In this document: positions 1-64,000 of the stretch, one piece after another | Position numbering within the stretch: the stretch's first letter is position 1 | Layout: the number at the start of each line of letters is the position of its first letter | Source: Amphiplicatus metriothermophilus | GTDB taxonomy: Bacteria > Pseudomonadota > Alphaproteobacteria > Caulobacterales > Parvularculaceae | Length of the DNA: 64,000 nucleotides | Direction of reading: 5' to 3' | Assembly: GCF_900199215.1 (NCBI RefSeq) | Contig: NZ_FZQA01000010.1 | Coordinates: forward strand, 1 to 64,000 | Program-made: the position numbers and the translations under genes | Notes under the pieces: model-generated | Seen by the model: the letters and a program-made list of their open reading frames with translations, nothing else | The model's database searches: none | Told to the model about the DNA's origin: nothing

Positions 1-13
1 AAAACAAAGGCCC

Positions 14-40
14 GCCGATTCGCCGAAAAGGCGAACCGGC
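14..40. repeat. Hairpin at the left edge
   Basis: An inverted repeat with an 11-bp stem carrying one mismatch and a 5-base loop (GAAAA). It lies in the 117-base non-coding stretch beyond the stop of the sugar kinase gene. No T-run follows on the strand that the kinase would use, so it is only a possible terminator. Apart from this hairpin and some T-runs I see nothing in bases 1-117. Confidence 0.35.
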
Positions 41-117
41 GCGTTTTCGAACCGGTCCCGACATTTTTTTCGGGCCGTTCCGGGCGGTTTTTTCGGCGCG
101 CGCCGGGCGGCGTGCGG

Positions 118-1050
118 CTACGCGCTCCCGCGCGCTTCCTTGTAAAGCCGTTCGACGTCTTCCGGACGGAATAGCGCGGTTCCGGGCGTAAGACGTGTGG
201 CTCCCGCCGCCGCCATGGCGTAGCGGATGGCGTCGTCGTCCGACCAGCCTCTCATCAGGGCGACGAGAAGCGCCGCGACGTAGGAATCGCCGGCGCCGAC
301 GGCGCTGTGGGCCTTGATCGGAAGCACGTTCGTGCGCGCGACGCCGTTCTTCGAGGCCATGATCGAGCCGTCGGCGCCGTGGGTGATGGTGACCCGCTCG
401 GCCTTGCCCTCGGCGACGAGCCCTCGCGCGAAGGCGATGACGCCGTCCGGCCACGGAAGTTCGCGCCCCGCAATAATCGGATATTCATAGCGGTTGTGCC
501 GCAGCATGAAGATTCCTTCGGCCAGCGCTTCATGCACGCCGTGGATCGAATCGAGCACGAAGCGCGCGCCTCTGGCCTTTGCGGCGCGCGCGGCGCGGGC
601 CCAGAGATCGACGGGCCCCCCGCCCGGGAGGCTTCCGGAGCCGACGACATAATCGCCTTCCTTCGCTTCTTCCTCGACGGCGGCGATCATTGCGTCCGCT
701 TCCGCGGCGCTCATCTCCGCGCCGGGCAGATTGAAGCGGTATTCCTGTCCGTCGCTGAGGTCGCGGACGTGAAAGGCGATGCGCGTTTCGCCTCTGACCG
801 GTATGCTCCGTATAGGAACTGTCTCTTCCCCTAAAAGCCCCTTGACCGCGTCTCCGTAAAGCCCGCCCGCCGTAATGATGGCGAGGACGTCGGCTCTCAG
901 CCGCACCGCCGCGCGCGCGACGTTGACGCCGCCGCCGCCGGGATGCGACTGCGGGTTCCGGCATCTGAGCTTGCGGTTCGGCGCGACGAAGTCGGCGTCG
1001 ACCGCGAAGTCGTAGGTCGGGTTCGGGGTGAGCGTGATGATGCGGGGCAT
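118..1050 (-). CDS. pfkB: PfkB-family carbohydrate kinase (1-phosphofructokinase / 6-phosphofructokinase II type)
   Basis: Cytosolic ribokinase-fold sugar kinase, probably phosphorylating a fructose or tagatose phosphate with ATP. The 310-residue length is usual for the family. Family signatures are visible: the N-terminal LTPNPTYD (PfkB proteins have NPALD here), the sugar-binding glycine stretch GGGGVNVAR at residues 38-46, and the ATP and anion-hole motif GAGDS at 252-256, with Asp255 as the expected catalytic base. The PfkB/FruK subgroup is inferred from the TLTPNP start; exact substrate is not decided by the sequence. The start ATG at 1048-1050 is followed upstream by a repeat-filled intergenic region, so the gene is probably transcribed alone. 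Confidence 0.85.
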   Translation of the reverse strand: MPRIITLTPNPTYDFAVDADFVAPNRKLRCRNPQSHPGGGGVNVARAAVRLRADVLAIITAGGLYGDAVKGLLGEETVPIRSIPVRGETRIAFHVRDLSDGQEYRFNLPGAEMSAAEADAMIAAVEEEAKEGDYVVGSGSLPGGGPVDLWARAARAAKARGARFVLDSIHGVHEALAEGIFMLRHNRYEYPIIAGRELPWPDGVIAFARGLVAEGKAERVTITHGADGSIMASKNGVARTNVLPIKAHSAVGAGDSYVAALLVALMRGWSDDDAIRYAMAAAGATRLTPGTALFRPEDVERLYKEARGSA

Positions 1051-1058
1051 GGGCGAAC

Positions 1059-1204
1059 GGGGATTAGGGATTAGGGACTAGGGACTGGGGACTGGGGATG
1101 AGGGAGCTCGCAGCTCCCGGCGCGGCGCTTCGGCGCGCAAACGCCATATCGCATTCATTTCTTCTTCCCTCATCCCTCATCCCTCATCCCTAGTCCCTAA
1201 TCCC
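1059..1204. repeat. Inverted heptad repeat arrays
   Basis: Two arrays of degenerate 7-base units face each other. On the + strand, 1059-1105 reads as GGGATTA, GGGATTA, GGGACTA, GGGACTG, GGGACTG, GGGATGA. At 1165-1204 the reverse complement of the same kind of unit appears (CCCTCAT three times, then CCCTAGT and CCCTAAT). About 60 bases separate the arrays. The whole element lies between the sugar kinase and radC genes and could fold into a long imperfect stem. This looks like a dispersed intergenic repeat family; no protein is encoded. Confidence 0.75.
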
Positions 1205-1210
1205 CGGCCC

Positions 1211-1963
1211 CTACAACAGGCCCAGCGTCTTGAAGCTCGCCTCGCGGTCCTTGCCGATGACGAGGTGGTCGTGCACGCGCAGGCCGAGGGCCTGCGCGGC
1301 CTTGACGATCTGATTGGTCATTTCGATATCAGCGCGCGACGGCGTCGGGTCGCCCGACGGGTGATTGTGGACCAGAATGATCGCCGAGGCGCCCAGCTCC
1401 AGAGCCCGCTTGACCACCTCGCGCGGATAGACGGGCGTGTGGTCGACCGTGCCGCGCTGCTGGACTTCGTCCGCAATCAGAATGTTCTTCTTGTCGAGAA
1501 AAAGGATGCGGAACTGCTCGATGGGATCGTCGGCCATCGCCGCGCGGCAATAGGCGAGCAGCTCCGTCCAGGAAGAGATGACGGGCCGCTTGAGCACCCG
1601 CGCCTGGGCGAGTCTGATTGCAGCGGCGTGCACGATCTTGAGCTCGCGCGCCACGCCTTGCGAGACGCCCTTGACCTCGACCAGGCGTTCGACCGGCGCG
1701 GCGATCGTTTCGGCGAAGCCCCCGAAGCGCCGGAGGAGATCCTTGGCGAGCGGCTTGACATCGCGGCGGGGGATCGCGCGAAAAAGAACGAGCTCCAGAA
1801 GTTCGTAGTCGTGCAGCCCCTCGACGCCGGCCCGCATGAAGCGCGCGCGCAGACGCTCGCGATGGCCGCGCGCATGGTTTTCGGAGGGCATATCAGCGTT
1901 GGCCGTCGACGGATCGCGATGATTCGCGGCGCGGCGAAGGCCTGGATCGTCGTCGGCTGTCAT
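1211..1963 (-). CDS. radC: RadC family JAMM/MPN-domain protein
   Basis: RadC-family protein of unknown exact function; despite its name its role in DNA repair is doubtful in the literature. The N-terminal half (about 30-95) holds a helix-hairpin-helix-like region ([22 protein letters not shown]). The C-terminal half is the JAMM metalloprotease-like fold with [14 protein letters not shown] at residues 199-212, the metal-binding signature. The ATG at 1961-1963 overlaps the stop of vapC as ATGA, so translation may be coupled to the toxin gene. An internal Met25 (start at 1891) fits the family N-terminus better, so the start is uncertain. map and sfsA lie just upstream, a frequent alphaproteobacterial arrangement. 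Confidence 0.92.
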
Positions 1964-2385
1964 GCAAGATCCGTCTGCGAGAAGTCCTCGCCTTTGTAGA
2001 GCAGTCCGACGCCCAGCTCCCGCGCGCAGGCATAGGCGAAACAGTCGCCGGAATTGAGCCGCGCCGGATGTCCGGAGAGTTCGCCGTAGATCGCGCAGGC
2101 GGGGAGGGAGGGCGCTGCGATCGCCGGCGAGATCGCAATTTCCTTGGCCTCTACATGGGCGGCGAAGTTGTCGAACAGGAAACTAGCCGCCGCCAGACGG
2201 TCGGCGACCGTACGGCGCGGTCCTTGCCGATCGGTTTTGATTCGGGCCGGCGCCAGGATGGTCCCGAAACGCACAAGGGGAGAGTAGAAGCGCTCCGAAT
2301 CGCTTTCCTCCAGCCGGCGCGGGCGCGCGTCGAAACCCGGTTCCCGAACGATCACGGCCATGATCGCCGAAGCGTCGAGAAACAT
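1960..2385 (-). CDS. vapC: VapC-type PIN-domain ribonuclease toxin
   Basis: Putative toxin of a type II toxin-antitoxin pair, expected to cleave RNA with Mg2+. The 141-residue protein has the PIN pattern: FLDASA at the N-terminus with Asp4, an acidic patch near residue 27, NSGDCFAYA near residue 112, and the closing KGEDFSQTD motif. These supply the acidic residues expected at the active site. Its ATG shares one base with the stop of the antitoxin gene upstream (TGATG), and its stop overlaps the radC start. The substrate RNA cannot be told from the sequence. Confidence 0.88.
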
Positions 2386-2630
2386 CAGCGCTCGCCCCAG
2401 AGCTCTTCGCGGAATTTCTTCAAGTCGAAGTCAGGATCGCTCGGCCCCATCGCGTCGGCGAGCGCCCAGGCCTCTTTGAGCCGCTCCTTGCGCGGGCGCT
2501 TTCCGCGGGCCTGCTTCAGCGCCTGCTCAATCGCATGCTTGGCCGCCTCCTTCTTGCTCGGCGCGCCGAGCGCTTCCTTGAGCTCCTCGGCGAGCGCGTC
2601 GACGCTTTCGTCCCGGATGAGCGGGGCCAT
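2385..2630 (-). CDS. vapB: VapB-type antitoxin (PSK/Rv0623-like)
   Basis: Short 81-residue protein immediately upstream of and overlapping the PIN toxin gene. It begins MAPLIRDESVDALAEELKEAL, followed by a KKEAAKHAIEQAL helix and a basic RGKRPRKERLKEA stretch. This matches the PSK_trans_fac type of VapB antitoxin, with an N-terminal DNA-binding half and a C-terminal toxin-binding tail ending in FDLKKFREELWG. It should neutralise VapC and repress the operon. I chose the ATG at 2628-2630 because the longer open frame upstream runs through map in another frame, and because a perfect palindrome lies just upstream of this start. Confidence 0.88.
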   Translation of the reverse strand: MAPLIRDESVDALAEELKEALGAPSKKEAAKHAIEQALKQARGKRPRKERLKEAWALADAMGPSDPDFDLKKFREELWGER

Positions 2631-2632
2631 GA

Positions 2633-2651
2633 GATATCCTTTCAGGATATC
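2633..2651. promoter_or_regulatory. Palindromic operator upstream of vapBC
   Basis: A perfect inverted repeat, GATATCCT-ttc-AGGATATC, with 8-bp arms and a 3-base spacer, starts 3 bases upstream of the vapB start codon. An AT-rich TATATAT tract follows further upstream and could hold the -10 element. Type II antitoxins usually bind such palindromes for autorepression, so this is the likely VapBC operator (inference from position and symmetry). Confidence 0.7.
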
Positions 2652-2707
2652 AGTATATATGAGCGGGATATGCCGGCAACGCCGCGCGCCCGGCCGGCGG
2701 GCGGGGC

Positions 2708-3547
2708 TCAGCGATAGGGCGGCTTGTCGAGGCCCTTGGGCGATTTGGTGAAGATCTCGACGCCGTTTTCGGTCACGCCGACGGAATGTTCGAACTGCGC
2801 GGAGAGGGACTTGTCGCGGGTCACCGCCGTCCAGCCGTCCTTGAGGATCTTCGCGTCGGGCCTGCCTTCGTTGACCATCGGCTCGACGGTGAAGAACATG
2901 CCGGGCTTCAGGGGCGTGTCGGGCGCGCGCTGCACGCCGGCGAGGCGGTCCTTGTATTCCGCATAGTGAACGACGTTGGGCGGGGCGTGGAACACGCGCC
3001 CGAGCCCGTGGCCGCAGAAGTCGCGCACGACCGAGAAGCCTTCGCCCTCGGCGAGAGTCTGGATGGCGCGGCCGATGTCGCGCAGAGTCGCGCCGGGCCG
3101 GATCGCCTCGATGCCGGCCATCATCGCCGCATAGGTGGTCTCGACGAGCCGGCGCGCCTTCACCTTGGGCTCGCCGGCGTAGAACATGCGGCTCGTGTCG
3201 CCGTGCCAGCCGTCGACGATGACGGTGACGTCGATATTGAGAATGTCGCCGTCTTTCAGCGTCTTTTCCGACGGGATGCCATGACAGATCACGTGATTGA
3301 TGGAGATGCAGCTCGCATGGCGATAGCCCTTGTAGCCGATGGTGGCGGGCACGCCCCCGTGATCGAGCATGAACTCGAGCGCCAGCCGGTCGAGATGATC
3401 CGTCCTCACGCCCGGCGCCACATGCTCGGTCAGCATGTCGAGACATTGCGCGGCGAGCCGGCCGGCCCGGCGCATGCCTTCGAAATCCTCCGGCCGGTGG
3501 ATCGTGATCGCGCCGGGGCGCAGGTTGTCGAGATCGGCGTCAGCCAT
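2708..3547 (-). CDS. map: Type I methionine aminopeptidase
   Basis: Removes the initiator methionine from nascent proteins; essential cytosolic metalloenzyme. The 279-residue protein carries all expected metal-ligand contexts in order: DVTVIVDGWHGD (two Asp), CGHGLGRVFH (His), FTVEPMV (Glu) and QFEHSVGV (Glu). The start at 3547 gives MADADLDNLRP; the open frame continues upstream only by running through sfsA. The gene lies 14 bases downstream of the sfsA stop on the same strand, so sfsA-map is probably one transcript. VapBC follows with its own palindromic control region. Confidence 0.96.
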   Translation of the reverse strand: MADADLDNLRPGAITIHRPEDFEGMRRAGRLAAQCLDMLTEHVAPGVRTDHLDRLALEFMLDHGGVPATIGYKGYRHASCISINHVICHGIPSEKTLKDGDILNIDVTVIVDGWHGDTSRMFYAGEPKVKARRLVETTYAAMMAGIEAIRPGATLRDIGRAIQTLAEGEGFSVVRDFCGHGLGRVFHAPPNVVHYAEYKDRLAGVQRAPDTPLKPGMFFTVEPMVNEGRPDAKILKDGWTAVTRDKSLSAQFEHSVGVTENGVEIFTKSPKGLDKPPYR

Positions 3548-3561
3548 TGGCGAAGTCCGCT

Positions 3562-4269
3562 TCAGGAAAGCCTCAGGGGCAGGGGGCGGCGCAGCGTTAC
3601 GGCGTCGAGGCTCACCGCGCAATCGTAACATAGGGCCTCGACACCGGCCGCGACAGCCCTCCGGAGTCCTTCGGCGTAGACCGGGTCGATATCGGCGGCG
3701 GGGCGGAAGGCGGCGCAGTCGCCCCGCTGCACGACGAACAGCATGACCGCCCGCGCGCCTTCCATGGCGACGGCGGCGAGCTCCTGGAGATGCTTCGCGC
3801 CGCGCGCCGTAACGGCGTCGGGAAACTCGGCCAGGCCGGGCGCGCGCGAAAGATGCACGTTCTTGATCTCCACGTAGCAGGGGCGCCCGTCCGGTCCGTC
3901 TTCGAACAGCAGGTCTATGCGGCTCGCCGCGCCGTATTTCACCTCGCGCCGCAGGGTTCGGTAGCCGGCGAGTTCGGGGATCGCGCCGGCGCGTATCGCC
4001 TCGGCGGCGATGCGGTTGGGGTTGGCGGTGTTGATCCCGACGAGCGCGCCGTCGATATCGACCAGCTCCCACGACCAGGCGAGCTTGCGCGCCGGATTGT
4101 CGGATTTCGACGCCCAGACCGGCGCGCCTTCGACCGCCACGCCGATCATCGAGCCCGGATTGGCGCAATGGGCGACGATCGTTTCGCCGTCGTCGAGCCG
4201 GATATCGGCGAGGAAGCGTTTGTAGCGGCGAATGAGGCGGCCGGGAAAAAGCGGGGCGGGCAGGCGCAT
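3562..4269 (-). CDS. sfsA: SfsA family protein (sugar fermentation stimulation protein homologue)
   Basis: A 235-residue SfsA homologue. The family is named for an E. coli effect on maltose use; it has an N-terminal OB-like part and a PD-(D/E)XK nuclease-like core. Visible family features are LFPGRLIRRYKRFLADI at the start, HCANPGSMIGV, SASRIDLLFE-like RIDLLFED, and YVEIKNVHL, where the Asp, Glu and Lys form the nuclease-like signature. It is followed closely by map. Biological role is not established, so only the family assignment is firm. Confidence 0.93.
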   Translation of the reverse strand: MRLPAPLFPGRLIRRYKRFLADIRLDDGETIVAHCANPGSMIGVAVEGAPVWASKSDNPARKLAWSWELVDIDGALVGINTANPNRIAAEAIRAGAIPELAGYRTLRREVKYGAASRIDLLFEDGPDGRPCYVEIKNVHLSRAPGLAEFPDAVTARGAKHLQELAAVAMEGARAVMLFVVQRGDCAAFRPAADIDPVYAEGLRRAVAAGVEALCYDCAVSLDAVTLRRPLPLRLS

Positions 4270-4311
4270 GCGGCGCTCTTGGCGCGACCCGGCCGGCGCG
4301 TCAACGGCGCG

Positions 4312-4935
4312 TCACCGGCGAAACAGGAGCTCCAGGTGCTCGCGATACTGGGCGCATTGGCGCTGCACCCAGCGCGCGTCGTCGTAAGCCTTCGCCAGAA
4401 TGAACCCGCCCTCGATGATGGAGCCGAGAAGCTCGGCCAGCGCGCGCGCCGTGACGGGGCGCGCAGGCGGTCGGGCGGCGATGAGCGCTTCGAGCTGGCT
4501 TTCGAAAATGGCCAACCATTCCTCGAACTTCGAATGGATATAGCCGAGCATGGCGTCGTCGAAGAGTTCGCTTTCCTGGGTGTAGGCGGCGAACACGCAG
4601 CCCTGGAAGGGCCGGCCCAGTCCGTCGAGAAACTCCTCGAACAGCTTGAGGAAGATCAGCATCCGTTCGAGCGGATCGTCGGAAAGCCGGTTCGCCCGTT
4701 CCGCCCATCCCATGAAGAGCGCGGCGTCGTTCTCCCAGTAGCGCTCGATCACGGCCCGGGCGAGATCGGCCTTGGATCTGAAATGATGAAAGAAAGCGCC
4801 CTTGGTCAGGCCCGTCTCGGCGAGCACCTGGTCTATCGTCGACCCGCCATAGCCGTGCCGGAGGATAAGGCTTTCGGCCGCCGCCAGAATCTTCTCCCGG
4901 GTTTCTTCTCCTTTTGCGCCCTTCCTGGTCGCCAC
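4312..4935 (-). CDS. TetR/AcrR family transcriptional regulator
   Basis: A 207-residue TetR-type repressor. Residues about 10-60 form the DNA-binding domain: REKILAAAESLILRHGYGGSTIDQVLAETGLTKGAFFHHF contains the helix-turn-helix with the typical TKGAFFHHFRSK. The C-terminal part (about 80-205) is the variable ligand-binding and dimer domain, with a Cys in FQGCVFAAY. It is divergently transcribed from the OsmC-like gene across a 210-bp region containing a palindrome inside a promoter spacer. It therefore probably represses the OsmC-like gene and perhaps itself. The inducer is unknown. Confidence 0.93.
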   Translation of the reverse strand: MATRKGAKGEETREKILAAAESLILRHGYGGSTIDQVLAETGLTKGAFFHHFRSKADLARAVIERYWENDAALFMGWAERANRLSDDPLERMLIFLKLFEEFLDGLGRPFQGCVFAAYTQESELFDDAMLGYIHSKFEEWLAIFESQLEALIAARPPARPVTARALAELLGSIIEGGFILAKAYDDARWVQRQCAQYREHLELLFRR

Positions 4936-5055
4936 GTTCCTTACTCCATAAGACTAAACGGTATGTAGACTGGGTCCTCGTGCGTTCAAAATCAAGGGCT
5001 TGGCGCCCTTTTGCGTATCAAAATATCAAAAACGTCAATAATTTTTGCAAGGCTG

Positions 5056-5084
5056 TTGACATATACCAACTGGTTGGTTTAAAG
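5056..5084 (+). promoter_or_regulatory. Promoter with TetR-type operator upstream of the OsmC-like gene
   Basis: TTGACA at 5056-5061 is a consensus -35 box. Seventeen bases later TTAAAG (5079-5084) is a weak -10 candidate. The spacer holds TATACCAA-CTGG-TTGGTTTA at 5062-5081, an inverted repeat with 8-bp arms and one mismatch. A repressor bound here would block RNA polymerase, and the divergent TetR gene is the obvious candidate. A second small inverted repeat, AGAC-taaaag-GTCT, follows at 5091-5104. Confidence 0.6.
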
Positions 5085-5145
5085 GTCAACAGACTAAAAG
5101 GTCTGGAAATGCCGGGTGCAGCCGGCGGGCAAAGGAGAGAGAGCC

Positions 5146-5718
5146 ATGGAAGACATCATCAACGGCGTCGATACGCGCGCTCTGCGGGAAACCGTCGAGG
5201 CGGTGAAGGCCGATCCCGGCCTCGCGCATTTCGAGTTTCGCATCTTCAACGAATGGATGGGCGGCGGCCTCAACCGGACGACCGTCTACGACTTCTACGG
5301 GACGCGCCAGCGGATCGCCCATGAGACGCCTTTCATCATGTATAATGACGAGCCGCCGGCGCTTCTGTCGGGCGACGCCGGGCCGAATCCGGTGGAGAAC
5401 CTGCTTCACGCGCTCGCCGGCTGTCTGACGACCTCGATCGTCTATCATGCGGCGGCGAGGGGCGTGAAAATCACGGCCGTGCGTTCGCGTTTCGAGGGCG
5501 ATCTCGATCTGCGGGGCTTTCTCGGCTTGTCGGACGAGGTGCGCAAAGGCTACCGGGGAATCCGCGTGTTCTTCGATATCGAGGGCGACATGACCCTTGA
5601 GCAGAAGCGCGAGATTCTCGCCGCCGGTCCGACTTTCTCGCCCGTCTTCGATGTCGTCTCCAACGGCACGATGGTGGAATGCGTCCTTGAAGAAGACGCA
5701 AAGCAAAACGCCGCCTAA
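5146..5718 (+). CDS. OsmC family peroxide-related protein
   Basis: A 190-residue OsmC/Ohr-like protein; members reduce organic hydroperoxides using two cysteines. The core shows NPVENLLHALAGCLTTSIVYHAAARG with the first Cys, and the second Cys is in MVECVLEED near the C-terminus, so both redox cysteines appear present. I chose ATG 5146 because AAAGGAGAGAGAGCC lies directly before it; an earlier ATG at 5116 has no such site. The upstream promoter overlaps a palindrome likely bound by the divergent TetR regulator. OsmC, Ohr and YhfA-like subfamilies are not separated here. Confidence 0.88.
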   Translation: MEDIINGVDTRALRETVEAVKADPGLAHFEFRIFNEWMGGGLNRTTVYDFYGTRQRIAHETPFIMYNDEPPALLSGDAGPNPVENLLHALAGCLTTSIVYHAAARGVKITAVRSRFEGDLDLRGFLGLSDEVRKGYRGIRVFFDIEGDMTLEQKREILAAGPTFSPVFDVVSNGTMVECVLEEDAKQNAA

Positions 5719-5765
5719 ACGCGGCGCCCCTCGCGGCGCTAGCGCCGTTCGGGAAAACAGCCAGG

Positions 5766-5794
5766 CCCCGCGTCCCTCACGGGCGCGGGGTTTT
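5766..5794 (+). terminator. Rho-independent terminator after the OsmC-like gene
   Basis: CCCCGCG (5766-5772) pairs with CGCGGGG (5784-5790), followed by TTTT. It lies about 50 bases beyond the OsmC-like stop, where a terminator is expected. Confidence 0.6.
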
Positions 5795-5868
5795 CCCGCG
5801 ACAGGCGAGCAGGCTCGCCGCGCCGGCGCGTCCGGGTTAAGCTCGGCCGGGGAACGGGAGCGAGACGC

Positions 5869-6516
5869 ATGGGCTTGCTGGGGCGGTTGATCGCAGGCGC
5901 GGGGCTGTGCGCGGCGGGCCTCGGCGGTCTGGTTTACTGGAGCAGCCATCTAACGCGATCCGACGCGGCGCCGGCGGCGGTCGAAGAGGCGAGGGCAGGC
6001 TACTCGGCCGATGGATCGGCCGATGCCGGCGCGAAGGCGCCGACGGCGTCCGCGCCAGGCTCGTCAGAGGTCGGCCACCCGGCCAATGCGAATCTGCGCA
6101 TCAATGAGGCCGGACTCGCCATCATCAAGCAGAGCGAAGGGCTGCGTCTCGAGGCCTATTCCGCGGGCGGGCGGTGGTATGTCGGCTACGGCCATTCGCG
6201 CACCGCGCGGCCCGGCATGAAGATCACCGAGGCGCAGGCGGAGGCGCTCCTGCGCGAAGACGTGCGCGACGCCGAGGAGGGGGTGAAGCGCGTCGTGACC
6301 GTGCCGGTCAACGAAAACGAATTCTCCGCGATGGTCTCGCTCGCTTACAATCTCGGCGTCGGCGCCTTCGCCCGCTCGCCGGTCGTCGCGCGCCTCAACG
6401 CCGGCGACCGCAAGGGCGCCGCCGACGCCTTCCTCACGCACAACAAGGCCGGCGGCAAGGTCAACGAGCACCTGACCCGTCGCCGCGAACTGGAGCGCGC
6501 GCTGTTCCTGTCCTGA
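5869..6516 (+). CDS. Membrane-anchored GH24 lysozyme-like protein with altered active site
   Basis: A 215-residue protein with an N-terminal hydrophobic segment (about 3-24), a low-complexity linker rich in Ala and Gly (about 30-72) and a C-terminal phage-lysozyme-like domain (78-215). The active-site Glu is kept as Glu90 in SEGLRLEAY. The residues equivalent to T4 lysozyme Asp20 and Thr26 appear as Ser/Ala (98-99) and Tyr104 in YSAGGRWYVGYGHS. Later family motifs are conserved (NEFSAMVSLAYNLG, VVARLNAGDRKGAADAF). It may therefore bind or only weakly cleave peptidoglycan. No phage genes flank it, so it is probably a host cell-wall protein. Confidence 0.8.
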   Translation: MGLLGRLIAGAGLCAAGLGGLVYWSSHLTRSDAAPAAVEEARAGYSADGSADAGAKAPTASAPGSSEVGHPANANLRINEAGLAIIKQSEGLRLEAYSAGGRWYVGYGHSRTARPGMKITEAQAEALLREDVRDAEEGVKRVVTVPVNENEFSAMVSLAYNLGVGAFARSPVVARLNAGDRKGAADAFLTHNKAGGKVNEHLTRRRELERALFLS

Positions 6517-6598
6517 CCGGCCGTCTTGCTCTATAGGTCGGGGAGAAATCTTCGAGCCTGCGCCCCGCGCATGCGAGTCGTTCAAGGGAAAGCGCGCC

Positions 6599-7381
6599 AT
6601 GTCCGCCGAAAAGACCGCTGCGATCCTCGTCATCGGCGACGAGCTGCTTACCGGGCGCACCCGCGACGTGAACATGCATCACCTGGCGGGCTGGCTTAAC
6701 GCGCGCGGCGTGGCGCTCAGGGAGGCGCGCTTCGTCGGCGACGATCACGACGCGATCGTCAGCGCCCTGAACGCGCTGCGCCCGCGCTACGACTATGTGT
6801 TCACCTCCGGCGGCATCGGCCCCACCCATGACGACATCACCGCGGAAGCCGTCGCGGCGGCGTTCGGCGTTCCCTGCGTCGAGCACCCCGAAGCGATCCG
6901 CCTGATCGAGGCGTGGTACGGCGCGCGCGGCGAAGACGTCACGCCCGCGCGCCGGCGCATGGCGCGGGCCCCGCAGGGCGCCGAGCTCATTCCCAATCCG
7001 GTGTCGGGCGCGCCGGGAATCCGCATCGGTAACGTCTTCGTGATGGCGGGCGTGCCGCGCATCTTTCAGGGTATGCTCGCCGCGGTGGAGCGATCCATCG
7101 AGGGCGGCGCGCGCATTCATGCGCGCGCGGTTACGGCCCTGCGCCTGCCGGAGTCGCGCATAGCCGACGCGCTGCGCGAAATTCAGGCGCAAGCCGAAGG
7201 CGTTATCATCGGAAGCTATCCCATCGAGGGAGACTTCAAGGGCGTGACCATCGTGGCGCGCTCGGCCGACGAGGCGGCCGCCGAGAAAGCCGCCGCCGCC
7301 GTCGCCAGGACCATGCGCGAAATGGGCTTCGAGCCGGAAATGGCGGACCACCGACAAAAGTCGGATGACAAGGCGCGGTGA
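6599..7381 (+). CDS. CinA-type molybdopterin-binding domain protein
   Basis: A 260-residue protein of the competence/damage-inducible protein A family, consisting only of the MoCF/MoaB-like domain. Recognisable parts are the N-terminal ILVIGDELLTGRTRDVN and the substrate-loop motif FTSGGIGPTHDDITAEAVAAAF near residues 66-88. It lacks the C-terminal nicotinamide-nucleotide amidohydrolase domain of full-length CinA, as is common in alphaproteobacteria. The stand-alone form has no settled function. It starts with ATG 82 bases after the lysozyme-like gene and ends just before the TPR gene. Confidence 0.9.
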   Translation: MSAEKTAAILVIGDELLTGRTRDVNMHHLAGWLNARGVALREARFVGDDHDAIVSALNALRPRYDYVFTSGGIGPTHDDITAEAVAAAFGVPCVEHPEAIRLIEAWYGARGEDVTPARRRMARAPQGAELIPNPVSGAPGIRIGNVFVMAGVPRIFQGMLAAVERSIEGGARIHARAVTALRLPESRIADALREIQAQAEGVIIGSYPIEGDFKGVTIVARSADEAAAEKAAAAVARTMREMGFEPEMADHRQKSDDKAR

Positions 7382-7442
7382 GCTGCGCTTAGCTGTTTGC
7401 GGCCGCTCTGCGCATGAAACGCCCGAACGGGAGGATCCGCCT

Positions 7443-8426
7443 ATGCATCGCAACTCGGAACGCCGCATTTCGCGCGCGCTCGGCGCGCTCGCCGCCGCCG
7501 TCTTCGGCGCAGCCGCGCTGCTTTACGCGCCGGCGATTCTCGCTGCGCCGAGCGGCGGAAGCTCGCTGCCCTCGACCACGCCGCAACGCCAGGTCGATCC
7601 GGCGGCGTCCTATCGCGAAGGGCTCGAAGCCCTTGAGCGCGAGGACTACAGGACGGCCGAAAAGAAATTCGGCGAGGTGCTGAGCGTCCTGCCGAAAAAT
7701 CCGGAAGCGAACTATCATATGGGTCTGGCCAAAATCGGCCGCGGCAAGACGAAATCGTCCGTACGGTATTTCGAGCGGGCGATCAGGGAGCGGCCCTCCT
7801 ATACGGAAGCGCGCGAAAGGCTGGCGCTTGTCCAGATCGAGCTCGGCGAGCCGGATGAGGCGCGCGAACAGCTGGACGCCATGAAGGCGCAGCTTGAAGC
7901 CTGCGGCGCCGGCGACGAATGCGGGGCCGGCCGGCGGGCGCGCCTCGAAGAGGCGATCGCGCGCGTCGAGGCGGCTCTCGCCGGCGGCGAGCAGGCCGCG
8001 CGCGGGATGGCGTCGCGGCCCGCGGGACTTTTCGCGCAACCGCGCGCGGCGGGCGCCGAACGCTACCGCGACGCCGTGCGCCTCATCAACGAGGCCGAAT
8101 ACGAAGCGGCGATCGCCGATCTTTACGCGGCGCAGGCGATCGTCGGTCCGCATCCGGACATTCTCAACTATCTCGGCTTCGCCCATCGCAAGCTCGCCCG
8201 CTTCGACGAGGCGCGACGTTATTACGCGCAGGCGTTGGCGATCGACCCGGACCATCTCGGCGCCAACGAGTATCTCGGCGAGCTTTATCTGGAGCTCGGC
8301 GATACGCAGAAAGCCAGGGCGCAACTGGCCAGGCTCGACGCGCTGTGCCCCTTCGGCTGCGCCGAGCGCGAGGACCTCGCCCGGCTTATCGACAGACGCG
8401 AGTCCGATCGCCGGGCGCGCCGCTGA
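7443..8426 (+). CDS. Exported tetratricopeptide-repeat protein
   Basis: A 327-residue protein with a Sec signal peptide: basic MHRNSERRISR, hydrophobic ALGALAAAVFGAAALLYAPAILA and a likely cleavage after ALA. Two TPR blocks follow. The first (about 55-150) has EGLEALEREDYRTAEKKF, PEANYHMGLAKIGRG and PSYTEARERLA; the second (about 215-300) has HPDILNYLGFAHRKL and PDHLGANEYLGELYLELGD. I chose ATG 7443 because GGGAGGAT precedes it; an upstream ATG lacks a signal sequence. It is followed after 6 bases by a c-type cytochrome gene, so the two products probably work together in the periplasm. Confidence 0.85.
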   Translation: MHRNSERRISRALGALAAAVFGAAALLYAPAILAAPSGGSSLPSTTPQRQVDPAASYREGLEALEREDYRTAEKKFGEVLSVLPKNPEANYHMGLAKIGRGKTKSSVRYFERAIRERPSYTEARERLALVQIELGEPDEAREQLDAMKAQLEACGAGDECGAGRRARLEEAIARVEAALAGGEQAARGMASRPAGLFAQPRAAGAERYRDAVRLINEAEYEAAIADLYAAQAIVGPHPDILNYLGFAHRKLARFDEARRYYAQALAIDPDHLGANEYLGELYLELGDTQKARAQLARLDALCPFGCAEREDLARLIDRRESDRRARR

Positions 8427-8432
8427 CGGGCG

Positions 8433-9407
8433 ATGCGCAGGCCGCGCGTCTTCGCTCTGATATTCGCCGCGGCGGCGACGGCGACGGCCGCCGCCGCGCA
8501 GAACGCGCGAGACGCGCCGCCTCTGCGCGAAGCGGCGTGGCTCGCGCCGGAGGCGAATGCGCGCGCCGCGCTTACGCAGACCCCGGGCGAATGCCTGCGC
8601 GCGCCGGAAGGGGAAGAAACGCGCTATCTGGTCGAGGTCGGGCGGGCGGCGTTCCGCAATCCGCTGCTGCTCGGCGGGCCGGCCGCGCGCGCCGGACTGT
8701 CCTGCGACTCCTGTCATCGCGACGGGCGCGACAATCCGGATTTCTTTCTCGCGGGGCTGTCCGACGCGCCGGGGCGAGCTGACGTGACGTCCTCCCTGTT
8801 CAGCAAGGTCCGCGAGGACGGCGTCTTCAACCCGCTGCCCATTCCGAGCCTCGTCGGCGCCGGCGACAAGGCTGTCTTCGGCTCGGGCGCCAGGGCGAAC
8901 AGCCTGCGCGCCTTCATCGAAAGCGTGGTGACCGAGGAGTTTCAGGGCGCGCCGCCGCCGGCCGCGACGCTCGACGGCCTTGCTGCCTATGTCGCCCATC
9001 TTGACGAAGCGGCGTGTCCGGACGGTCCTGTTCCGCACATGGAAACGCGCGCGCTGGAGACGGTGGACCGCGCGCTCGCCGCCGCCGCCGCGGCGCTCGG
9101 GCGGAAAGACGGAGCGACGGCCGATCTTCTTCTTTCGAGCGCGCAGCAGGCTTTAGGCCGGATTCACGAACGCTATGCAGGACCGTCTCTGGCCGAAGCG
9201 CGCGCGAGGCTGGAAGCGTCGGCGCGCGACATCGGCGCCGTTCGCGCGCGCGCCGGCGCCGGCGAGGACGCGCAAGCCGTCCTGCATCGCATCGAGGAAG
9301 CGCGCGCGGCGCTCGCCGCCCTCGCGCCTTATCTCGCGGCGCAGCGCGGCGAGTCGCTGTACGATTCGGAAAAGCTCGCCCCGAAGCTGTCTGACGCGCG
9401 ACGCTAG
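8433..9407 (+). CDS. Periplasmic c-type cytochrome-like protein
   Basis: A 324-residue exported protein with a signal peptide (MRRPRVFALIFAAAATATAAAAQ). One haem c motif, CDSCH, is at residues 91-95 within GLSCDSCHRDGRDNP. The following pattern (FFLAGLSD, VFNPLPIPSLVG) resembles the first haem domain of di-haem peroxidase/MauG-like proteins, but no second CXXCH is visible. The C-terminal third (about 210-310) is Ala/Glu/Arg-rich and probably helical. It is tightly linked to the upstream TPR gene (6-base gap). Redox partner and substrate are unknown. Confidence 0.75.
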   Translation: MRRPRVFALIFAAAATATAAAAQNARDAPPLREAAWLAPEANARAALTQTPGECLRAPEGEETRYLVEVGRAAFRNPLLLGGPAARAGLSCDSCHRDGRDNPDFFLAGLSDAPGRADVTSSLFSKVREDGVFNPLPIPSLVGAGDKAVFGSGARANSLRAFIESVVTEEFQGAPPPAATLDGLAAYVAHLDEAACPDGPVPHMETRALETVDRALAAAAAALGRKDGATADLLLSSAQQALGRIHERYAGPSLAEARARLEASARDIGAVRARAGAGEDAQAVLHRIEEARAALAALAPYLAAQRGESLYDSEKLAPKLSDARR

Positions 9408-9472
9408 CGCAAACAGAGCGGCGCGCGGCGACCGTCTTTCCGCGCCGCCGGCTTTCGCGCTATGACGGTCCC

Positions 9473-10852
9473 ATGCTGAGCGTCGCGGACATCTTCAAGA
9501 TCGGGCTCGGGCCGTCGAGTTCGCATACGGTCGGGCCGATGCGCATTGCGGCGCGGTTTCTGGCCGAGGCTGAAGAGGCGGGCGTTCTCGACAGGGCCGC
9601 GCGGGTCCGGGTCGACCTGCATGGTTCGTTGGCTCTCACCGGGGCCGGGCACGGCACCGACAAAGCGGCGATCCTCGGGCTTTTGGGCTACGCGCCGGAC
9701 GCGGTCGCGCCGGACGAAGCCGAAGACGCGCTGGCGCGCGTGCGCCACGCGAAGCTGCTCGCGCTCGCCGAAGGGCCCGAGATCGGCTTCGATCCGGCGC
9801 GCGACATCGCGTTCCGCGGCGAGATCATCCCCGAACTTCATCCCAATGAGATGCGGCTCGTCCTGTTCGATTCGGCCGGCGAGACGCTGTTCGACCAGAC
9901 CTATTACTCCGTAGGCGGCGGGTTCATCGCAAGCGCGAAGCAGCTGACCGCGCCGGCGAAGGACGACATGATCGCGACCGCGCGCAAAGGCCGGCATGTT
10001 TTCGGCTCCGCGAAGGAGCTGCTCGCCATTTGCCGCGACAAGGGCCTCGCGATCCACGAGGTCATCCTCGAAAACGAGGACGATCTGCGCCCGCGCGCGG
10101 AAACCCTCGCCGCGCTCGACCGCATCTGGGCGGCGATGCGCGACTGCATCGAGCGGGGGCTGAAAACCGAAGGCGAATTGCCAGGCGGGCTCAAGGTCAG
10201 GCGCCGCGCGCCGGCGCTTTACAAGAAGCTTCTCGAAGCCCCGCTCGCCAATGAGCGCGAGCAGCTTTTCGACTGGCTCAACGTCTACGCCATGGCGGTG
10301 AATGAGGAGAACGCCGCCGGCGGGCGGGTTGTCACGGCGCCGACCAACGGCGCGGCGGGCATCATCCCGGCGGTGCTCATGCACTATTGCACCGAGGACG
10401 GGAAGGAGAACATCGCGCAGATCCGCGTCTTTCTTCTCACCGCCGCCGGGATCGGGATGCTCTACAAGCAGCGCGCCTCGATTTCTGGGGCGGAGATGGG
10501 CTGCCAGGGCGAGGTGGGGGTAGCCTGCTCGATGGCGGCGGGCGGGCTCGCCGCGATCTGGGGCGGAACGCCGGCGCAGGTCGAGCACGCGGCCGAGATC
10601 GGCATGGAGCACAATCTCGGGCTCACCTGCGATCCCGTCGGCGGGCTCGTGCAGATCCCCTGCATCGAGCGCAACGCGATCGGCGCGGTGAAGGCGGTCA
10701 ACGCGGCGCGTCTCGCGCTGCGCGCGGCGGAGGAATACAAGGTCTCCCTCGATCAGGTGATCGAGACCATGCGCCAGACCGGCCTCGACATGTCGCGCAA
10801 GTACAAGGAAACGAGCCAGGGCGGTCTCGCCGTGAACGTGGTGGAGTGCTGA
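9473..10852 (+). CDS. sdaA: L-serine ammonia-lyase (iron-sulfur, single chain)
   Basis: Deaminates L-serine to pyruvate and ammonia using a 4Fe-4S cluster. The 459-residue length fits the single-chain SdaA type. The N-terminal beta domain begins [21 protein letters not shown], the family hallmark. The alpha domain contains [34 protein letters not shown] and [18 protein letters not shown], which provide the cysteines for the cluster. The start ATG is at 9473, downstream of GACGGTCCC without a strong ribosome-binding site. It is separated by 65 bases from the cytochrome gene and is probably its own unit. Confidence 0.95.
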
Positions 10853-10885
10853 GGCGCGTCTGCCGCCGTCTCTCCTGCAGAAACC

Positions 10886-11560
10886 TCAGGCCGCCTTGTC
10901 CGCCGGCCTTTTCGAGCCGATGCATTGAAGAAGATGCGCCAGAACCTCCGGCGCGCCTTCCGTCGTCGACAGCCGGCGCACGTCCTCCGCGTCGAGCTCG
11001 CGCCGCAAGCCGCGGAACACGGTCTGGATATCGGTCTCGATCCGCGCCATGGCCGGGGCGTCCGTTCCGCGTCGCACGATCATCTCGCCGTTCATGTAAT
11101 AAACCGTATACGGATGACTGCTGATGATGAGATGCGCGACATAGCTAAGCGAGGGGTCGCGGTGGTGTTCGGCGTACATCTCAAGGCCGAGCGCGGCCGA
11201 GTCCGGCTTCTCATGGGCCTGACGCATTTTTTCGAACGCGGCCTCTCCGGCGGTTTCCTTCATGAAGCGCAGCGACCAGCGCATCATGGCGCGAATAGTC
11301 GGTCGAAGCTGCTCGCCAAGGGGGGTGAGGCGATAGAGGTTGCGCCTGCCGTCCGGCGTTTCCGACGTGACGAGGCGCATCTCCTCCAGCTCCTTGAGGC
11401 GCTTGCTGAGCAAACTGCCGCCGATGCCGAGGCTCGTCTGCAGGTCGACGAAGCCGCGCGGACCCAGAAACAGGTCGCGTACGATCAGCAGGGTCCAGCG
11501 CTCGCCCAGATTGTCGAGGGCGTAGGCGAGCATGCAGCCCTGGTTGTATGTCCGGCTCAA
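10886..11560 (-). CDS. HxlR-type winged-helix transcriptional regulator with probable TTG start
   Basis: The N-terminal domain matches HxlR regulators: CMLAYALDNLGERWTLLIVRDLFLGPRGFVDLQTSLGIGGSLLSKRLKELEE, followed by the wing LYRLTPLGEQL. A further C-terminal region of about 110 residues (KMRQAHEKPDSAALGLEMYAEHH onward) probably forms a sensor or dimer domain. The open frame extends to an ATG at 11638, but the HxlR domain begins just after a TTG at 11560 that has GGGGAGGAA eight bases upstream, so I prefer this start. The gene is divergent from a small exported protein; an AT-rich inverted repeat lies between them. Confidence 0.85.
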   Translation of the reverse strand: MSRTYNQGCMLAYALDNLGERWTLLIVRDLFLGPRGFVDLQTSLGIGGSLLSKRLKELEEMRLVTSETPDGRRNLYRLTPLGEQLRPTIRAMMRWSLRFMKETAGEAAFEKMRQAHEKPDSAALGLEMYAEHHRDPSLSYVAHLIISSHPYTVYYMNGEMIVRRGTDAPAMARIETDIQTVFRGLRRELDAEDVRRLSTTEGAPEVLAHLLQCIGSKRPADKAA

Positions 11561-11672
11561 GCGCGTTCCTCCCCGCCCATTCGCCGCGCGTCGTTGTGGC
11601 GCATCTTCTTCCTCGCCTATCCCAGACGGGCCGTCCAATCAGCTTAGTTCACATGCGCGTCATGAAATATGG

Positions 11673-11702
11673 CTTTACGCTATATAAAAATAAAGTGTAA
11701 AG
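11673..11702. promoter_or_regulatory. AT-rich inverted repeat between the HxlR-type gene and the small exported protein gene
   Basis: CTTTAC (11673-11678) and GTAAAG (11697-11702) form an inverted repeat around an 18-base AT-rich spacer containing TATATAAAAATAAAG. This is the most AT-rich spot for several kilobases and lies in the divergent promoter region. It is a plausible operator for the HxlR-type regulator, by position and symmetry only. Confidence 0.45.
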
Positions 11703-11747
11703 TCGCTTATACGTGACATCATCCTCACGCGATCAGGAGAGAAAGCT

Positions 11748-12029
11748 GTGACATTTCGAAGTCTTACAGGTGCGCTGCTGGCGGCGACCTTGACCGCCGG
11801 GCCCGCCCTCGCCGGTTCCTGGGACGCCGAGAAGGCGCTCTGCGCGGACGCCGTCGCCGCCGAAGCCGGCGTCGATTCGGCGAATTACGACGTCAAGCTC
11901 GCCAAGGCCCGCGACGGCGCGACCAAGCGGCTGACTGTCGAATTGCGCGCGGCCGACGGCGGCGCGACGCTGGTCGGGGAGTGCAAGATCAGGCGCGACG
12001 CCGTGGTCGAGGCCAAACTCAAGGCCTGA
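11748..12029 (+). CDS. Small exported protein of unknown function
   Basis: A 93-residue protein starting with GTG, preceded by CAGGAGAGAAAGCT. Residues 1-22 are a Sec signal peptide (MTFRSLTGALLAATLTAGPALA). The mature part of about 70 residues has two cysteines (KALCADAV and GECKIRRD) that could form a disulfide in the periplasm. I do not recognise a named family. The gene is divergent from the HxlR-type regulator and could be its target. Confidence 0.7.
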   Translation: MTFRSLTGALLAATLTAGPALAGSWDAEKALCADAVAAEAGVDSANYDVKLAKARDGATKRLTVELRAADGGATLVGECKIRRDAVVEAKLKA

Positions 12030-12098
12030 CCCGCGAGAGGCTATTCGGGACGGCGCGCGTCTTCGCCGTTCGCCTCCCTCGGCGGCTGGAGATTCGCG

Positions 12099-13355
12099 TC
12101 AGGAAGGCGTCGGAGTCTTTGCGGTTTCGGCGCCTTCTTCTTGCGCGATTTCGAACACCGTCGGCGCGGCGTTCTTCGGAACCGGCACGAAGGGCGTTTT
12201 CTCCTCTTCCGGCAAAGGCGCGCGGCGCGTGATGCGATAGATGCAGACAGCGGCCGTCGCCGTGTAGACGACGCCCACATAGTCGAACAGACTGCTCGGC
12301 CCGGCGAGGGAGATGATGACCCCGCCTGCGGCCGCGCCGACCACGGAACCAAGGCCGTGCAGCAAAAGCAGCCCGCCATTGGTCGCGACCGCTTCTTCGG
12401 GCGCGGCGTGGTCGTTGGCGTGGGCGGCGGCGAGGCCGAACATCGGGATGATGAACGCGCCGACGAGGGCGCCGAGCGCGATAAGCAATGTCTGGGAAGC
12501 TGCGCCGAACTGCGCGAGGGCGAAAGCCGACAACGCGCCCATCAGGCTCGCGCCCGCCATCACCTTGCGTCGGTCGATGCGGTCGGACAGCCAGCCGAGC
12601 GGCCATTGCAGCGCCGCCGCGCCGATGATCGCCGCGCTCATGAAAGCTGCGATGGTCGCGGCGTCATGGCCGAGCCGCTGGACGTAGACCGGCCCCATGG
12701 CCCAGAAGGCGGCGTTGGCGAGCGCGGCGAGCGGCGCGGCGGCGGCCGCGGCGGGCGAAACCGCGAACAGCTTCGGAATGTCGAGACGCGCCGTCTCGAT
12801 GGGCTTCGGCGCGGGGCTGCGGGTCAGCGCCACCGGGACCAGCGCGATCGAGACCAGAATCGAGACGATCGCGAACAGCTCGAAGCTCGCCGGATCGGCG
12901 ATGGTGAGCATGGCGTTGCCGACGGTGAGCGCCACAAGATCGATGATGCGGTACACGGAAAGGATCCGTCCGCGATTGGCGTTGGTGGCTCGCTCGTTGA
13001 TCCAGCTCTCGATCACCATGAAAAGCCCGGCGAAGCAGAAGCCGGTGATCGCCCGCAAGATCGCCCACACAGTTACGTCGATGATGAGCGCGTGCGCCAG
13101 CGCGCTCGCCGAACCGATGGAGGCCAGCGCCACGAAGGTGCGGATATGCCCGACCGATTTGATGAAGGTCGGGTTGATCCGGCAGCCGGCGACGAAGCCG
13201 GCGAAGTAGGCCGACATCAGCACGCCGATGAGCGCCGTCGGGAAGCTCTCGATATTGGCGCGCACGGAGATGAGCGTCGACTGTAGGCCGTTCCCGGCCA
13301 ACAGGATCGCCGCCGCAAGCAGAAGGGCGGAAATGGCGGCGACGGCTTGCAGCAT
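12099..13355 (-). CDS. MFS transporter (YcaD-like)
   Basis: A 418-residue inner-membrane transporter with about 12 hydrophobic segments in two six-helix halves. The first helix is QAVAAISALLLAAAILLAGNGLQ. Between helices 2 and 3 the MFS signature is degenerate. GFCFAGLFMVIESWINERATNANRGRILSVYRI and the second-half loop PLGWLSDRIDRRKVM are the clearest family motifs. The GFCFAGLFMVIESW stretch is typical of the YcaD subgroup, whose substrate is unknown. The C-terminus is a long soluble tail of about 45 residues. The gene lies alone between convergent and divergent neighbours. Confidence 0.88.
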   Translation of the reverse strand: MLQAVAAISALLLAAAILLAGNGLQSTLISVRANIESFPTALIGVLMSAYFAGFVAGCRINPTFIKSVGHIRTFVALASIGSASALAHALIIDVTVWAILRAITGFCFAGLFMVIESWINERATNANRGRILSVYRIIDLVALTVGNAMLTIADPASFELFAIVSILVSIALVPVALTRSPAPKPIETARLDIPKLFAVSPAAAAAAPLAALANAAFWAMGPVYVQRLGHDAATIAAFMSAAIIGAAALQWPLGWLSDRIDRRKVMAGASLMGALSAFALAQFGAASQTLLIALGALVGAFIIPMFGLAAAHANDHAAPEEAVATNGGLLLLHGLGSVVGAAAGGVIISLAGPSSLFDYVGVVYTATAAVCIYRITRRAPLPEEEKTPFVPVPKNAAPTVFEIAQEEGAETAKTPTPS

Positions 13356-13526
13356 GAAGGCCCGAGGCGTGGAAAGAGAGCTTGAAACGCGCGGATACGC
13401 CTGGCGGCGTCCGCCCGCAAGATCGTTCGGGAGATTTTCGCGTGAATTCGCCGTCAGCGGGGACGGGCGGCGCGGCTGCGGGGCGCTTTGCCTGCGGGGC
13501 GGGCGATGTTACACCGCTGGCGCCGG

Positions 13527-13613
13527 GCGGACGTGGCGGAACTGGTAGACGCAACGGACTTAAAATCCGTTGGGCGAAAGCCCGTGTGGGTTCGAGTCCC
13601 ACCGCCCGCACCA
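13527..13613 (+). tRNA. tRNA-Leu (anticodon UAA)
   Basis: An 87-base tRNA with encoded CCA (13611-13613). The D arm is GCG-GAACTGGTAGA-CGC, the anticodon stem ACGGA/TCCGT encloses CTTAAAA (anticodon TAA), a long variable arm GGGC-GAAA-GCCC marks it as class II, and the T arm is GTGGG-TTCGAGT-CCCAC. The acceptor stem GCGGACG/CGCCCGC pairs except for one A-C mismatch at position 5-68. It reads UUA, a rare codon in this GC-rich genome. Confidence 0.93.
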
Positions 13614-13669
13614 GGCCGGCGCGCCAATATCCGGCGGAAAGGGGCGCGCTCTCAGGGAGGAGGATCGCC

Positions 13670-14659
13670 ATGCGGGGGCTCGCGCTGGGTCTTATCGCTC
13701 TGGCCGCCGGCGCGACGGCGTTGGCGGAAACGCTGGTCGTCGGCAACAAGAACGAGCACACGGTCAGCTTCATCGATCTCGCCGGCGGCGAAGAGGTCGC
13801 GCGTCGCGAGACCGGCCGGTCGCCGCATGAGATCGCGGTCTCGCCTGACGGGGCGCTCGCGGTCGTCGTTTCCTACCGGACGCAGAATTACGAAGGAAAC
13901 ACGCTGCATCTGTTCGACGTGGCGACGGCGCGCAAGGTCGGCGAAATATCGCTCGGCGCCCACAAGGGCCCGCACGGCCTGAAATGGATCCCCGGCGGCG
14001 ACCGGGCGATCGTCACGACCGAGATCACCAAAGACGTCGTCGTCGTCGACATAGGCGAGCGCGCGCTCGTCGGGGCGGTCGCCACCGATCAGGACGGCTC
14101 GCATATGGTCGCGCTTTCGCCCGACGCGAAGCGGGCATTCGTTTCGAACATCGGTTCGGGAAGCTTCACGGTCGTCGACCTGGAGACGCTTGAAAAAGTC
14201 GCCGACGTGAAAGCGGGCGAGGGGACGGAGGCGATCGCCGTCACGCCGGATGGAAAGGAAATCTGGGTCGGGAACAACGGCTCGCGCTCAGTGATGATTT
14301 TCGACGCGGCGACGCTTGAAAAGCGCGCCGAGTTCGAGACTGACGGCGTGCCGATCCGGGTCGAGATCAGCCCCGACGGCGCGATGGCCGCCGTGAGCGA
14401 GCCTGACCTCGATCGGGTCTCGATTTATGACGCCGCGACGCGCGCGCGCGTCGCGGCGATCGACCTTGCAGCCGTTGACGCGCGCATCCCGGTGACGATG
14501 CTCTTCTCGCCGGACGGCGCCCGGCTGTGGGTCGCGGCGACGGGCTCGGCGAAGATCGTCGAGATCGCCACGGACGGCTGGTCGATCGTCCGCACGCTGC
14601 CTGCCGGGCGCGGCTCCGACGGCCTCGGCTATTCGCCGGTTTCAACGCAGACGGAATAA
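13670..14659 (+). CDS. Exported YVTN-type beta-propeller protein
   Basis: A 329-residue protein with a signal peptide (MRGLALGLIALAAGATALA). The mature part consists of repeated beta-propeller blades of the YVTN type, each with a variant of PxxIAVSPDG followed by a strand and xVxDxxT; examples are HEIAVSPDGALAVV, MVALSPDAKRAFVSN, AIAVTPDGKEIWVGNN and RVEISPDGAMAAVS. It is probably a periplasmic binding or scaffolding protein. ATG 13670 follows AGGGAGGAGG. The gene begins 57 bases after tRNA-Leu. Confidence 0.85.
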   Translation: MRGLALGLIALAAGATALAETLVVGNKNEHTVSFIDLAGGEEVARRETGRSPHEIAVSPDGALAVVVSYRTQNYEGNTLHLFDVATARKVGEISLGAHKGPHGLKWIPGGDRAIVTTEITKDVVVVDIGERALVGAVATDQDGSHMVALSPDAKRAFVSNIGSGSFTVVDLETLEKVADVKAGEGTEAIAVTPDGKEIWVGNNGSRSVMIFDAATLEKRAEFETDGVPIRVEISPDGAMAAVSEPDLDRVSIYDAATRARVAAIDLAAVDARIPVTMLFSPDGARLWVAATGSAKIVEIATDGWSIVRTLPAGRGSDGLGYSPVSTQTE

Positions 14660-14674
14660 TTACAAAAGAAAGCC

Positions 14675-15463
14675 TCACCCGCCGATCACGCCGGCGGCGA
14701 TCGCGGCGCCGATCAGGATCATCATTGCGGCGACGATCGCGCGCAGCGAGCCGATGGTGACTTTCCTGACCAGCCGCGCCCCGCCCAGCGCGCCGGCGAG
14801 AGCGCATGCGACGCCGGTTGCGATGAGTCCGATTTCATCGCGCGCTTCGCCGATGATGTCGGAAGAAAATCGCGCGGCGTAGGTCGGCATGCGCGACAGG
14901 TCGATGATGGCGGCGATGAGCGCGCCGGTCGCGACGAACTGCGCCGGCAGCATTCCCGACTTCAGCAGAAACATGGAGCGCAGCGCGCCCTGCTGGCCGG
15001 CGAGCCCGCCCAGAAAGCCGGAAGCGATCCCGCCGAGCGGGGCGTATTTCGCCGGAACGGCCAGCTTCTGAAACCAGGGCTGCAATTCCAGCGCGGCGAA
15101 GACGATCATGAAAAGGCCGATCGCCAAGCCGGCGGGCGCCGGTCCGAAATCGCGTCCGAACGCGGTCCACGTAAACAGCGGCCGCGTCGCTTCAAGGCCG
15201 GCGAGCAGCCAGGCGCCGGCGATGGCGGCCGGAACCGCCGGCAGGCCGAAGCGCGCGACCATGCGCCAGTCGGCGTCGGCGCCCAGAAGCGCGGCCTTGA
15301 ACAGGCTGTTGACGAGATGGACCGCGCCGGTCGCCGCGACCGCAAGCGGGGCGGGAAAGAACAGGGCGAAAGCCGGCAGCAGCACGGTTCCGAGCCCGAA
15401 TCCGGAAAACAACGTCAGGCCGGAGGCGACGAACGCCGTCGCGCCGATGACGAGATAGTCCAT
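14675..15463 (-). CDS. TauE/SafE family membrane transporter
   Basis: A 262-residue integral membrane protein of the TauE/SafE (DUF81) family, linked to export or import of sulfonates, sulfite or organic anions. It has about eight hydrophobic segments and the internal duplication typical of the family: LTLFSGFGLGTVLLPAFALF in the first half and GGIASGFLGGLAGQQGALRSMFLL in the second. It lies 15 bases from the stop of the convergent beta-propeller gene. The substrate is not indicated by neighbours. Confidence 0.88.
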   Translation of the reverse strand: MDYLVIGATAFVASGLTLFSGFGLGTVLLPAFALFFPAPLAVAATGAVHLVNSLFKAALLGADADWRMVARFGLPAVPAAIAGAWLLAGLEATRPLFTWTAFGRDFGPAPAGLAIGLFMIVFAALELQPWFQKLAVPAKYAPLGGIASGFLGGLAGQQGALRSMFLLKSGMLPAQFVATGALIAAIIDLSRMPTYAARFSSDIIGEARDEIGLIATGVACALAGALGGARLVRKVTIGSLRAIVAAMMILIGAAIAAGVIGG

Positions 15464-15484
15464 GCCGGCCCGCCGCCGCGCCCG

Positions 15485-16789
15485 TCAGCGCTTGTGGATC
15501 GGCGCGTAGCAGCGCTGGCGCGCGCCGGTGTAAATCTGGCGCGGCCGACCGATCCTCTGGTTGTCATCTTCGATCATCTCCGTCCACTGAGCGATCCAGC
15601 CGACGGTGCGCGCGAGCGCGAACAGCACCGTGAACATCGTCGTCGGGAAGCCCAGCGCCTTCAGCGTGATGCCGGAATAGAAGTCGATATTGGGATAGAG
15701 CTTCTTCTCGATGAAATAGTCGTCGCTAAGCGCGATTCGCTCGAGCTCCATCGCGGTCTCGAGCAGCGGGTCGTTCTTGACGCCCAGCGCGGCCAGGACT
15801 TCGTGACAGGCTTTCTGCATCACCTTCGCGCGCGGATCGTAGTTCTTGTAGACGCGGTGCCCGAAGCCCATCAGGCGGAACGGGTCGTTCTTGTCTTTCG
15901 CACGCGCGATATATTCAGGGATGCGCTCGGGCGTTCCGATCTCTTCGAGCATGTTGAGCGCCGCCTCGTTGGCGCCGCCGTGCGCCGGCCCCCAGAGCGA
16001 GGCGATGCCGGCCGCGATGCAGGCGAACGGGTTCGCGCCGGACGAGCCCGCGAGCCGCACCGTCGAGGTCGAGGCGTTCTGCTCGTGATCCATGTGCAGG
16101 ATGAAAATCTTGTCGAGAGCGTCGCACAGGACCGGATTGACCTCGTACTCCTCGGCCGGCACGGCGAAGCACATGCGCATGAAATTCGCCGTGTAGGAGA
16201 GATCGTTCCGTGGAAAGATGAACGGCTGGCCGATCGAGTATTTGTACGCCATCGCCGCGATGGTCGGCATTTTCGCGATCATGCGATGGCTGGCGATCAT
16301 CCGCTGCTTCTTGTCGGTGATGTCGGTGGAGTCGTGATAGAAGGCTGACAGAGCGCCGACGACCCCGACCATGATCGCCATCGGATGGGCGTCGCGGCGG
16401 AAGCCGTTGTAGAAGTTCTTGAGCTGCTCGTGCACCATGGTGTGGAGGGTGATCGCGCGGTTGAATTCATTCTGCTGGCCGCGCGTCGGCAGCTCGCCGT
16501 GCAGAAGAAGATAGGCGACTTCGAGGAAGTCGGAATTCTCCGCGAGCTCTTCGATGGGATAGCCGCGATAGAGCAGCACCCCTTCGTCGCCGTCGATATA
16601 GGTGATCTGCGACTCGCAGCTCGCCGTGGCGGTGTAGCCCGGATCGTAGGTGAAAAGCCCCGTCTCCTTATAGAAGGAACGAATGTCCACGACGCGGGGG
16701 CCGTGCGAGCCTTCATAGACCGGCAATTCCGTGGTCTTGCCGTCATAGCTCACGGTCATCGAACCGGCCGGCCTCAGTTTGCTTTGCAT
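15485..16789 (-). CDS. gltA: Citrate synthase (type II)
   Basis: Condenses oxaloacetate and acetyl-CoA to citrate, entry to the TCA cycle. The 434-residue length is typical. Active-site regions are clear: [13 protein letters not shown] (His), [14 protein letters not shown] (His) and [17 protein letters not shown], which holds the His and the catalytic Asp neighbourhood. It follows gltX on the same strand after 92 bases, the usual alphaproteobacterial pair. ATG 16787-16789 is preceded by AGAGGAGC. Confidence 0.97.
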
Positions 16790-16881
16790 CGAACGGCTCC
16801 TCTTGTGCGGTGCGTCAATTCTGTTGCGGCGCGATCATAGAGACTTGCGCGCGGCTTTCCAGACCCCGCTTCAGCGGCCTG

Positions 16882-18285
16882 TCACCCGGCCTGATCGGCC
16901 AGCCGGGCGAGGGATTCCGCGCGCCCCAGGCTGTACAGCGTCTCGCCGAGACCAGGCGCGGGCCGGCCGGCGGTCAGGGCGGCGCGCAGGGCCGGGCCTA
17001 CCTGGCCGAAACCCAGCCCGCGCGATTCGGCGAAATTCCTGAGCGCCTCGTCAAGCGCGGCCGCATCCGACCAGTCCGCCTCGTTGGTTAACAGGGCGGC
17101 GACGTCCTTGACCAGCGCGCGCGCGCCTTCCTTTTGCAGGGGCTTGGCCGCCTTGCCTTCGACGGCGAGTGGGCGCGCAAGGAACAGGAACGCGCCGGCC
17201 TCGACGACGTCCTTCAGCGTCGCGCAGCGCTCTTTCAGGAAGGGCGCGGCGCGAACGAGCATCGCCCGGCGTTCTTCATCGAGCGCATGGCCCGCCGCTT
17301 CAATGAAAGGCGCGGCCTTTTCGGCGAAGGCGTCATCCGTCAGCGTCCGGACGTAATGGGCGTTCACATGACGGAGCTTTTCGAAGTCGAGCCGCGCCGG
17401 CGCCTTGTTGATGTCGGCGATGTCGAACCATTCGAGCGCCCTTTCGCGCGGAATGATCTCATCGTCGCCATGCGACCAGCCGAGACGCAGCAGATAGTTC
17501 GCAAGCCCTTCGGGAAGAAAACCGTCGTCGCGATACGCCTCGACGCCGAGCGCGCCGTGCCGCTTCGACAGCTTCTTGCCGTCGGGCCCGTGAATGAGCG
17601 GAACGTGCGCGAAAACCGGAACGCGCCAGCCCAGCGCTTCGTAAATTTGCTGCTGGCGCGCGGCGTTGTTGAGATGATCGTCGCCGCGCACGACATGAGT
17701 CACGCCCATGTCGTGATCGTCCACGACGACGGCGAGATTGTAGGTCGGCGCGCCGTCGCTTCGCAGCAGAATGAGATCGTCCAGCGCGTCGTTGGGAAAG
17801 CGGACTTCGCCCTGCACCGCGTCGCGCACGATCGTTTCTCCCGCGCGCGGCGCCTTGAAGCGCACCGCGAAGGGCCTGTCCGCGGGGGCGCGCGCGGGAT
17901 CGGCGTCGCGCCAGGGGCTTTCGAAGCGGACCTGCTCGGCGCGGGCGCGCTCGCGCGCGGCCTCGGTCTCTTCCGGCGTCATGTAACAGCGATAGGCAGC
18001 GCCCTTGTCCAGCAGCGCATGCGCGACCTCGGCATGGCGGTCGCGCCGGGCGTATTGCGAGACCGGCTCGCCGTCCCAGTCGAGGCCGAGCCACGATAGC
18101 CCGTCGATGATCGCCGCGACCGCCGCTTCATTGTGGCGCGCGCGGTCGGTGTCCTCAATGCGCAGCAGGAACCGGCCGCCGCGCGCGCGCGCATAGAGCC
18201 AGTTGAACAACGCCGTGCGCGCGCCCCCTATATGAAGATAGCCGGTGGGCGACGGCGCGAAGCGGGTGACCACGGGTTCGGACAT
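16882..18285 (-). CDS. gltX: Glutamyl-tRNA synthetase
   Basis: Class I aminoacyl-tRNA synthetase charging tRNA-Glu. The 467-residue protein carries the HIGH region as APSPTGYLHIGGARTALFNWL at residues 7-27 and the KMSKS equivalent as KKLSKRHGAL near residue 240. The C-terminal anticodon-binding helical domain follows. The gene is divergent from comEC and upstream of gltA. Alphaproteobacteria often carry two GltX copies; this one next to gltA is the usual main copy. Confidence 0.96.
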   Translation of the reverse strand: MSEPVVTRFAPSPTGYLHIGGARTALFNWLYARARGGRFLLRIEDTDRARHNEAAVAAIIDGLSWLGLDWDGEPVSQYARRDRHAEVAHALLDKGAAYRCYMTPEETEAARERARAEQVRFESPWRDADPARAPADRPFAVRFKAPRAGETIVRDAVQGEVRFPNDALDDLILLRSDGAPTYNLAVVVDDHDMGVTHVVRGDDHLNNAARQQQIYEALGWRVPVFAHVPLIHGPDGKKLSKRHGALGVEAYRDDGFLPEGLANYLLRLGWSHGDDEIIPRERALEWFDIADINKAPARLDFEKLRHVNAHYVRTLTDDAFAEKAAPFIEAAGHALDEERRAMLVRAAPFLKERCATLKDVVEAGAFLFLARPLAVEGKAAKPLQKEGARALVKDVAALLTNEADWSDAAALDEALRNFAESRGLGFGQVGPALRAALTAGRPAPGLGETLYSLGRAESLARLADQAG

Positions 18286-18461
18286 GGTTGCGGCGGGATC
18301 GGCTTTCGGTTTTTCTGGCGCGGGAAGCGCGCGCGGCGTTTAGCACGGTTTACGCCGCGGTTTCCAGAAAGCGGCGGGCGGCCGCCGCGCGGGTTGCGTT
18401 CAGCAGACAGAGCGGATCGGTCCCGCCGGCCTCCCGCGAGGCCGGCGGAGCGGGGGGCGGC

Positions 18462-20636
18462 ATGGACGAAACCGGCTCGGCGCCGGGCTCGGCCCGCGAG
18501 GTCTGGCGGCGCGCGGCGCGAGACCGGACGCGGCGGTTCTCAAAGCTAGCGGCTGCGGCGGGCGCGGCGATCGGCCGCTGGAGCGCCGCCGAGGCCGGAC
18601 GTCTGGCGCTGTGGGCGCCGGTCGCGATCGGGTCGGGGGCGGCCTTTTATTTCTCTCTCAGGGTCGAGCCGCCGGGCTTTTCAGGCGTTCTCCTGCTGGC
18701 CGCAGCCGTCCTAGCCGCGCGGGCCTTTTCCGGCGACTGGCGACGGGCCGTGGCCGCCGGAATCGCGCTCGCCGCGCTCGGTTTCCTCGCGGCCGACTTG
18801 CGCGCGGCCCTCGTCGCCGCGCCCCCGTTTGAGCGCGCTTTGACTCCGCGAGAGGTGACGGGCCGGCTCGTCTCCGTGGAGGAGTCGGCCGCGTCCCGGC
18901 GATTCGTGATTGCGGTCGACTCCATCGCGCGCCTTCCGCCCGGGGCGACGCCCGCGCGCGTGCGCGTGTCCTGGCGCGGGCGGGAGTTCGAGGCCTTGCC
19001 GGGCGAGCGGATAAGGCTCAGGGCGGGGCTCAATCCGCCGCCGCCGCCGGCCGCGCCCGGCGCGTTCGATTTCGCGCGACATCTCTATTTCCAGCGGATC
19101 GGGGCGGTCGGCTATGCGGTGACGGCGCCCGAAAGGCTCGATGCGGAGGAAACGCCCTTCGCCGGCCGGCTGCGGGCGCGGGTCGAGACGGCCCGGCTCG
19201 CGCTTGCGCGGCGGATCGTCGCCGCCGCGCCGGGCGAGGGCGGGGCCATCGTCGCCGCGGTGGCCACCGGCAAGCGCGAGGCGATTCCCGAGGCGGCCGA
19301 GCGCGCGCTTCAGCGCTCGGGGCTTGCGCATCTGCTCGCCATTTCCGGCCTGCATATGGGGCTGGCGACGGGGCTCGTCTTTTTCGCCGTGCGGCTGGCG
19401 CTCGCCGCGGTCGAGCCGGCGGCGTTGCGCCATCCGATCAAGAAGTGGGCCGCCGCCGCGGCGCTCGCCGCCGGCGTCGGCTATCTCATTCTGTCCGGAG
19501 GCGGATGGTCGGCGCGACGCGCCTTCATCATGACCTCGATCGTCTTTCTCGCGATTCTGGCGGACCGGCGCGCGCTGTCGCTGCGGAACGTGGCGATCGC
19601 CGCGAGCGTCATCCTACTTACGACGCCGGAGGCGGTCATGCATCCCGGCTTTCAGATGTCCTTCGCGGCGGCGACGGCGCTGATCGCGGCTTATGAATGG
19701 GCCTCGCGCCGCGCCGATCCTTCGCGCAGCTTCGCGTTCGACGCGCGGGCGCGGCGCTATGTCGTCGGGATCGCGGCGACGGACGCGATCGCGGCGACGG
19801 CGACCGCGCCCTTCGCGCTCTATCATTTCAATTACGCGGCGATCTACAGCCTGCCGGCCAATCTCGCCGCCATGCCGCTGATGGCCTTCTGGATCATGCC
19901 GTTCGCCCTGACGGCGCTGGCGCTCGCGCCGCTCGGGCTCGACGGCTGGGCGTGGCGGGCGGCCGCGCAGGGCGTGGACTGGATTCTCGCCGTGGCCCGC
20001 GCGGTCTCAAGCCAGCCAGGCGCGGTCGCGTTCACCCCGCAATGGCCGCCGGCCGCGCTCGGGGCGCTCACGCTCGGGGGGCTGTGGCTGTGCCTGCAGA
20101 GCGCGCCGTGGCGCCTGGCCGGTCTTGCGGCGATCCCGCTCGCCGGAGTCATGATCGCGCTGTCGCCGCCGCCGGACCTGTTCGTCGCCGGGTCGGGCGA
20201 GAATCTGGCGGTCCGCGTCAAGGACGATACGGACGGGCCGATGCTCGCCGCGTTCGATCCGCGCAAGGACCGTTTCGCGCTGGATCTATGGAAGGAGGCC
20301 GCGGGCCTCGACCCGGAAGCCGCGCCGACGGGCAGGCTCAGGGAGGTCGGCCGGTGCGGGCCGGAGGGCTGCGTCGCGGTCCTGCGCGGGGCGCGGCTCG
20401 CGGTTTCGACCGATCCGCTGGGCCTGGCCGAGGACTGCGCGCGCGCCGATCTCGTCGTCGCGCTTTACTTTCTGGACGGGGCGAACGGGCGAGCCTGCGC
20501 AGCCCGGCTCGTCGATCGCGGCGCGGTCTGGCGCGAGGGCGCTCACGCCGTCTGGATCGGCCGGGACGGCGCGATACGCATACGGACGGTTGCGGAAATG
20601 CGCGGCAAGAGGCCGTGGACGGGCGCGGGAGGATGA
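18462..20636 (+). CDS. comEC: ComEC/Rec2 family DNA-uptake channel protein
   Basis: Inner-membrane protein expected to pass single-stranded DNA into the cytoplasm during transformation. The chosen start gives 724 residues: a soluble N-terminal OB-like DUF4131 domain after two helices (about 75-235), then the Competence core with the signature GLAHLLAISGLHMGLATG near 290-310, further helices, and a C-terminal region that retains the beta-lactamase-like part only in short form (about 600-720). An upstream in-frame ATG at 18288 would overlap the divergent gltX promoter; ATG 18462 follows GAGCGGGGGGCGG. No other competence gene is in the window. Confidence 0.88.
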   Translation: MDETGSAPGSAREVWRRAARDRTRRFSKLAAAAGAAIGRWSAAEAGRLALWAPVAIGSGAAFYFSLRVEPPGFSGVLLLAAAVLAARAFSGDWRRAVAAGIALAALGFLAADLRAALVAAPPFERALTPREVTGRLVSVEESAASRRFVIAVDSIARLPPGATPARVRVSWRGREFEALPGERIRLRAGLNPPPPPAAPGAFDFARHLYFQRIGAVGYAVTAPERLDAEETPFAGRLRARVETARLALARRIVAAAPGEGGAIVAAVATGKREAIPEAAERALQRSGLAHLLAISGLHMGLATGLVFFAVRLALAAVEPAALRHPIKKWAAAAALAAGVGYLILSGGGWSARRAFIMTSIVFLAILADRRALSLRNVAIAASVILLTTPEAVMHPGFQMSFAAATALIAAYEWASRRADPSRSFAFDARARRYVVGIAATDAIAATATAPFALYHFNYAAIYSLPANLAAMPLMAFWIMPFALTALALAPLGLDGWAWRAAAQGVDWILAVARAVSSQPGAVAFTPQWPPAALGALTLGGLWLCLQSAPWRLAGLAAIPLAGVMIALSPPPDLFVAGSGENLAVRVKDDTDGPMLAAFDPRKDRFALDLWKEAAGLDPEAAPTGRLREVGRCGPEGCVAVLRGARLAVSTDPLGLAEDCARADLVVALYFLDGANGRACAARLVDRGAVWREGAHAVWIGRDGAIRIRTVAEMRGKRPWTGAGG

Positions 20637-20710
20637 GGCCGTCAGACAAGAAGCGGGGTCCCTTAAGGCGGAAAGCCGCCAGAGTGAGCTCTCAGCGCTC
20701 GCTTCATTCT

Positions 20711-20805
20711 CCGCTCATCCCGGCGAAAGCCGGGATCCAGACGCTGACTCCATTTCTGGATCCCGGGTTCGATCCTCCGGATCGCCCCGGGATGACAAGG
20801 AAGGC
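20711..20805. repeat. REP-like palindromic element
   Basis: Two linked palindromic units. CATCCCGGCGAAAGCCGGGATCCAG (split by its loop GAAA) is followed by an inverted, imperfect copy TCTGGATCCCGGGTTCG and ATCGCCCCGGGATGACAAGG. This is the form of dispersed intergenic repeat common in alphaproteobacteria. It sits between the convergent comEC and lexA genes in a 262-base gap and could also act as a transcription barrier. The rest of the gap holds nothing else recognised. Confidence 0.75.
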
Positions 20806-20898
20806 AAACATCTGCACACGAAAAAATGTCGCCGAACCTGCGGCTCTCGACTTCCAGACGAAGGGTCGATTGACAGGCGCCCCGCAACCGCCGCGCGC

Positions 20899-21609
20899 TC
20901 AATACCGCCGCATGAGCCCCACCAGCCTTCCTTGCACGGCGACGCGGTCGGGGCCGTAGATGCGGGTCTCATAGGCCGGGTTGGCGGCTTCGAGGGCGAT
21001 GGAATTGCCCTTCTTGCGAATGCGCTTGAGGGTGGCCTCCTCGTCGTCCACGAGCGCGACCACGATGTCGCCGCTCTGGGCGTCCGAGCAGCGCTGGATG
21101 ACGGCGAGATCGCCGTCGAAGATGCCGGCCTCGATCATCGAGTCGCCCTGCACCTCGAGAATGAAATGCTCGCCGCCGCGCAGCATGGCGCGCGGCGCGG
21201 CGGCCCGGTCCACCTCGTGCTGGATCGCCTCGATGGGCGTGCCGGCGGCGATGCGCCCGAGGATCGGCAGCTCCAGCGAGCCGGGATCCTCCGCCGCGGC
21301 GGGGCGCCGGGCGGGGAGGCGCTTGCCCTTGCCGAAGCGGCCCTGCACCACGGAGGGGGCGAAGGCCCGGTCCGCGCCGCCGCGCGCGCTCGCGGCTTCG
21401 GGAAGGCGCAGAACCTCCAGCGCGCGGGCCCGGTGCGGCAGACGCCGGATGAACCCGCGCTCTTCGAGCGCCGTGATGAGCCGGTGGATGCCCGACTTGG
21501 ACTTGAGGTCCAGCGCCTCCTTCATCTCGTCGAAGGAGGGGGACACGCCAGTCTCCTTGATGCGGTCGCTGATGAAGATCAGCAGTTCGCGCTGCTTTTT
21601 TGTCAGCAT
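20899..21609 (-). CDS. lexA: LexA repressor, SOS regulator
   Basis: SOS-response repressor with self-cleaving S24 domain. The 236-residue protein has the N-terminal winged helix ([28 protein letters not shown]), a linker of about 60 residues that is longer than in E. coli, the Ala122-Gly123 cleavage site in [11 protein letters not shown], catalytic Ser157 in GDSMIEAG and Lys195 in TLKRIRKKG. The start at 21609 gives MLTKKQ; longer frames upstream are not needed. An SOS box lies about 110 bases upstream, so the gene is autoregulated. It is convergent with comEC. Confidence 0.97.
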
Positions 21610-21717
21610 GGGATCGCCTTCCTGGTCTCGCCCTCTGGTCTCGTCCCTCGCCCGCCCGGTCGAGGGAGGCGCGCCTGTCCTTGCGCGGCCGAAACGACGG
21701 CGGAACAAACTGACAAC

Positions 21718-21732
21718 GTTCTATGGTTGTTC
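21718..21732. promoter_or_regulatory. SOS box upstream of lexA
   Basis: GTTC at 21718-21721, seven bases, then GTTC at 21729-21732, an exact match to the direct-repeat LexA site GTTC-N7-GTTC of alphaproteobacteria. It lies upstream of lexA in the promoter region, supporting autorepression by LexA. Confidence 0.85.
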
Positions 21733-21824
21733 TCGCGCCGCGTCAATGCGAAGTTGTGGAAAATTTCAAGGGGTTAGCGCCAAAACTCAACTATCGCGGC
21801 CGGCGGGATAATGGAGTTTCGACC

Positions 21825-22622
21825 CTAGCAGCGCTCGCCGGGGCTGAGCAGCGCTCGCGTCGCGGCGGCGACGTCTTCCTGGCGCATGAGGCTCTCGCCG
21901 ACCAGGAACGCCTTCGCCCCGTAGCCCGCCAACATGACGAGGTCGTCATGGTCGGCGACGCCGCTTTCGGCGACGACCAGCCGATCCGAGGGAACGAGGC
22001 GGGCGAGGCGGGCGGTCGTCGAAAGCGCGGTCTCGAAGGTTCTCAGATCGCGGTTGTTGACGCCGATCAGCCGCGAGCGCAGAGCGAGCGCGCGCTCGAC
22101 CTCCCGCTCGTCATGGGTCTCGATCAGCGCGTCCATACCGAGTTCGAGCGCGGCGGACTCGATATCGGCGGCCTGCTGGTCCGTCAGACACGCCATGATA
22201 AGAAGGATGCAGTCTGCGCCCCAAGCCCTTGCTTCCACAGCCTGATAGGGGTCGATCATGAAGTCTTTCCTGAGGACGGGCAGGGCGCAGGCCGCGCGCG
22301 CGGCGCGCAGATGGTCCGGCGCGCCCTGAAAGCTCGGCCCGTCGGTCAGCACCGACAGACAGGCCGCGCCGCCTTCGGCGTAGGCGCGCGCGTGGGCGGC
22401 CGGGTCGAAGTCGGCGCGGATGAGGCCCTTGGACGGGCTCGCCTTCTTGATCTCGGCGATCAGGGCGAAGCCGTTCGCCGCCTTGCGCGCCAGAGCGGCG
22501 GCGAAGCCGCGGGGCGGGCCGGCCTCGCGGGCGAGGCTTTCAAGCGCGCCGAGCGGCGCGTCCGCGCGGGCGCGGCGCACCTCCTCCCGCTTGTAGGCGA
22601 TGATGTCGTCGAGGATGGTCAC
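21825..22622 (-). CDS. trpC: Indole-3-glycerol phosphate synthase
   Basis: Fourth chemical step of tryptophan synthesis: ring closure of CdRP to indole-3-glycerol phosphate. The 265-residue TIM barrel begins [15 protein letters not shown] and shows the family motifs [10 protein letters not shown] (catalytic Lys), [11 protein letters not shown] (Lys), [11 protein letters not shown] and VAESGV. The start overlaps the trpD stop by four bases (ATGA), so the two are translated as a coupled pair. In many alphaproteobacteria moaC and moeA come next; here lexA follows after a gap. Confidence 0.96.
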
Positions 22623-23641
22623 GAAGCGCCCTCATTGGTGACGGCGACAAGCCGGTCGAGCGCCGCGCGCGCTCTGCCTTCGTCGATGGCGCGGGCGGCG
22701 CGGCGGGCGCCTTCCCTCAGATCGGGGGCGACGCCGGCGATGACCAGCGCGGCTGCGGCGTTGAGGACGACGATGTCGCGATAGGCCGACGGCGCGCCGG
22801 CGAGGAGCGCGCGCACGGCCTCGGCGTTCTCGGCGGGTCCGCCGCCTTTCAGCGCCTCTGGCGCGGCGCGCGGCAGGTCCGCGTCCTCCGGGGCGATCTC
22901 GAAGCGGCGAATGCGGCCCGCCTTCACTTCCGCGACGAAGCTGGGGCCGGTCGTGGTCAGCTCGTCGAGGCCGTCCGATCCGTGCACCACCCAGGCGGCC
23001 TCTGCGCCGAGGCGCAGAAGCGCTTCGGCCAGCGGCTCGACCAGATCCTTCGAGAACACGCCCATCAGCTGGCGGCGCGCGCCGGCCGGATTGGCGAGGG
23101 GGCCGAGCAGGTTGAACAGCGTGCGCACGCCGAGCGCCTTGCGCGCGCCGGCGACATTGGCCACGGCGCGGTGGTGATAGGCGGCGAACATGAAGCCGAC
23201 GCCCGCCTCGCGAATGGCGCGGGCGATCGTCTCCGGCGGCGCGGCGAGATTGACGCCGAGCGCTTCGAGCACTTCCGAAGAGCCTGATTTCGAGGTGACG
23301 GCGCGGTTGCCGTGCTTGGCGACCTTCGCGCCGGCGCCGGCCGCGACCAGCGCCGCCGCCGTCGAGATGTTGAAGGCGCCGGCGCCGTCGCCGCCGGTGC
23401 CGCAGGTGTCGATCACGTCCGCCGGCGCGGCGACCTTCGTCGCCTTTTCGCGCATCGCCTCGGCGGCCGCGGCGATCTCCTCGACGCTCTCGCCCCGCGC
23501 GCGCAGCGCCATCAGGAAGCCTGCCGCCTCGATGTCCGAGGCCGCCCCTTCGAGCAGAAGGTCCATGGCCGCGCGCATCTCGGCGCCGGTCAACGCCCGG
23601 CCGCTCGCCGCCCGGTCGAGAAAGACGCGGAAAGCGCTCAC
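22619..23641 (-). CDS. trpD: Anthranilate phosphoribosyltransferase
   Basis: Transfers phosphoribose from PRPP to anthranilate in tryptophan synthesis. With a GTG start at 23639-23641 the protein has 340 residues, the usual size. GAAGGAG lies eight bases upstream of this GTG, whereas the longer frame to 23788 would overlap the divergent gene. Motifs: [16 protein letters not shown] (PRPP loop), [21 protein letters not shown], and [14 protein letters not shown]. trpE and trpG, normally upstream, are absent; the divergent neighbour is a YibQ-like gene. Confidence 0.96.
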
Positions 23642-23786
23642 GGGCGGCTCCTTCGGGCGGCGGTCGCAGCGATCGCAAAGGCGGGGGTCATGGCGCGCAG
23701 AATCATGAAATGACCGGAGCGCGTGACAATAGCGGCCCGCGGCGCCGGCGCAACCGGACCCGGCCGCGGCTTGGCGAAAGACGAGC

Positions 23787-24803
23787 ATGAACAGGCGCCA
23801 TAAAGGCGGAGGAGGGCGCGTCAGACCGCGCCGCGCCGCGCGGGCCGGCTGGGCCGGCCTCGTCGCCTCGGCCGTGATGGCCGCGCTCGGCGTCGCGTTC
23901 GGGGCGGTCGGCGCCTATATGGCGGGCCGCGGCGCGATCGCCGAGGCGGGCCGCTGGACGCCGCCGGCTCCGTTCGAACTGCGCGACGGGCCGGCGCGGT
24001 CGTCGGGCGTCTTCGACGAGCGCGAGAAGGTCGTCGCCGCGCTTCGCGCCGGGGCCGAGCCGGAGCGCTTCGCGCCGCCGGCGCTTCCCCCCGGCAGGCC
24101 GAAGATCATCGTCATTTTCGACGACATGGGGCTGGACCCGGCGGCGTTCGAAAACGTCATGGCGCTGCCCGGCCCGCTCACCCTTTCCTTTCTTCCTTAT
24201 GCGCAGGGCGCGCAGGCCATGGTCGATCGCGCCCGCGCGGCGGAGCACGAGATCCTGCTTCACCTGCCGATGGAGCCGGACGGGCCGGTTGATCCCGGAC
24301 CCAATGCGCTGCGCGCAAACATGACGGGCGCGGAGCTTCTGTCGGCGCTTGCATGGAATCTTTCGCGCATCGAGGGCTATTCCGGCGTCAACAATCACAT
24401 GGGCTCGCGCATGACCCGCCACGAAGCGGCGATGAAGACGGTGCTCTCCGTGCTCGACGAACGCGGGCTTTATTTCATCGATTCGGTGACGACCGCCGGC
24501 AGCGTTGCGGCCGAGGCGGGCCGCGCCGTCGGGGCGCGGGTGTTCGCGCGCGACGTGTTTCTCGATCCGGAAGCGGGGCCCGAGACGGTCGTGCGCCAGC
24601 TCGCGCTGGTCGAACGCATTGCGCGCGAGACGGGCTATGCGGTGGCCATCTGCCATCCGCGGCCCGACACGCTCGCCGCGCTCGGGCCCTGGCTCACCTC
24701 CGCGCCGGCGCGCGGTTTCGAGCTGGCGACGACGGCGGCGCTGCTCGAAGTGGACGACGCGTGGTCGCAAGACGGCCGCGTGGCGGCGGCGGACGAACGG
24801 TGA
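23787..24803 (+). CDS. Divergent polysaccharide deacetylase (YibQ-like) membrane-anchored protein
   Basis: A 338-residue protein with a cytoplasmic basic N-terminus (MNRRHKGGGGRVRPRRAARA), one transmembrane helix (about 22-47) and a periplasmic divergent polysaccharide deacetylase domain (about 105-325). Family features visible are IIVIFDDMGLDP with the paired Asp, ILLHLPMEP, GVNNHMGSRMT and FIDSVT. The family is often found near cell-envelope genes, but its reaction is not established. It is divergent from trpD and ends at a strong hairpin. Confidence 0.88.
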   Translation: MNRRHKGGGGRVRPRRAARAGWAGLVASAVMAALGVAFGAVGAYMAGRGAIAEAGRWTPPAPFELRDGPARSSGVFDEREKVVAALRAGAEPERFAPPALPPGRPKIIVIFDDMGLDPAAFENVMALPGPLTLSFLPYAQGAQAMVDRARAAEHEILLHLPMEPDGPVDPGPNALRANMTGAELLSALAWNLSRIEGYSGVNNHMGSRMTRHEAAMKTVLSVLDERGLYFIDSVTTAGSVAAEAGRAVGARVFARDVFLDPEAGPETVVRQLALVERIARETGYAVAICHPRPDTLAALGPWLTSAPARGFELATTAALLEVDDAWSQDGRVAAADER

Positions 24804-24814
24804 GCCAAGAAAGC

Positions 24815-24840
24815 GAAGGGCCCCGGTCAAGGGGCCCTTC
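24815..24840. terminator. Bidirectional hairpin terminator
   Basis: GAAGGGCCCC (24815-24824), a 6-base loop, then GGGGCCCTTC (24831-24840): a perfect 10-bp stem between two convergent genes (YibQ-like and the metalloprotease). The AG/CT-rich base of the stem makes it usable from both sides; there is no long T-run. Confidence 0.65.
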
Positions 24841-24863
24841 CCGGATGTGGCGGCCGAGGCCGC

Positions 24864-25772
24864 TTAATTGGTCGGCCAGCTTGACCAGTTGCTGCAGTGC
24901 CCGCCGATATCGCTTCCCTGAAGGTCCTGCTGGGCGAAGATATAGCCGGCGTTCATCACCGCTTTCGGCGAGATTCGGATCTTGCCGTTGGCGTTGATGA
25001 TCGCGGCGTTGCCGAAGTGAGCCTGGCTGAGGCCGTGCCCCGCTTCATGCAGCGCGACGGATTCGAGATCGATCACGCCGTTGCCGGGGCCGTCATTGGG
25101 ATCGTTCACCCAGACGAAGGCGTCGTTGTAGTAAATCTCGCGATAGGCCGCGTCGTTCGTTCCGTTGTTGTCGATGTCGGTCGGATTGCCTGCGCCGTCC
25201 ACGAACATAATCGTGAACGCGACGCCGAGAATGCTGTTCGGCCCGAAAGCGGCGTCGAACCACGCGCCGGGCAGCACGCCCGCGTGGGTGATATCGGCTC
25301 CGGCGATGATCGGCTCGGCGATGTTCGGATTTCCGCCAAATCCCGGAATGAGCGACTGGATGAATCCGATGTCACCGGAGGTAAGCCCAAGATCCGTCAA
25401 CGGAATATTCGAGCATGACACATCCTGCCACGTCTGCATGGCCGAACCGATCGCGCCGAACGTGTCGACGGCGTCCGCAGACGGCTGCGTTCCGTCCGTG
25501 CGGTGGCGAATGTCGGTGCGCCCGCCGCGGCGCGGGTCGCCTGGCACGAAGTCGAAGCCGAGCTGCTTGTTGCCGACATCCTTGAACAGAAGGGTCTGGC
25601 CCATCTGTTCGCTTTCTCCGTCGTTGATCCATTCGACCATGCCGATCTGGACATTATGGCCGGCGGCGAGAAGCTGCGCGTTCGCCGCTTCGACGAACGC
25701 GCTGATGTCCTCCGCCTGAGCCGCCGCCGTCATAGCGGTCGCGCCCAACAAAGCCGCCAATAGCTGTTTCAT
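24864..25772 (-). CDS. Exported metzincin-like zinc protease (matrixin/M10-like)
   Basis: A 302-residue exported protein with signal peptide MKQLLAALLGATAMTAAAQA. The zinc site HEAGHGLSQAH is at 242-252 (His242, Glu243, His246, His252), followed by Met273 in KAVMNAG, which suits the Met-turn of metzincins. The usual Gly in the middle of HExxHxxGxxH is Ser here. Two cysteines (SCSNIP and GHCSNW) may pair. ATG 25772 follows GGAGGAAAC. It sits inside a housekeeping block between a YibQ-like gene and ppiD and has its own upstream region. Substrate unknown. Confidence 0.8.
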   Translation of the reverse strand: MKQLLAALLGATAMTAAAQAEDISAFVEAANAQLLAAGHNVQIGMVEWINDGESEQMGQTLLFKDVGNKQLGFDFVPGDPRRGGRTDIRHRTDGTQPSADAVDTFGAIGSAMQTWQDVSCSNIPLTDLGLTSGDIGFIQSLIPGFGGNPNIAEPIIAGADITHAGVLPGAWFDAAFGPNSILGVAFTIMFVDGAGNPTDIDNNGTNDAAYREIYYNDAFVWVNDPNDGPGNGVIDLESVALHEAGHGLSQAHFGNAAIINANGKIRISPKAVMNAGYIFAQQDLQGSDIGGHCSNWSSWPTN

Positions 25773-26043
25773 CGTTTCCTCCGAGCTGTTGTTGCGGGGA
25801 AAAAGCGCGGCGCTCGCCTGCAGGCGAACCGGCGACTCTCCCCATGAGGCCCGGGAGAAGCTGACGACGCGCAACACAAAGAATTCAGACTCCCCCAAGC
25901 GGGCGGGAGCTTAGAAGCGAACGGCTTCGCTGAAAAGCAGAGCCTGAGCGATTGGCCGAATGCGATCGAGACCGCCGTCCCGGATGGAGAAATCTGTCGC
26001 GCGCCGCGCATTTTTTAGAGCGGCGCGCCAGGGCGACGCGCCG
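25773..26043. other. Non-coding stretch with hairpin between the protease gene and ppiD
   Basis: A 271-base gap between two genes on the - strand. It must hold the protease promoter. A 9-bp perfect inverted repeat, GCGCGCCGC (25999-26007) and GCGGCGCGC (26020-26028), encloses a loop with six T and lies just beyond the ppiD stop, so it may end ppiD transcription. I see no small gene here. Confidence 0.4.
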
Positions 26044-27939
26044 TCAATAAGCGTCGGAAAAAAGATTCGCGATCGCGTTCGGATCCGTGCGCACGCCGTA
26101 GTCCTCCCGCAGGCTGGCGATGTAGGCGTCGAGCAGTTCCTGGTCGAGCTGATAGCCGATGAACTGGCGGAATCCGATCTCCTCGCCGGGGCCGACGCGG
26201 TTGCGCGCGAAGTCGATCTCGCGGACCTCGGCGATCACATGGGCCTGGCCGTAGCCGGCCGGACCGGAGACCAGCGCGCCAAGATCGGCGAAGAAGATGT
26301 CCTCGACAAGGGCGGGCGAGAAAGTCTCGTTACGGACGGAACGGTCAATGACTTCCACGATAGGCGCGCGGTTGTAGGGAGCGGCGGCTTCTTCAAGGCT
26401 CGCGCCGTCGGCGACGGCCTGCCTGATCTCGGCGACGACGGCCTCGATCCGCGCCTGCGCTTCCTCGCGCCGCCAGCGCGCCTCGACCGCCTCGGCGACC
26501 GACTCGTAGGGGCGCAGGGCCGGCGGGGTCACGTCGTCCACATGAACGAAGAAATAGCCGTCCTTGTCTTCGAGCTCGATCGCGGTGCTTTCATCAGCCT
26601 CTTCGAGCCGGAAAGCCTCCTGAAGAACCTTCGCCGGCAGATCGGCGACCGCCTCGCCGTCGGGGGTCCGGCCCGATGAATCGACCGGGCCGACGCGGCG
26701 CGCCGCGACGCCGGCGTTCTCAGCCGCCTGCACAAGATTGGCGCCGGTGTCGCGCGCCATCTCGATGGCCTCGATGGCCTCGAACATCCGGCGGCGGGAG
26801 TCCTGCGCGAAATATTGCGACTCCAGCTCCTCGCGCACGTCTTCGAACGTTTTCGTCTCCGGCGCCGTCACGTCGGCCACCTGAACGACGCTCCAGCCGA
26901 AAAAGCCCTGCACCGGATCGGCGACGTCGCCCGGCCCGAGGGCGGGGTCGAAGGCGGCTTCGGCGACTTTGGGGTCGAGAAGATCGCCGCGTTCGATGTC
27001 CTCGAAGGTCGTCGCTTCCAGCGACAGGCCGCGCTGGGCGGCGATCTCTTCGAACGGCCGGCCCTGGCGCAGCGCCGACGCCGCGGCCTGAGCCTCCGCT
27101 TCGGAGTCGAAGGTCGCCTGGTAGATCGTGCGCTTTTCCGGGATGTCGTAGAGCCGGCTTTTGTTGGCTTCGTAAAGACGGCGCAAATCCTCTTCCGGAG
27201 CTTCCCGCCCTTCGCGGAAATCGGCCTCGCGCAGGATGACCGCCGTGAAGCTTCGATATTCGGGCGCGGTGAAGGCGGCGGCGTTCTCCTCATAATAGGC
27301 GCGCAGGGCCTCCGGCGTCGGCTTTTCGGGCGCGCCGGCCATGTCCTGCGTCACCGTCAGATAGGCGATGCGGCGCTGCTCGACCTCGCGCAAAAGAATC
27401 GCCTCGGCCATCGGCCGCGGCGCGAGCCCGCCGGCTGCGACGCTCTGGATGAGCTCGGTGCGCAGAAGATCGCGCTTGAGCACCTCCTCGAACTGGCTCG
27501 GCGTGAAGCCGTTCGCCGAGAGAATGCTTTCAAGCGCGAACTGGTCGAAGCGGCCGGTGGCGGGGTTCTGAAAACGCTCATTCGTGTGCAGATAATCGCG
27601 CACGACCGAACGGGGCATGACGAGGCCGAGCTTGCCGGCTTCCTGTTCGAGAACGGAGCGGGCGGCGAGCGTGGATATGACGGCGTCGGGCAGGCCGGCG
27701 GCGATCGCGTCCTCGCGGGTGAAGGCCTCGCCGGTCTCGTTGCGACGGGCCGTCATCTGGCGGTTGAACTCGTTGAGGATCGCCTGGTTCGAAAAGCCGA
27801 CCTTGCCTACGCGCAGCGGCGATCCTTGCGCGAAATTGCGCAGCTCCGGCACGCCCCACAGCGCGAAGGCGAGCACGAGAAGAACGATGACGAACCACGC
27901 GACCACGCCCTTGAGGGCGCTGCGCACCTGCTGAAGCAT
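26044..27939 (-). CDS. ppiD: PpiD-type periplasmic chaperone / peptidyl-prolyl isomerase
   Basis: A 631-residue inner-membrane-anchored folding factor of the SurA/PpiD type that helps outer-membrane proteins. A single N-terminal membrane helix (about 11-33, [19 protein letters not shown]) is followed by a SurA-N-like domain (about 45-230) and a parvulin-like rotamase domain (about 255-370, where [14 protein letters not shown] and [13 protein letters not shown] occur). The C-terminal part is a second degenerate domain. I chose ATG 27939 since it starts MLQQVRSAL, the typical PpiD beginning, with AGGAAAG upstream. It is divergent from tpiA, the usual alphaproteobacterial neighbour. Confidence 0.92.
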
Positions 27940-28115
27940 CGATGCTTTCCTGTTCCCGGGCGCGGGTTTGCTCCCGCCGACGATCCGCCGGGAACCTAGC
28001 GAGCGCGCGCGGCGATCACAAGCCGGCGCGCCGCCGGCGCCGCGCCGGCTGGACATTCCGCACGCCCCCGCGCAGAAACCGGGTCAAAAGCGAAACGCGC
28101 AAAACGGGGAGGGAC

Positions 28116-28835
28116 ATGAAACCGCTCATCGCCGGCAACTGGAAAATGAACGGGCTTGCGGCCTCGCTTCTCGAGGTGGAGAAGCTTGGGGGTCTTATGG
28201 GCGGGCGCGCGCCGGCGGACCGCGACGTCCTCATTTGTCCGCCGGCGACCCTGCTCGCCGCCTTGGCCGCACGCGCCGGGGCCTATGGCGTCTTCGCCGG
28301 CGGACAGGACTGTCACCCGGCGCCGTCCGGCGCGCATACCGGCGACATCAGCGCCGAGATGCTGGCCGACGCCGGCGCGCGCTTCGTCATCGTCGGCCAT
28401 TCCGAGCGCCGGGCCGATCACGGCGAGACCGACGCGCTGGCGCGGGCGAAAGCCGAAGCGGCCCTGCGCGCCGGCCTCACGCCTATCGTCTGCGTCGGCG
28501 AGACCCGCGCCCAGCGCGAGGCGGGCGAGGCCGAGGCGGTCGTCGCCCGCCAGCTTGCGGGCTCGCTGCCGCAGACCGGCGTGTTCGTCGTCGCCTATGA
28601 GCCGGTCTGGGCGATCGGCACGGGGCTCACCCCGACGCTCGAGGATATCGGGGCCATGCACGCCTTCATTCGCGACCGGGCCGGGCCGGAGGCCCGCATT
28701 CTCTACGGCGGTTCGGTGAAGCCCGCGAACGCCGCCGGGATTCTCGCCGTCGCGAATGTGAACGGCGCCCTCGTCGGCGGCGCGAGCCTCAAGGCGGAAG
28801 ACTTCCACGCGATCATCGCGGCGGCGAGTCCCTAG
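28116..28835 (+). CDS. tpiA: Triosephosphate isomerase
   Basis: Interconverts dihydroxyacetone phosphate and glyceraldehyde 3-phosphate. The 239-residue barrel begins [13 protein letters not shown] (Lys of the active site) and has IVGHSERR (His), [11 protein letters not shown] (catalytic Glu) and [11 protein letters not shown] (phosphate loop). ATG 28116 follows GGGGAGGGAC, an excellent ribosome-binding site; the longer upstream frame is not credible. The gene lies 4 bases before a lipoprotein hydrolase gene. In relatives secG comes directly after tpiA; here two genes intervene. Confidence 0.97.
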
Positions 28836-28839
28836 GGCG

Positions 28840-29805
28840 ATGACGATCCTGCTTCAAACGATCCGGCGACGGCGCATGACGCTCACGTTTTTACTGCTTC
28901 TGGTCGCTGCGGCCGCGATTCTGCCCGGCTGCGCGTCGTTCTACGCCGAGCGCAAGGCGCCGCCGTTGGGCCGTTTCGTCGAGGCGGACGGCGTGCGGCT
29001 GCATGTGGTCGAGGCCGGCCCGCAGGACGCGCCGGCGGTGGTTCTCATTCATGGAGCGAGCGTCAATCTGCGCGACATGAAGATCTCCCTGGGCGATGCG
29101 CTCGCCGAGCGCTATCGGGTGGTGCTGATCGACCGGCCGGGGCGCGGCTATTCGCAGCGCCCGCGGGACGGCTGGCGACTCGACCGGCAGGCGGCGCTCG
29201 TCAAGGGCGCGCTCGACGCGCTCGGCGTCGAGCGGCCCATCGTCGTCGGCCAAAGCTTCGGCGGCGCGGTCGCGCTCGCCTACGCCCTTCAGTATCAGGA
29301 CGAAACGGCCGGGCTCGTGCTGCTCGCCCCGGTCAGTCATGAGTGGCCCGGCGGCGTCGCCTGGTACAACAAGGCGTCGGGATGGCCGGTCGCAGGCGTC
29401 CTGTTCCGCCGGTTCGTCCTTCCGCTTTACGCGCCGCTGGCGGTCAATGGCGGCGTGGCGGAGTCGTTCGCGCCGGACGAGCCGCCGCCGAATTATGCGG
29501 ATGAGGCCGGACTCGCGCTGCTGTTCCGGCCCGGCGATTTCAGGGCGAATGCGGAGGATCTGAGAAGGCTCAAGCCGCAGATCGTCGCGATGCAATCGCG
29601 TTACGGCGCCTTGCGCCTTCCTGTGACGATCGTGACGGGCGCGGCCGATGCGACGGTCAGCCCCCGCCGTCATTCGAAGGCCCTGGCCGCGGAAGTGCCG
29701 CACGCCAGACTGGCGGTGCTGCCTGATACCGGCCATGCGCTCCATCACGCCGAAACGGCGCGAATCGTCGCGCTCATCGACGAAATGGCGGCGGATTTGC
29801 GATGA
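28840..29805 (+). CDS. Lipoprotein alpha/beta hydrolase
   Basis: A 321-residue serine hydrolase. The N-terminus has a lipobox (AAAAILPGC) after a hydrophobic stretch, so it is probably an envelope lipoprotein. Alpha/beta-hydrolase elements are VVLIHGASVNLRD (oxyanion region), VVGQSFGGAVAL with the nucleophile Ser of G-Q-S-F-G, an Asp in VTGAADATVSPR and a His in DTGHALHH. Either ATG 28840 or 28876 could start it; I kept 28840 because of the basic residues it adds. It is coupled to tpiA (4 bases apart). Substrate unknown. Confidence 0.85.
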   Translation: MTILLQTIRRRRMTLTFLLLLVAAAAILPGCASFYAERKAPPLGRFVEADGVRLHVVEAGPQDAPAVVLIHGASVNLRDMKISLGDALAERYRVVLIDRPGRGYSQRPRDGWRLDRQAALVKGALDALGVERPIVVGQSFGGAVALAYALQYQDETAGLVLLAPVSHEWPGGVAWYNKASGWPVAGVLFRRFVLPLYAPLAVNGGVAESFAPDEPPPNYADEAGLALLFRPGDFRANAEDLRRLKPQIVAMQSRYGALRLPVTIVTGAADATVSPRRHSKALAAEVPHARLAVLPDTGHALHHAETARIVALIDEMAADLR

Positions 29806-29900
29806 AGCGCCGGAAAAACGCGCCCAGGCCCGGTTTCCAGTGAGGCCGGCGAATAGTATCCGGACTACAGGAAAAGAAACGCGACCAGCGGGGGCTTCGC

Positions 29901-31721
29901 ATGCGGCTTGTCGGAAAACTGCTTCTCGGGCTTATCGTCCTTTTGCTCATCGCCGGCTTCGGCGCTTATACGTGGTTCTGGTGGAAGCCGGTCGGCGTCA
30001 ACAACGCCATCAACAAGGCGACGATCGAGCTGGGCATGGACTCGCCCGAGCTGCTCACCCAGCTCGGCATGATCGACAATACGCCGCTGGATTTTCACAG
30101 CGGCAAGCTCGGCGATTACACCAAGGCCCAGGATGAAAAGACCCGCGCCAAGCTGAAAAAAGCCCTCGCGATGCTTGATCGCTATGGGCCGGAGGGGCTG
30201 GAAGGCCAGGAGCTGTTGAGCTGGGAGATCGCCCGCTGGTTCTTCGCGAACCTGCTGCGCCAGGCCGAGTTCGACTATGGCGGCTATCGCGTTACGCAGA
30301 TTTCCGGCCCGACGGTCAATCTGCCCCAGTTCCTGACCGACGTGCACGTCATCAAGGACGAACGGAGCGTGAAGCGCTACATTTCGCGCCTCAACGAGTT
30401 CGGCCGCGTGCTGCGCGAGACGCGCGACCGGCTCGAAGACGACCGGATGCACGGCGTGACGCCGCCGGACTTCATCATCGAGAAATCGCTCGCGGTCATG
30501 CGCGCCTTCATCGAGGGCGGCGCGGAGAACAACCCGCTGGCGACGACCCTGCCGGCCAAGCTCGAAAAGATCGACGGGCTGAGCGAGGAAAAGCGCGCCG
30601 CCTATATCGCCGCGGCGAAAGAGGCCGTCGAGAAAGAGGTCATCCCCGGCTATGAGGCGATCATCGCCCTGTTCGAAGACATGGCGAAGACCGCGACTCA
30701 CGACGCGGGCATCTGGCGCATCCCGAACGGGCAGGAGATTTACGCCGCCGCCCTGCGCTCCAACACGACCACGGACCTGAGCGCCGATGAGATACACGAA
30801 ATCGGGCTTTCGGAGGTCGCGCGCATCGAGGCCGAAATGGACGCCATCCTGGTCTCGCAGGGACTGGCCGAGGGCTCCGTCTCCGAGCGCGTCCGGGAGC
30901 TGATGAGCGATCCGGCCCATCAGTTTCCGAATACGGACGAAGGCCGCCAGGCGATGCTCGACTATCTCGTCGAGCTCAACGAGGAAGTGATGGCGAGGGC
31001 CGGCGACTTCTTCATCACCCTGCCGCCGCAGCCGCTAGAAATCGTGCGCGTGCCGGAATACGCGCAGGACTCCGCCCCGGGCGGCTATTACAACCCGCCG
31101 GCGCTCGACGGCTCGCGGCCGGGCCGCTTCTACATCAACCTCAAGGACACGGCCGACAATCCGCGCTGGACCCTGCCGACGCTGCTTTATCATGAAGCCG
31201 CGCCGGGTCACCATTTCCAGCTTTCGGCCTCGCAGCTCATCGAGAACGTCCCGCTGCTGCGCAAGCTGTCGCCCTTCAGCGCCTATTCGGAAGGCTGGGC
31301 GCTTTACGCCGAACGGCTCGCCGCCAAGGACATGAATATGTACGCCGACGATCCCCTGGGCGATCTCGGCCGGCTGCAGGCGGAGATGTTCCGCGCCGTG
31401 CGGCTGGTGGTCGACACCGGGCTCCACCACAAGCGCTGGTCGCGCGAGGAGGCCATCGACTACATGATCTCGAAGACGGGCATGACCGAGGCCGAAGTGA
31501 CCCGCGAGATCGAGCGCTATGTGGTCTGGCCGGGCCAGGCGACGGCCTACAAGACCGGCCAGCTCGCCATCCTGCGGATGCGCGCGAAGGCCGAAGCCGC
31601 GCTCGGGGACAAGTTCGACCTGCGGGCGTTCCACGAACTCATCCTGCTCGACGGCGCGATGCCGCTCGGCATTCTCGAAAAGAACGTCGACCGCTGGATC
31701 GAAGCGCGCCAGGCGGCCTGA
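29901..31721 (+). CDS. DUF885 family metallopeptidase-like protein
   Basis: A 606-residue protein with an N-terminal hydrophobic helix (about 5-28) suggesting export and anchoring. The large DUF885 domain contains the diagnostic YHEAAPGHHFQLS near residue 430, which includes a gluzincin-type HExxx/HH zinc site, and SAYSEGWALYAERLA shortly after. YVVWPGQATAYKTGQ near the C-terminus is a further family landmark. Known members are carboxypeptidase-like, but substrates are poorly known. It stands between the hydrolase gene and secG. Confidence 0.88.
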   Translation: MRLVGKLLLGLIVLLLIAGFGAYTWFWWKPVGVNNAINKATIELGMDSPELLTQLGMIDNTPLDFHSGKLGDYTKAQDEKTRAKLKKALAMLDRYGPEGLEGQELLSWEIARWFFANLLRQAEFDYGGYRVTQISGPTVNLPQFLTDVHVIKDERSVKRYISRLNEFGRVLRETRDRLEDDRMHGVTPPDFIIEKSLAVMRAFIEGGAENNPLATTLPAKLEKIDGLSEEKRAAYIAAAKEAVEKEVIPGYEAIIALFEDMAKTATHDAGIWRIPNGQEIYAAALRSNTTTDLSADEIHEIGLSEVARIEAEMDAILVSQGLAEGSVSERVRELMSDPAHQFPNTDEGRQAMLDYLVELNEEVMARAGDFFITLPPQPLEIVRVPEYAQDSAPGGYYNPPALDGSRPGRFYINLKDTADNPRWTLPTLLYHEAAPGHHFQLSASQLIENVPLLRKLSPFSAYSEGWALYAERLAAKDMNMYADDPLGDLGRLQAEMFRAVRLVVDTGLHHKRWSREEAIDYMISKTGMTEAEVTREIERYVVWPGQATAYKTGQLAILRMRAKAEAALGDKFDLRAFHELILLDGAMPLGILEKNVDRWIEARQAA

Positions 31722-31871
31722 CCGGCCGGCGCTGACTGACGACGGCGCGGCGGCGGATGAAAACCCGCCCGCCGGCGCCTATTTGACGCGACTGGCCGCC
31801 CGGCGTAGACAGCGGCCTCTCGCGGGGGCCGGCCTCGCGAGCCCTTTCCGCTCTGCAACGGATCGAAGCCG

Positions 31872-32387
31872 ATGACCGCCGTCCTGTTGACTGTTCACGT
31901 TCTTATCGTGCTCGCCCTGATCGGGATCGTGCTGCTGCAGCGTTCGGAAGGCGGCGCGCTCGGGATCGGGGGCGGCGGCTTCATGAGCGGGCGCGGCGCG
32001 GCGAGCGCGCTCACGCGCACGACCACGGCGCTTGGCTTTCTGTTCTTCGGCACCTCGCTGGGGCTCGCGATGCTGGCGGACACCGGCGAAAGCGAGGAGC
32101 GGATCATCCGCGAGCTCACCGGCGCGCAAGACGCCGGTCAGGAGGCGCCGGCCCGCGCGCCGGCCTCGCCGGAAGACCTCCTGCGCACCCTCGGTGCGGA
32201 ACCGGAAGAAGAAGCGCCCGCAGGCGCGGCGGACGAGCCTGCGCCGAGTCCCGAGCAGCTGCTTGAATCGCTCGGCGCGCCGGCGACCGGGGCCGGCGAG
32301 CCTGAGGCTGCCGGGAGCGCGATGAAGACCGAAGAATCGGCGACGACTGAAGAAGAAACGCCGCCGCAAGACCCAGACCAGAACTGA
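31872..32387 (+). CDS. secG: Preprotein translocase subunit SecG
   Basis: Small membrane subunit of the SecYEG channel. The first 75 residues are typical: helix one [25 protein letters not shown], the cytoplasmic loop [19 protein letters not shown], and helix two [15 protein letters not shown]. The protein is 171 residues because of a long acidic, Ala/Pro/Glu-rich tail (about 85-171), common in alphaproteobacterial SecG. pyrG follows 100 bases downstream, as in relatives. Confidence 0.93.
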
Positions 32388-32487
32388 CCTTTCACGGCCG
32401 GCGGCCTTTCGCCGCCGCGAGAGAAAATCGCCGCGGCGCGCTTTTCATGTTGTCTCGCCGCGCCGTTTCGCGTTACGACGGACTTCC

Positions 32488-34119
<1,632 letters not shown>

Positions 34120-34150
34120 ACTCGGTCCGCCGCCGGCTCGGAATGAGGCT

Positions 34151-34780
34151 ATGGACGCATCGGAGAGCATCTACAAGCGCGTGCTCGACACCATGGAGCA
34201 CGGCTATGTCTTTTACGATGCGACCGGCCAGATCCGCCTGTACAACCGCGCCGCCTGCCGCATCCTAGGCGCGAGTCCGGGACAGCTCGAAGGCAAGACT
34301 TCCTACGACCCTGACTGGCGGACGATCCGCGAGGACGATTCGCCCTTTCCGCCCGATCAGCATCCGATCATAGCGAGTCTGAAGGGGGGCGTCGCCTGCT
34401 ACGGCGTCGTCATGGGCATGCATCGGATCGACGACGGCCGGCTGCGTTGGCTGCAGATAAATTCAGACGCCGTCCGGGAGGAAAAAAGCGGCGAGATCAT
34501 CGGCGCGGTGGCCAGTTTCGACGACATCACCCAGCAGATAAACCAGAAGCGCTACCTTGCGCATGCGCTGCGCGAGCGCGAGACCGAGACGCGGGCGCTG
34601 TCTGAAAACGCCAGCTATGTTCGGGACACGCTGGCCGCCCTGGCGGGGGAAATCGCCGAAGCGAACGCGCGGCTGATCGAAGCGCTGACCCCCGCGGGCG
34701 GAGAGGCCCTCGAATGCGCCCGCGCGCTCGAACGCAAGACGGAGAAGCTCGTCCGGATTCTGTCGCAGCGGAGCGGCTGA
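34151..34780 (+). CDS. PAS-domain protein without a visible output domain
   Basis: A 209-residue cytosolic protein. Residues about 8-125 form a PAS domain (VLDTMEHGYVFYDATGQIRLYNRAACRILG, then IIGAVASFDDITQQ, the end of the PAC motif). The C-terminal part (about 130-205) is predicted helical, with heptad-like ETRALSENASYVRDTLAALAGEIAEANA that could be a coiled coil. No histidine-kinase, GGDEF or HTH domain follows. It probably acts as a sensor that pairs with another protein. It lies 31 bases after pyrG. Confidence 0.8.
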   Translation: MDASESIYKRVLDTMEHGYVFYDATGQIRLYNRAACRILGASPGQLEGKTSYDPDWRTIREDDSPFPPDQHPIIASLKGGVACYGVVMGMHRIDDGRLRWLQINSDAVREEKSGEIIGAVASFDDITQQINQKRYLAHALRERETETRALSENASYVRDTLAALAGEIAEANARLIEALTPAGGEALECARALERKTEKLVRILSQRSG

Positions 34781-34988
34781 AGACGGCCGCATCGGATGAC
34801 CTTCGCATGACATGCGCATACGGATGGATTTTGTTTTTCGGCCTTTCCGGGCCCGATCATTCGGATCGCCGACGGACGACGCGGAATGGATGAAGTCCTC
34901 CCATAGCCGTCGCGCTAGAATTGATTGCGCCGCCGGCGCCTCTCCCCCTCGTTCCGGCGAAAGTCGGGAATCGCTAACCGGCGCGCGT

Positions 34989-35690
34989 TCAGCCGATCTC
35001 CGCCGCCAGATCGGGCAGCTCGTCGAGGCGCGCGATCTCGCGATAGCGCGGGGCGTCCTTCGGCGGCTCGCAGCGCTCCAGTGTCCAGGTAAGCTCATGC
35101 GGCGCATGGACGCCCCAGGCGCCGGCCTCGATCGCCGGCAGCACGTCGGATTTAAGCGAATTGCCCACCATCATCGCGCGCGCCGGCCCCTCGCCGTGCC
35201 GGGTGAAGACGCGCGCGTAGATCGCGGGCGTCTTTTCGCTCACGATCTCCACCGCCGAGAAAAATTCGCCGAGTCCGGATTGCGCCACCTTGCGCTCCTG
35301 GTCGAACAGGTCGCCCTTGGTGATGAGGAGAAGGCGATAGTCGCCCGCCAGCCGCTCCAGCGTTTCGGCCGCGCCCGGCAGAAGCCGCACGGGATGGGCG
35401 AGCATCTCGCGGCCTGCATCGAGAATGGCCCTGACGATATAGCCTGGCGCGCGGCCCTCGGTCACTTCGAGCGCGGTTTCGATCATCGACAGGGTGAACC
35501 CTTTCACCCCATAGCCGTAGCGGGCGAGGTTGCGCTTTTCCGCCTCCAGAAGCCGCGCCGGCAGGTCGCGCGGATCGGCGTAATCGGAAAGCAGCTCCAC
35601 GAAGCGCGCCTCGGTCATGCGGAACAGGCGCTCGTTGTGCCAGAGCGTATCGTCGGCGTCGAAGCCGATGGCGGCGAGGGCGCGGGGCAT
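34989..35690 (-). CDS. HAD-superfamily hydrolase
   Basis: A 233-residue phosphatase-like protein. HAD motif I is GFDADDTLWHN with the nucleophile Asp and general acid Asp two residues later; motif II is LLLITKGD; motif III and IV are in KTPAIYARVF and AMMVGNSLKSDVLPAIEAGA. The cap is helical (about 20-95). It is expected to act on a small phosphorylated metabolite that I cannot name. The 208-base gap before it (34781-34988) contains only a degenerate GTTCCGGCGAAAGTCGGGAATC repeat half. Confidence 0.87.
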   Translation of the reverse strand: MPRALAAIGFDADDTLWHNERLFRMTEARFVELLSDYADPRDLPARLLEAEKRNLARYGYGVKGFTLSMIETALEVTEGRAPGYIVRAILDAGREMLAHPVRLLPGAAETLERLAGDYRLLLITKGDLFDQERKVAQSGLGEFFSAVEIVSEKTPAIYARVFTRHGEGPARAMMVGNSLKSDVLPAIEAGAWGVHAPHELTWTLERCEPPKDAPRYREIARLDELPDLAAEIG

Positions 35691-35834
35691 GGTCGGTGCT
35701 TTCGCTGATTCGACGGCGGAACATTAGGCGCAGCCCGCGGCGAGGGAAACATCGCCCGGGCGCGACTGCAGCAGGCTGTTGATCCGCTGGGCGCGCCGGC
35801 GTCGAATGGCGGCCGGCCGCAAGGAGAGAGGAAC

Positions 35835-36896
35835 ATGCGGATCGTGATCTGGATAGCGGCGGGACTGGTTCTGGCGGCGGGCGCGCTCGTCGCGGCGCTC
35901 CGCGCGCCGGCGGTCGAGGACGCGCTGTTCGAGCGCGCGCTCGCCAAGGGCTTCGGGCGCGACCGCGCCGCCCTATTCGACGGCGACGGGCTCAAGATAT
36001 TCTTCTGCGGCACGGGCTCGCCGTTGCCCTCGGCGAAGCGGGCGCAGACCTGCACGGCGATCTTCGCGGGGGGCAGGTTCTTTCTCGTCGATGCGGGAAC
36101 AGGAAGCTGGGAGACGCTTCAGGCCGCCGGCGTTCCGGCGGGGCGGCTCGCGGGGGTGTTTCTGACGCATTTCCACTCGGATCATATCGGCGATCTCGGC
36201 GAAGCCAATCTCGGCTCATGGGTGGCGGGCCGGCCGACGCCTCTGGCCGTCTACGGACCATCCGGCGTGGAGCGCGTCGTCGGCGGGCTGAACGAGGCCT
36301 ATGCGCTCGACTCCGAATACAGGACCGCCCATCACGGCAAGGCGGTCGCGCCGCCGCGCGCGGCGGGCCTGCGCGCGCAAGCCTTCGACGGGCGCGGGCA
36401 AGCGGTCGTGTACGAAGAAGGCGGCCTCACCGTCAGCGCCTTTCCGGTGACGCACGATCCGGTCGACCCGGCCGTCGGCTACCGTTTCGACTACAAGGGC
36501 CGCAGCGTCGTCGTCTCCGGCGACACCGCCTATTCGGACTCGCTCGTTCGGGCCGCGGCGGGCGCCGATCTTCTCATCCACGAAGCGCAGGCGAACCACA
36601 TGGTCGCCGAGATGCAGGCCGCCGCGGAGAGGGCGGGGGCTGCGAGCCTGGCGATGATCTTCGCCGACATCCCGTCCTATCACACGAGCCCGGAAGAAGC
36701 CGCGCGCGCGGCGAACGAAGCGGGCGTCGGTTATCTCATCCTCACCCATCTCACGCCGGCGCCGGACGCGCCTTTGACGCAGCGAATCTTTCTGCGCGGC
36801 GTGAAGGAAGTCCGCAGGCGGAACGTCGCGCTGGCGCGCGACGGCATGCTGGTCCTGCTGCCGGCCGCGGGCGGGATCGATTTCACGAAGCTCTGA
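35835..36896 (+). CDS. Membrane-anchored metallo-beta-lactamase-fold hydrolase
   Basis: A 353-residue protein with one N-terminal membrane helix (about 4-24) followed by an MBL-fold domain similar to RNase Z and arylsulfatase-type enzymes. The metal site includes THFHSDHIGDL near residue 112, Asp in VVSGDTAYSD and His in LILTHLTP. FFCGTGSPLPSAKRAQTC at the domain start is the RNase Z/arylsulfatase-like pattern. With a membrane anchor it probably works outside the cytosol on an unknown ester. ATG 35835 follows AAGGAGAGAGGAAC. Confidence 0.87.
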   Translation: MRIVIWIAAGLVLAAGALVAALRAPAVEDALFERALAKGFGRDRAALFDGDGLKIFFCGTGSPLPSAKRAQTCTAIFAGGRFFLVDAGTGSWETLQAAGVPAGRLAGVFLTHFHSDHIGDLGEANLGSWVAGRPTPLAVYGPSGVERVVGGLNEAYALDSEYRTAHHGKAVAPPRAAGLRAQAFDGRGQAVVYEEGGLTVSAFPVTHDPVDPAVGYRFDYKGRSVVVSGDTAYSDSLVRAAAGADLLIHEAQANHMVAEMQAAAERAGAASLAMIFADIPSYHTSPEEAARAANEAGVGYLILTHLTPAPDAPLTQRIFLRGVKEVRRRNVALARDGMLVLLPAAGGIDFTKL

Positions 36897-36903
36897 CGCG
36901 CGT

Positions 36904-36933
36904 CCCCCGGCGCCGGGCGGCCGGCGCCGGGGG
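36904..36933. terminator. Strong hairpin between convergent genes
   Basis: A perfect 13-bp inverted repeat: CCCCCGGCGCCGG at 36904-36916 and its complement at 36921-36933, with a 4-base loop GCGG. It lies 8 bases after the MBL-fold gene and faces the convergent VPLPA gene. A second hairpin (GGCGCAGGC 36955-36963 with GCCTGCGCC 36978-36986) follows. Likely transcription terminators without T-tails. Confidence 0.6.
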
Positions 36934-37008
36934 TTCCGCGCGAGGGGCGTCGCCGGCGCAGGCCGCTGGTCCCCCGCGCCTGCGCCGACGGGGCTTGCGC
37001 GGAATCGC

Positions 37009-37728
37009 CTAGGGCGCGCCCTGAGCCTTTCGCCGGCGCGCCGCGACGCCGAAGCCGGCGAGCCCCGACAGGAACAGCGGCAACGCGGCCGGGACCGGAA
37101 TCTCGCCCGGCGGCGACAGATCCTTCACCTTGATCGCCTTGATCTTGAAGTTGTCGGCGAGGAGGCCGAGGATTCCGTCATCGTCCGCGCCGAAACCGAA
37201 CAGCGTGCCGATCAGCAGATTGGGATCGAGCGTCGGAAACAGCCCCAGAAAGACGGACACGTCGAGAAAGCCGTCGAGATCGAGCGCGAGGCTCAGCAGA
37301 TACGAGCTGTGACGCTCGAGATCGCCGTCGGCGTTCTCGAAAAAGAAATCGACGTCGTCGTCGAGATCGAAGTTGGAGAACCAGATCCCCTCGATCTTCA
37401 CGAGACGATCGAAAGCGAAGATCAGCGCGTCGTTGTCGCCGATCCCGTCGACGTCGCTCGAGGTGTCGTTGTTGTCCGTGACGCCCAGGCCGGCGCCGGT
37501 CTGGGTGACTACGGCGCCGTCCGCGCCCGGAACGATGACGGCGCCGGGAACGTCGTCGAACAGCCCGGCCGAAACGGCGAGGCTTATTCCGTCCGCCGAA
37601 AAGGAGAGTGTCCCGTTTCCGTTATCGACGCCGTTTCCCGTGGAAAGGTGGAACGTCGCCGCGCCGGCGGTTCCGATGGACAGACAGGCGGCCGCAGCCG
37701 CTGCGGTCAAGGTTCTCAGGGTTCTCAT
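37009..37728 (-). CDS. Exported protein with VPLPA-CTERM sorting signal
   Basis: A 239-residue secreted protein. It has a signal peptide (MRTLRTLTAAAAAACLSIGTAGA), an acidic Asp-rich beta-strand-like body (DNNDTSSDVDGIGDND, FDLDDDVDFFFENADGD) and a C-terminal tripartite signal: PVPAALPLFLSGLAGFGVAARRRK, that is motif, hydrophobic helix and basic tail. This is the VPLPA-CTERM signal processed by exosortase-type enzymes in alphaproteobacteria. The cognate exosortase is not in this window. The protein is probably an extracellular or surface component; its exact role is unknown. Confidence 0.85.
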   Translation of the reverse strand: MRTLRTLTAAAAAACLSIGTAGAATFHLSTGNGVDNGNGTLSFSADGISLAVSAGLFDDVPGAVIVPGADGAVVTQTGAGLGVTDNNDTSSDVDGIGDNDALIFAFDRLVKIEGIWFSNFDLDDDVDFFFENADGDLERHSSYLLSLALDLDGFLDVSVFLGLFPTLDPNLLIGTLFGFGADDDGILGLLADNFKIKAIKVKDLSPPGEIPVPAALPLFLSGLAGFGVAARRRKAQGAP

Positions 37729-37901
37729 ACCCCATGCTCCCTACTGCCCTGACAACGCCACCGCAGGTTGCAGCGTAAACAAAATGCAACTTATGTCAAT
37801 CTTTTCTTATGGTTAACGCCCGCGCCGAAAGCCGCTGTCATCGCCGGTTGCAGGCGGCGCGCCTGTGCGCATGATCAGCTTGCGCATCAGAGGGAGCGAC
37901 C

Positions 37902-38318
37902 GTGACAGGCTATATCGATCCGACGCGAGAACAGTTCGGCGCCATGATGAAGCTGCCCGAAGAGGGGCCGATCTGGATGCTGAACATCATCCGCCTGCGC
38001 GAGAGCGCGGCCTATGAAGACGGTCGCAAGGCGACGGGGCGCGAGGCCTACGCCGCCTACGCGCGGGAAAGCGAAAAATTCTTCAAGGGCGTCGGCGGGC
38101 GCATCGTCTGGTCCGGCGAGCCGCGGCATGTGCTGATCGGCCCGGAGGACGAAAGGTGGGACGTCTGCTTCGTCGCCGAGTACCCCTCGGCCCAGGCCTT
38201 CGCCGACATGGTGAAGAATCCCGGCTATCAGGCGATCGTCCGTCACCGCCAGGCTGCGGTCGCAGACTCGCGCCTCATCCGCCTCAAGCCGGGCGAAGCG
38301 GGCGCGGTTTTCGGCTAG
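37902..38318 (+). CDS. DUF1330-type small protein
   Basis: A 138-residue protein starting at GTG 37902 after AGGGAGCGACC. Its body ([74 protein letters not shown]) follows the ferredoxin-like dimeric alpha/beta barrel of DUF1330 proteins. The function of the family is not known. It lies 88 bases before pdhB on the same strand and could be co-transcribed. Confidence 0.82.
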
Positions 38319-38406
38319 GCGCCGCCGGCTAAAGGCTTGTTCGCGCGGCCGGTTTGCGGCTAGGAAAAGGCCCCGTTCCTTTCCTCTGCGAACCAGAGAG
38401 CCGTTC

Positions 38407-39837
38407 ATGCCGACGCCCATCCTCATGCCTGCCCTCTCTCCGACCATGGAGGAGGGGACCCTCGCCAAATGGAACGTCAAGGAGGGCGATAAGGTCGCGC
38501 CCGGCGACGTCATCGCCGAGATCGAGACCGACAAGGCGACCATGGAGGTCGAGGCGGTCGACGAGGGCGTCATCGGCAAGATCCTCGTCGAGGCGGGCGC
38601 GGAGAACGTGAAAGTGAACGAGCCGATCGCCGTTCTCCTGCAGGACGGCGAGAGCGCCGACGACATCGACCTTGAAAAGCTCAACGGCGCGGCCGCGCCC
38701 GCGCCCGAAGCGCGCAAGGAGGAAAGCCCGGCCGACGCGCGCGGCGAAGAGACCCCCGCCGACGGGAAAGAGAAGAAAGAGAAGGACGAGGCGCCGAAGG
38801 CGCCGGCCTTCGTTTCCGCCGCGAGCGATCCCGCGCTGCCGGACGATGTCGAGATGGTCTCCACGACCGTGCGCGACGCGCTGCGCGACGCCATGGCCGA
38901 GGAAATGCGCCGCGACGAGACGGTGTTCCTGATGGGCGAGGAAGTTGCCGAATATCAGGGCGCCTACAAAGTGAGCCGGGGCCTTCTCGAGGAGTTCGGG
39001 CCGAAGCGCGTGGTCGACACGCCGATCACGGAATACGGCTTCGCCGGCCTCGGCGTCGGAGCGGCCTTCGCCGGCCTCAAGCCCATCGTCGAGTTCATGA
39101 CCTGGAACTTCGCGATGCAGGCGATCGACCACATTATCAACTCGGCGGCGAAGACGCGCTACATGTCCGGCGGCCAGATGGGTTCGCCGATCGTCTTTCG
39201 CGGGCCGAACGCGGCGGCCTCGCGCGTGGCCGCCCAGCACAGCCAGGACTACGCGCCCTGGTACGCCCATGTGCCGGGCCTCATCGTCATCGCGCCCTGG
39301 TCGGCGGCCGACGCCAAGGGCCTGCTCAAGGCGGCGATCCGCGACCCCAACCCGGTGGTCTTCCTCGAACACGAGCTTCTCTACGGCGACGCGCACGACG
39401 TGCCGAAGGTGGAGGACTGGGTGCTGCCCATCGGCAAGGCGAAGATTCAGCGCGAGGGATCGGACGTGACCATCGTCTCCTATTCGCGGGGCGTGAAGTT
39501 CGCGCTCGAAGCGGCCGAAAATCTGGCGGAGGAGGGGATCTCCGCCGAGGTCGTGGACCTGCGCACGCTGCGGCCGATGGACGTCGAAACGGTCGTCGAG
39601 TCGGTGAAGAAGACCAACCGCCTCGTCACCGTCGAGGAGGCGTGGGCCCCTTGCGGGATCGGCGCCGAGGTCGGCTGGCAGGTCGTCCATCGCGCTTTCG
39701 ACTGGCTCGACGCCCCGCCCGCCCGCGTAACCCAGGAGGACGTGCCGCTGCCTTACGCCGCCAATCTCGAGGTCCTGAGCCTTCCGAATGCGGATAAAAT
39801 CGTGAAGGCGGCGAAGGCGGTTCTGTATAAGGATTGA
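38407..39837 (+). CDS. pdhB: Pyruvate dehydrogenase E1 component, beta subunit, with lipoyl domain
   Basis: Beta subunit of the thiamine-dependent E1 of the pyruvate dehydrogenase complex. The 476-residue protein has an N-terminal lipoyl domain (1-80) with Lys43 in [10 protein letters not shown] as the lipoylation site, an Ala/Glu/Lys-rich linker (about 85-145), and the transketolase-like beta subunit (about 150-476) with [39 protein letters not shown] and [15 protein letters not shown]. The lipoyl domain on E1 beta is an alphaproteobacterial trait. No pdhA lies upstream, which is unusual. The lipoyl DNA nearly equals that of pdhC. Confidence 0.95.
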
Positions 39838-39844
39838 CGGCGAC

Positions 39845-40294
39845 ATGCTATACGCCGGCCAGTGCCACTGCGGGAAGCTGAAAGCGTCTTTCGAAACGCA
39901 AAAGACGCCGGCCGAGCTCGGCGTACGCACGTGCCAGTGCGATTTCTGCCGGCGGGTCGGGGCGGTGAACATTTCCGATCCGGAGGGCGCCGTCGTGATC
40001 GACGCCGCCGAAGCCGACGTCCTCCGCTACCGCTTCGCGCTGCGGACGGCGGATTTCCTGCTGTGTCGCAATTGCGGGGTCTATATCGCCGCCGTGATCG
40101 GCGAGGGGGAAAACATCCGCTCCACGATCAATGTCGCCGGCCTGCGCATGAAGGCGTTTCTCAACGTCGAGGAAGCGCCGATGGAGTACGGCGCCGAGTC
40201 GACGGAGGAACGCATCGCCCGGCGCTTCCGCAAATGGACGCCGACTCGGTTTACGGATGCGGCGTTCGCCGCTTCCAATTTTGGACCGCATTAA
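39845..40294 (+). CDS. GFA-family (Mss4-like) zinc protein
   Basis: A 149-residue protein of the glutathione-dependent formaldehyde-activating (GFA) fold. Zinc-binding cysteines are seen in GQCHCGKLKASFE, RTCQCDFCRRVGAV and LLCRNCGVY. Function is uncertain; family members often lack demonstrated enzyme activity. It follows pdhB by 7 bases and therefore interrupts the expected pdhB-pdhC adjacency. A repeat-rich gap separates it from pdhC. Confidence 0.87.
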   Translation: MLYAGQCHCGKLKASFETQKTPAELGVRTCQCDFCRRVGAVNISDPEGAVVIDAAEADVLRYRFALRTADFLLCRNCGVYIAAVIGEGENIRSTINVAGLRMKAFLNVEEAPMEYGAESTEERIARRFRKWTPTRFTDAAFAASNFGPH

Positions 40295-40383
40295 GATTGG
40301 GCTTTTATTGCCGTGCTGGATATGAATGACCGATCAAATCAAAGTCACGTTGCATTCATGCATGAACGCAAGCCGCGCGCGAG

Positions 40384-40530
40384 TCTCCCTTCTCGCGCAA
40401 GCAGGAGAGGGGCCGGGGGCGAGGGGGATGCGGCGGCGAATCCTTTCTCGGGGCTTTGCGCTTATCTGCAGGCTCGACCGCCCTCGCCCCTAACCCCTCT
40501 CCCGCAAGCGGGAGAGGGAGATTTGCGGGA
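40384..40530. repeat. Pair of inverted GC-rich repeat elements
   Basis: The left copy (about 40384-40430) reads CTCCCTTCTCGCGCAAGCAGGAGAGG followed by a G-rich stretch; it is shown here with its loop. The right copy (about 40479-40530) is the inverted version, CCTCGCCCCTAACCCCTCTC then CCGCAAGCGGGAGAGGGAG. Each copy is itself palindromic. This is the dispersed intergenic repeat often found in alphaproteobacteria. It fills most of the 287-base gap before pdhC, in which I see no gene. Confidence 0.7.
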
Positions 40531-40581
40531 TGCGCTGCGATTCCGCGCTGGAAAGCATTGAGCAAAAAAACGGATCATCAA

Positions 40582-41928
40582 ATGCCCACACCGATCCTCA
40601 TGCCCGCCCTGTCGCCGACCATGGAGGAAGGCGCGCTCGCCAAATGGAACGTCAAGGAGGGCGACAAGGTCGCGCCCGGCGACGTCATCGCCGAGATCGA
40701 GACCGACAAGGCGACCATGGAGGTCGAGGCCGTCGACGAGGGCGTCATCGGCAAGATCCTCGTCGAGGCGGGCGCGGAGAACGTGAAGGTGAACGAGCCC
40801 ATCGCGGTGCTGCTCGCCGAGGGCGAAAGCGCCGACGACATCGACGTTTCCGCCCTCAAGGCCGGCGCCGGCGCGGCCAAGGGGAATGACGGCGCGCCCG
40901 CGCCTCAGCCCGCCGCCAGGAAGGAAGAAGACGCGAAGGCCGCGACGCCGCCCGACGCCGCGAAACAGAGCGAGGGCGCGAAAGCCCGATCGGACGCGGC
41001 CGACGCGCGCGCGCCGAAAAAGAACGGGCGCATCTTCGCCTCGCCTCTGGCGAAACGCATCGCGAAGCAGGAAGGGATCGACCTGTCGCTGCTCAAGGGC
41101 TCGGGCCCGCGCGGGCGCATCGTCAAGCGCGACATCGAAAAGGCGCTGAAGGAAGGCGTCGGCAAGCCCGGCGCGGCCGCGCCCGCCGTCGCGCCGGCGT
41201 CGGTCGATCCGCGGCTCTATCCGCCGGAGAGCTATGACGCGGTCAAGCTCGACGGCATGCGCAAGACCATCGCCCGCCGTCTGACCCAATCCTTCAACCA
41301 GGAAGTGCCGCACTTCCCGCTCAATATAGACGTGGAGCTGACGCGCCTGCTCGAAGCGCGCGCCGCGCTCAACGCCATGGCGCCGAAGGAGGGCGAGGGC
41401 GCTTACAAGCTCTCCGTGAACGACTTCGTGGTGAAGGCCGCGGCGATGGCGCTGATGCAGGTCCCGCACGCCAATGCAACCTATACGGACGAAGCGATCC
41501 TTCTGCACAAGCACGCAGACATCGGCGTGGCGGTCGCCATCGAGGGCGGGCTCATCACGCCCATCGTCTGGAAGGCCGAGACCAAGGGGCTGAAGCGGAT
41601 TTCCGCCGAGATCAAGGATCTCGCGAGCCGCGCCCGCGCGCGCAAGCTCAAGCCCGAGGAATATCAGGGCGGCACCTTCTCGGTGTCCAATCTCGGCATG
41701 TTCGGGATCACGTCCTTCGCCTCGATCGTCAACCAGCCGCACGGGGCGATCATGTCGGTCGGGGCGGGCGAGGAGCGCGCCGTCGTGCGCGGCGGCCAGA
41801 TCGTCGCGCGCGCGATGATGACCGTGACGCTCACCTGCGATCATCGGGTCGTCGACGGCGCGGTCGGGGCCGAGTTCCTGGCCGCATTCAAGAAGCTCAT
41901 CGAAGAGCCTTCAGCGATGCTGTTGTGA
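40582..41928 (+). CDS. pdhC: Pyruvate dehydrogenase E2 (dihydrolipoamide acetyltransferase)
   Basis: Core acetyltransferase of the pyruvate dehydrogenase complex. The 448-residue protein has one lipoyl domain (1-80, Lys43), a flexible Ala/Pro/Lys linker, the E1/E3-binding domain (about 150-187, FASPLAKRIAKQEGIDLSLLKGSGPRGRIVKRDIE) and the catalytic domain (about 215-448), ending with CDHRVVDGAVGAEFL (catalytic His). The first 448-residue frame begins at ATG 40582; the longer frame starts inside the repeat. No lpd follows in the window. Confidence 0.96.
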   Translation: MPTPILMPALSPTMEEGALAKWNVKEGDKVAPGDVIAEIETDKATMEVEAVDEGVIGKILVEAGAENVKVNEPIAVLLAEGESADDIDVSALKAGAGAAKGNDGAPAPQPAARKEEDAKAATPPDAAKQSEGAKARSDAADARAPKKNGRIFASPLAKRIAKQEGIDLSLLKGSGPRGRIVKRDIEKALKEGVGKPGAAAPAVAPASVDPRLYPPESYDAVKLDGMRKTIARRLTQSFNQEVPHFPLNIDVELTRLLEARAALNAMAPKEGEGAYKLSVNDFVVKAAAMALMQVPHANATYTDEAILLHKHADIGVAVAIEGGLITPIVWKAETKGLKRISAEIKDLASRARARKLKPEEYQGGTFSVSNLGMFGITSFASIVNQPHGAIMSVGAGEERAVVRGGQIVARAMMTVTLTCDHRVVDGAVGAEFLAAFKKLIEEPSAMLL

Positions 41929-41986
41929 GCACCGCCGCGCGGGCGCGTCGATTGAAAACCGCGCCCGCGACGTTTAAGCTCTCGCC

Positions 41987-42376
41987 ATGACGGTCAGACC
42001 TGTCGTGAAAGAAGCCGGACGAGCGGCTGCGCTGGCACAGGCCGCGACCGCGGCGGCCGCCGTGATCATCCTCGCCCTGATATTGTCGTCGCGGGCGCTG
42101 GGACTCGACATGCCGAACTGGCTCGGCGAGTGGCGCACGGGCGCGCTGTTTGCGGCGAGCGCGGTGCTGATCGTTTCGTTTCAGGTCTTCTTCCAGCAAT
42201 ATATCGAGGCGCGCGCCGTCAAACGCGGCCTGCTCGACCGTCTGCATGAGGAGCAGGCGCAGGCGGACGCATTGCTGGCGCGGCTTGAAGGACGGACGGC
42301 TGAAGAACACGCAACGGCGCGGGCCGGGGCGGGCGCGTCCGCGCGCGCCGGGTTTTCTCAGGAAAGCGGCGATTGA
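41987..42376 (+). CDS. Small membrane protein of unknown function
   Basis: A 129-residue protein with two predicted membrane helices (about 17-38 and 50-68) and a cytoplasmic tail with a coiled-coil-like stretch (LLDRLHEEQAQADALLARLEGRTAEEH). I do not recognise a family. Its stop overlaps the ATG of the next gene (TGATGA at 42374-42379), so the two are probably a translationally coupled pair. Confidence 0.65.
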   Translation: MTVRPVVKEAGRAAALAQAATAAAAVIILALILSSRALGLDMPNWLGEWRTGALFAASAVLIVSFQVFFQQYIEARAVKRGLLDRLHEEQAQADALLARLEGRTAEEHATARAGAGASARAGFSQESGD

Positions 42377-42793
42377 TGAACCGCGCGCGCCGAGCTTGAG
42401 GCGCGGTTGCGGGCTGAATGCCGCGAACTTCGCTATATTTCGGTCTTCGCCGATCTGCAGGACATGGACGAGACGGGGCTCGCGAGCCTGCTCAAGCGGG
42501 TCGTCGCCGCGCGCGGCGAGCTTGAGAAGGTCGTTTACGCCCACGATCTCGGCCCGAAGCGTCTGCTGAAAGCCGGGCTTGGCGGACTGTGCGCGGTGGT
42601 CGGCGTCGTGACCCTGGGCGCCGTGGGCCCGCTCGCGCTGGCGGGCGTCGCGATCGGCGTCGCGCTGGCGGCCGAAGAGACGCTGGATATCGCCGAGACG
42701 CGCTTCAGGATCGTCCAGGATGCGGACCTGGCCGATATCCTGACCGGGCTTCAGGAGCGCATCGAAGAGGAATGCGCGCGCCGAGGCCTGTGA
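42376..42793 (+). CDS. Membrane-associated protein of unknown function, with probable frameshift near its start
   Basis: The open frame from TTG 42407 gives 128 residues with a central hydrophobic segment (GLGGLCAVVGVVTLGAVGPLALAGVAIGVALAA). Coding sense clearly continues upstream of that TTG (ARAELEARLRAECRELRY), to a stop at 42377-42379. The natural start, ATG 42376 overlapping the previous stop, is out of frame with it by one base: reading from it gives MNRARRA and then a stop. The sequence between contains a CG run (CGCGCGCG); adding one CG unit would restore M-N-R-A-R-A-E-L-E. Either a slippage frameshift, a sequence error, or a TTG start explains this. Confidence 0.55.
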
Positions 42794-43116
42794 GCCCGCG
42801 CGGGCGCGGAGGCGCGCCGACGCCGGGGCGCCCCTTCGTCCTCGTCCTCTTCCTCGTGGTCGACATCCGTCCGGCGCAGCAGCCGGGCGAGCCATCCCGG
42901 CAGGCGGCGTTCGAGCCAGTGCAGAAAACGCTCGAACCAGCCGAAACGCCTGCGCAGAAAGCGAATGAAGGCCGGCGCGACCGCCGCCAGCAGCAGGAAG
43001 CCGATGATGATGAAAACGAAGCCGAAAGGGATCGGCGACCACATCCAGATCATCCCGAAGACGATCAAGAGGACGGCGAAGACCGCGATCGCGAATTTGA
43101 AAAGCCCCATCAGCAT
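42751..43116 (-). CDS. Small membrane protein (PGPGW-like)
   Basis: A 121-residue protein with two membrane helices (about 5-24 and 29-50: LFKFAIAVFAVLLIVFGMIWMWSP, FGFVFIIIGFLLLAAVAPAF) and an aromatic, basic segment FLRRRFGWFERFLHWLERRLPGW, then an acidic and Arg-rich tail. The layout resembles small PGPGW-type membrane proteins of unknown role. It starts 7 bases inside the end of a similar upstream gene and its tail overlaps the 3-prime end of the convergent gene at 42751-42793. Confidence 0.7.
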   Translation of the reverse strand: MLMGLFKFAIAVFAVLLIVFGMIWMWSPIPFGFVFIIIGFLLLAAVAPAFIRFLRRRFGWFERFLHWLERRLPGWLARLLRRTDVDHEEEDEDEGAPRRRRASAPARAHRPRRAHSSSMRS

Positions 43117-43406
43117 CCGTCGCCTTCCCTGGCCGATTCGGCCTCGCCGCCGGGATCGGTTTCCTCGACCACAGATTTGACGTTTTTCGGCGCGCGTTTT
43201 CCAGCCATTTCCACCAGCCGGTCGAACCAGCGCCAGCGCCGCCGCAGGGCGCGGATCAGCGGCCGGGCGGCCGGATTCGCCAGCGCGATCATCAACAGCC
43301 CCACGCCTATCAGCACGACGCCGGCCGGCAGCGGCGAGACGGCCGCGACGATCCCATAGACGATCAGGACCGCGCCGGTCAGCGAGGTCAGCAGGCGGGC
43401 GAGCAT
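43110..43406 (-). CDS. Small membrane protein, paralogue of its downstream neighbour
   Basis: A 98-residue protein with two hydrophobic helices (LLTSLTGAVLIVYGIVAAVSPL and AGVVLIGVGLLMIALA) followed by PLIRALRRRWRWFDRLVEM. The layout (two helices, PLPAG turn, basic aromatic amphipathic stretch) repeats that of the next gene, so the two look like diverged paralogues. I chose ATG 43406, which is preceded by CAGGAGA. The stop overlaps the next start by 7 bases, so translation is probably coupled. Confidence 0.72.
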   Translation of the reverse strand: MLARLLTSLTGAVLIVYGIVAAVSPLPAGVVLIGVGLLMIALANPAARPLIRALRRRWRWFDRLVEMAGKRAPKNVKSVVEETDPGGEAESAREGDGC

Positions 43407-43504
43407 CGGTCCGGTCTCCTGCGGCCGCCGCTTGAGCCCTCGGCGCCGCGGCGATAGCATCCTTCCCGGACGCATATAAGGCGCCGTTCGCAAAGAGGGA
43501 AGAA

Positions 43505-44104
43505 ATGCCCGATCACGGAGAAATCCGTCGTCCGCGCGCGAAATTCCGCGCCATGACGGAAGGAACGCAGGAGGACTGGAACATCATCGCGGGCGAGTTC
43601 GCTTCCTTCGCGGCGAACGGCGGGCGGCGCATTCTCGATCATCTGAAGCTGCTCGAGGGCGATTGCGGCGGCTTTCCCGTCGACCGTCTGACGCACTGCC
43701 TTCAGACCGCGACTCGCGCCTGGCGCGACGGGCGCGACGAGGAATATGTCGTGTGCGCCCTAATCCACGACATCGGCGACATTCTTGGCGCCTACAATCA
43801 CCCGGACATCGCGGCGGCGATCCTCAAGCCCTTCGTGTCGGAGGCTAATCACTGGATGGTCGAGAAGCACGGGATTTTCCAGGGCTATTACTTCTTCCAT
43901 TATCTCGGCATGGATCGCGACATGCGCGAGCAGTTTCGCGGTCATCCGCATTTCGAGCGGACGGCGGAGTTCTGCGAGAAATACGATCAGACGGCATTCG
44001 ATCCGGATTACGACACGATGCCGCTCGAAGCCTTCGAGCCGATGGTGATGTGCGTTTTCGCCGCGCCGAAGAACACCATATATGTTCTTCCAGAGAACCA
44101 GTGA
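43505..44104 (+). CDS. HD-domain protein (PhnZ-like)
   Basis: A 199-residue protein with the HD metal-binding pattern: LTHCLQTATRAWRDGRDEEYVVCALIHDIGD near residues 62-95, that is His, HD pair and the following Asp, then NHPDIAAAILKPFVSEANHWMVEKHG with further His. The spacing and the LIHDIGD-to-LKPFVSE arrangement resemble PhnZ and related mixed-valent di-iron HD oxygenases. No phosphonate gene is nearby. The start is ATG 43505 after GGGAAGAA. Confidence 0.8.
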   Translation: MPDHGEIRRPRAKFRAMTEGTQEDWNIIAGEFASFAANGGRRILDHLKLLEGDCGGFPVDRLTHCLQTATRAWRDGRDEEYVVCALIHDIGDILGAYNHPDIAAAILKPFVSEANHWMVEKHGIFQGYYFFHYLGMDRDMREQFRGHPHFERTAEFCEKYDQTAFDPDYDTMPLEAFEPMVMCVFAAPKNTIYVLPENQ

Positions 44105-44235
44105 AGCCCTGCCGGCGCGCGCTATCTGAGCGCGCGAGGAGAGGCGCGTCGTTCATCTCCATACGGACGCCGTCGAGTAACGCGCAGGAAGCGATCAATC
44201 CTTGCCGCCGCCGCGCCGTATGCGGCGTTCGCCGT

Positions 44236-45033
44236 TTACGGCGCGAGGTCGCCGTCGCCGGCGCGGTTTCCTTCGCGCACGCCGCCGGCGACGAGCTTCT
44301 TCCAGGCGTCCTCCGGATCGGAGGCGTACTGAAAGAGCGTGAGGTCGCGCGCGTCGATCATGCCGTGATCGACCAGTTGCTGGAAATTCACCGCGCCGCG
44401 CCAGTATTCCTCGTCGAACAGCACGATGGGAATGATCGGCGCCTTGCCGGTCTGGGTGAGCGTCAACAGCTCGAACAGCTCGTCGAAGGTGCCGAAGCCG
44501 CCGGGAAAGATGACGAGGGCGTTGGCGCGCATGGCGAAGTGCATCTTGCGCATGCCGAAATAATGGAACTGAAAGGTCAGCTCAGGCGTCGAGTATGAGT
44601 TCGGCTCCTGCTCGAAGGGCAGGCGGATGTTGAAGCCGATCGACGGCGCGCCCGCCTCGGCCGCGCCGCGATTGGCCGCCTCCATCACGCCGCCCCCGCC
44701 GCCGGTGGCGATGACGTTGTCGCGCCAGCCGTCGTGATCGGCGTCCTGGGCGCCGCCGCGCTGCGAGGCGATACGCCCGAACTCGCGCGCCGCGGCGTAC
44801 CACGCGGCGTGCTTGCCGGGCCCGTCCTCCCTGATGCGCGCCGAGCCGAAGACGACGATGGTCGAGCGCACCCGCGCGGCGCGCAGCGCCTGCTCGGCCT
44901 TTTCGTATTCGAGCAGGAAGCGCACCCCGCGCAGGGAATCGCCGAGGAGAAAATCCTGGTCGAGCGCGGCGAGGCGATAGGCCGGCGAGGCGAGCTGGGC
45001 GGCGTTCGAAGGCGGCGGTTTCGGGTCGGTCAT
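44236..45033 (-). CDS. LOG-family protein (TIGR00730, cytokinin riboside phosphoribohydrolase-like)
   Basis: A 265-residue Rossmann-like protein. The family motif pair is visible: GGGGGVMEAANRGAAEAG and PGGFGTFDELFELLTLTQTGK, the nucleotide-binding signature of LOG proteins. LOG enzymes split purine ribonucleotides to base and ribose phosphate; larger bacterial members may act as nucleosidases. An N-terminal extension of about 60 residues (FLLGDSLRGVRFLLEYEKAEQAL) is usual in the longer alphaproteobacterial type. Confidence 0.9.
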   Translation of the reverse strand: MTDPKPPPSNAAQLASPAYRLAALDQDFLLGDSLRGVRFLLEYEKAEQALRAARVRSTIVVFGSARIREDGPGKHAAWYAAAREFGRIASQRGGAQDADHDGWRDNVIATGGGGGVMEAANRGAAEAGAPSIGFNIRLPFEQEPNSYSTPELTFQFHYFGMRKMHFAMRANALVIFPGGFGTFDELFELLTLTQTGKAPIIPIVLFDEEYWRGAVNFQQLVDHGMIDARDLTLFQYASDPEDAWKKLVAGGVREGNRAGDGDLAP

Positions 45034-45075
45034 GATGCGAAGACACCAAAGGGGAAAGTTTCTGTCGAGGGCCCG

Positions 45076-45735
45076 TCAGGCGCCGCCGGTTTCGGCGTCG
45101 TAGGCCTTTAGGAGGCGCCTGGGCGCCTGCGCGCGCCAGACCCGGATAAGATTGGCGCGCGCCCACTGAAGATCAAGGCGTTCGGGCCGGACGAGCACGA
45201 GCGGGTAGTCGCGATAATGCGGCGTGTAAAAGAACGTGTCCGGATCAGCCTCGATCAGCATCTCGCGCTCTTCGAAGGATGTCTTGAACACGGGCGCGTC
45301 TTCGTGCGGGCTCCACCACGTCCACAGCTTGCCGTGGGCCTTGAGACAGGGCTGGCCCTACGAGGTTCCCTCGCTCACGCCCGGCAGGCCGAGCGACAGC
45401 GCGAGTTTTTTGAGCGCCTCGAAGCTCGCGGGCCTGCGCCGCGCGCGCCGCGCCGCCTTCGTGCGGCGGGGCTTCGCCGTGACGGCGCGCGGCTTCTTCG
45501 TTCCGGCGACGTGCGCTTTCGCGGCGGCGATAAGATTTTCGAAGGCGCGCACGCCCATTCGGTTGATGTGCGGCCGACCGAGCGCGGCGTTGACGCGCAG
45601 GCGCAACGCTTCCGCGTCGGCGTCCGCAAGCTCCTCGAAGGTTCGCACGCCGATCAGTTCAAGATAATCCGCCGTCTTCGGTCCGCATAGCGGCGCCGCC
45701 TCGATCAGCCGTCTCGCTCTCGCGCTCAACGCCAT
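45076..45735 (-). pseudogene. HhH (Cdd1-like) / MmcQ-YjbR fusion gene broken by an in-frame TAG
   Basis: Residues 1-75 (from ATG 45735, preceded by GGAGAAG) look like a helix-hairpin-helix domain (APLCGPKTADYLELIGVRTFEELADAD). A basic linker follows, then an MmcQ/YjbR domain beginning SFEALKKLALSLGLPGVSEGTS. A TAG at 45358-45360 stops translation there after 125 residues. The same frame continues without shift: GQPCLKAHGKLWTWW, then KTSFEEREMLIEADPDTFFY and HYRDYPLVLVRPERLDL to a stop at 45076. In the family the residue after EGTS is usually Tyr, so a TAC or TAT codon has probably become TAG. A sequencing error is the alternative. Confidence 0.8.
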
Positions 45736-46301
45736 GTCCGCTTCTCCGCCGGTCCCGAAGCGGTTTTCCGCTTTCCCGCAGACGGTTGCAAGCTCGCCGG
45801 TCGATTTTCTGGAGAACGCGCGTCGCCTCCGCCTGCGACGGCCCATGCGGGGCGGTCGATGCGGCGCGCGGCCCATATTCTGTGTGCACACTATATCGGA
45901 CGGATCAGGCGCGACATCGCCGGCGCCGGCCGGCGCGAGGAAACGCCGTCGGCGGCCCCAAGGGCGCCGCCGGCTTCGGCGTCAGGCCGCGCGACCGGCT
46001 CGCGTGCGACGCAGCCGGACAAGGCGGCCGCAAGCCTGCCGGCCGGAGCGACGGGCGCGTGGCGCGTGGGCCGCCGGGCGGTGTGTCCTGTCTGCGTCGG
46101 TCTATTGAAAACTGCAGCTAAGTCCTTGAATCCGTGTTGTCCGCCTCCCGGCGTATGATAATTTCCCCGCAGGCGGGCGAACGCGACTGTTGCGTCATAT
46201 TCCGCCGCCTCCTTAGCGGACGGTCTTCGCGTTTGCTCGTGACGTTCGAATGAACAAACGAAAGCGCGGGCCAACCTGCGCCGTCATCGAGGGAGGAAAA
46301 A
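45736..46301. other. 566-base non-coding region upstream of the TonB-dependent receptor
   Basis: Neither strand shows a protein I can support. The right part (46090-46300) is less GC-rich and should contain the receptor promoter and leader, with GAGGGAGGAAAAA as a strong ribosome-binding site at 46289-46301. A GTGTGCACAC palindrome-like spot lies near 45882-45891. No riboswitch consensus could be recognised. Confidence 0.5.
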
Positions 46302-48842
46302 ATGCAGACCAGAACGAAAGCCCGCCTGCTGGCGGGCGCGGCCGTCGTCGGCCTGTCGGCGCTCGCCGCGCCGGCGGGCGCGCAAACCGGAAGCGACGAC
46401 ATCATCGTCGTGACCGGCACCCGGGTCGAAGGAAAGTCGCCGACCGAAACGCTTTCGCCCATCGACGTGCTGCCGGGCGATTCGCTCGCCGATCAGGGCT
46501 CGTTCGATCTCACCGACACGCTCACCAACATCGCGCCTTCCATCAACACCCAACGTTTCCCGATCGCGGACGGGACCTCGTTCATCCGGCCCGTGAACTT
46601 GCGCAATCTTGCGCCGGACCAGACTCTCGTGCTTGTGAACGGCGCGCGCCGCCACCGCTCGGCGCTCGTGAACCTTCAGGTCGAGCCGTTCGGCACGGTC
46701 AATCAGGGCGCGCAGGCGGTCGATTTCGGGCTTATTCCCTCGATTGCGATCAAGCGTCTTGAAGTGCTGCGCGACGGCGCCTCGGCGCAATACGGCTCGG
46801 ACGCCATCGCCGGCGTCATCAACATCATCCTGCGCGACAACGCCGAAGGGCTCGATCTTACTGCGCAGTACGGACAGTACTATGAAGGCGACGGCGAGAG
46901 GTTCCGTCTGGCCGGCAATCTCGGCCTGCCCCTGGGCGAGAACGGCTTTTTCAACTTCTCCGCGGAATATGTCAGCTCCGACATCACCTCGCGGGGCAGC
47001 GCGCGCCCTGACGCGGCCGCGGTCGCGGCCGTGGTCGGCGCCGAGAACGTGCCTTTCGACGGGCTCGGCCAGCGCTGGGGCGATCCGGACATCGAAGGCT
47101 TTCGGCTGTTCTTCAATTCCGGCATCGATCTCGGGGACAACAAGGAAATCTACGCCCACGGCAGCTACGCCGATCAGGAAACCGTATCGGGCTTCTTCTA
47201 TCGCGCGCCTTTCGGGATTCCCGGCGTGGCGCCGCGCGCCACATTGTGCGTGTGCGACGCTTCGGGGAATCCGCTGCCGACGCCGCAGTCCATCGTCGAC
47301 GACATTATCGCGCAGGGACTCGATCCCAACGACTTCCTGACCGCGGATGCGGGAAGCCCCAGCGGGTTCGTGTCGCTCAACCCGATCCACACGCTGTTCC
47401 CGGGCGGCTACAACCCGACTTTCGGCGCCGACATCCAGGACTACGCCGGCGTGTTCGGCGTGCGCGGGGAGAAGGACTGGGGCCTGCAATGGGACATCAG
47501 CGGGCGCTTCGCCGAGAACCAGATCCAGTACGTCCTCATCAACTCGATCAACCCCGGCCTCGGAATCAACTCCCCGCTCGAATTCCGGCCCGGCGATCTC
47601 GCCCAGCGCGAGCTCGGCGTGAACGCGGACTTCGTCTATCCGTGGGTCGTTGACGGGCTCGCTTCGCCGGTGAACATCGCCTTCGGCGCGGAGTATCGGC
47701 GCGAAGTCTATGAGATCAAGCCGGGCGATCCCGATTCCTTCGCCTTCGGACCGACGGGCATTCTCTTCGGCGTCGGCTCCGACGGCTTCCAGGGCGACTC
47801 GCCGGACGCGGCCGGAATCTTCCGCCGGCCGAGCTACGCCGGCTATGTGGACGTCGAGACCGACCTGACCGAATGGCTGACCTTCGGCGCGGCCGGCCGC
47901 ATCGAGAACTTCCCCGACTTCGACGAGACCACCTTCGACTGGAAAGTCTCGGCGCGGGTGCAGCCCATGCCGTGGTTCGCGCTGCGCGGCACGGTCAACA
48001 CCGGCTTCCGCGCGCCGACGCCGGGCCAGATCAACACGCTCGACGTGACCACGACGTCCGACGCGATGGGCAATCTCGTCCCGCTCGGCACTTTCCCGGT
48101 GAACAGCGTCGTCGCGCAGGTGCTCGGCGCGCAACCGCTGACGCCTGAGGAGTCGTTCAACATCACCGCCGGCGTCGTCTTTACGCTGACGGACAATATC
48201 AGCGTGACGGTCGATTACTACAATATCGACGTGGACGACCGCATCGCGCTCGTCACGCAGACGATCACGCCCGGCTCGCCGGAGGACATGGCGCTGATCG
48301 CGGCGGGCTTCCCCGGCCTCGGCCAGGCGTCGTTCTTCCAGAACGGCTTCGACACCACCGTCGAAGGCGTCGACGTGACGGCCGTGGCGACCTTCGACGT
48401 CGGCGTCGGGACGGTCACGTTCGACGCGCGCCACAGCTACAACGAGCAGACCGTCGATCGCGTGCTCGCCGGCTCGATCGACGCCGAGCGCGTCTTCGAC
48501 CTCGAAAATCAGCTTCCGAACCATCGTTCGGTGCTGACCCTGTCCTATGACTCCGGCGACCGCCTGAGCGGCTTCGTACGCGCCAACCGATACGGCGAGT
48601 GGCAGGACTTCACCTTCGGCGAGATCGGCGAGTTCGGTTCCGAATGGCTCATCGACCTCGAGGTCAAGTTCCGCCTGACGGAGCAGTTCGCCTTCGCCGC
48701 AGGGGCGGAGAACGTGTTCGACAACTTCCCGGACGACGAGACGAACAGCGTGCTCACCTTCCTCGGCGCGACGCGCCCCGTCTCCTCGCCCTTCGGCTTC
48801 AACGGCGGCTTCTGGTACGTTCGCGCCGAGGCGAGCTTCTAG
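46302..48842 (+). CDS. TonB-dependent outer-membrane receptor
   Basis: An 846-residue outer-membrane barrel for energy-dependent uptake. It has a signal peptide (about 1-28, ending APAGAQ), a TonB-box-like DDIIVVTGTR, the plug domain (about 45-165: LTDTLTNIAPSINTQRF, LRNLAPDQTLVLVNGARRHRSALVN, IKRLEVLRDGASAQYGSDAIAGVINIIL) and the barrel, ending with an aromatic residue (VRAEASF). The plug motif is of the common proteobacterial oligosaccharide/siderophore-neutral kind, so the ligand is not predictable. It is followed by a textbook terminator. Confidence 0.95.
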   Translation: MQTRTKARLLAGAAVVGLSALAAPAGAQTGSDDIIVVTGTRVEGKSPTETLSPIDVLPGDSLADQGSFDLTDTLTNIAPSINTQRFPIADGTSFIRPVNLRNLAPDQTLVLVNGARRHRSALVNLQVEPFGTVNQGAQAVDFGLIPSIAIKRLEVLRDGASAQYGSDAIAGVINIILRDNAEGLDLTAQYGQYYEGDGERFRLAGNLGLPLGENGFFNFSAEYVSSDITSRGSARPDAAAVAAVVGAENVPFDGLGQRWGDPDIEGFRLFFNSGIDLGDNKEIYAHGSYADQETVSGFFYRAPFGIPGVAPRATLCVCDASGNPLPTPQSIVDDIIAQGLDPNDFLTADAGSPSGFVSLNPIHTLFPGGYNPTFGADIQDYAGVFGVRGEKDWGLQWDISGRFAENQIQYVLINSINPGLGINSPLEFRPGDLAQRELGVNADFVYPWVVDGLASPVNIAFGAEYRREVYEIKPGDPDSFAFGPTGILFGVGSDGFQGDSPDAAGIFRRPSYAGYVDVETDLTEWLTFGAAGRIENFPDFDETTFDWKVSARVQPMPWFALRGTVNTGFRAPTPGQINTLDVTTTSDAMGNLVPLGTFPVNSVVAQVLGAQPLTPEESFNITAGVVFTLTDNISVTVDYYNIDVDDRIALVTQTITPGSPEDMALIAAGFPGLGQASFFQNGFDTTVEGVDVTAVATFDVGVGTVTFDARHSYNEQTVDRVLAGSIDAERVFDLENQLPNHRSVLTLSYDSGDRLSGFVRANRYGEWQDFTFGEIGEFGSEWLIDLEVKFRLTEQFAFAAGAENVFDNFPDDETNSVLTFLGATRPVSSPFGFNGGFWYVRAEASF

Positions 48843-48870
48843 CCTCTCGCGGCGGCGCCTGCTACGATCG

Positions 48871-48900
48871 CCCCCGGCCCCTTGCGGCCGGGGGTTTTTT
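48871..48900 (+). terminator. Rho-independent terminator after the TonB-dependent receptor
   Basis: CCCCCGGCC (48871-48879) and GGCCGGGGG (48886-48894) form a 9-bp perfect stem followed by TTTTTT (48895-48900). It lies 29 bases after the receptor stop. Confidence 0.85.
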
Positions 48901-48912
48901 CGCGAGGCGGCG

Positions 48913-49461
48913 ATGGATGATCCTTACACGCACCGACTTGCGACCATGGCCGATCTCGACGCGCTCAAGCGCCTCATGAACGAGGCGATCGCCGGCCATC
49001 TGCCGCATTTCCTGACGCCGGAGCAGACCGAGGCCTCCTACGAGATCATGGGCCTCGACACGCAGCTGATCGAGGACGGAACATATTTCGTCATCCTCGA
49101 CGGGGCGGAGATCGTCGCCGGCGGCGGCTGGTCCTTCCGCGCCACCCTGTATGGCGGCGACCATACGCAGGGACGGAGCCCGCGCCGGCTCGACCCGGCG
49201 CGCGAGCCCGCGCGCATCCGCGCCATGTATGTGAGCCCCCGCCACGCGCGGCGCGGCCTCGGCCGGCGCATTCTCGCGCTTTGCGAGACGGCCGCGCGCG
49301 CGGCCGGCTTCGCGCGCGCCGAGCTCGTCGCCACCATGGCCGGCCTGCCGCTCTACAGGGCGTGCGGCTATGTCGTGGAGCGCGAATTTTCCGACCGGAC
49401 CCGCCGCGGCGTCGCAGTGCCGCTCGCGACGATGTCGAAGCGGCTCGACCGGGATCGGTGA
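48913..49461 (+). CDS. GNAT family N-acetyltransferase
   Basis: A 182-residue acetyl-CoA-dependent acyltransferase. The start DPYTHRLATMADLDALKRLMNEAI is typical of GNAT strand 1 and helix 1. The acetyl-CoA loop is MYVSPRHARRGLGRRILALCETAARAAGF (R/Q-x-x-G-x-G/A pattern) near residues 103-131, followed by LVATMAGLPLYRACGYV. The substrate is unknown. It begins just after the receptor terminator and is separate from the receptor. Confidence 0.9.
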   Translation: MDDPYTHRLATMADLDALKRLMNEAIAGHLPHFLTPEQTEASYEIMGLDTQLIEDGTYFVILDGAEIVAGGGWSFRATLYGGDHTQGRSPRRLDPAREPARIRAMYVSPRHARRGLGRRILALCETAARAAGFARAELVATMAGLPLYRACGYVVEREFSDRTRRGVAVPLATMSKRLDRDR

Positions 49462-49563
49462 TCCGCCGTTTTCTTGCGGACATGCGCAGCGGGTCGACGC
49501 TCGCGCCCGGCGACGGTGAGAAAATTTTTTCTACAATATAATCAATTGGTTGGGTGGTTTTCC

Positions 49564-49601
49564 GGGGATAACTATCCACGTTCGGGCGGATAGTTATCCC
49601 C
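49564..49601. promoter_or_regulatory. Perfect 14-bp inverted repeat upstream of the tail-spike gene
   Basis: GGGGATAACTATCC (49564-49577), a 10-base spacer, and GGATAGTTATCCCC (49588-49601): a perfect palindrome. Just upstream is an AT-rich stretch (TTTTTTCTACAATATAATCAATTGG) that stands out from this GC-rich genome. It lies 53 bases before the DUF2793/S74 gene and could be an operator controlling the phage-type pair or a terminator. It is unlike the neighbouring sequence. Confidence 0.7.
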
Positions 49602-49654
49602 GCCCTTCGGCTTGGCTCTAGAGTCGGCGGCGTAACGCGTTCTGGAGCTTTGCG

Positions 49655-51148
49655 ATGGAATTCTCCCCCAACCTGTCTCTTTCCTATCTTCAGGCTGCGC
49701 AGGCGCAGAAGCATGTGACGGTGAACGAGACGTTCCGCCGGCTGGACGCGCTGGTGCAGCTGACGGTCGAGTCGCGCACGACCGCCGCCCAGCCCGCAAG
49801 CCCCGCCGACGGCGACGCCTGGATCCTGCCGGCGAACCCCAGCGGCGCCGACTGGGCCGCCATGAGCGAGGGCCATATCGCCGCCTGGCAGGACGGCGCC
49901 TGGGTCGAGATCGCCCCGCCGGTCGGCTGGCGCGCCTGGGTCAAGGACGACGAAGCCCTCGTCGTCAAAACCGCTGCGGGCTGGAAGACCGTCGCCAGCG
50001 ACGATCCCGCCTTCGACACGCTCGGCGTCAACACCACCGCCGACGCGACCAACCGCCTCGCCGTCAAGGCCGACGCCGCGCTGTTCTCCCACGACGACGT
50101 GACGCCCGGAACCGGCGACATGCAGGTGAAGCTCAACAAGGCGGCTGCGGGCGGCACGGCCTCCTTCCTGTTCCAGACCGGCTTTTCCGGCCGGGCCGAG
50201 TTCGGCCTCGTCGGCGACGACGCCTTCCGCCTCAAGGTCAGCCCCGACGGCTCAAGCTGGACCGACGCGCTCGTCGTGGACAAGGATGACGGCTTCGTCG
50301 GGATCGCGCTGGGGAGCATCGGAACGCCCGAGAACGCCTTCCACGTCGCCGGCGACGCGAACAGCCCCGGCGGCGAGCTGCGCCTTCTGTTCGACACCTA
50401 CAACGCGGGCAATTCGCAGGCCGGCCGGGCGGACTTCCGCAAAGCGGGCTCCAGCACGAAGGGCGGGCACGGCGCGACGGCGAACGGGGAGAACCTCGGC
50501 AACTTCACCTTCCTCGGCGACGACGGGACCGGCTTCACCAACGGCGCCTTCTTCGGCGCCATTCAGGAAGGAGCGGCCGGAACCTACACGCCCGCCGCCA
50601 TCCGCTTCGCCACGTCGGACGGGACGAACAACTGGACCGAGCGGCTGCGCCTGCAGGCCGACGGCGCGCTGCGCCCGACCCCGGACAATACGCATACGCT
50701 GGGCACGGCCTCGTTCCGCTGGAGCGAGGTGTTCGCCGCGACCGGGACGATCAACACCTCCGACGCGCGCGAGAAAGACGTGATCGGCCCGCCGAGCGCG
50801 GCCGAGAAGCGGGCGGCCCGGCGCGTGCTGGGCGCAATTGTCAAATATCGCTGGCTGGACGCGCTGGCGGCCAAGGGCGAGACGGCGCGCATTCATTTCG
50901 GCGTGACGGCGCAGGCGGTGCAGGCGGCCTTCGCCGCCGAAGGGCTCGATGCGGGGCGCTACGGCCTGTTCTGCGAGGACCCGGTCATGGAGGCGGTCGA
51001 GGAGCCGGCCGGGACGCCGGACGGCATTCCCTGCGCGACGACGCGCCCGAGCGGGCGGTCGCGGCTCGGCGTGCGCTACGAGGAGCTGTTCGCCTTCGTG
51101 CTGGCGGCGCTGGCGGACCCCGATGCGGGAGCAGGGGGCCTGTCATGA
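49655..51148 (+). CDS. DUF2793 tail-spike-like protein with S74 chaperone domain
   Basis: A 497-residue phage-type protein. The N-terminal DUF2793 region (about 1-115) has SLSYLQAAQAQKHVTVNETFRRLDALVQL and the tryptophan-rich DGDAWILPANPSGADWAAM. A repetitive beta-rich middle follows. The C-terminal part (about 360-490) is an S74 intramolecular chaperone, with the self-cleavage dyad Ser369-Asp370 in TSDAREKDVI and YRWLDALAAKGETARIHFGVTAQAV. DUF2793 proteins occur in alphaproteobacterial prophages and gene-transfer agents (from memory). It overlaps the endolysin gene by ATGA. No capsid, tail or terminase genes are nearby. Confidence 0.85.
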   Translation: MEFSPNLSLSYLQAAQAQKHVTVNETFRRLDALVQLTVESRTTAAQPASPADGDAWILPANPSGADWAAMSEGHIAAWQDGAWVEIAPPVGWRAWVKDDEALVVKTAAGWKTVASDDPAFDTLGVNTTADATNRLAVKADAALFSHDDVTPGTGDMQVKLNKAAAGGTASFLFQTGFSGRAEFGLVGDDAFRLKVSPDGSSWTDALVVDKDDGFVGIALGSIGTPENAFHVAGDANSPGGELRLLFDTYNAGNSQAGRADFRKAGSSTKGGHGATANGENLGNFTFLGDDGTGFTNGAFFGAIQEGAAGTYTPAAIRFATSDGTNNWTERLRLQADGALRPTPDNTHTLGTASFRWSEVFAATGTINTSDAREKDVIGPPSAAEKRAARRVLGAIVKYRWLDALAAKGETARIHFGVTAQAVQAAFAAEGLDAGRYGLFCEDPVMEAVEEPAGTPDGIPCATTRPSGRSRLGVRYEELFAFVLAALADPDAGAGGLS

Positions 51149-51684
51149 GCGGGACGGAGACGCTGAGGCTATCGCCGGCGGGGCTGGCGCTGATCAAGCG
51201 GTTCGAAGGCCTGCGGCTGGAGGCCTACAGGGACGCGGCCGGCGTGTGGACCATCGGCTACGGGCACACGTCGAAGGCGCTCGACGCGGCGGCGGAGGCC
51301 GCAACCGGCGAACAGCGCCCTCGCTTCTCCATCGAAAAGGGGCGCGTCGTCATCGACGAGGCTGACGCCGAGGCGCTTCTGCGCGCGGACGCAGGCCGGT
51401 TCGAGCAGGCGGTGCGCGCGGCGGTCGCGGTTCCGCTTGAACAGCACGAGTTCGACGCGCTGGTCTCGCTGGCGTTCAACATCGGGGCGGCGGCGTTTGC
51501 GGGCTCGACGGTGGTCAAGCGGCTGAACCGGGGCGACCGGGCCGGGGCGGCCGAGGCGATCCTGTGGTGGGACAAGGCGCGTATTAACGGCAAGTACCGG
51601 CGCGTGGAGGGTCTGGCGCGCCGTCGGGCGGCGGAAAGGGCGTTGTTCCTCGGCGCGAACCCGGTAAGCAATGAGCCATGCTGA
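51145..51684 (+). CDS. GH24 endolysin (phage lysozyme)
   Basis: A 179-residue soluble lysozyme cleaving peptidoglycan. The catalytic triad is complete and has the T4 spacing: Glu21 in FEGLRLEAY, Asp30 in YRDAAGVW and Thr36 in WTIGYGHT. Later family motifs include HEFDALVSLAFNIGAAAFAGSTVVKRLNRGDRAGAAEAI. There is no signal peptide or membrane segment. It overlaps the tail-spike gene (ATGA) and forms a two-gene unit with it. No holin-like gene is certain; an ATG in another frame at 51678 opens a short hydrophobic stretch but continues into an unlikely frame. Confidence 0.93.
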   Translation: MSGTETLRLSPAGLALIKRFEGLRLEAYRDAAGVWTIGYGHTSKALDAAAEAATGEQRPRFSIEKGRVVIDEADAEALLRADAGRFEQAVRAAVAVPLEQHEFDALVSLAFNIGAAAFAGSTVVKRLNRGDRAGAAEAILWWDKARINGKYRRVEGLARRRAAERALFLGANPVSNEPC

Positions 51685-51756
51685 ACGCGCTCGACCTGTT
51701 CTTCGTCTATGTCGTCCCATGCTTCGGCTTCGCAGCCATGCTCGTGGCGGCGGGGC

Positions 51757-51776
51757 CGGCCCCGGCTCAGGGGCCG
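51757..51776. terminator. Hairpin between the endolysin and the ABC permease gene
   Basis: CGGCCCC (51757-51763) and GGGGCCG (51770-51776) with a 6-base loop. It lies in the 162-base gap 51685-51846. It may end transcription from the phage-type pair or be part of a small dispersed repeat; no T-run follows. Confidence 0.4.
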
Positions 51777-51846
51777 GGGCAAGCCTTGCCGGCGCCGCGA
51801 TATTCTCTATACCGGCCTGCGCAGACGGGCCCGAGGAACGGCGAAC

Positions 51847-52671
51847 ATGAGCGTAACCACGGTCAATTCTTCGGCGGCCGCGACGCGGCCGACGCTTATT
51901 TTCGAGGATCTCGCGGCCGGCATGCGCATGTCGCAGGTCTGGCGGGCCTTCGCCTGGGACGAGATGCAGAATCGCTATCGCCGCAGCGTGCTGGGGCTTT
52001 TGTGGATCGCGGCCGCCTATTTCATCTTCGTCGTCGGCGTCGGCTTTTTCTTCACCGGTTTTTCGAGCGCCACGACGTCGTTCTTCATCACCTATGTGGC
52101 GCTGGGCTATGCGACGTTCCAGTTCCTCATGGGGAACGTCACCGACGGCTGTCAGGTTTTCACGTCGTCCGCGTCCTGGATCAAAAGCGCGGCGCTTCCC
52201 TATTCGATCTATGTCTACAAGAGCGTGTTTCGCTCGCTGTTGACCTTCGGGCTGCAGTTCGCCATGGCCCTCGCCATCATTCTCTATCTCGGCTGGCGGC
52301 CGACCTGGCACGCCGTCCTGGCGATTCCGGCGCTCGGCCTGTTCATTCTCGACGCCGTGGCGATTCAGTATCTGTTCGGGCTTGTCGCAGCGCGCTTTCG
52401 CGACGTGATTCACCTCGTCGGCGCGATCACGCGGCTGCTGATCTTCGTGACGCCCATCATCTGGGTGCGCGAGGAGCAGGGCGGCATGAGAGGACTCATC
52501 GCCGACGTCAATCCGCTCACGCATTTCGTCGAAATTTTCCGTCACCCCCTCATGGGCGCCGAACCGCGGCAGCTGAGCTGGGCAGTCGCGCTGGCGCTTT
52601 CGGCGGTGATCTGGCTCGTCGCGGCCGCAGCGGCGGCGCGCATGAAACGCCGGCTGCCGTTCTGGGTGTGA
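51847..52671 (+). CDS. ABC-2 polysaccharide export permease (Wzm/KpsM-like)
   Basis: Inner-membrane permease of a surface-polysaccharide exporter. The 274-residue protein has about six helices (YFIFVVGVGFFFTGFSS, YVALGYATFQFLMGNV, AILAIPALGLFILDAVAIQYLFG and others). EMQNRYRRSVLGLLWIAAAYF at the N-terminus and AITRLLIFVTPIIWV, ADVNPLTHFVEIFRHPLMG near the C-terminus are diagnostic for the ABC-2 O-antigen/capsule subgroup. The ATP-binding partner starts 1 base after its stop. Exact polymer is unknown. Confidence 0.92.
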   Translation: MSVTTVNSSAAATRPTLIFEDLAAGMRMSQVWRAFAWDEMQNRYRRSVLGLLWIAAAYFIFVVGVGFFFTGFSSATTSFFITYVALGYATFQFLMGNVTDGCQVFTSSASWIKSAALPYSIYVYKSVFRSLLTFGLQFAMALAIILYLGWRPTWHAVLAIPALGLFILDAVAIQYLFGLVAARFRDVIHLVGAITRLLIFVTPIIWVREEQGGMRGLIADVNPLTHFVEIFRHPLMGAEPRQLSWAVALALSAVIWLVAAAAAARMKRRLPFWV

Positions 52672-52672
52672 C

Positions 52673-53602
52673 ATGGCGACTGTTCAGGGCGGCGATCAGA
52701 TGACGCATTCGACGCGCGCGGCGCAAAAGGAGGCGGACGAATCCGCGGCCCCGTTCCTCGCGGATGGGGCGGGCGAGCCGGTTCCCGCCGTCTCGGCTGA
52801 ACAGACGGGCGGCCCGTCGATCGCGGTGCGGAACGTCTCGCTCGTGTTCCCTCTCTATGAACGCGCCTTGCCGGCCGCGCCGACGCGGGAGGACGACGAC
52901 GATCACGCCGGCCCGCCGCCTGCCGAGGACGAACGCATCCTGCTCTCGCCGGACGGCGGCATCATCGGCGTTCGCGCCGTCCATGACGTCTCCTTCGACA
53001 TCGGCAAAGGCGAAAGGGTGGCGCTGATCGGCAAGAACGGCGCAGGCAAGACCACCCTCCTGCAAATCCTGGCAGGCATTCTCACCCCGGACGAAGGGGA
53101 GGTGCGCACCTGCGGGCGAACGACCAATCTCATTCGCATCAATCTCGGCATGCGCGGGGAGGCCTCCGGCCATCGCAACATCACGCTTCTGGGCCTGGCG
53201 GCCGGACACGCGCGCGAGGAGATAGAAGCCAAACGCGAGCAGATCGCGGCCTTCTCCGAGCTCGGCCGGTTTCTGGACATGCCCGTCGAGACCTATTCGG
53301 CCGGCATGCGCATGCGGCTCAACTTCGCCATCGCCACGGCGTTCGAGCCGGAGATTCTGATCCTCGACGAATGGCTGAGCGCCGGGGACGCGGCTTTCCG
53401 CAAGAAAGCGACCGAGCGCATGCAGGAATTCGTCGGCACGGCGAACATTCTCATCTTCGCCTCGCACAGCCGGCGGATGCTGCTCGACAACTGCACGCGC
53501 GGCATCTGGCTGGAGCGCGGCCGGATCCGCGCCGACGGCGACATCGAGGATTTGCTCGACGCCTATGAAGCCGAGAGCGGCGCATCGCGATCCTCGGCCT
53601 GA
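52673..53602 (+). CDS. ABC exporter ATP-binding protein (Wzt/KpsT-like)
   Basis: ATPase partner of the permease just upstream. The 309-residue protein has Walker [14 protein letters not shown] near residue 121, signature [14 protein letters not shown] near 205, and Walker [14 protein letters not shown] near 230. It lacks the long C-terminal cargo-binding domain of Wzt proteins, so it is more KpsT-like. The N-terminus has about 45 extra residues, and an acidic insertion ([16 protein letters not shown]) splits the first beta-strand region. ATG 52673 is one base after the permease stop. Confidence 0.92.
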
Positions 53603-53643
53603 GGGCGACGATGCCGGACGGAACAGGGATGATGGGAAGGGCG

Positions 53644-54657
53644 ATGCGGATCTTTATCACCGGAACGGCGGGCTTCATCGGGTTTCATCTGGCGCGTCGG
53701 CTGATCGCCGACGGCCACGAGGTGTTCGGCTATGACGGCCTGACGCCTTATTACGATCCCGAGCTGAAAAAAGACCGGCTCGCGCTCCTCGAAGCGACGG
53801 GACGCTATCGCGGCCGCATCGCCATGCTGGAGGACAAGGCCGCGCTCGCCGACGCGATCGGCGAATGCCGGCCTGAGATCGTCGTTCATCTGGCCGCGCA
53901 GGCCGGCGTGCGGTACAGCCTCGACAACCCGCAAGCCTATATCGATTCCAACATCGTCGGGACGTTCAATCTTCTGGAGATCGTCCGCGCCGCCCCGCCG
54001 AGGCACCTGCTCATCGCCTCGACAAGCTCGGTCTACGGCGATGCGGAACGCACGCCCTTCGCCGAAACGGATCGCTGCGATTTTCCCATCTCGATCTATG
54101 CGGCGACGAAAAAGTCCTGCGAGGCGATCAGCCATAGCTACGCGCATCTGTTCGATGTTCCGACGACCTGCTTCCGCTTTTTCACCGTCTACGGACCGTG
54201 GGGAAGGCCGGACATGGCGCTGTTCAAATTCGTTCGCGCGATCCGAAAGGGCGAGCCCATCGACGTTTACGGCGAAGGAAAAATGCGGCGCGACTTCACC
54301 TATATCGACGATCTTGTCGAAGGGCTTGCGCGGCTGCTTGCGGTTCCGCCGGAGAAAGGAAAGCCGCTCGAAGCGCCGGGCGTCGAGGACAGCCTGTCGC
54401 CGGTCGCGCCCTGGCGCGTGGTGAATATCGGCGGCGGCAATCCGGCTGGCCTGATGGATTTCATCGCCGCCGTGGAGCAGGCGCTCGGCAGGAAAGCCGA
54501 GAAGAATATGCTGCCCCGACAGATGGGCGACGTCGTCGAAACCTTCGCGTCGCCTGCGCTGCTGCGCGCCCTCACCGGCTTTGCGCCGTCTACCGACCTG
54601 GCGGTCGGGGTCAAGGCCTTCGTCGACTGGTACACGGAGCGGTACGCCGATGGCTGA
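53644..54657 (+). CDS. NAD-dependent epimerase, probable UDP-glucuronate 4-epimerase
   Basis: Short-chain dehydrogenase-type sugar epimerase, probably making UDP-galacturonate from UDP-glucuronate for the polymer. The Rossmann motif [14 protein letters not shown] starts at residue 6. The catalytic region [14 protein letters not shown]...[11 protein letters not shown] gives Ser and the YxxxK pair, with YAATK being characteristic of UDP-glucuronate epimerases. [16 protein letters not shown] and [14 protein letters not shown] are further landmarks. I chose ATG 53644 with GGGAAGGGCG upstream. It overlaps the next gene by 8 bases. Confidence 0.85.
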
Positions 54658-55756
54658 GCGGGCCTGCATGGGGAGGGCGCGCGCGGGCGACCGACTGTCC
54701 TTCAGCATCGCAGTGCCGGTCGGCGGTTATCATCCTTTCCTGCCGCGCAATCTCGCCAGTCTGTCCGCGCAGCATGCGGCGCTGCAGGTCAGCCTGTTGG
54801 ACGCATCCGGCGATCCGCGCGTCAGGGATGTCGCTGATCGTTACGGCGCGCTGCTCGCCTATCGACGGCATGGTCCGGATGCCGGACAGTCGGCCGCCAT
54901 TATAGAGGGGTGGGCCAATACGCCCGGCGAGATACTCGGCTGGCTCAACGCTGACGACATTCTCATGCCGGGCGCGCTTGCACGCGCCGAGGCGGCCTTC
55001 CGGCGCGATCCTTCGCTCGACATGGTCTACGGGCACAGCGTGATCCTCGACGATGCGGGCCGCATGATCGGGTACCACTGGGCGGTGGAGCCGCAGGAAG
55101 AGCGTATTCTCGAGACTAACGTAATCTCCCAACCATCCTGCTTTTTCCGGCGAGAAGCTTACGAGAGAGCGGGAGGGCTCGATCGGGACCTTCATTATAC
55201 GATGGATTGGGATTTATGGGTCCGGCTCTTCAAATCAGGCGCCAAAATCGGCTTCATCAATGCGCCTCTATCGATGGTGTTGTGGGGGCGGGAAACCAAG
55301 ACAGCTTCCTTCAATACACGACGTCGGGCGGAACTCGCCCGCCTCATCGACGCGCATGCCTCGGGCGGCCGGCGCAGGCGGACCTTTCGGGGATTCGCTG
55401 TACAGGCGTTTCTGGATCGACTGAATCCAGGCTTTCCAAAAGATTCCCTTCTGCATTTCCTGCATCGCAGAAGCCCTTCGATCTACGGCGTGCGCGCCGA
55501 TGGATGGATAGAATCGAAGGCGAGGTTATATCTCGCTCATTACGACGACACGCCGAAGCGCGGAGTCGAAATCGTTTTTGCGCGCGCGGCGCGCGGCGCG
55601 CGCCTTGAATGCGATAAGATCGTGGCGCGCGTCGATGCGGATGGGCGCGCTCTCAAGGCGATCTTTGAACAGCCGATCGAGGCTGGACAGACGGTGGTCC
55701 TCGATATCGCCCTGCCGCAGGGCGGAGCACGGTTACGCGCTTGCGCGTGGATTTAG
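54650..55756 (+). CDS. Glycosyltransferase family 2
   Basis: A 368-residue GT-A fold sugar transferase. The N-terminal domain (about 15-235) has [21 protein letters not shown], a DxD-like [16 protein letters not shown] near 105 and [22 protein letters not shown] further C-terminal region of about 120 residues is of unknown role. ATG 54650 lies inside the epimerase stop region (GATGGCTGA), so the genes are translated together. The second half is clearly less GC-rich than genes upstream, suggesting transfer. Donor sugar unknown. Confidence 0.85.
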
Positions 55757-55813
55757 GTTGCGGAGATAATTACGCTCCCGTCAGCCTCGTCGCTGACCGC
55801 GGGCTTCTGCTAT

Positions 55814-56755
55814 TCATTCTGTATGCAGAAAATCAGCGATCTTTTCAATCGCGAGCAGGCTCACGCGACGCACGGCGTCCACAGTGTTGGAGCCGTTATG
55901 AGAGCCGAAAATGCATTTGTCGAAAGCGCGTAGCGGCGAATCGGCCGGGAGCGGCTCGATTTCGAACACGTCGAGCGCGGCGGAATGAATGATGCCGCTC
56001 TCGAGTCCTTTTACAAGCGCGGATTCTACAATCACGGGCCCGCGAGAGACGTTGACGACGCGCACCCCGGGCTTGAGCTTTTCCAGCAACGCTTCGTCGA
56101 ACATGCCGCGGGTGGCGTCATTCAGCGGGCAGGCGAAGATGAGAAAATCGGCTTCGCCGACTCGCTCCGGCCAAGGCGCGCATTCCACGTCGAGTCCTTT
56201 GATCGGCGCATACATCGGATCGTAGGCGATGACCCTGGAGCCGCAGGCGAGGATTCGCCGCGCGATTTGCCGACCGATATCTCCGAATCCGATGACGGCG
56301 ACCGTCTTGCAGGTCATGCTGATGCCGGCGGGCTTCGGCCAGGTTTTGTTTTCGCGAATCTGACGATCTATCCAGTACGTTTGCCTGGCCAGACCGAGCG
56401 CATATGTCAGAGCGACGTCGGCAACCTCGGACCCGAATACGCCTGGGGTGTTCGCCACCGGCACGCCAAAATCCTTGAAGGCGGCGAAATCGACATTATC
56501 GACGCCGACGCCCCATTTGATCGCCGCCTTGAAGCGGCCTTTCACGCCCGCCTCGACCACGGCGCGGGTTGCCGGGTCGTCTCCCATGATCCAGCCGTCA
56601 TATTGAGGCAGGCTTGCGATAAGCTCCGCCTCGCTCTTGACCTGGCGCACTTCGGCGGGAACGCATTCAAGATCGCGCGCGGCGAACGCGTCCTGAAATT
56701 CATCGATCAGCCCAAGCATAGGCGGGCATGTCACCAGCACTTTATATTTGGCCAT
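55814..56755 (-). CDS. 2-hydroxyacid dehydrogenase (phosphoglycerate dehydrogenase-like)
   Basis: A 313-residue NAD-dependent D-hydroxyacid dehydrogenase of the SerA/PGDH kind. Domains: catalytic half (1-100 and the C-terminal strand), NAD-binding half (about 100-285) with VIGFGDIGRQIARRI as the GxGxxG motif. The active-site Arg is in VVNVSRGPVIVE, Glu in ALDVFEIEPL and His in FGSHNGSNTVDA. It lies last in a four-gene reverse operon with a cytidylyltransferase, glycosyltransferase and DUF115-like protein, so its substrate is probably a precursor of an acidic sugar or linker rather than free phosphoglycerate. ATG is preceded by CAGGGAAA. Confidence 0.88.
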   Translation of the reverse strand: MAKYKVLVTCPPMLGLIDEFQDAFAARDLECVPAEVRQVKSEAELIASLPQYDGWIMGDDPATRAVVEAGVKGRFKAAIKWGVGVDNVDFAAFKDFGVPVANTPGVFGSEVADVALTYALGLARQTYWIDRQIRENKTWPKPAGISMTCKTVAVIGFGDIGRQIARRILACGSRVIAYDPMYAPIKGLDVECAPWPERVGEADFLIFACPLNDATRGMFDEALLEKLKPGVRVVNVSRGPVIVESALVKGLESGIIHSAALDVFEIEPLPADSPLRAFDKCIFGSHNGSNTVDAVRRVSLLAIEKIADFLHTE

Positions 56756-56784
56756 ACGATTTCCCTGCGATGAAATAGCGCCTG

Positions 56785-57504
56785 TTATGATTCGGGCAGC
56801 GCTTCGCCACTCGCGATTCTCCTTAGGATCGATTCGGCGATGAACCAGTCGAACGGCTCGTCGATGTCGATTGATTCGAGCGCAGGCGTTTCAAACAGCA
56901 AGGGCTTTTCGCCGATGCGCGCGCCGGTTTTTGCAAAGCTCGCAGGCGTAAACACATAGCCTACGGAATTCTCCTCGAGATAAGGCGGCAGGTCCTGCGT
57001 GCGCACCAGGTTCTTCGGGTCATGATTGATCGCTTCGCCTTCCGGCGTGTAGAAGCGCGTTCTATGCGCCGTGACGGTGAACAGCGAATCCGCCGCGCCG
57101 CGCCGCTCGGCATCGTAGAAAACCGCGAGCATCCGCGAAATTGTTTTGGCGCTTAAAAGCGGGTTCGTCGTGTGGGTCATCAGAAAATAATCGGATTCCA
57201 CATTTGCGACGTCGTCTGCGAGAACGAGATTCATGGAGACGAAATCGCCGCAGATTTCCGGTTTGCGGTCCCGGATCAGAACCTTGCCGCCGCAGTCGCC
57301 GTCCTTGAGTCCTTTTTCCGCCAGAATACCGCGCGCGTCGGTGTTGATGACGATCTGATCGACCTCAGGCGTTGCTGCGAGCGTATCGAGAACCCAGCGG
57401 AACAGCGGCTTGCCGGCGATGGCGCGAAAGTTTTTCGATGTCACGCGTGCGCTGTGCGCCTTCATCGGCAAAAGAGCGGTAAGGCGCTTCGAGCCTTCGA
57501 GCAT
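56785..57504 (-). CDS. Cytidylyltransferase of the acylneuraminate (NeuA/KdsB) superfamily
   Basis: A 239-residue nucleotidyltransferase that should activate a sugar acid as its CMP derivative. Its start LLPMKAHSARVTSKNFRAIAGKPLFRWVLDTL matches the CTP-binding motif of the family (loop plus KN and GKPL). INTDARGILAEKG, RDRKPEICGD and THTTNPLLSAKTISRM are further NeuA-like features. The substrate is unknown: no NeuB-type synthase occurs in the window. It is preceded by AAGGGG and forms part of a reverse operon with the DUF115-like and GT2 genes upstream and a PGDH-like gene downstream. Confidence 0.85.
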   Translation of the reverse strand: MLEGSKRLTALLPMKAHSARVTSKNFRAIAGKPLFRWVLDTLAATPEVDQIVINTDARGILAEKGLKDGDCGGKVLIRDRKPEICGDFVSMNLVLADDVANVESDYFLMTHTTNPLLSAKTISRMLAVFYDAERRGAADSLFTVTAHRTRFYTPEGEAINHDPKNLVRTQDLPPYLEENSVGYVFTPASFAKTGARIGEKPLLFETPALESIDIDEPFDWFIAESILRRIASGEALPES

Positions 57505-57534
57505 ACGGACCCCTTATGAGAATTGACGGCGCGT

Positions 57535-58512
57535 CTATTGAGCCTTGTCGCGCCCGTTGGCGAGAGCCAGCGTTCGCGTTTCCGTGGTCGACCGCTTATG
57601 GTCGACATGGCGTTTCGGCCGTGGGTAATAGTAGCGCTCTTTCTGCGCGCGCGAGAGCGTGCGATGCTCGTTGTGACCGCGATAAGTTCCCCAATACTGC
57701 ATGATGCGAAATCCCAGAATGCCCGCCGCCTCTTTGAAAAAGACCTTGCGGCTCAGCGCTTCAGAGAAATCGTGCATGATCGCGGCGCTTAGGTAACGCA
57801 TGAAATCACCGAAGTTAAAATGCACTTCCGGCATGATCTCCCGCAGTGTGAGCGCTTCGCGATAGTAGCGTCGTTTGACCTGTTCGAGCGTTTCTTCATG
57901 GATGTGGATCACGGGTGCGTCGGCGACGTAACCGATCTTGCCGCCCTCCCTGACGATAGACTTGGCGAGCACCATGTCTTCAAGGCCAGTGACGGCTTCG
58001 TCGAAACGGTGTTTCGCCCACAGCTCCTTGCGGATCGCGGCGTTGGCGTTGTTGCAGAAAAAGTCTCCCTGCGGGATCTTGTCAAAGTCGGAAAAATATT
58101 TAGCGAACACTTGATGTTCGGAGAACCGGGTGAGCTCGTGTCCGATCTGCTTTCCATAGACGTAGTCGGCCGCGCCTTGCCGAATCGGGCTGATGAGATT
58201 CGCCAGCCAGCGCTCATGCGCGGGAATGCAGTGGGCGGAGATGAATGTCAGAATATCGCCGGCGGCTGCATCGCAGCCGTAGTTGAGCGAACGGCCGAAT
58301 GTGAATTCCGATCTCTTGATGTGAATCACCCGGCAGCCGTGGCGCTCAGCGATCTCGAGCGTGCGGTCCGTCGAGCCTGAGTCCACCAGGATGATTTCTA
58401 TGCCCGCGTCTTCGATTTTTTGGGCTTTACACGCGTCCAGCGCGGCCTCAAACCACTTTTCTTCGTTGAGCGCGCGAAAGATGATGCTGACAAAGGTTTT
58501 CGGGCGGTTCAC
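57535..58512 (-). CDS. Glycosyltransferase family 2 with probable GTG start
   Basis: A GT-A transferase of 325 residues from GTG 58512. KTFVSIIFRALNEEKWFEAALDAC and VDSGSTDRTLEIAERHG (nucleotide-binding DSGSTD) mark the N-terminus, followed by FGRSLNYGCDAAAGDILTFISAHCIP and NANAAIRKELWAKHRFDE. I chose GTG because GAGGA lies eight bases upstream, while longer frames to 58644 overlap the end of the preceding gene by 68 bases. It is the second gene of the reverse operon and probably transfers the sugar activated by its neighbour. Confidence 0.82.
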   Translation of the reverse strand: MNRPKTFVSIIFRALNEEKWFEAALDACKAQKIEDAGIEIILVDSGSTDRTLEIAERHGCRVIHIKRSEFTFGRSLNYGCDAAAGDILTFISAHCIPAHERWLANLISPIRQGAADYVYGKQIGHELTRFSEHQVFAKYFSDFDKIPQGDFFCNNANAAIRKELWAKHRFDEAVTGLEDMVLAKSIVREGGKIGYVADAPVIHIHEETLEQVKRRYYREALTLREIMPEVHFNFGDFMRYLSAAIMHDFSEALSRKVFFKEAAGILGFRIMQYWGTYRGHNEHRTLSRAQKERYYYPRPKRHVDHKRSTTETRTLALANGRDKAQ

Positions 58513-58576
58513 CGGTGCCGTCCTCAAGCTGGCGCCGTCAAAGGGCGCGGAGGGATTATAGTCAAGCCGGCGGAAT

Positions 58577-59755
58577 TTAGACGCGTCGCGACGAGTTTTC
58601 CACCCCGTCTGCTTGGATGGGCCCCGCCGCGAGCGCTCCTTCATCGGCGGCGATGCGCGTCATATCGTCGGCGGCCGCCTTTAGCGCCTCGATCTCATGG
58701 CGCATAAGGTTGAGCTGGGCGATCGTCGCCCGTCGAGTGTAAAGTAACAGAATGAACAAGCTCCAGATCAGGCCGCTGAGAAGGACATAGGCTGCTGCGA
58801 AACCGCGTGAAAAAGCGCCTGGTTCGGCCAGTAACGCGACGAGCCCGATGGCGAGAATTGCTCCTGGGGTCAGGCAGGCGAAGAGGTTCGTCCGTAGAAA
58901 TCCAAGCAGTTTGCGCGCCGCGTTCATGGGCGAGGGCGGGGTGACGGCTTCGCTCTGAGCAGGGACGGGCGCACGGGCCGCAGGCAGCGGCTCGTCTGCT
59001 GGCGAGGGAGTCGCGCCCGGACCGAGCAGGCTCTGAAGATCGACAAAGGGAAAGCATCTTACGGCCGAATCAGCATTGGCGTTATAAGCCTCGACCCCGG
59101 CTTTCCTGAGCAGAAGGGCGGCCGCGCGCCACGCGCCGACATGCAAGCCTGGACGCGGATTGGGAATGTTGTAGCGGTCTCCCGGCTGCTGATAACCGTC
59201 AAAGAAGTAGTTGGGATTTTCTCCTGCGCGCACGACTTCGAGCTCTATCCCGTTCCGGCGCTCGGCCCCGTCGACGACCTCCTTGTAACGGCCATCGACG
59301 CCGAGCAGTACGATCTTTTTGAAACCGAGCGTCGCGATCCATAGCGCTGCGTGGCTACCGGTGGTGATCGCCGGCTCTTGGAGCAGTTCGAGGCGCGCAC
59401 GCAACGCGTCGAAATTCACCACGCGCCGGGTGTGGGCCGCATCGCCCAACGCCTCTATAAGATTTTGACGCAAAAGAAACTTTTCGATTCGGCCTTCCTC
59501 AATGAGCGCGGCGATTTCGGCCTTGTGAGACAGGCCGACCGTGAGGTCGAGGCAGGCGTAGTATGTCGGTCGCCAGCCGATCCGCCGCCAGTAACGATAA
59601 GCGGCGTTCAGTCCGATCGTCGCATAATCTGAAAGCGCGGCCAGATCGACGCCCCGCAAGGACGGACCGTTGCCGAGAACGAATGCGGTATGCGCGTCAG
59701 CGCGCACAATCGGAGCATGCAGGCCGGTGGTGCTCATGGATGCGAGGTATGTCAT
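58577..59755 (-). CDS. DUF115 (MptE-like) protein with C-terminal membrane anchor
   Basis: A 392-residue protein from ATG 59755 (Met at 59737 also possible). Residues about 25-250 follow the DUF115/MptE-like fold: FVLGNGPSLRGVDLAALSDYATIGLNAAYRYW, ITTGSHAALWIATLGFKKIVLLGVDGRYK. In other bacteria DUF115 proteins transfer nonulosonate sugars to flagellin (Maf) or act on pterins. A Pro/Ala-rich linker and two hydrophobic helices follow (about 302-322 and 328-347), so the domain is membrane-anchored, which is unusual. The gene heads the reverse four-gene operon and is divergent from a GT4-like gene. It is AT-richer than neighbouring genes. Confidence 0.78.
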   Translation of the reverse strand: MTYLASMSTTGLHAPIVRADAHTAFVLGNGPSLRGVDLAALSDYATIGLNAAYRYWRRIGWRPTYYACLDLTVGLSHKAEIAALIEEGRIEKFLLRQNLIEALGDAAHTRRVVNFDALRARLELLQEPAITTGSHAALWIATLGFKKIVLLGVDGRYKEVVDGAERRNGIELEVVRAGENPNYFFDGYQQPGDRYNIPNPRPGLHVGAWRAAALLLRKAGVEAYNANADSAVRCFPFVDLQSLLGPGATPSPADEPLPAARAPVPAQSEAVTPPSPMNAARKLLGFLRTNLFACLTPGAILAIGLVALLAEPGAFSRGFAAAYVLLSGLIWSLFILLLYTRRATIAQLNLMRHEIEALKAAADDMTRIAADEGALAAGPIQADGVENSSRRV

Positions 59756-59806
59756 TTTCGTATCGGATCGTCTATTACCCCGCCGAATTCGACTTGCGAG
59801 TTCCCA

Positions 59807-61156
59807 TTGCCCGATCCGCGTCTTCTCCTGATTGATTTTACGTCGATGTCCGGACCGGCGGCGACGAGCGTGCTCAAGGCCGCTTATTTCGGCGACTGGC
59901 GGATGGATGCGCTCTTGCACGTGATGGACATAGGAGGGGGGCTGCTGGGGGCGGCGGCCGGCATGAAAGCGCCGAGGGAGATTAACGCAGGCGAAAGGAG
60001 CGCCCACGATTTGGTCGACGCATTCAATCCCCAGGCGATTCTTTACAGACCTGTGGCGGATTCGCAGAAGCTTCATGATTTCGCTATGGCGGCGATCGAC
60101 GCCGGCCTGGCGAAGGGCGCCGGCTTGGCGCTTTGGATAATGGACGACTGGCCGGCCAGGCTCGAGAAAACCGATCCTGAACTTTTCCGGTTATACGACA
60201 GGGATTTGCGTACTCTTTTTTCGAAAGCGCATGTGAATTTCGCCATCTCGGGCAGCATGGCGCAGGCATTTGCCGAGCGCTACGGCGCGCATTTTAAGGT
60301 GGCTCATAACGGCGTTGATCCAGTCGGGTGGCCACGCCAGGCGCGAAAGCGAAAAAAGCGAGTCATAATCCGATACGCCGGCTCTCTGGCGCCAGACATG
60401 ACCCGTCAAAGCGTGGTCGACGTCGCCCGGACGATTTCCAGGCTTGCGCTACGCGGGGAACCAGTGCGTTTCGAAGGTCTTACGCATAGCCACTGGATGA
60501 GAGAATGCGGCGAGACATTGAACGCGATGCACGCCGTTTCCTTCAGGGCGTCCAACCTAAGCGAAGTCGCTTACAAGCGCTGGTTAAGCAACGCGGACAT
60601 TCTGCTTATCGCGTATAATTTCGACGAAGCCACCCGCACGTACATCAAATATTCGTTTCCGAACAAATTGCCGGAGGTTATGGCGGCGGGCGCAGCGATT
60701 ATCGCCTATGGACCGGAAGACCTTGAAGCCATGGCTTGTCTGCGCCTATGCGGCGCAGCGCTGATGGTTACGCAGAAAGAAGAAGCGGCGCTTGAAAACG
60801 CAATTCTCTCGCTGGTCCGGGACCGGTCGAAACGGCTCGCTTTGGGCGCAGCTGCGCGAAAGCGTGCGTTTGAGCATTTTGCGTTCGGTCCGATGAAGGC
60901 GCGTTTTAAACAGGATCTTTTCAACATTATCGATATGCCGGGTGGGTCGGGACAGGGCGGAGCAAGTCACGCCATCGGATTGACGGCGCTGCCGTATCCT
61001 TCGACCTACAGGCGTTTCGTCAACGCCGTGCATGACAAGGCGCCGCTCATATTCATGGCGCTGCAGCCGATAGCGAGAGGGCTTCGCGCCATACTTGCCC
61101 CCGTTTTGAAATTTCGCCGCCGAAGCTCGGCAGCCGTTCCGGAGCATAAGGAATAA
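59807..61156 (+). CDS. GT4-like glycosyltransferase with probable TTG start
   Basis: A GT-B type transferase of about 449 residues. The start region LLLIDFTSMSGPAATSVLKAAYFGDW is the N-terminal strand and Gly-rich loop of GT4-like enzymes, so the start must precede it. The nearest in-frame starts are TTG 59807 and an ATG at 59690 that would overlap the divergent gene, so TTG is preferred. The C-terminal domain has VIIRYAGSLAPDMTRQSVVDVARTI, SFPNKLPEVMAAGAAIIAYGPEDLEAM (sugar-nucleotide site, with E of the EX7E type) and a helical tail. Donor and acceptor unknown. Confidence 0.78.
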   Translation: MPDPRLLLIDFTSMSGPAATSVLKAAYFGDWRMDALLHVMDIGGGLLGAAAGMKAPREINAGERSAHDLVDAFNPQAILYRPVADSQKLHDFAMAAIDAGLAKGAGLALWIMDDWPARLEKTDPELFRLYDRDLRTLFSKAHVNFAISGSMAQAFAERYGAHFKVAHNGVDPVGWPRQARKRKKRVIIRYAGSLAPDMTRQSVVDVARTISRLALRGEPVRFEGLTHSHWMRECGETLNAMHAVSFRASNLSEVAYKRWLSNADILLIAYNFDEATRTYIKYSFPNKLPEVMAAGAAIIAYGPEDLEAMACLRLCGAALMVTQKEEAALENAILSLVRDRSKRLALGAAARKRAFEHFAFGPMKARFKQDLFNIIDMPGGSGQGGASHAIGLTALPYPSTYRRFVNAVHDKAPLIFMALQPIARGLRAILAPVLKFRRRSSAAVPEHKE

Positions 61157-61189
61157 GGAATTGTCTTGACGGACGCCCGCAGGACGATC

Positions 61190-62161
61190 TCAGACCGCAA
61201 CATGATCGCAAAACCACGCATAAGCATCGGCAAGACCATCGCGTAGGCCGATGCTAGGTCGCCAGCCCAAAGCGGATAACCGTCCGACGTCAAGCAGTTT
61301 GCGGGGCGTCCCATCAGGCTTCGAATGGTCGAACGCGAGTTCGCCCTCGAAGCCTGCGACCTCCATGACGAGCCGCGCGAGCTCCGCGATGGTCACGTCC
61401 TCGCCCGCGCCCACATTGACGTGCTGTTCGCCCGAATAGTTCTGCAGCAGAAAGACGAGCGCGTCGGCGCAATCGTCGACATGAAGGAACTCGCGGCGCG
61501 GGGCGCCCGATCCCCACACCGTCAGCGTTTCGCCGCCGCGCGTCTTGGCCTCATGCGCCTTGCGGATGAGCGCCGGGATGACATGGGAGTTCTCAAGGTC
61601 GAAATTGTCTCCCGGCCCGTAGAGATTGCACGGCATGGCGGCGATGAAGTCGGCGCCGTGTTGGCGGCGATAGGCTTGGCATAGCTTGAGTCCTGCGATC
61701 TTCGCGACGGCGTACCATTCGTTCGTCGGCTCGAGCGGCCCGGTCAGGAGCGCTTCCTCGCGGATCGGCTGCGCGGCGAGCCTGGGATAGATGCACGAGG
61801 AGCCCAGAAACAGGAGCTTCTCGACCTCGGAGCGGAAAGCGGCCTCGATGACGTTCGTCTCGATGACGAGGTTTTCGTACAGAAAATCCGCCGGGAAAGA
61901 ATCGTTGGCCAGAATTCCGCCGACCTTCGCCGCGGCGAGGAGCACGACGTCGGGTTTCTCCCTGGCGATCCAGGCGCGCGTCGTCTCCTGATCGCCGAGA
62001 TCGAGCTCCTCGCGTCCCACCGTAAGGATCTCGCAGTTCTCCTTCGCCAGTCGGCGAACGAGCGCAGCCCCCACCATGCCCCGATGGCCGGCGACGAAGA
62101 CGCGCTTGCCGGCGAGCCGATAGCAGGGCGCGCCGGATTCGAACTCAGCCGTGCCGGTCAT
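61190..62161 (-). CDS. fcl: GDP-L-fucose synthase
   Basis: Converts GDP-4-keto-6-deoxymannose to GDP-L-fucose by epimerisation and NADPH reduction. From ATG 62161 the protein has 323 residues. [20 protein letters not shown] is the Rossmann motif; [21 protein letters not shown] and [11 protein letters not shown] give Ser, Tyr and Lys; [27 protein letters not shown] is typical of Fcl. The start overlaps the gmd stop by 17 bases, so gmd and fcl are one transcript. It supplies fucose to the polysaccharide. Confidence 0.95.
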
Positions 62162-63215
62162 TGCGCCATTTCTCACGCTCGACCGCCTCAAGATCGGCGG
62201 CCACCATCTCCTTCACCAGCTGCGCGAAGTCGACTTTCGGCGCCCAGCCGAGCTTCTCCTTAGCCTTCGAGGCGTCGCCGACGAGAAGGTCGACTTCGGT
62301 CGGGCGGAAATAGCGAGGATCGACTCGCACGAGAACGGCGCCGCTGTTCGCGTCTCGGCCCGTTTCCTCGACCCCGGCGCCTTCCCAGGCGATCCGTCGG
62401 CCCACCTCGGCGAAGGCGCGCTCGACGAACTCGCGTACGGAATGGACCTCGCCCGTCGCCAGGACCCAGTCGTCAGGTTCGGGGTGCTGCACGATCCGCC
62501 ACATGCCCTCGACATAGTCGCGGGCATGGCCCCAGTCGCGCCGGGCGTCGAGATTGCCCAGCCACAGCGTTTTCTGGAGGCCTTTTTCGATGGCGGCGAT
62601 GGCGCGGGTGATCTTTCGGGTCACGAAGGTCTCCCCGCGGGTGGGGCCCTCGTGGTTGAACAGGATGCCGTTCGAGGCGTGGATCCCGTAGGCCTCGCGG
62701 TAGTTGACCGTGATCCAGTAGGCATAGAGCTTGGCCGCGCCGTACGGGCTGCGGGGGTAGAAGGGAGTATTTTCGGTCTGCGGGATTTCCCGGACCTTGC
62801 CGTATAGCTCCGAGGTCGAGGCCTGATAGAAGCGCACTCTTTTCTCGAGCCCGAGAATACGGATCGCCTCGAGCAGCCTGAGCGGCCCGAGCGCGTCGGC
62901 GTTGGCGGTGTACTCGGCGGTCTCGAAGCTCACCTGCACGTGGCTCTGGGCGGCGAGATTGTAGATCTCGTCGGGCCGGGTCTCCTGCACCAGGCGGATG
63001 AGGTTGGTCGCGTCGGTCATGTCGCCGTAGTGGAGAAAGAAGCGCGTCTCTCCCTCATGCGGGTCGACATAAAGGTCGTCCACCCGTTCGGTGTTGAAGG
63101 AGGAGGAGCGTCGCTTCACCCCATGGACGACATAGCCCTTGTCGAGCAGGAATCGGGCGAGGTATGCCCCGTCCTGGCCGGTGACGCCGGTGATGAGGGC
63201 GGTTTTGGGGGTCAT
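62145..63215 (-). CDS. gmd: GDP-mannose 4,6-dehydratase
   Basis: First step from GDP-mannose towards GDP-L-fucose. The 356-residue protein begins [24 protein letters not shown] (NADP motif) and has [53 protein letters not shown] (Ser/Thr and Tyr region), [15 protein letters not shown] with the YxxxK pair, and [20 protein letters not shown] chose ATG 63215, since upstream residues ([10 protein letters not shown]) do not fit the family. Its promoter region is shared with the divergent edge gene. Confidence 0.95.
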
Positions 63216-63359
63216 GGACGTTTTCCATGCAGAAGTCTTCAACCTTATGGCCCTGAGCCGGCGCTGCTGGCAAGAACTGCCTTGCGGCGGTTCGCCGCTT
63301 GACAAGAAAGCTGCATAGAATGATCACCGCGATCTTTATCAGGATGTCGTGAGTTTGAC

Positions 63360-64000
63360 ATGAAACGCAAGATTCTAATCTACACTGACAGCCGTGGACA
63401 ACACATACCGCGCGCTGCCGAGCCATTTGAAATCTTCACGATGCGGTTGGCGAACCACCCTAGAGTCGAGGCGACAGTTCTCCTGTGCCCAATGAAGTGG
63501 ACGACAACGATCGATTTTTTAGATTTCCTGGAAGAACATCGTCCCGAAAACTTCGACCATGTAGTTTTGCAAACCGGCATTGTCGAATGGTCGCCGCGTC
63601 CGCAACCAAGTGCGATCAACGACCTTTACAACAATAAAAACCCAGTCAATCAGGGAAACCAAATGCTCAATACGCGCGAATACGCGCGCAAAGTCGTCAA
63701 CAACAAAAAACTGAGCTTTGATAAAATCTTTACTGAAGAGGCGATGCTCGCGCACTTGCATTCGAATTTTGATGTCGAGTATGAAGGGCACCCGACTATC
63801 AATATGTACAGCCTTGACATGGCGGAAAAGAACCTTCTGCCGCGGCTTCTTAAAATCGAAAATCTCTTGTTCGTGAATTCAAACCGCTTCGTACCCGGCT
63901 GGGAAGGCGATTTCACGAGGGGGCGGCCTAAGAATATCGGGATGACTGCCGGTTACTCCGCGCTATTCCGGGATGTGCTCGGTCCCAACAAAACGATTGA
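63360..64000 (+). CDS. Partial protein cut by the window edge, possibly SGNH-hydrolase-like
   Basis: An open frame runs from ATG 63360 to the end of the window without a stop (about 213 residues visible). It begins MKRKILIYTDSRGQHI, where DSRG resembles the first block of SGNH hydrolases, and continues with FDHVVLQTGIVEWSPRPQPS, which could be a later block. Codon use is less GC-rich than in the gmd-fcl genes. It is divergent from gmd, at the end of the polysaccharide locus. It may be an acetyl-modifying enzyme, but I cannot name it; the end lies outside the window. Confidence 0.65.
   Translation, partial: MKRKILIYTDSRGQHIPRAAEPFEIFTMRLANHPRVEATVLLCPMKWTTTIDFLDFLEEHRPENFDHVVLQTGIVEWSPRPQPSAINDLYNNKNPVNQGNQMLNTREYARKVVNNKKLSFDKIFTEEAMLAHLHSNFDVEYEGHPTINMYSLDMAEKNLLPRLLKIENLLFVNSNRFVPGWEGDFTRGRPKNIGMTAGYSALFRDVLGPNKTI

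Follow-up and report, generated by a model that had tools for sequence, protein, structure and literature searches.

Where does a cell obtain the acid that is activated by a NeuA-like cytidylyltransferase when no NeuB-type synthase accompanies the enzyme? This question is raised by a locus at 55814-59755 of the window (the whole 64,000-nucleotide stretch of DNA analysed here) from Amphiplicatus metriothermophilus. An earlier, sequence-only reading had described four tightly packed genes on the minus strand, and these are confirmed: a DUF115/MptE-like gene (59755-58577; 392 aa), assigned through a weak PF01973 match and a structure model; a GT2 glycosyltransferase gene with a GTG start (58512-57535; 325 aa), assigned through PF00535 and a GT-A fold model; the NeuA-like cytidylyltransferase gene, hereafter CMPS (57504-56785; 239 aa), assigned through PF02348 and PDB matches; and a PGDH-like D-2-hydroxyacid dehydrogenase gene (56755-55814; 313 aa), assigned through PF02826/PF00389. 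The genes are separated by 64 nt (DUF115/GT2), 30 nt (GT2/CMPS), and 29 nt (CMPS/PGDH), and good, purine-rich ribosome-binding sites can be read in the minus-strand sequence before GT2 (GAGGA, 58525-58521), CMPS (AAGGGG, 57515-57510), and PGDH (AGGGAA, 56766-56761). An alternative ATG frame for GT2, starting at 58644, is longer and runs into the DUF115 gene, but alignments with homologues begin only at around 58500.

Profile searches place Gmd and Fcl genes immediately upstream of the four-gene set and a sugar-nucleotide epimerase gene and glycosyltransferase genes on its other flank; the neighbourhood is a surface-polysaccharide cluster. Loci of this kind elsewhere are likewise surface-polysaccharide clusters, and attachment of the product to protein, which the first reading had brought up for DUF115 proteins, is not indicated. 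Genes resembling an ABC-exporter permease and ATPase, as read from sequence, lie on the same flank as the epimerase.

CMPS is a member of the CTP-dependent cytidylyltransferase superfamily (PF02348, 46.0 bits against a gathering cut-off of 22.6), and the solved structures closest to it are those of NeuA enzymes. It nevertheless scores under every NeuA, PseF, and KdsB equivalog cut-off (47.6 versus 205.7 for PseF; 15.8-27.7 versus 155-281 for the KdsB models). The superfamily core is retained and is joined by a signature of its own (LLPMKAxSxRV, MTHTTNPL, [IV]NHDP, TQDL, and EENS); judged by its sequence, CMPS is a divergent, separate subfamily of the NeuA/PseF/KdsB superfamily. NeuB (PF03102) gave no match anywhere in the window genome (completeness, 98.4%); the same search was positive in 9 of 14 control genomes. 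Hence, the gene lies neither just outside the window nor elsewhere in that assembly, and the CMP-acid pathway lacking NeuB that had been read from the window alone holds for the entire genome. NeuB was also not found in 13 of the 16 CMPS carriers tested (window genome included), and a six-frame profile scan detected it near CMPS in none of 67 loci with full flanks. The three carriers that do possess NeuB (G021, G283, and G756) have it unlinked to CMPS; in G021, it is located approximately 860 kb away, next to a second, distant NeuA-like gene. A NeuB-free system of CMP-acid glycosylation is very probably what these genes encode.

The partners of CMPS were sought by threshold-based matching in 61 related genomes, comprising 13 CMPS-positive genomes (66%-100% identity) and 48 CMPS-negative ones. 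The window genome itself groups with Parvularculaceae MAGs. GT2 was present in 13/13 positive versus 0/48 negative genomes (Fisher 1.5e-13), the PGDH subtype in 12/13 versus 0/48 (7e-12), and the DUF115 protein in 9/13 versus 0/48 (4e-8), with all three statistics ignoring shared ancestry and being inflated by kinship among the genomes. In the one CMPS-positive genome without PGDH, the contig breaks off within CMPS. The hydroxyacid dehydrogenase pointed out in the window sequence is borne out as a constant companion of the cytidylyltransferase. GT2 and CMPS occupy different contigs in G022 and G034, and the association between the two genes therefore amounts to more than adjacency. The same two genomes carry DUF115 beside CMPS yet keep GT2 elsewhere, which rejects the idea that GT2 and DUF115 are interchangeable alternatives: GT2 is the constant glycosyltransferase partner of CMPS, and DUF115 is a frequent accessory. 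The gene order at CMPS in these relatives is GT2 (or DUF115)-CMPS-PGDH, usually followed by a gene of the short-chain dehydrogenase/reductase type (SDR; about 247 aa) and one for an SMP-30 protein (about 300 aa). Pairwise identities of the cassette genes are only moderately correlated (Spearman 0.32-0.60), implying some swapping of genes among cassettes. Conservation, which the sequence-only reading had named as its check, is borne out, but the conserved unit differs from the exact four genes, its core being GT2-CMPS-PGDH.

This core extends far beyond the relatives of the window genome. Class- and phylum-level searches, together with one GTDB scan, yielded at least 556 loci, the best 80 of which (CMPS identity 55%-78%) span at least six phyla. 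Carriers among these 80 include Alpha-, Beta-, and Gammaproteobacteria, Cyanobacteria (Dolichospermum and Moorena), and Verrucomicrobiota (Akkermansia), in addition to Nitrospirota, Planctomycetota, and Desulfobacterota. Culturable carriers include Hyphomonas, Shewanella aquimarina, and Pseudoalteromonas. A search of plasmids returned five records, with no better-studied host among them. Gene content, tabulated by six-frame profile scan for the 67 loci with full flanks, places GT2 upstream of CMPS in 62/67 and PGDH downstream in 64/67. An SDR gene follows downstream in 44 loci and a lactonase-type gene is found in 36, with both present in 33; 17 of the 67 carry the GT2-CMPS-PGDH core with neither. 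Loci L107 (Nitrococcus) and L092 are examples of a full cassette. Gmd or Fcl occurs in 22/67 loci; fucose as the oxidised sugar, a candidate suggested by the adjacent Gmd and Fcl genes, is not supported as a rule by this count.

PGDH belongs to the D-2-hydroxyacid dehydrogenase superfamily (PF02826, 156.6 bits; PF00389, 54.9 bits). The catalytic Arg/Glu/His and the NAD-binding Asp are conserved, and the residues that define membership, including the Rossmann GxGxxG, are retained in 75-76 of 77 aligned copies. A housekeeping SerA phosphoglycerate dehydrogenase is ruled out by score (180 bits to TIGR01327, equivalog cut-off 454), by length (313 aa versus 525 aa for full SerA, the C-terminal part being absent), and by the restriction of this subtype to CMPS carriers. 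Its PDB matches include 2-ketogluconate reductase.

SDR and lactonase genes flank the core in other loci. The lactonase types are a UlaG-like MBL protein (PF12706; 16 of the 67 loci) and SMP-30 types (20 loci), and the two never co-occur. SDR is present in 33/36 loci with a lactonase versus 11/31 without (Fisher 1.4e-6, the loci being non-independent). The MBL gene lies directly upstream of GT2 in many loci and is fused to it in three (L057, L109, and L143); the nearest named relative of its product, in both NCBIfam and the PDB, is UlaG, the L-ascorbate-6-phosphate lactonase. SMP-30 is found downstream in some loci, and a divergent SMP-30 type is found upstream in L058, L130, L142, and L147. 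In L121, L081, and L076, a separate, XylB-like SDR (237-275 bits to D-xylose 1-dehydrogenase) and a different SMP-30 flank the core, and L144 matches these three in layout. The closest solved relatives of the main SDR are glucose 1-dehydrogenases, and those of SMP-30 are regucalcin and the bacterial SMP-30 protein 7plb, which we take to be the Caulobacter xylonolactonase. Both the MBL and the SMP-30 families include non-lactonases. Repeated, independent recruitment of an aldose-dehydrogenase-like SDR together with a lactonase is the strongest clue to the chemistry of the cassette, and hints at oxidation of a sugar. Both genes are missing from the window copy, which is thus a reduced version of a cassette that is found widely. 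Close copies were also not found elsewhere in the window genome, where the best SDR match reaches 33% identity and the best SMP-30 match 36%, the latter in an apparent sugar-degradation locus.

Two proteins are candidates for transfer of the activated acid. The DUF115 protein of the window scores 19.1 bits against PF01973, below the gathering cut-off of 34.6, and its relatives in L105 and L147 score 44-46 bits; the assignment to family and fold is supported by these relatives and by the structure model. Within the AlphaFold model (mean pLDDT 74.5), residues ~20-240 form the more reliable part. Residues ~10-247 match Cst-I (Z 13.6), Maf (13.5), and Cst-II (13.4), and the ten best structural matches are all Cst-I, Cst-II, or Maf (Z 11.8-13.6); the best match that is not a transferase is HPPK (Z 10.4). 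The protein consists of an N-terminal region of ~250 aa with a GT42/Maf-like fold and C-terminal hydrophobic helices. It is a probable CMP-ulosonate transferase on the strength of this model, with the caveat that a shared fold is no proof of function. GT2 is a member of PF00535 (89.2 bits), and its model has a GT-A fold matching TarP, GpgS, and other GT2 enzymes. In place of the DXD metal-binding motif, the window GT2 carries S-A-H-C, and S-[AG]-H stands at the position of the chondroitin synthase D-C-D in 77/77 readable copies; the neighbouring GT2 at 54650-55756 retains N-A-D-D. Loss of this metal-binding motif, which serves NDP-sugar donors, is compatible with GT2 using a CMP donor; alternatively, GT2 could act on another sugar.

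Taken together, the cassette is best read as a NeuB-independent, oxidative route to a 2-keto sugar acid (ulosonic acid) that would be activated in CMP form and transferred to a glycan, a reading to which we assign a probability of roughly 55%. The SDR, resembling aldose 1-dehydrogenases, would convert an aldose to an aldonolactone, which the lactonase (SMP-30 or UlaG-like MBL) would open to the aldonate. PGDH would then oxidise the aldonate at C2 to a 2-keto-aldonate, CMPS would couple this with CTP to give a CMP-ulosonate, and the DUF115 protein and/or the DXD-less GT2 would pass the ulosonate to a surface polysaccharide. Gene content, co-occurrence, intact catalytic residues, folds, and the lack of NeuB come directly from the computations; all of the reactions and their directions, the sugar involved, and the transferase that takes the CMP donor are inferred. 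The group activated by enzymes of the NeuA, PseF, and KdsB types is the anomeric hydroxyl of a 2-keto acid, and an oxidative chain ending in a 2-keto acid matches this substrate class. The window genome has no SDR or lactonase orthologues; hence, the lactone and aldonate steps there would fall to other enzymes, or the aldonate would be taken up. The sequence-only reading had posited a CMP-activated acid formed by oxidation or reduction of a hydroxyacid: the CMP acid survives, and the unspecified redox step gives way to aldose oxidation, as indicated by the SDR and lactonase. A fuller version, in which the multi-phylum oxidative route is coupled to a GT2 that has switched from an NDP to a CMP donor, with the DUF115/GT42-like protein as alternative or second transferase, is offered more tentatively, as somewhat less than an even bet.

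The explanation that competes best is that the acid activated by CMPS comes from another source, whether as Kdo, as the product of an aldolase, or by scavenging, while PGDH and SDR tailor that sugar or make another component of the glycan; the cassette would then be a tailoring operon. HpcH/HpaI aldolases are another source of 2-keto acids, and in L101 and L126 such an aldolase stands beside CMPS with no PGDH nearby (only ~2 kb of downstream sequence being available in L126). The distant relatives L059-L061 bring together an aldolase, an epimerase, a phosphatase, CMPS, and a PGDH, and the window, like the 17 full-flank loci with the bare core, does without SDR and lactonase. Against this, the PGDH that so regularly follows CMPS is absent precisely where the aldolase occurs (L101 and L126), and tailoring alone leaves unexplained the recurrence of lactonases and SDRs, each in two unrelated types. 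An acid from elsewhere is considered unlikely, at perhaps one half the weight of the oxidative route.

The direction of the PGDH reaction gives rise to a further, improbable alternative, in which the enzyme is a reductase yielding a D-2-hydroxy acid (glycerate- or lactate-type, for example) that CMPS then activates. In vitro, the reductive direction is the one that D-2-hydroxyacid dehydrogenases usually prefer, many members of the superfamily reduce in vivo, and glyoxylate and hydroxypyruvate reductases are also among the PDB matches of PGDH. Reduction would, however, remove the very group that NeuA, PseF, and KdsB need, and a lactonase and an aldose-dehydrogenase-like SDR as companions are in keeping with oxidation. 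Ordinary synthesis of a nonulosonate (sialic, legionaminic, or pseudaminic acid) with NeuB encoded elsewhere could draw on the NeuA-like structural matches of CMPS and on the three NeuB-bearing carriers, but is highly improbable given the absence of NeuB from most carriers and from the vicinity of CMPS, its unlinked position where present (in G021 beside another NeuA-like gene), and CMPS scores far under the PseF and KdsB cut-offs; for the window genome, it is essentially refuted, barring a NeuB in the missing ~2%.

To our knowledge, all CMP-sugar acids of known synthesis (Kdo, sialic, legionaminic, and pseudaminic acids) begin with an aldol-type condensation with phosphoenolpyruvate. In the open-access literature, no 2-keto-aldonic acid in a glycan was found tied to these genes, and the cassette is apparently both widespread and undescribed there. 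If the oxidative reading is true, activated sugars and surface-glycan components would each gain a new class and GT2 enzymes a new type of donor, and many 'acylneuraminate cytidylyltransferase' annotations in bacteria not producing sialic acid would be accounted for. On this reading, the cassette would serve CMP-ulosonate glycosylation, itself of a known kind, by a new supply route.

The nonulosonate pathways (NeuB-NeuA, LegI-LegF, and PseI-PseF with Maf/GT42) share with the cassette a CTP-activated 2-keto acid, an enzyme of the NeuA superfamily, and a Cst/Maf-like fold. The cassette differs in having PGDH, SDR, and lactonase instead of the NeuB condensation, a CMPS of a separate subfamily, and a DXD-less GT2 as the constant glycosyltransferase. 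Maf enzymes are nonulosonate transferases, among which CbMaf accepts Neu5Ac and Kdo as well (PMC11339370). The CMP-Kdo pathway (KdsA/KdsB/WaaA) similarly activates a 2-ulosonic acid in CMP form with an enzyme of related fold, but the similarity of the cassette CMPS to KdsB is weak (≤28 bits), and no gene for a KdsA-type aldol condensation was seen in the cassette. By product alone, the cassette may be likened to the Escherichia coli K3 capsule, which contains 4-deoxy-2-hexulosonic acid (Dengler 1988, cited in PMC10433991): a six-carbon ulosonic acid within a glycan is the product class predicted here, although the K3 sugar, as given there, is a 4-deoxy sugar, unlike that prediction. Oxidative sugar catabolism (an aldose dehydrogenase with a lactonase, as in Caulobacter XylB-XylC; the ketogluconate enzymes Gno/GhrB) draws on the same families, namely an SDR aldose dehydrogenase, an SMP-30 lactonase, and a D-2-hydroxyacid dehydrogenase. 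In the cassette, by contrast, these enzymes accompany a cytidylyltransferase and a glycosyltransferase within polysaccharide clusters, and thus their product is seemingly built into a glycan rather than degraded.

Three further features lie within the window or run across its end. An open frame of 746 aa (46284–48524) runs antisense to a TonB-receptor-like gene (46302–48842); the codon bias that goes with high G+C probably accounts for this frame. Adjoining the polysaccharide cluster, at 49655–51684, is a gene whose 497-aa product resembles a phage tail/S74-type protein, with a lysozyme-like gene directly after it; this pair is possibly a phage or gene-transfer-agent remnant. The window end is crossed by the gene for a very large predicted protein of about 1959 aa (63492–64000, continuing to contig position 69371 in locus L021), which groups with multi-domain glycosyltransferase genes from related clusters.

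In two verrucomicrobial loci, the NeuA/PseF/KdsB-superfamily cytidylyltransferase (CMPS) occurs with an aldolase: CMPS at 10001–10660 with HpaI downstream in L101, and CMPS plus an HpcH/HpaI aldolase at 9179–10702 in L126. Both CMPS proteins belong to the main subfamily (64%–68% to the reference), and GT2, PGDH, and SDR were undetectable near them, within a downstream flank of only about 2 kb in L126.

In a sister arrangement, at L059:7991–10168, L060:465–2883, and L061:1818–3304 and 9451–13532, the CMPS is more distant (43%–46% in L059 and L060) and stands with an epimerase and an HpcH/HpaI aldolase; L059 and L061 also have a HAD-type phosphatase and a distantly related PGDH. L061 additionally carries NeuB and NeuA-like genes. 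This arrangement may be a route, based on the aldolase, to a further keto-deoxy acid activated in CMP form.
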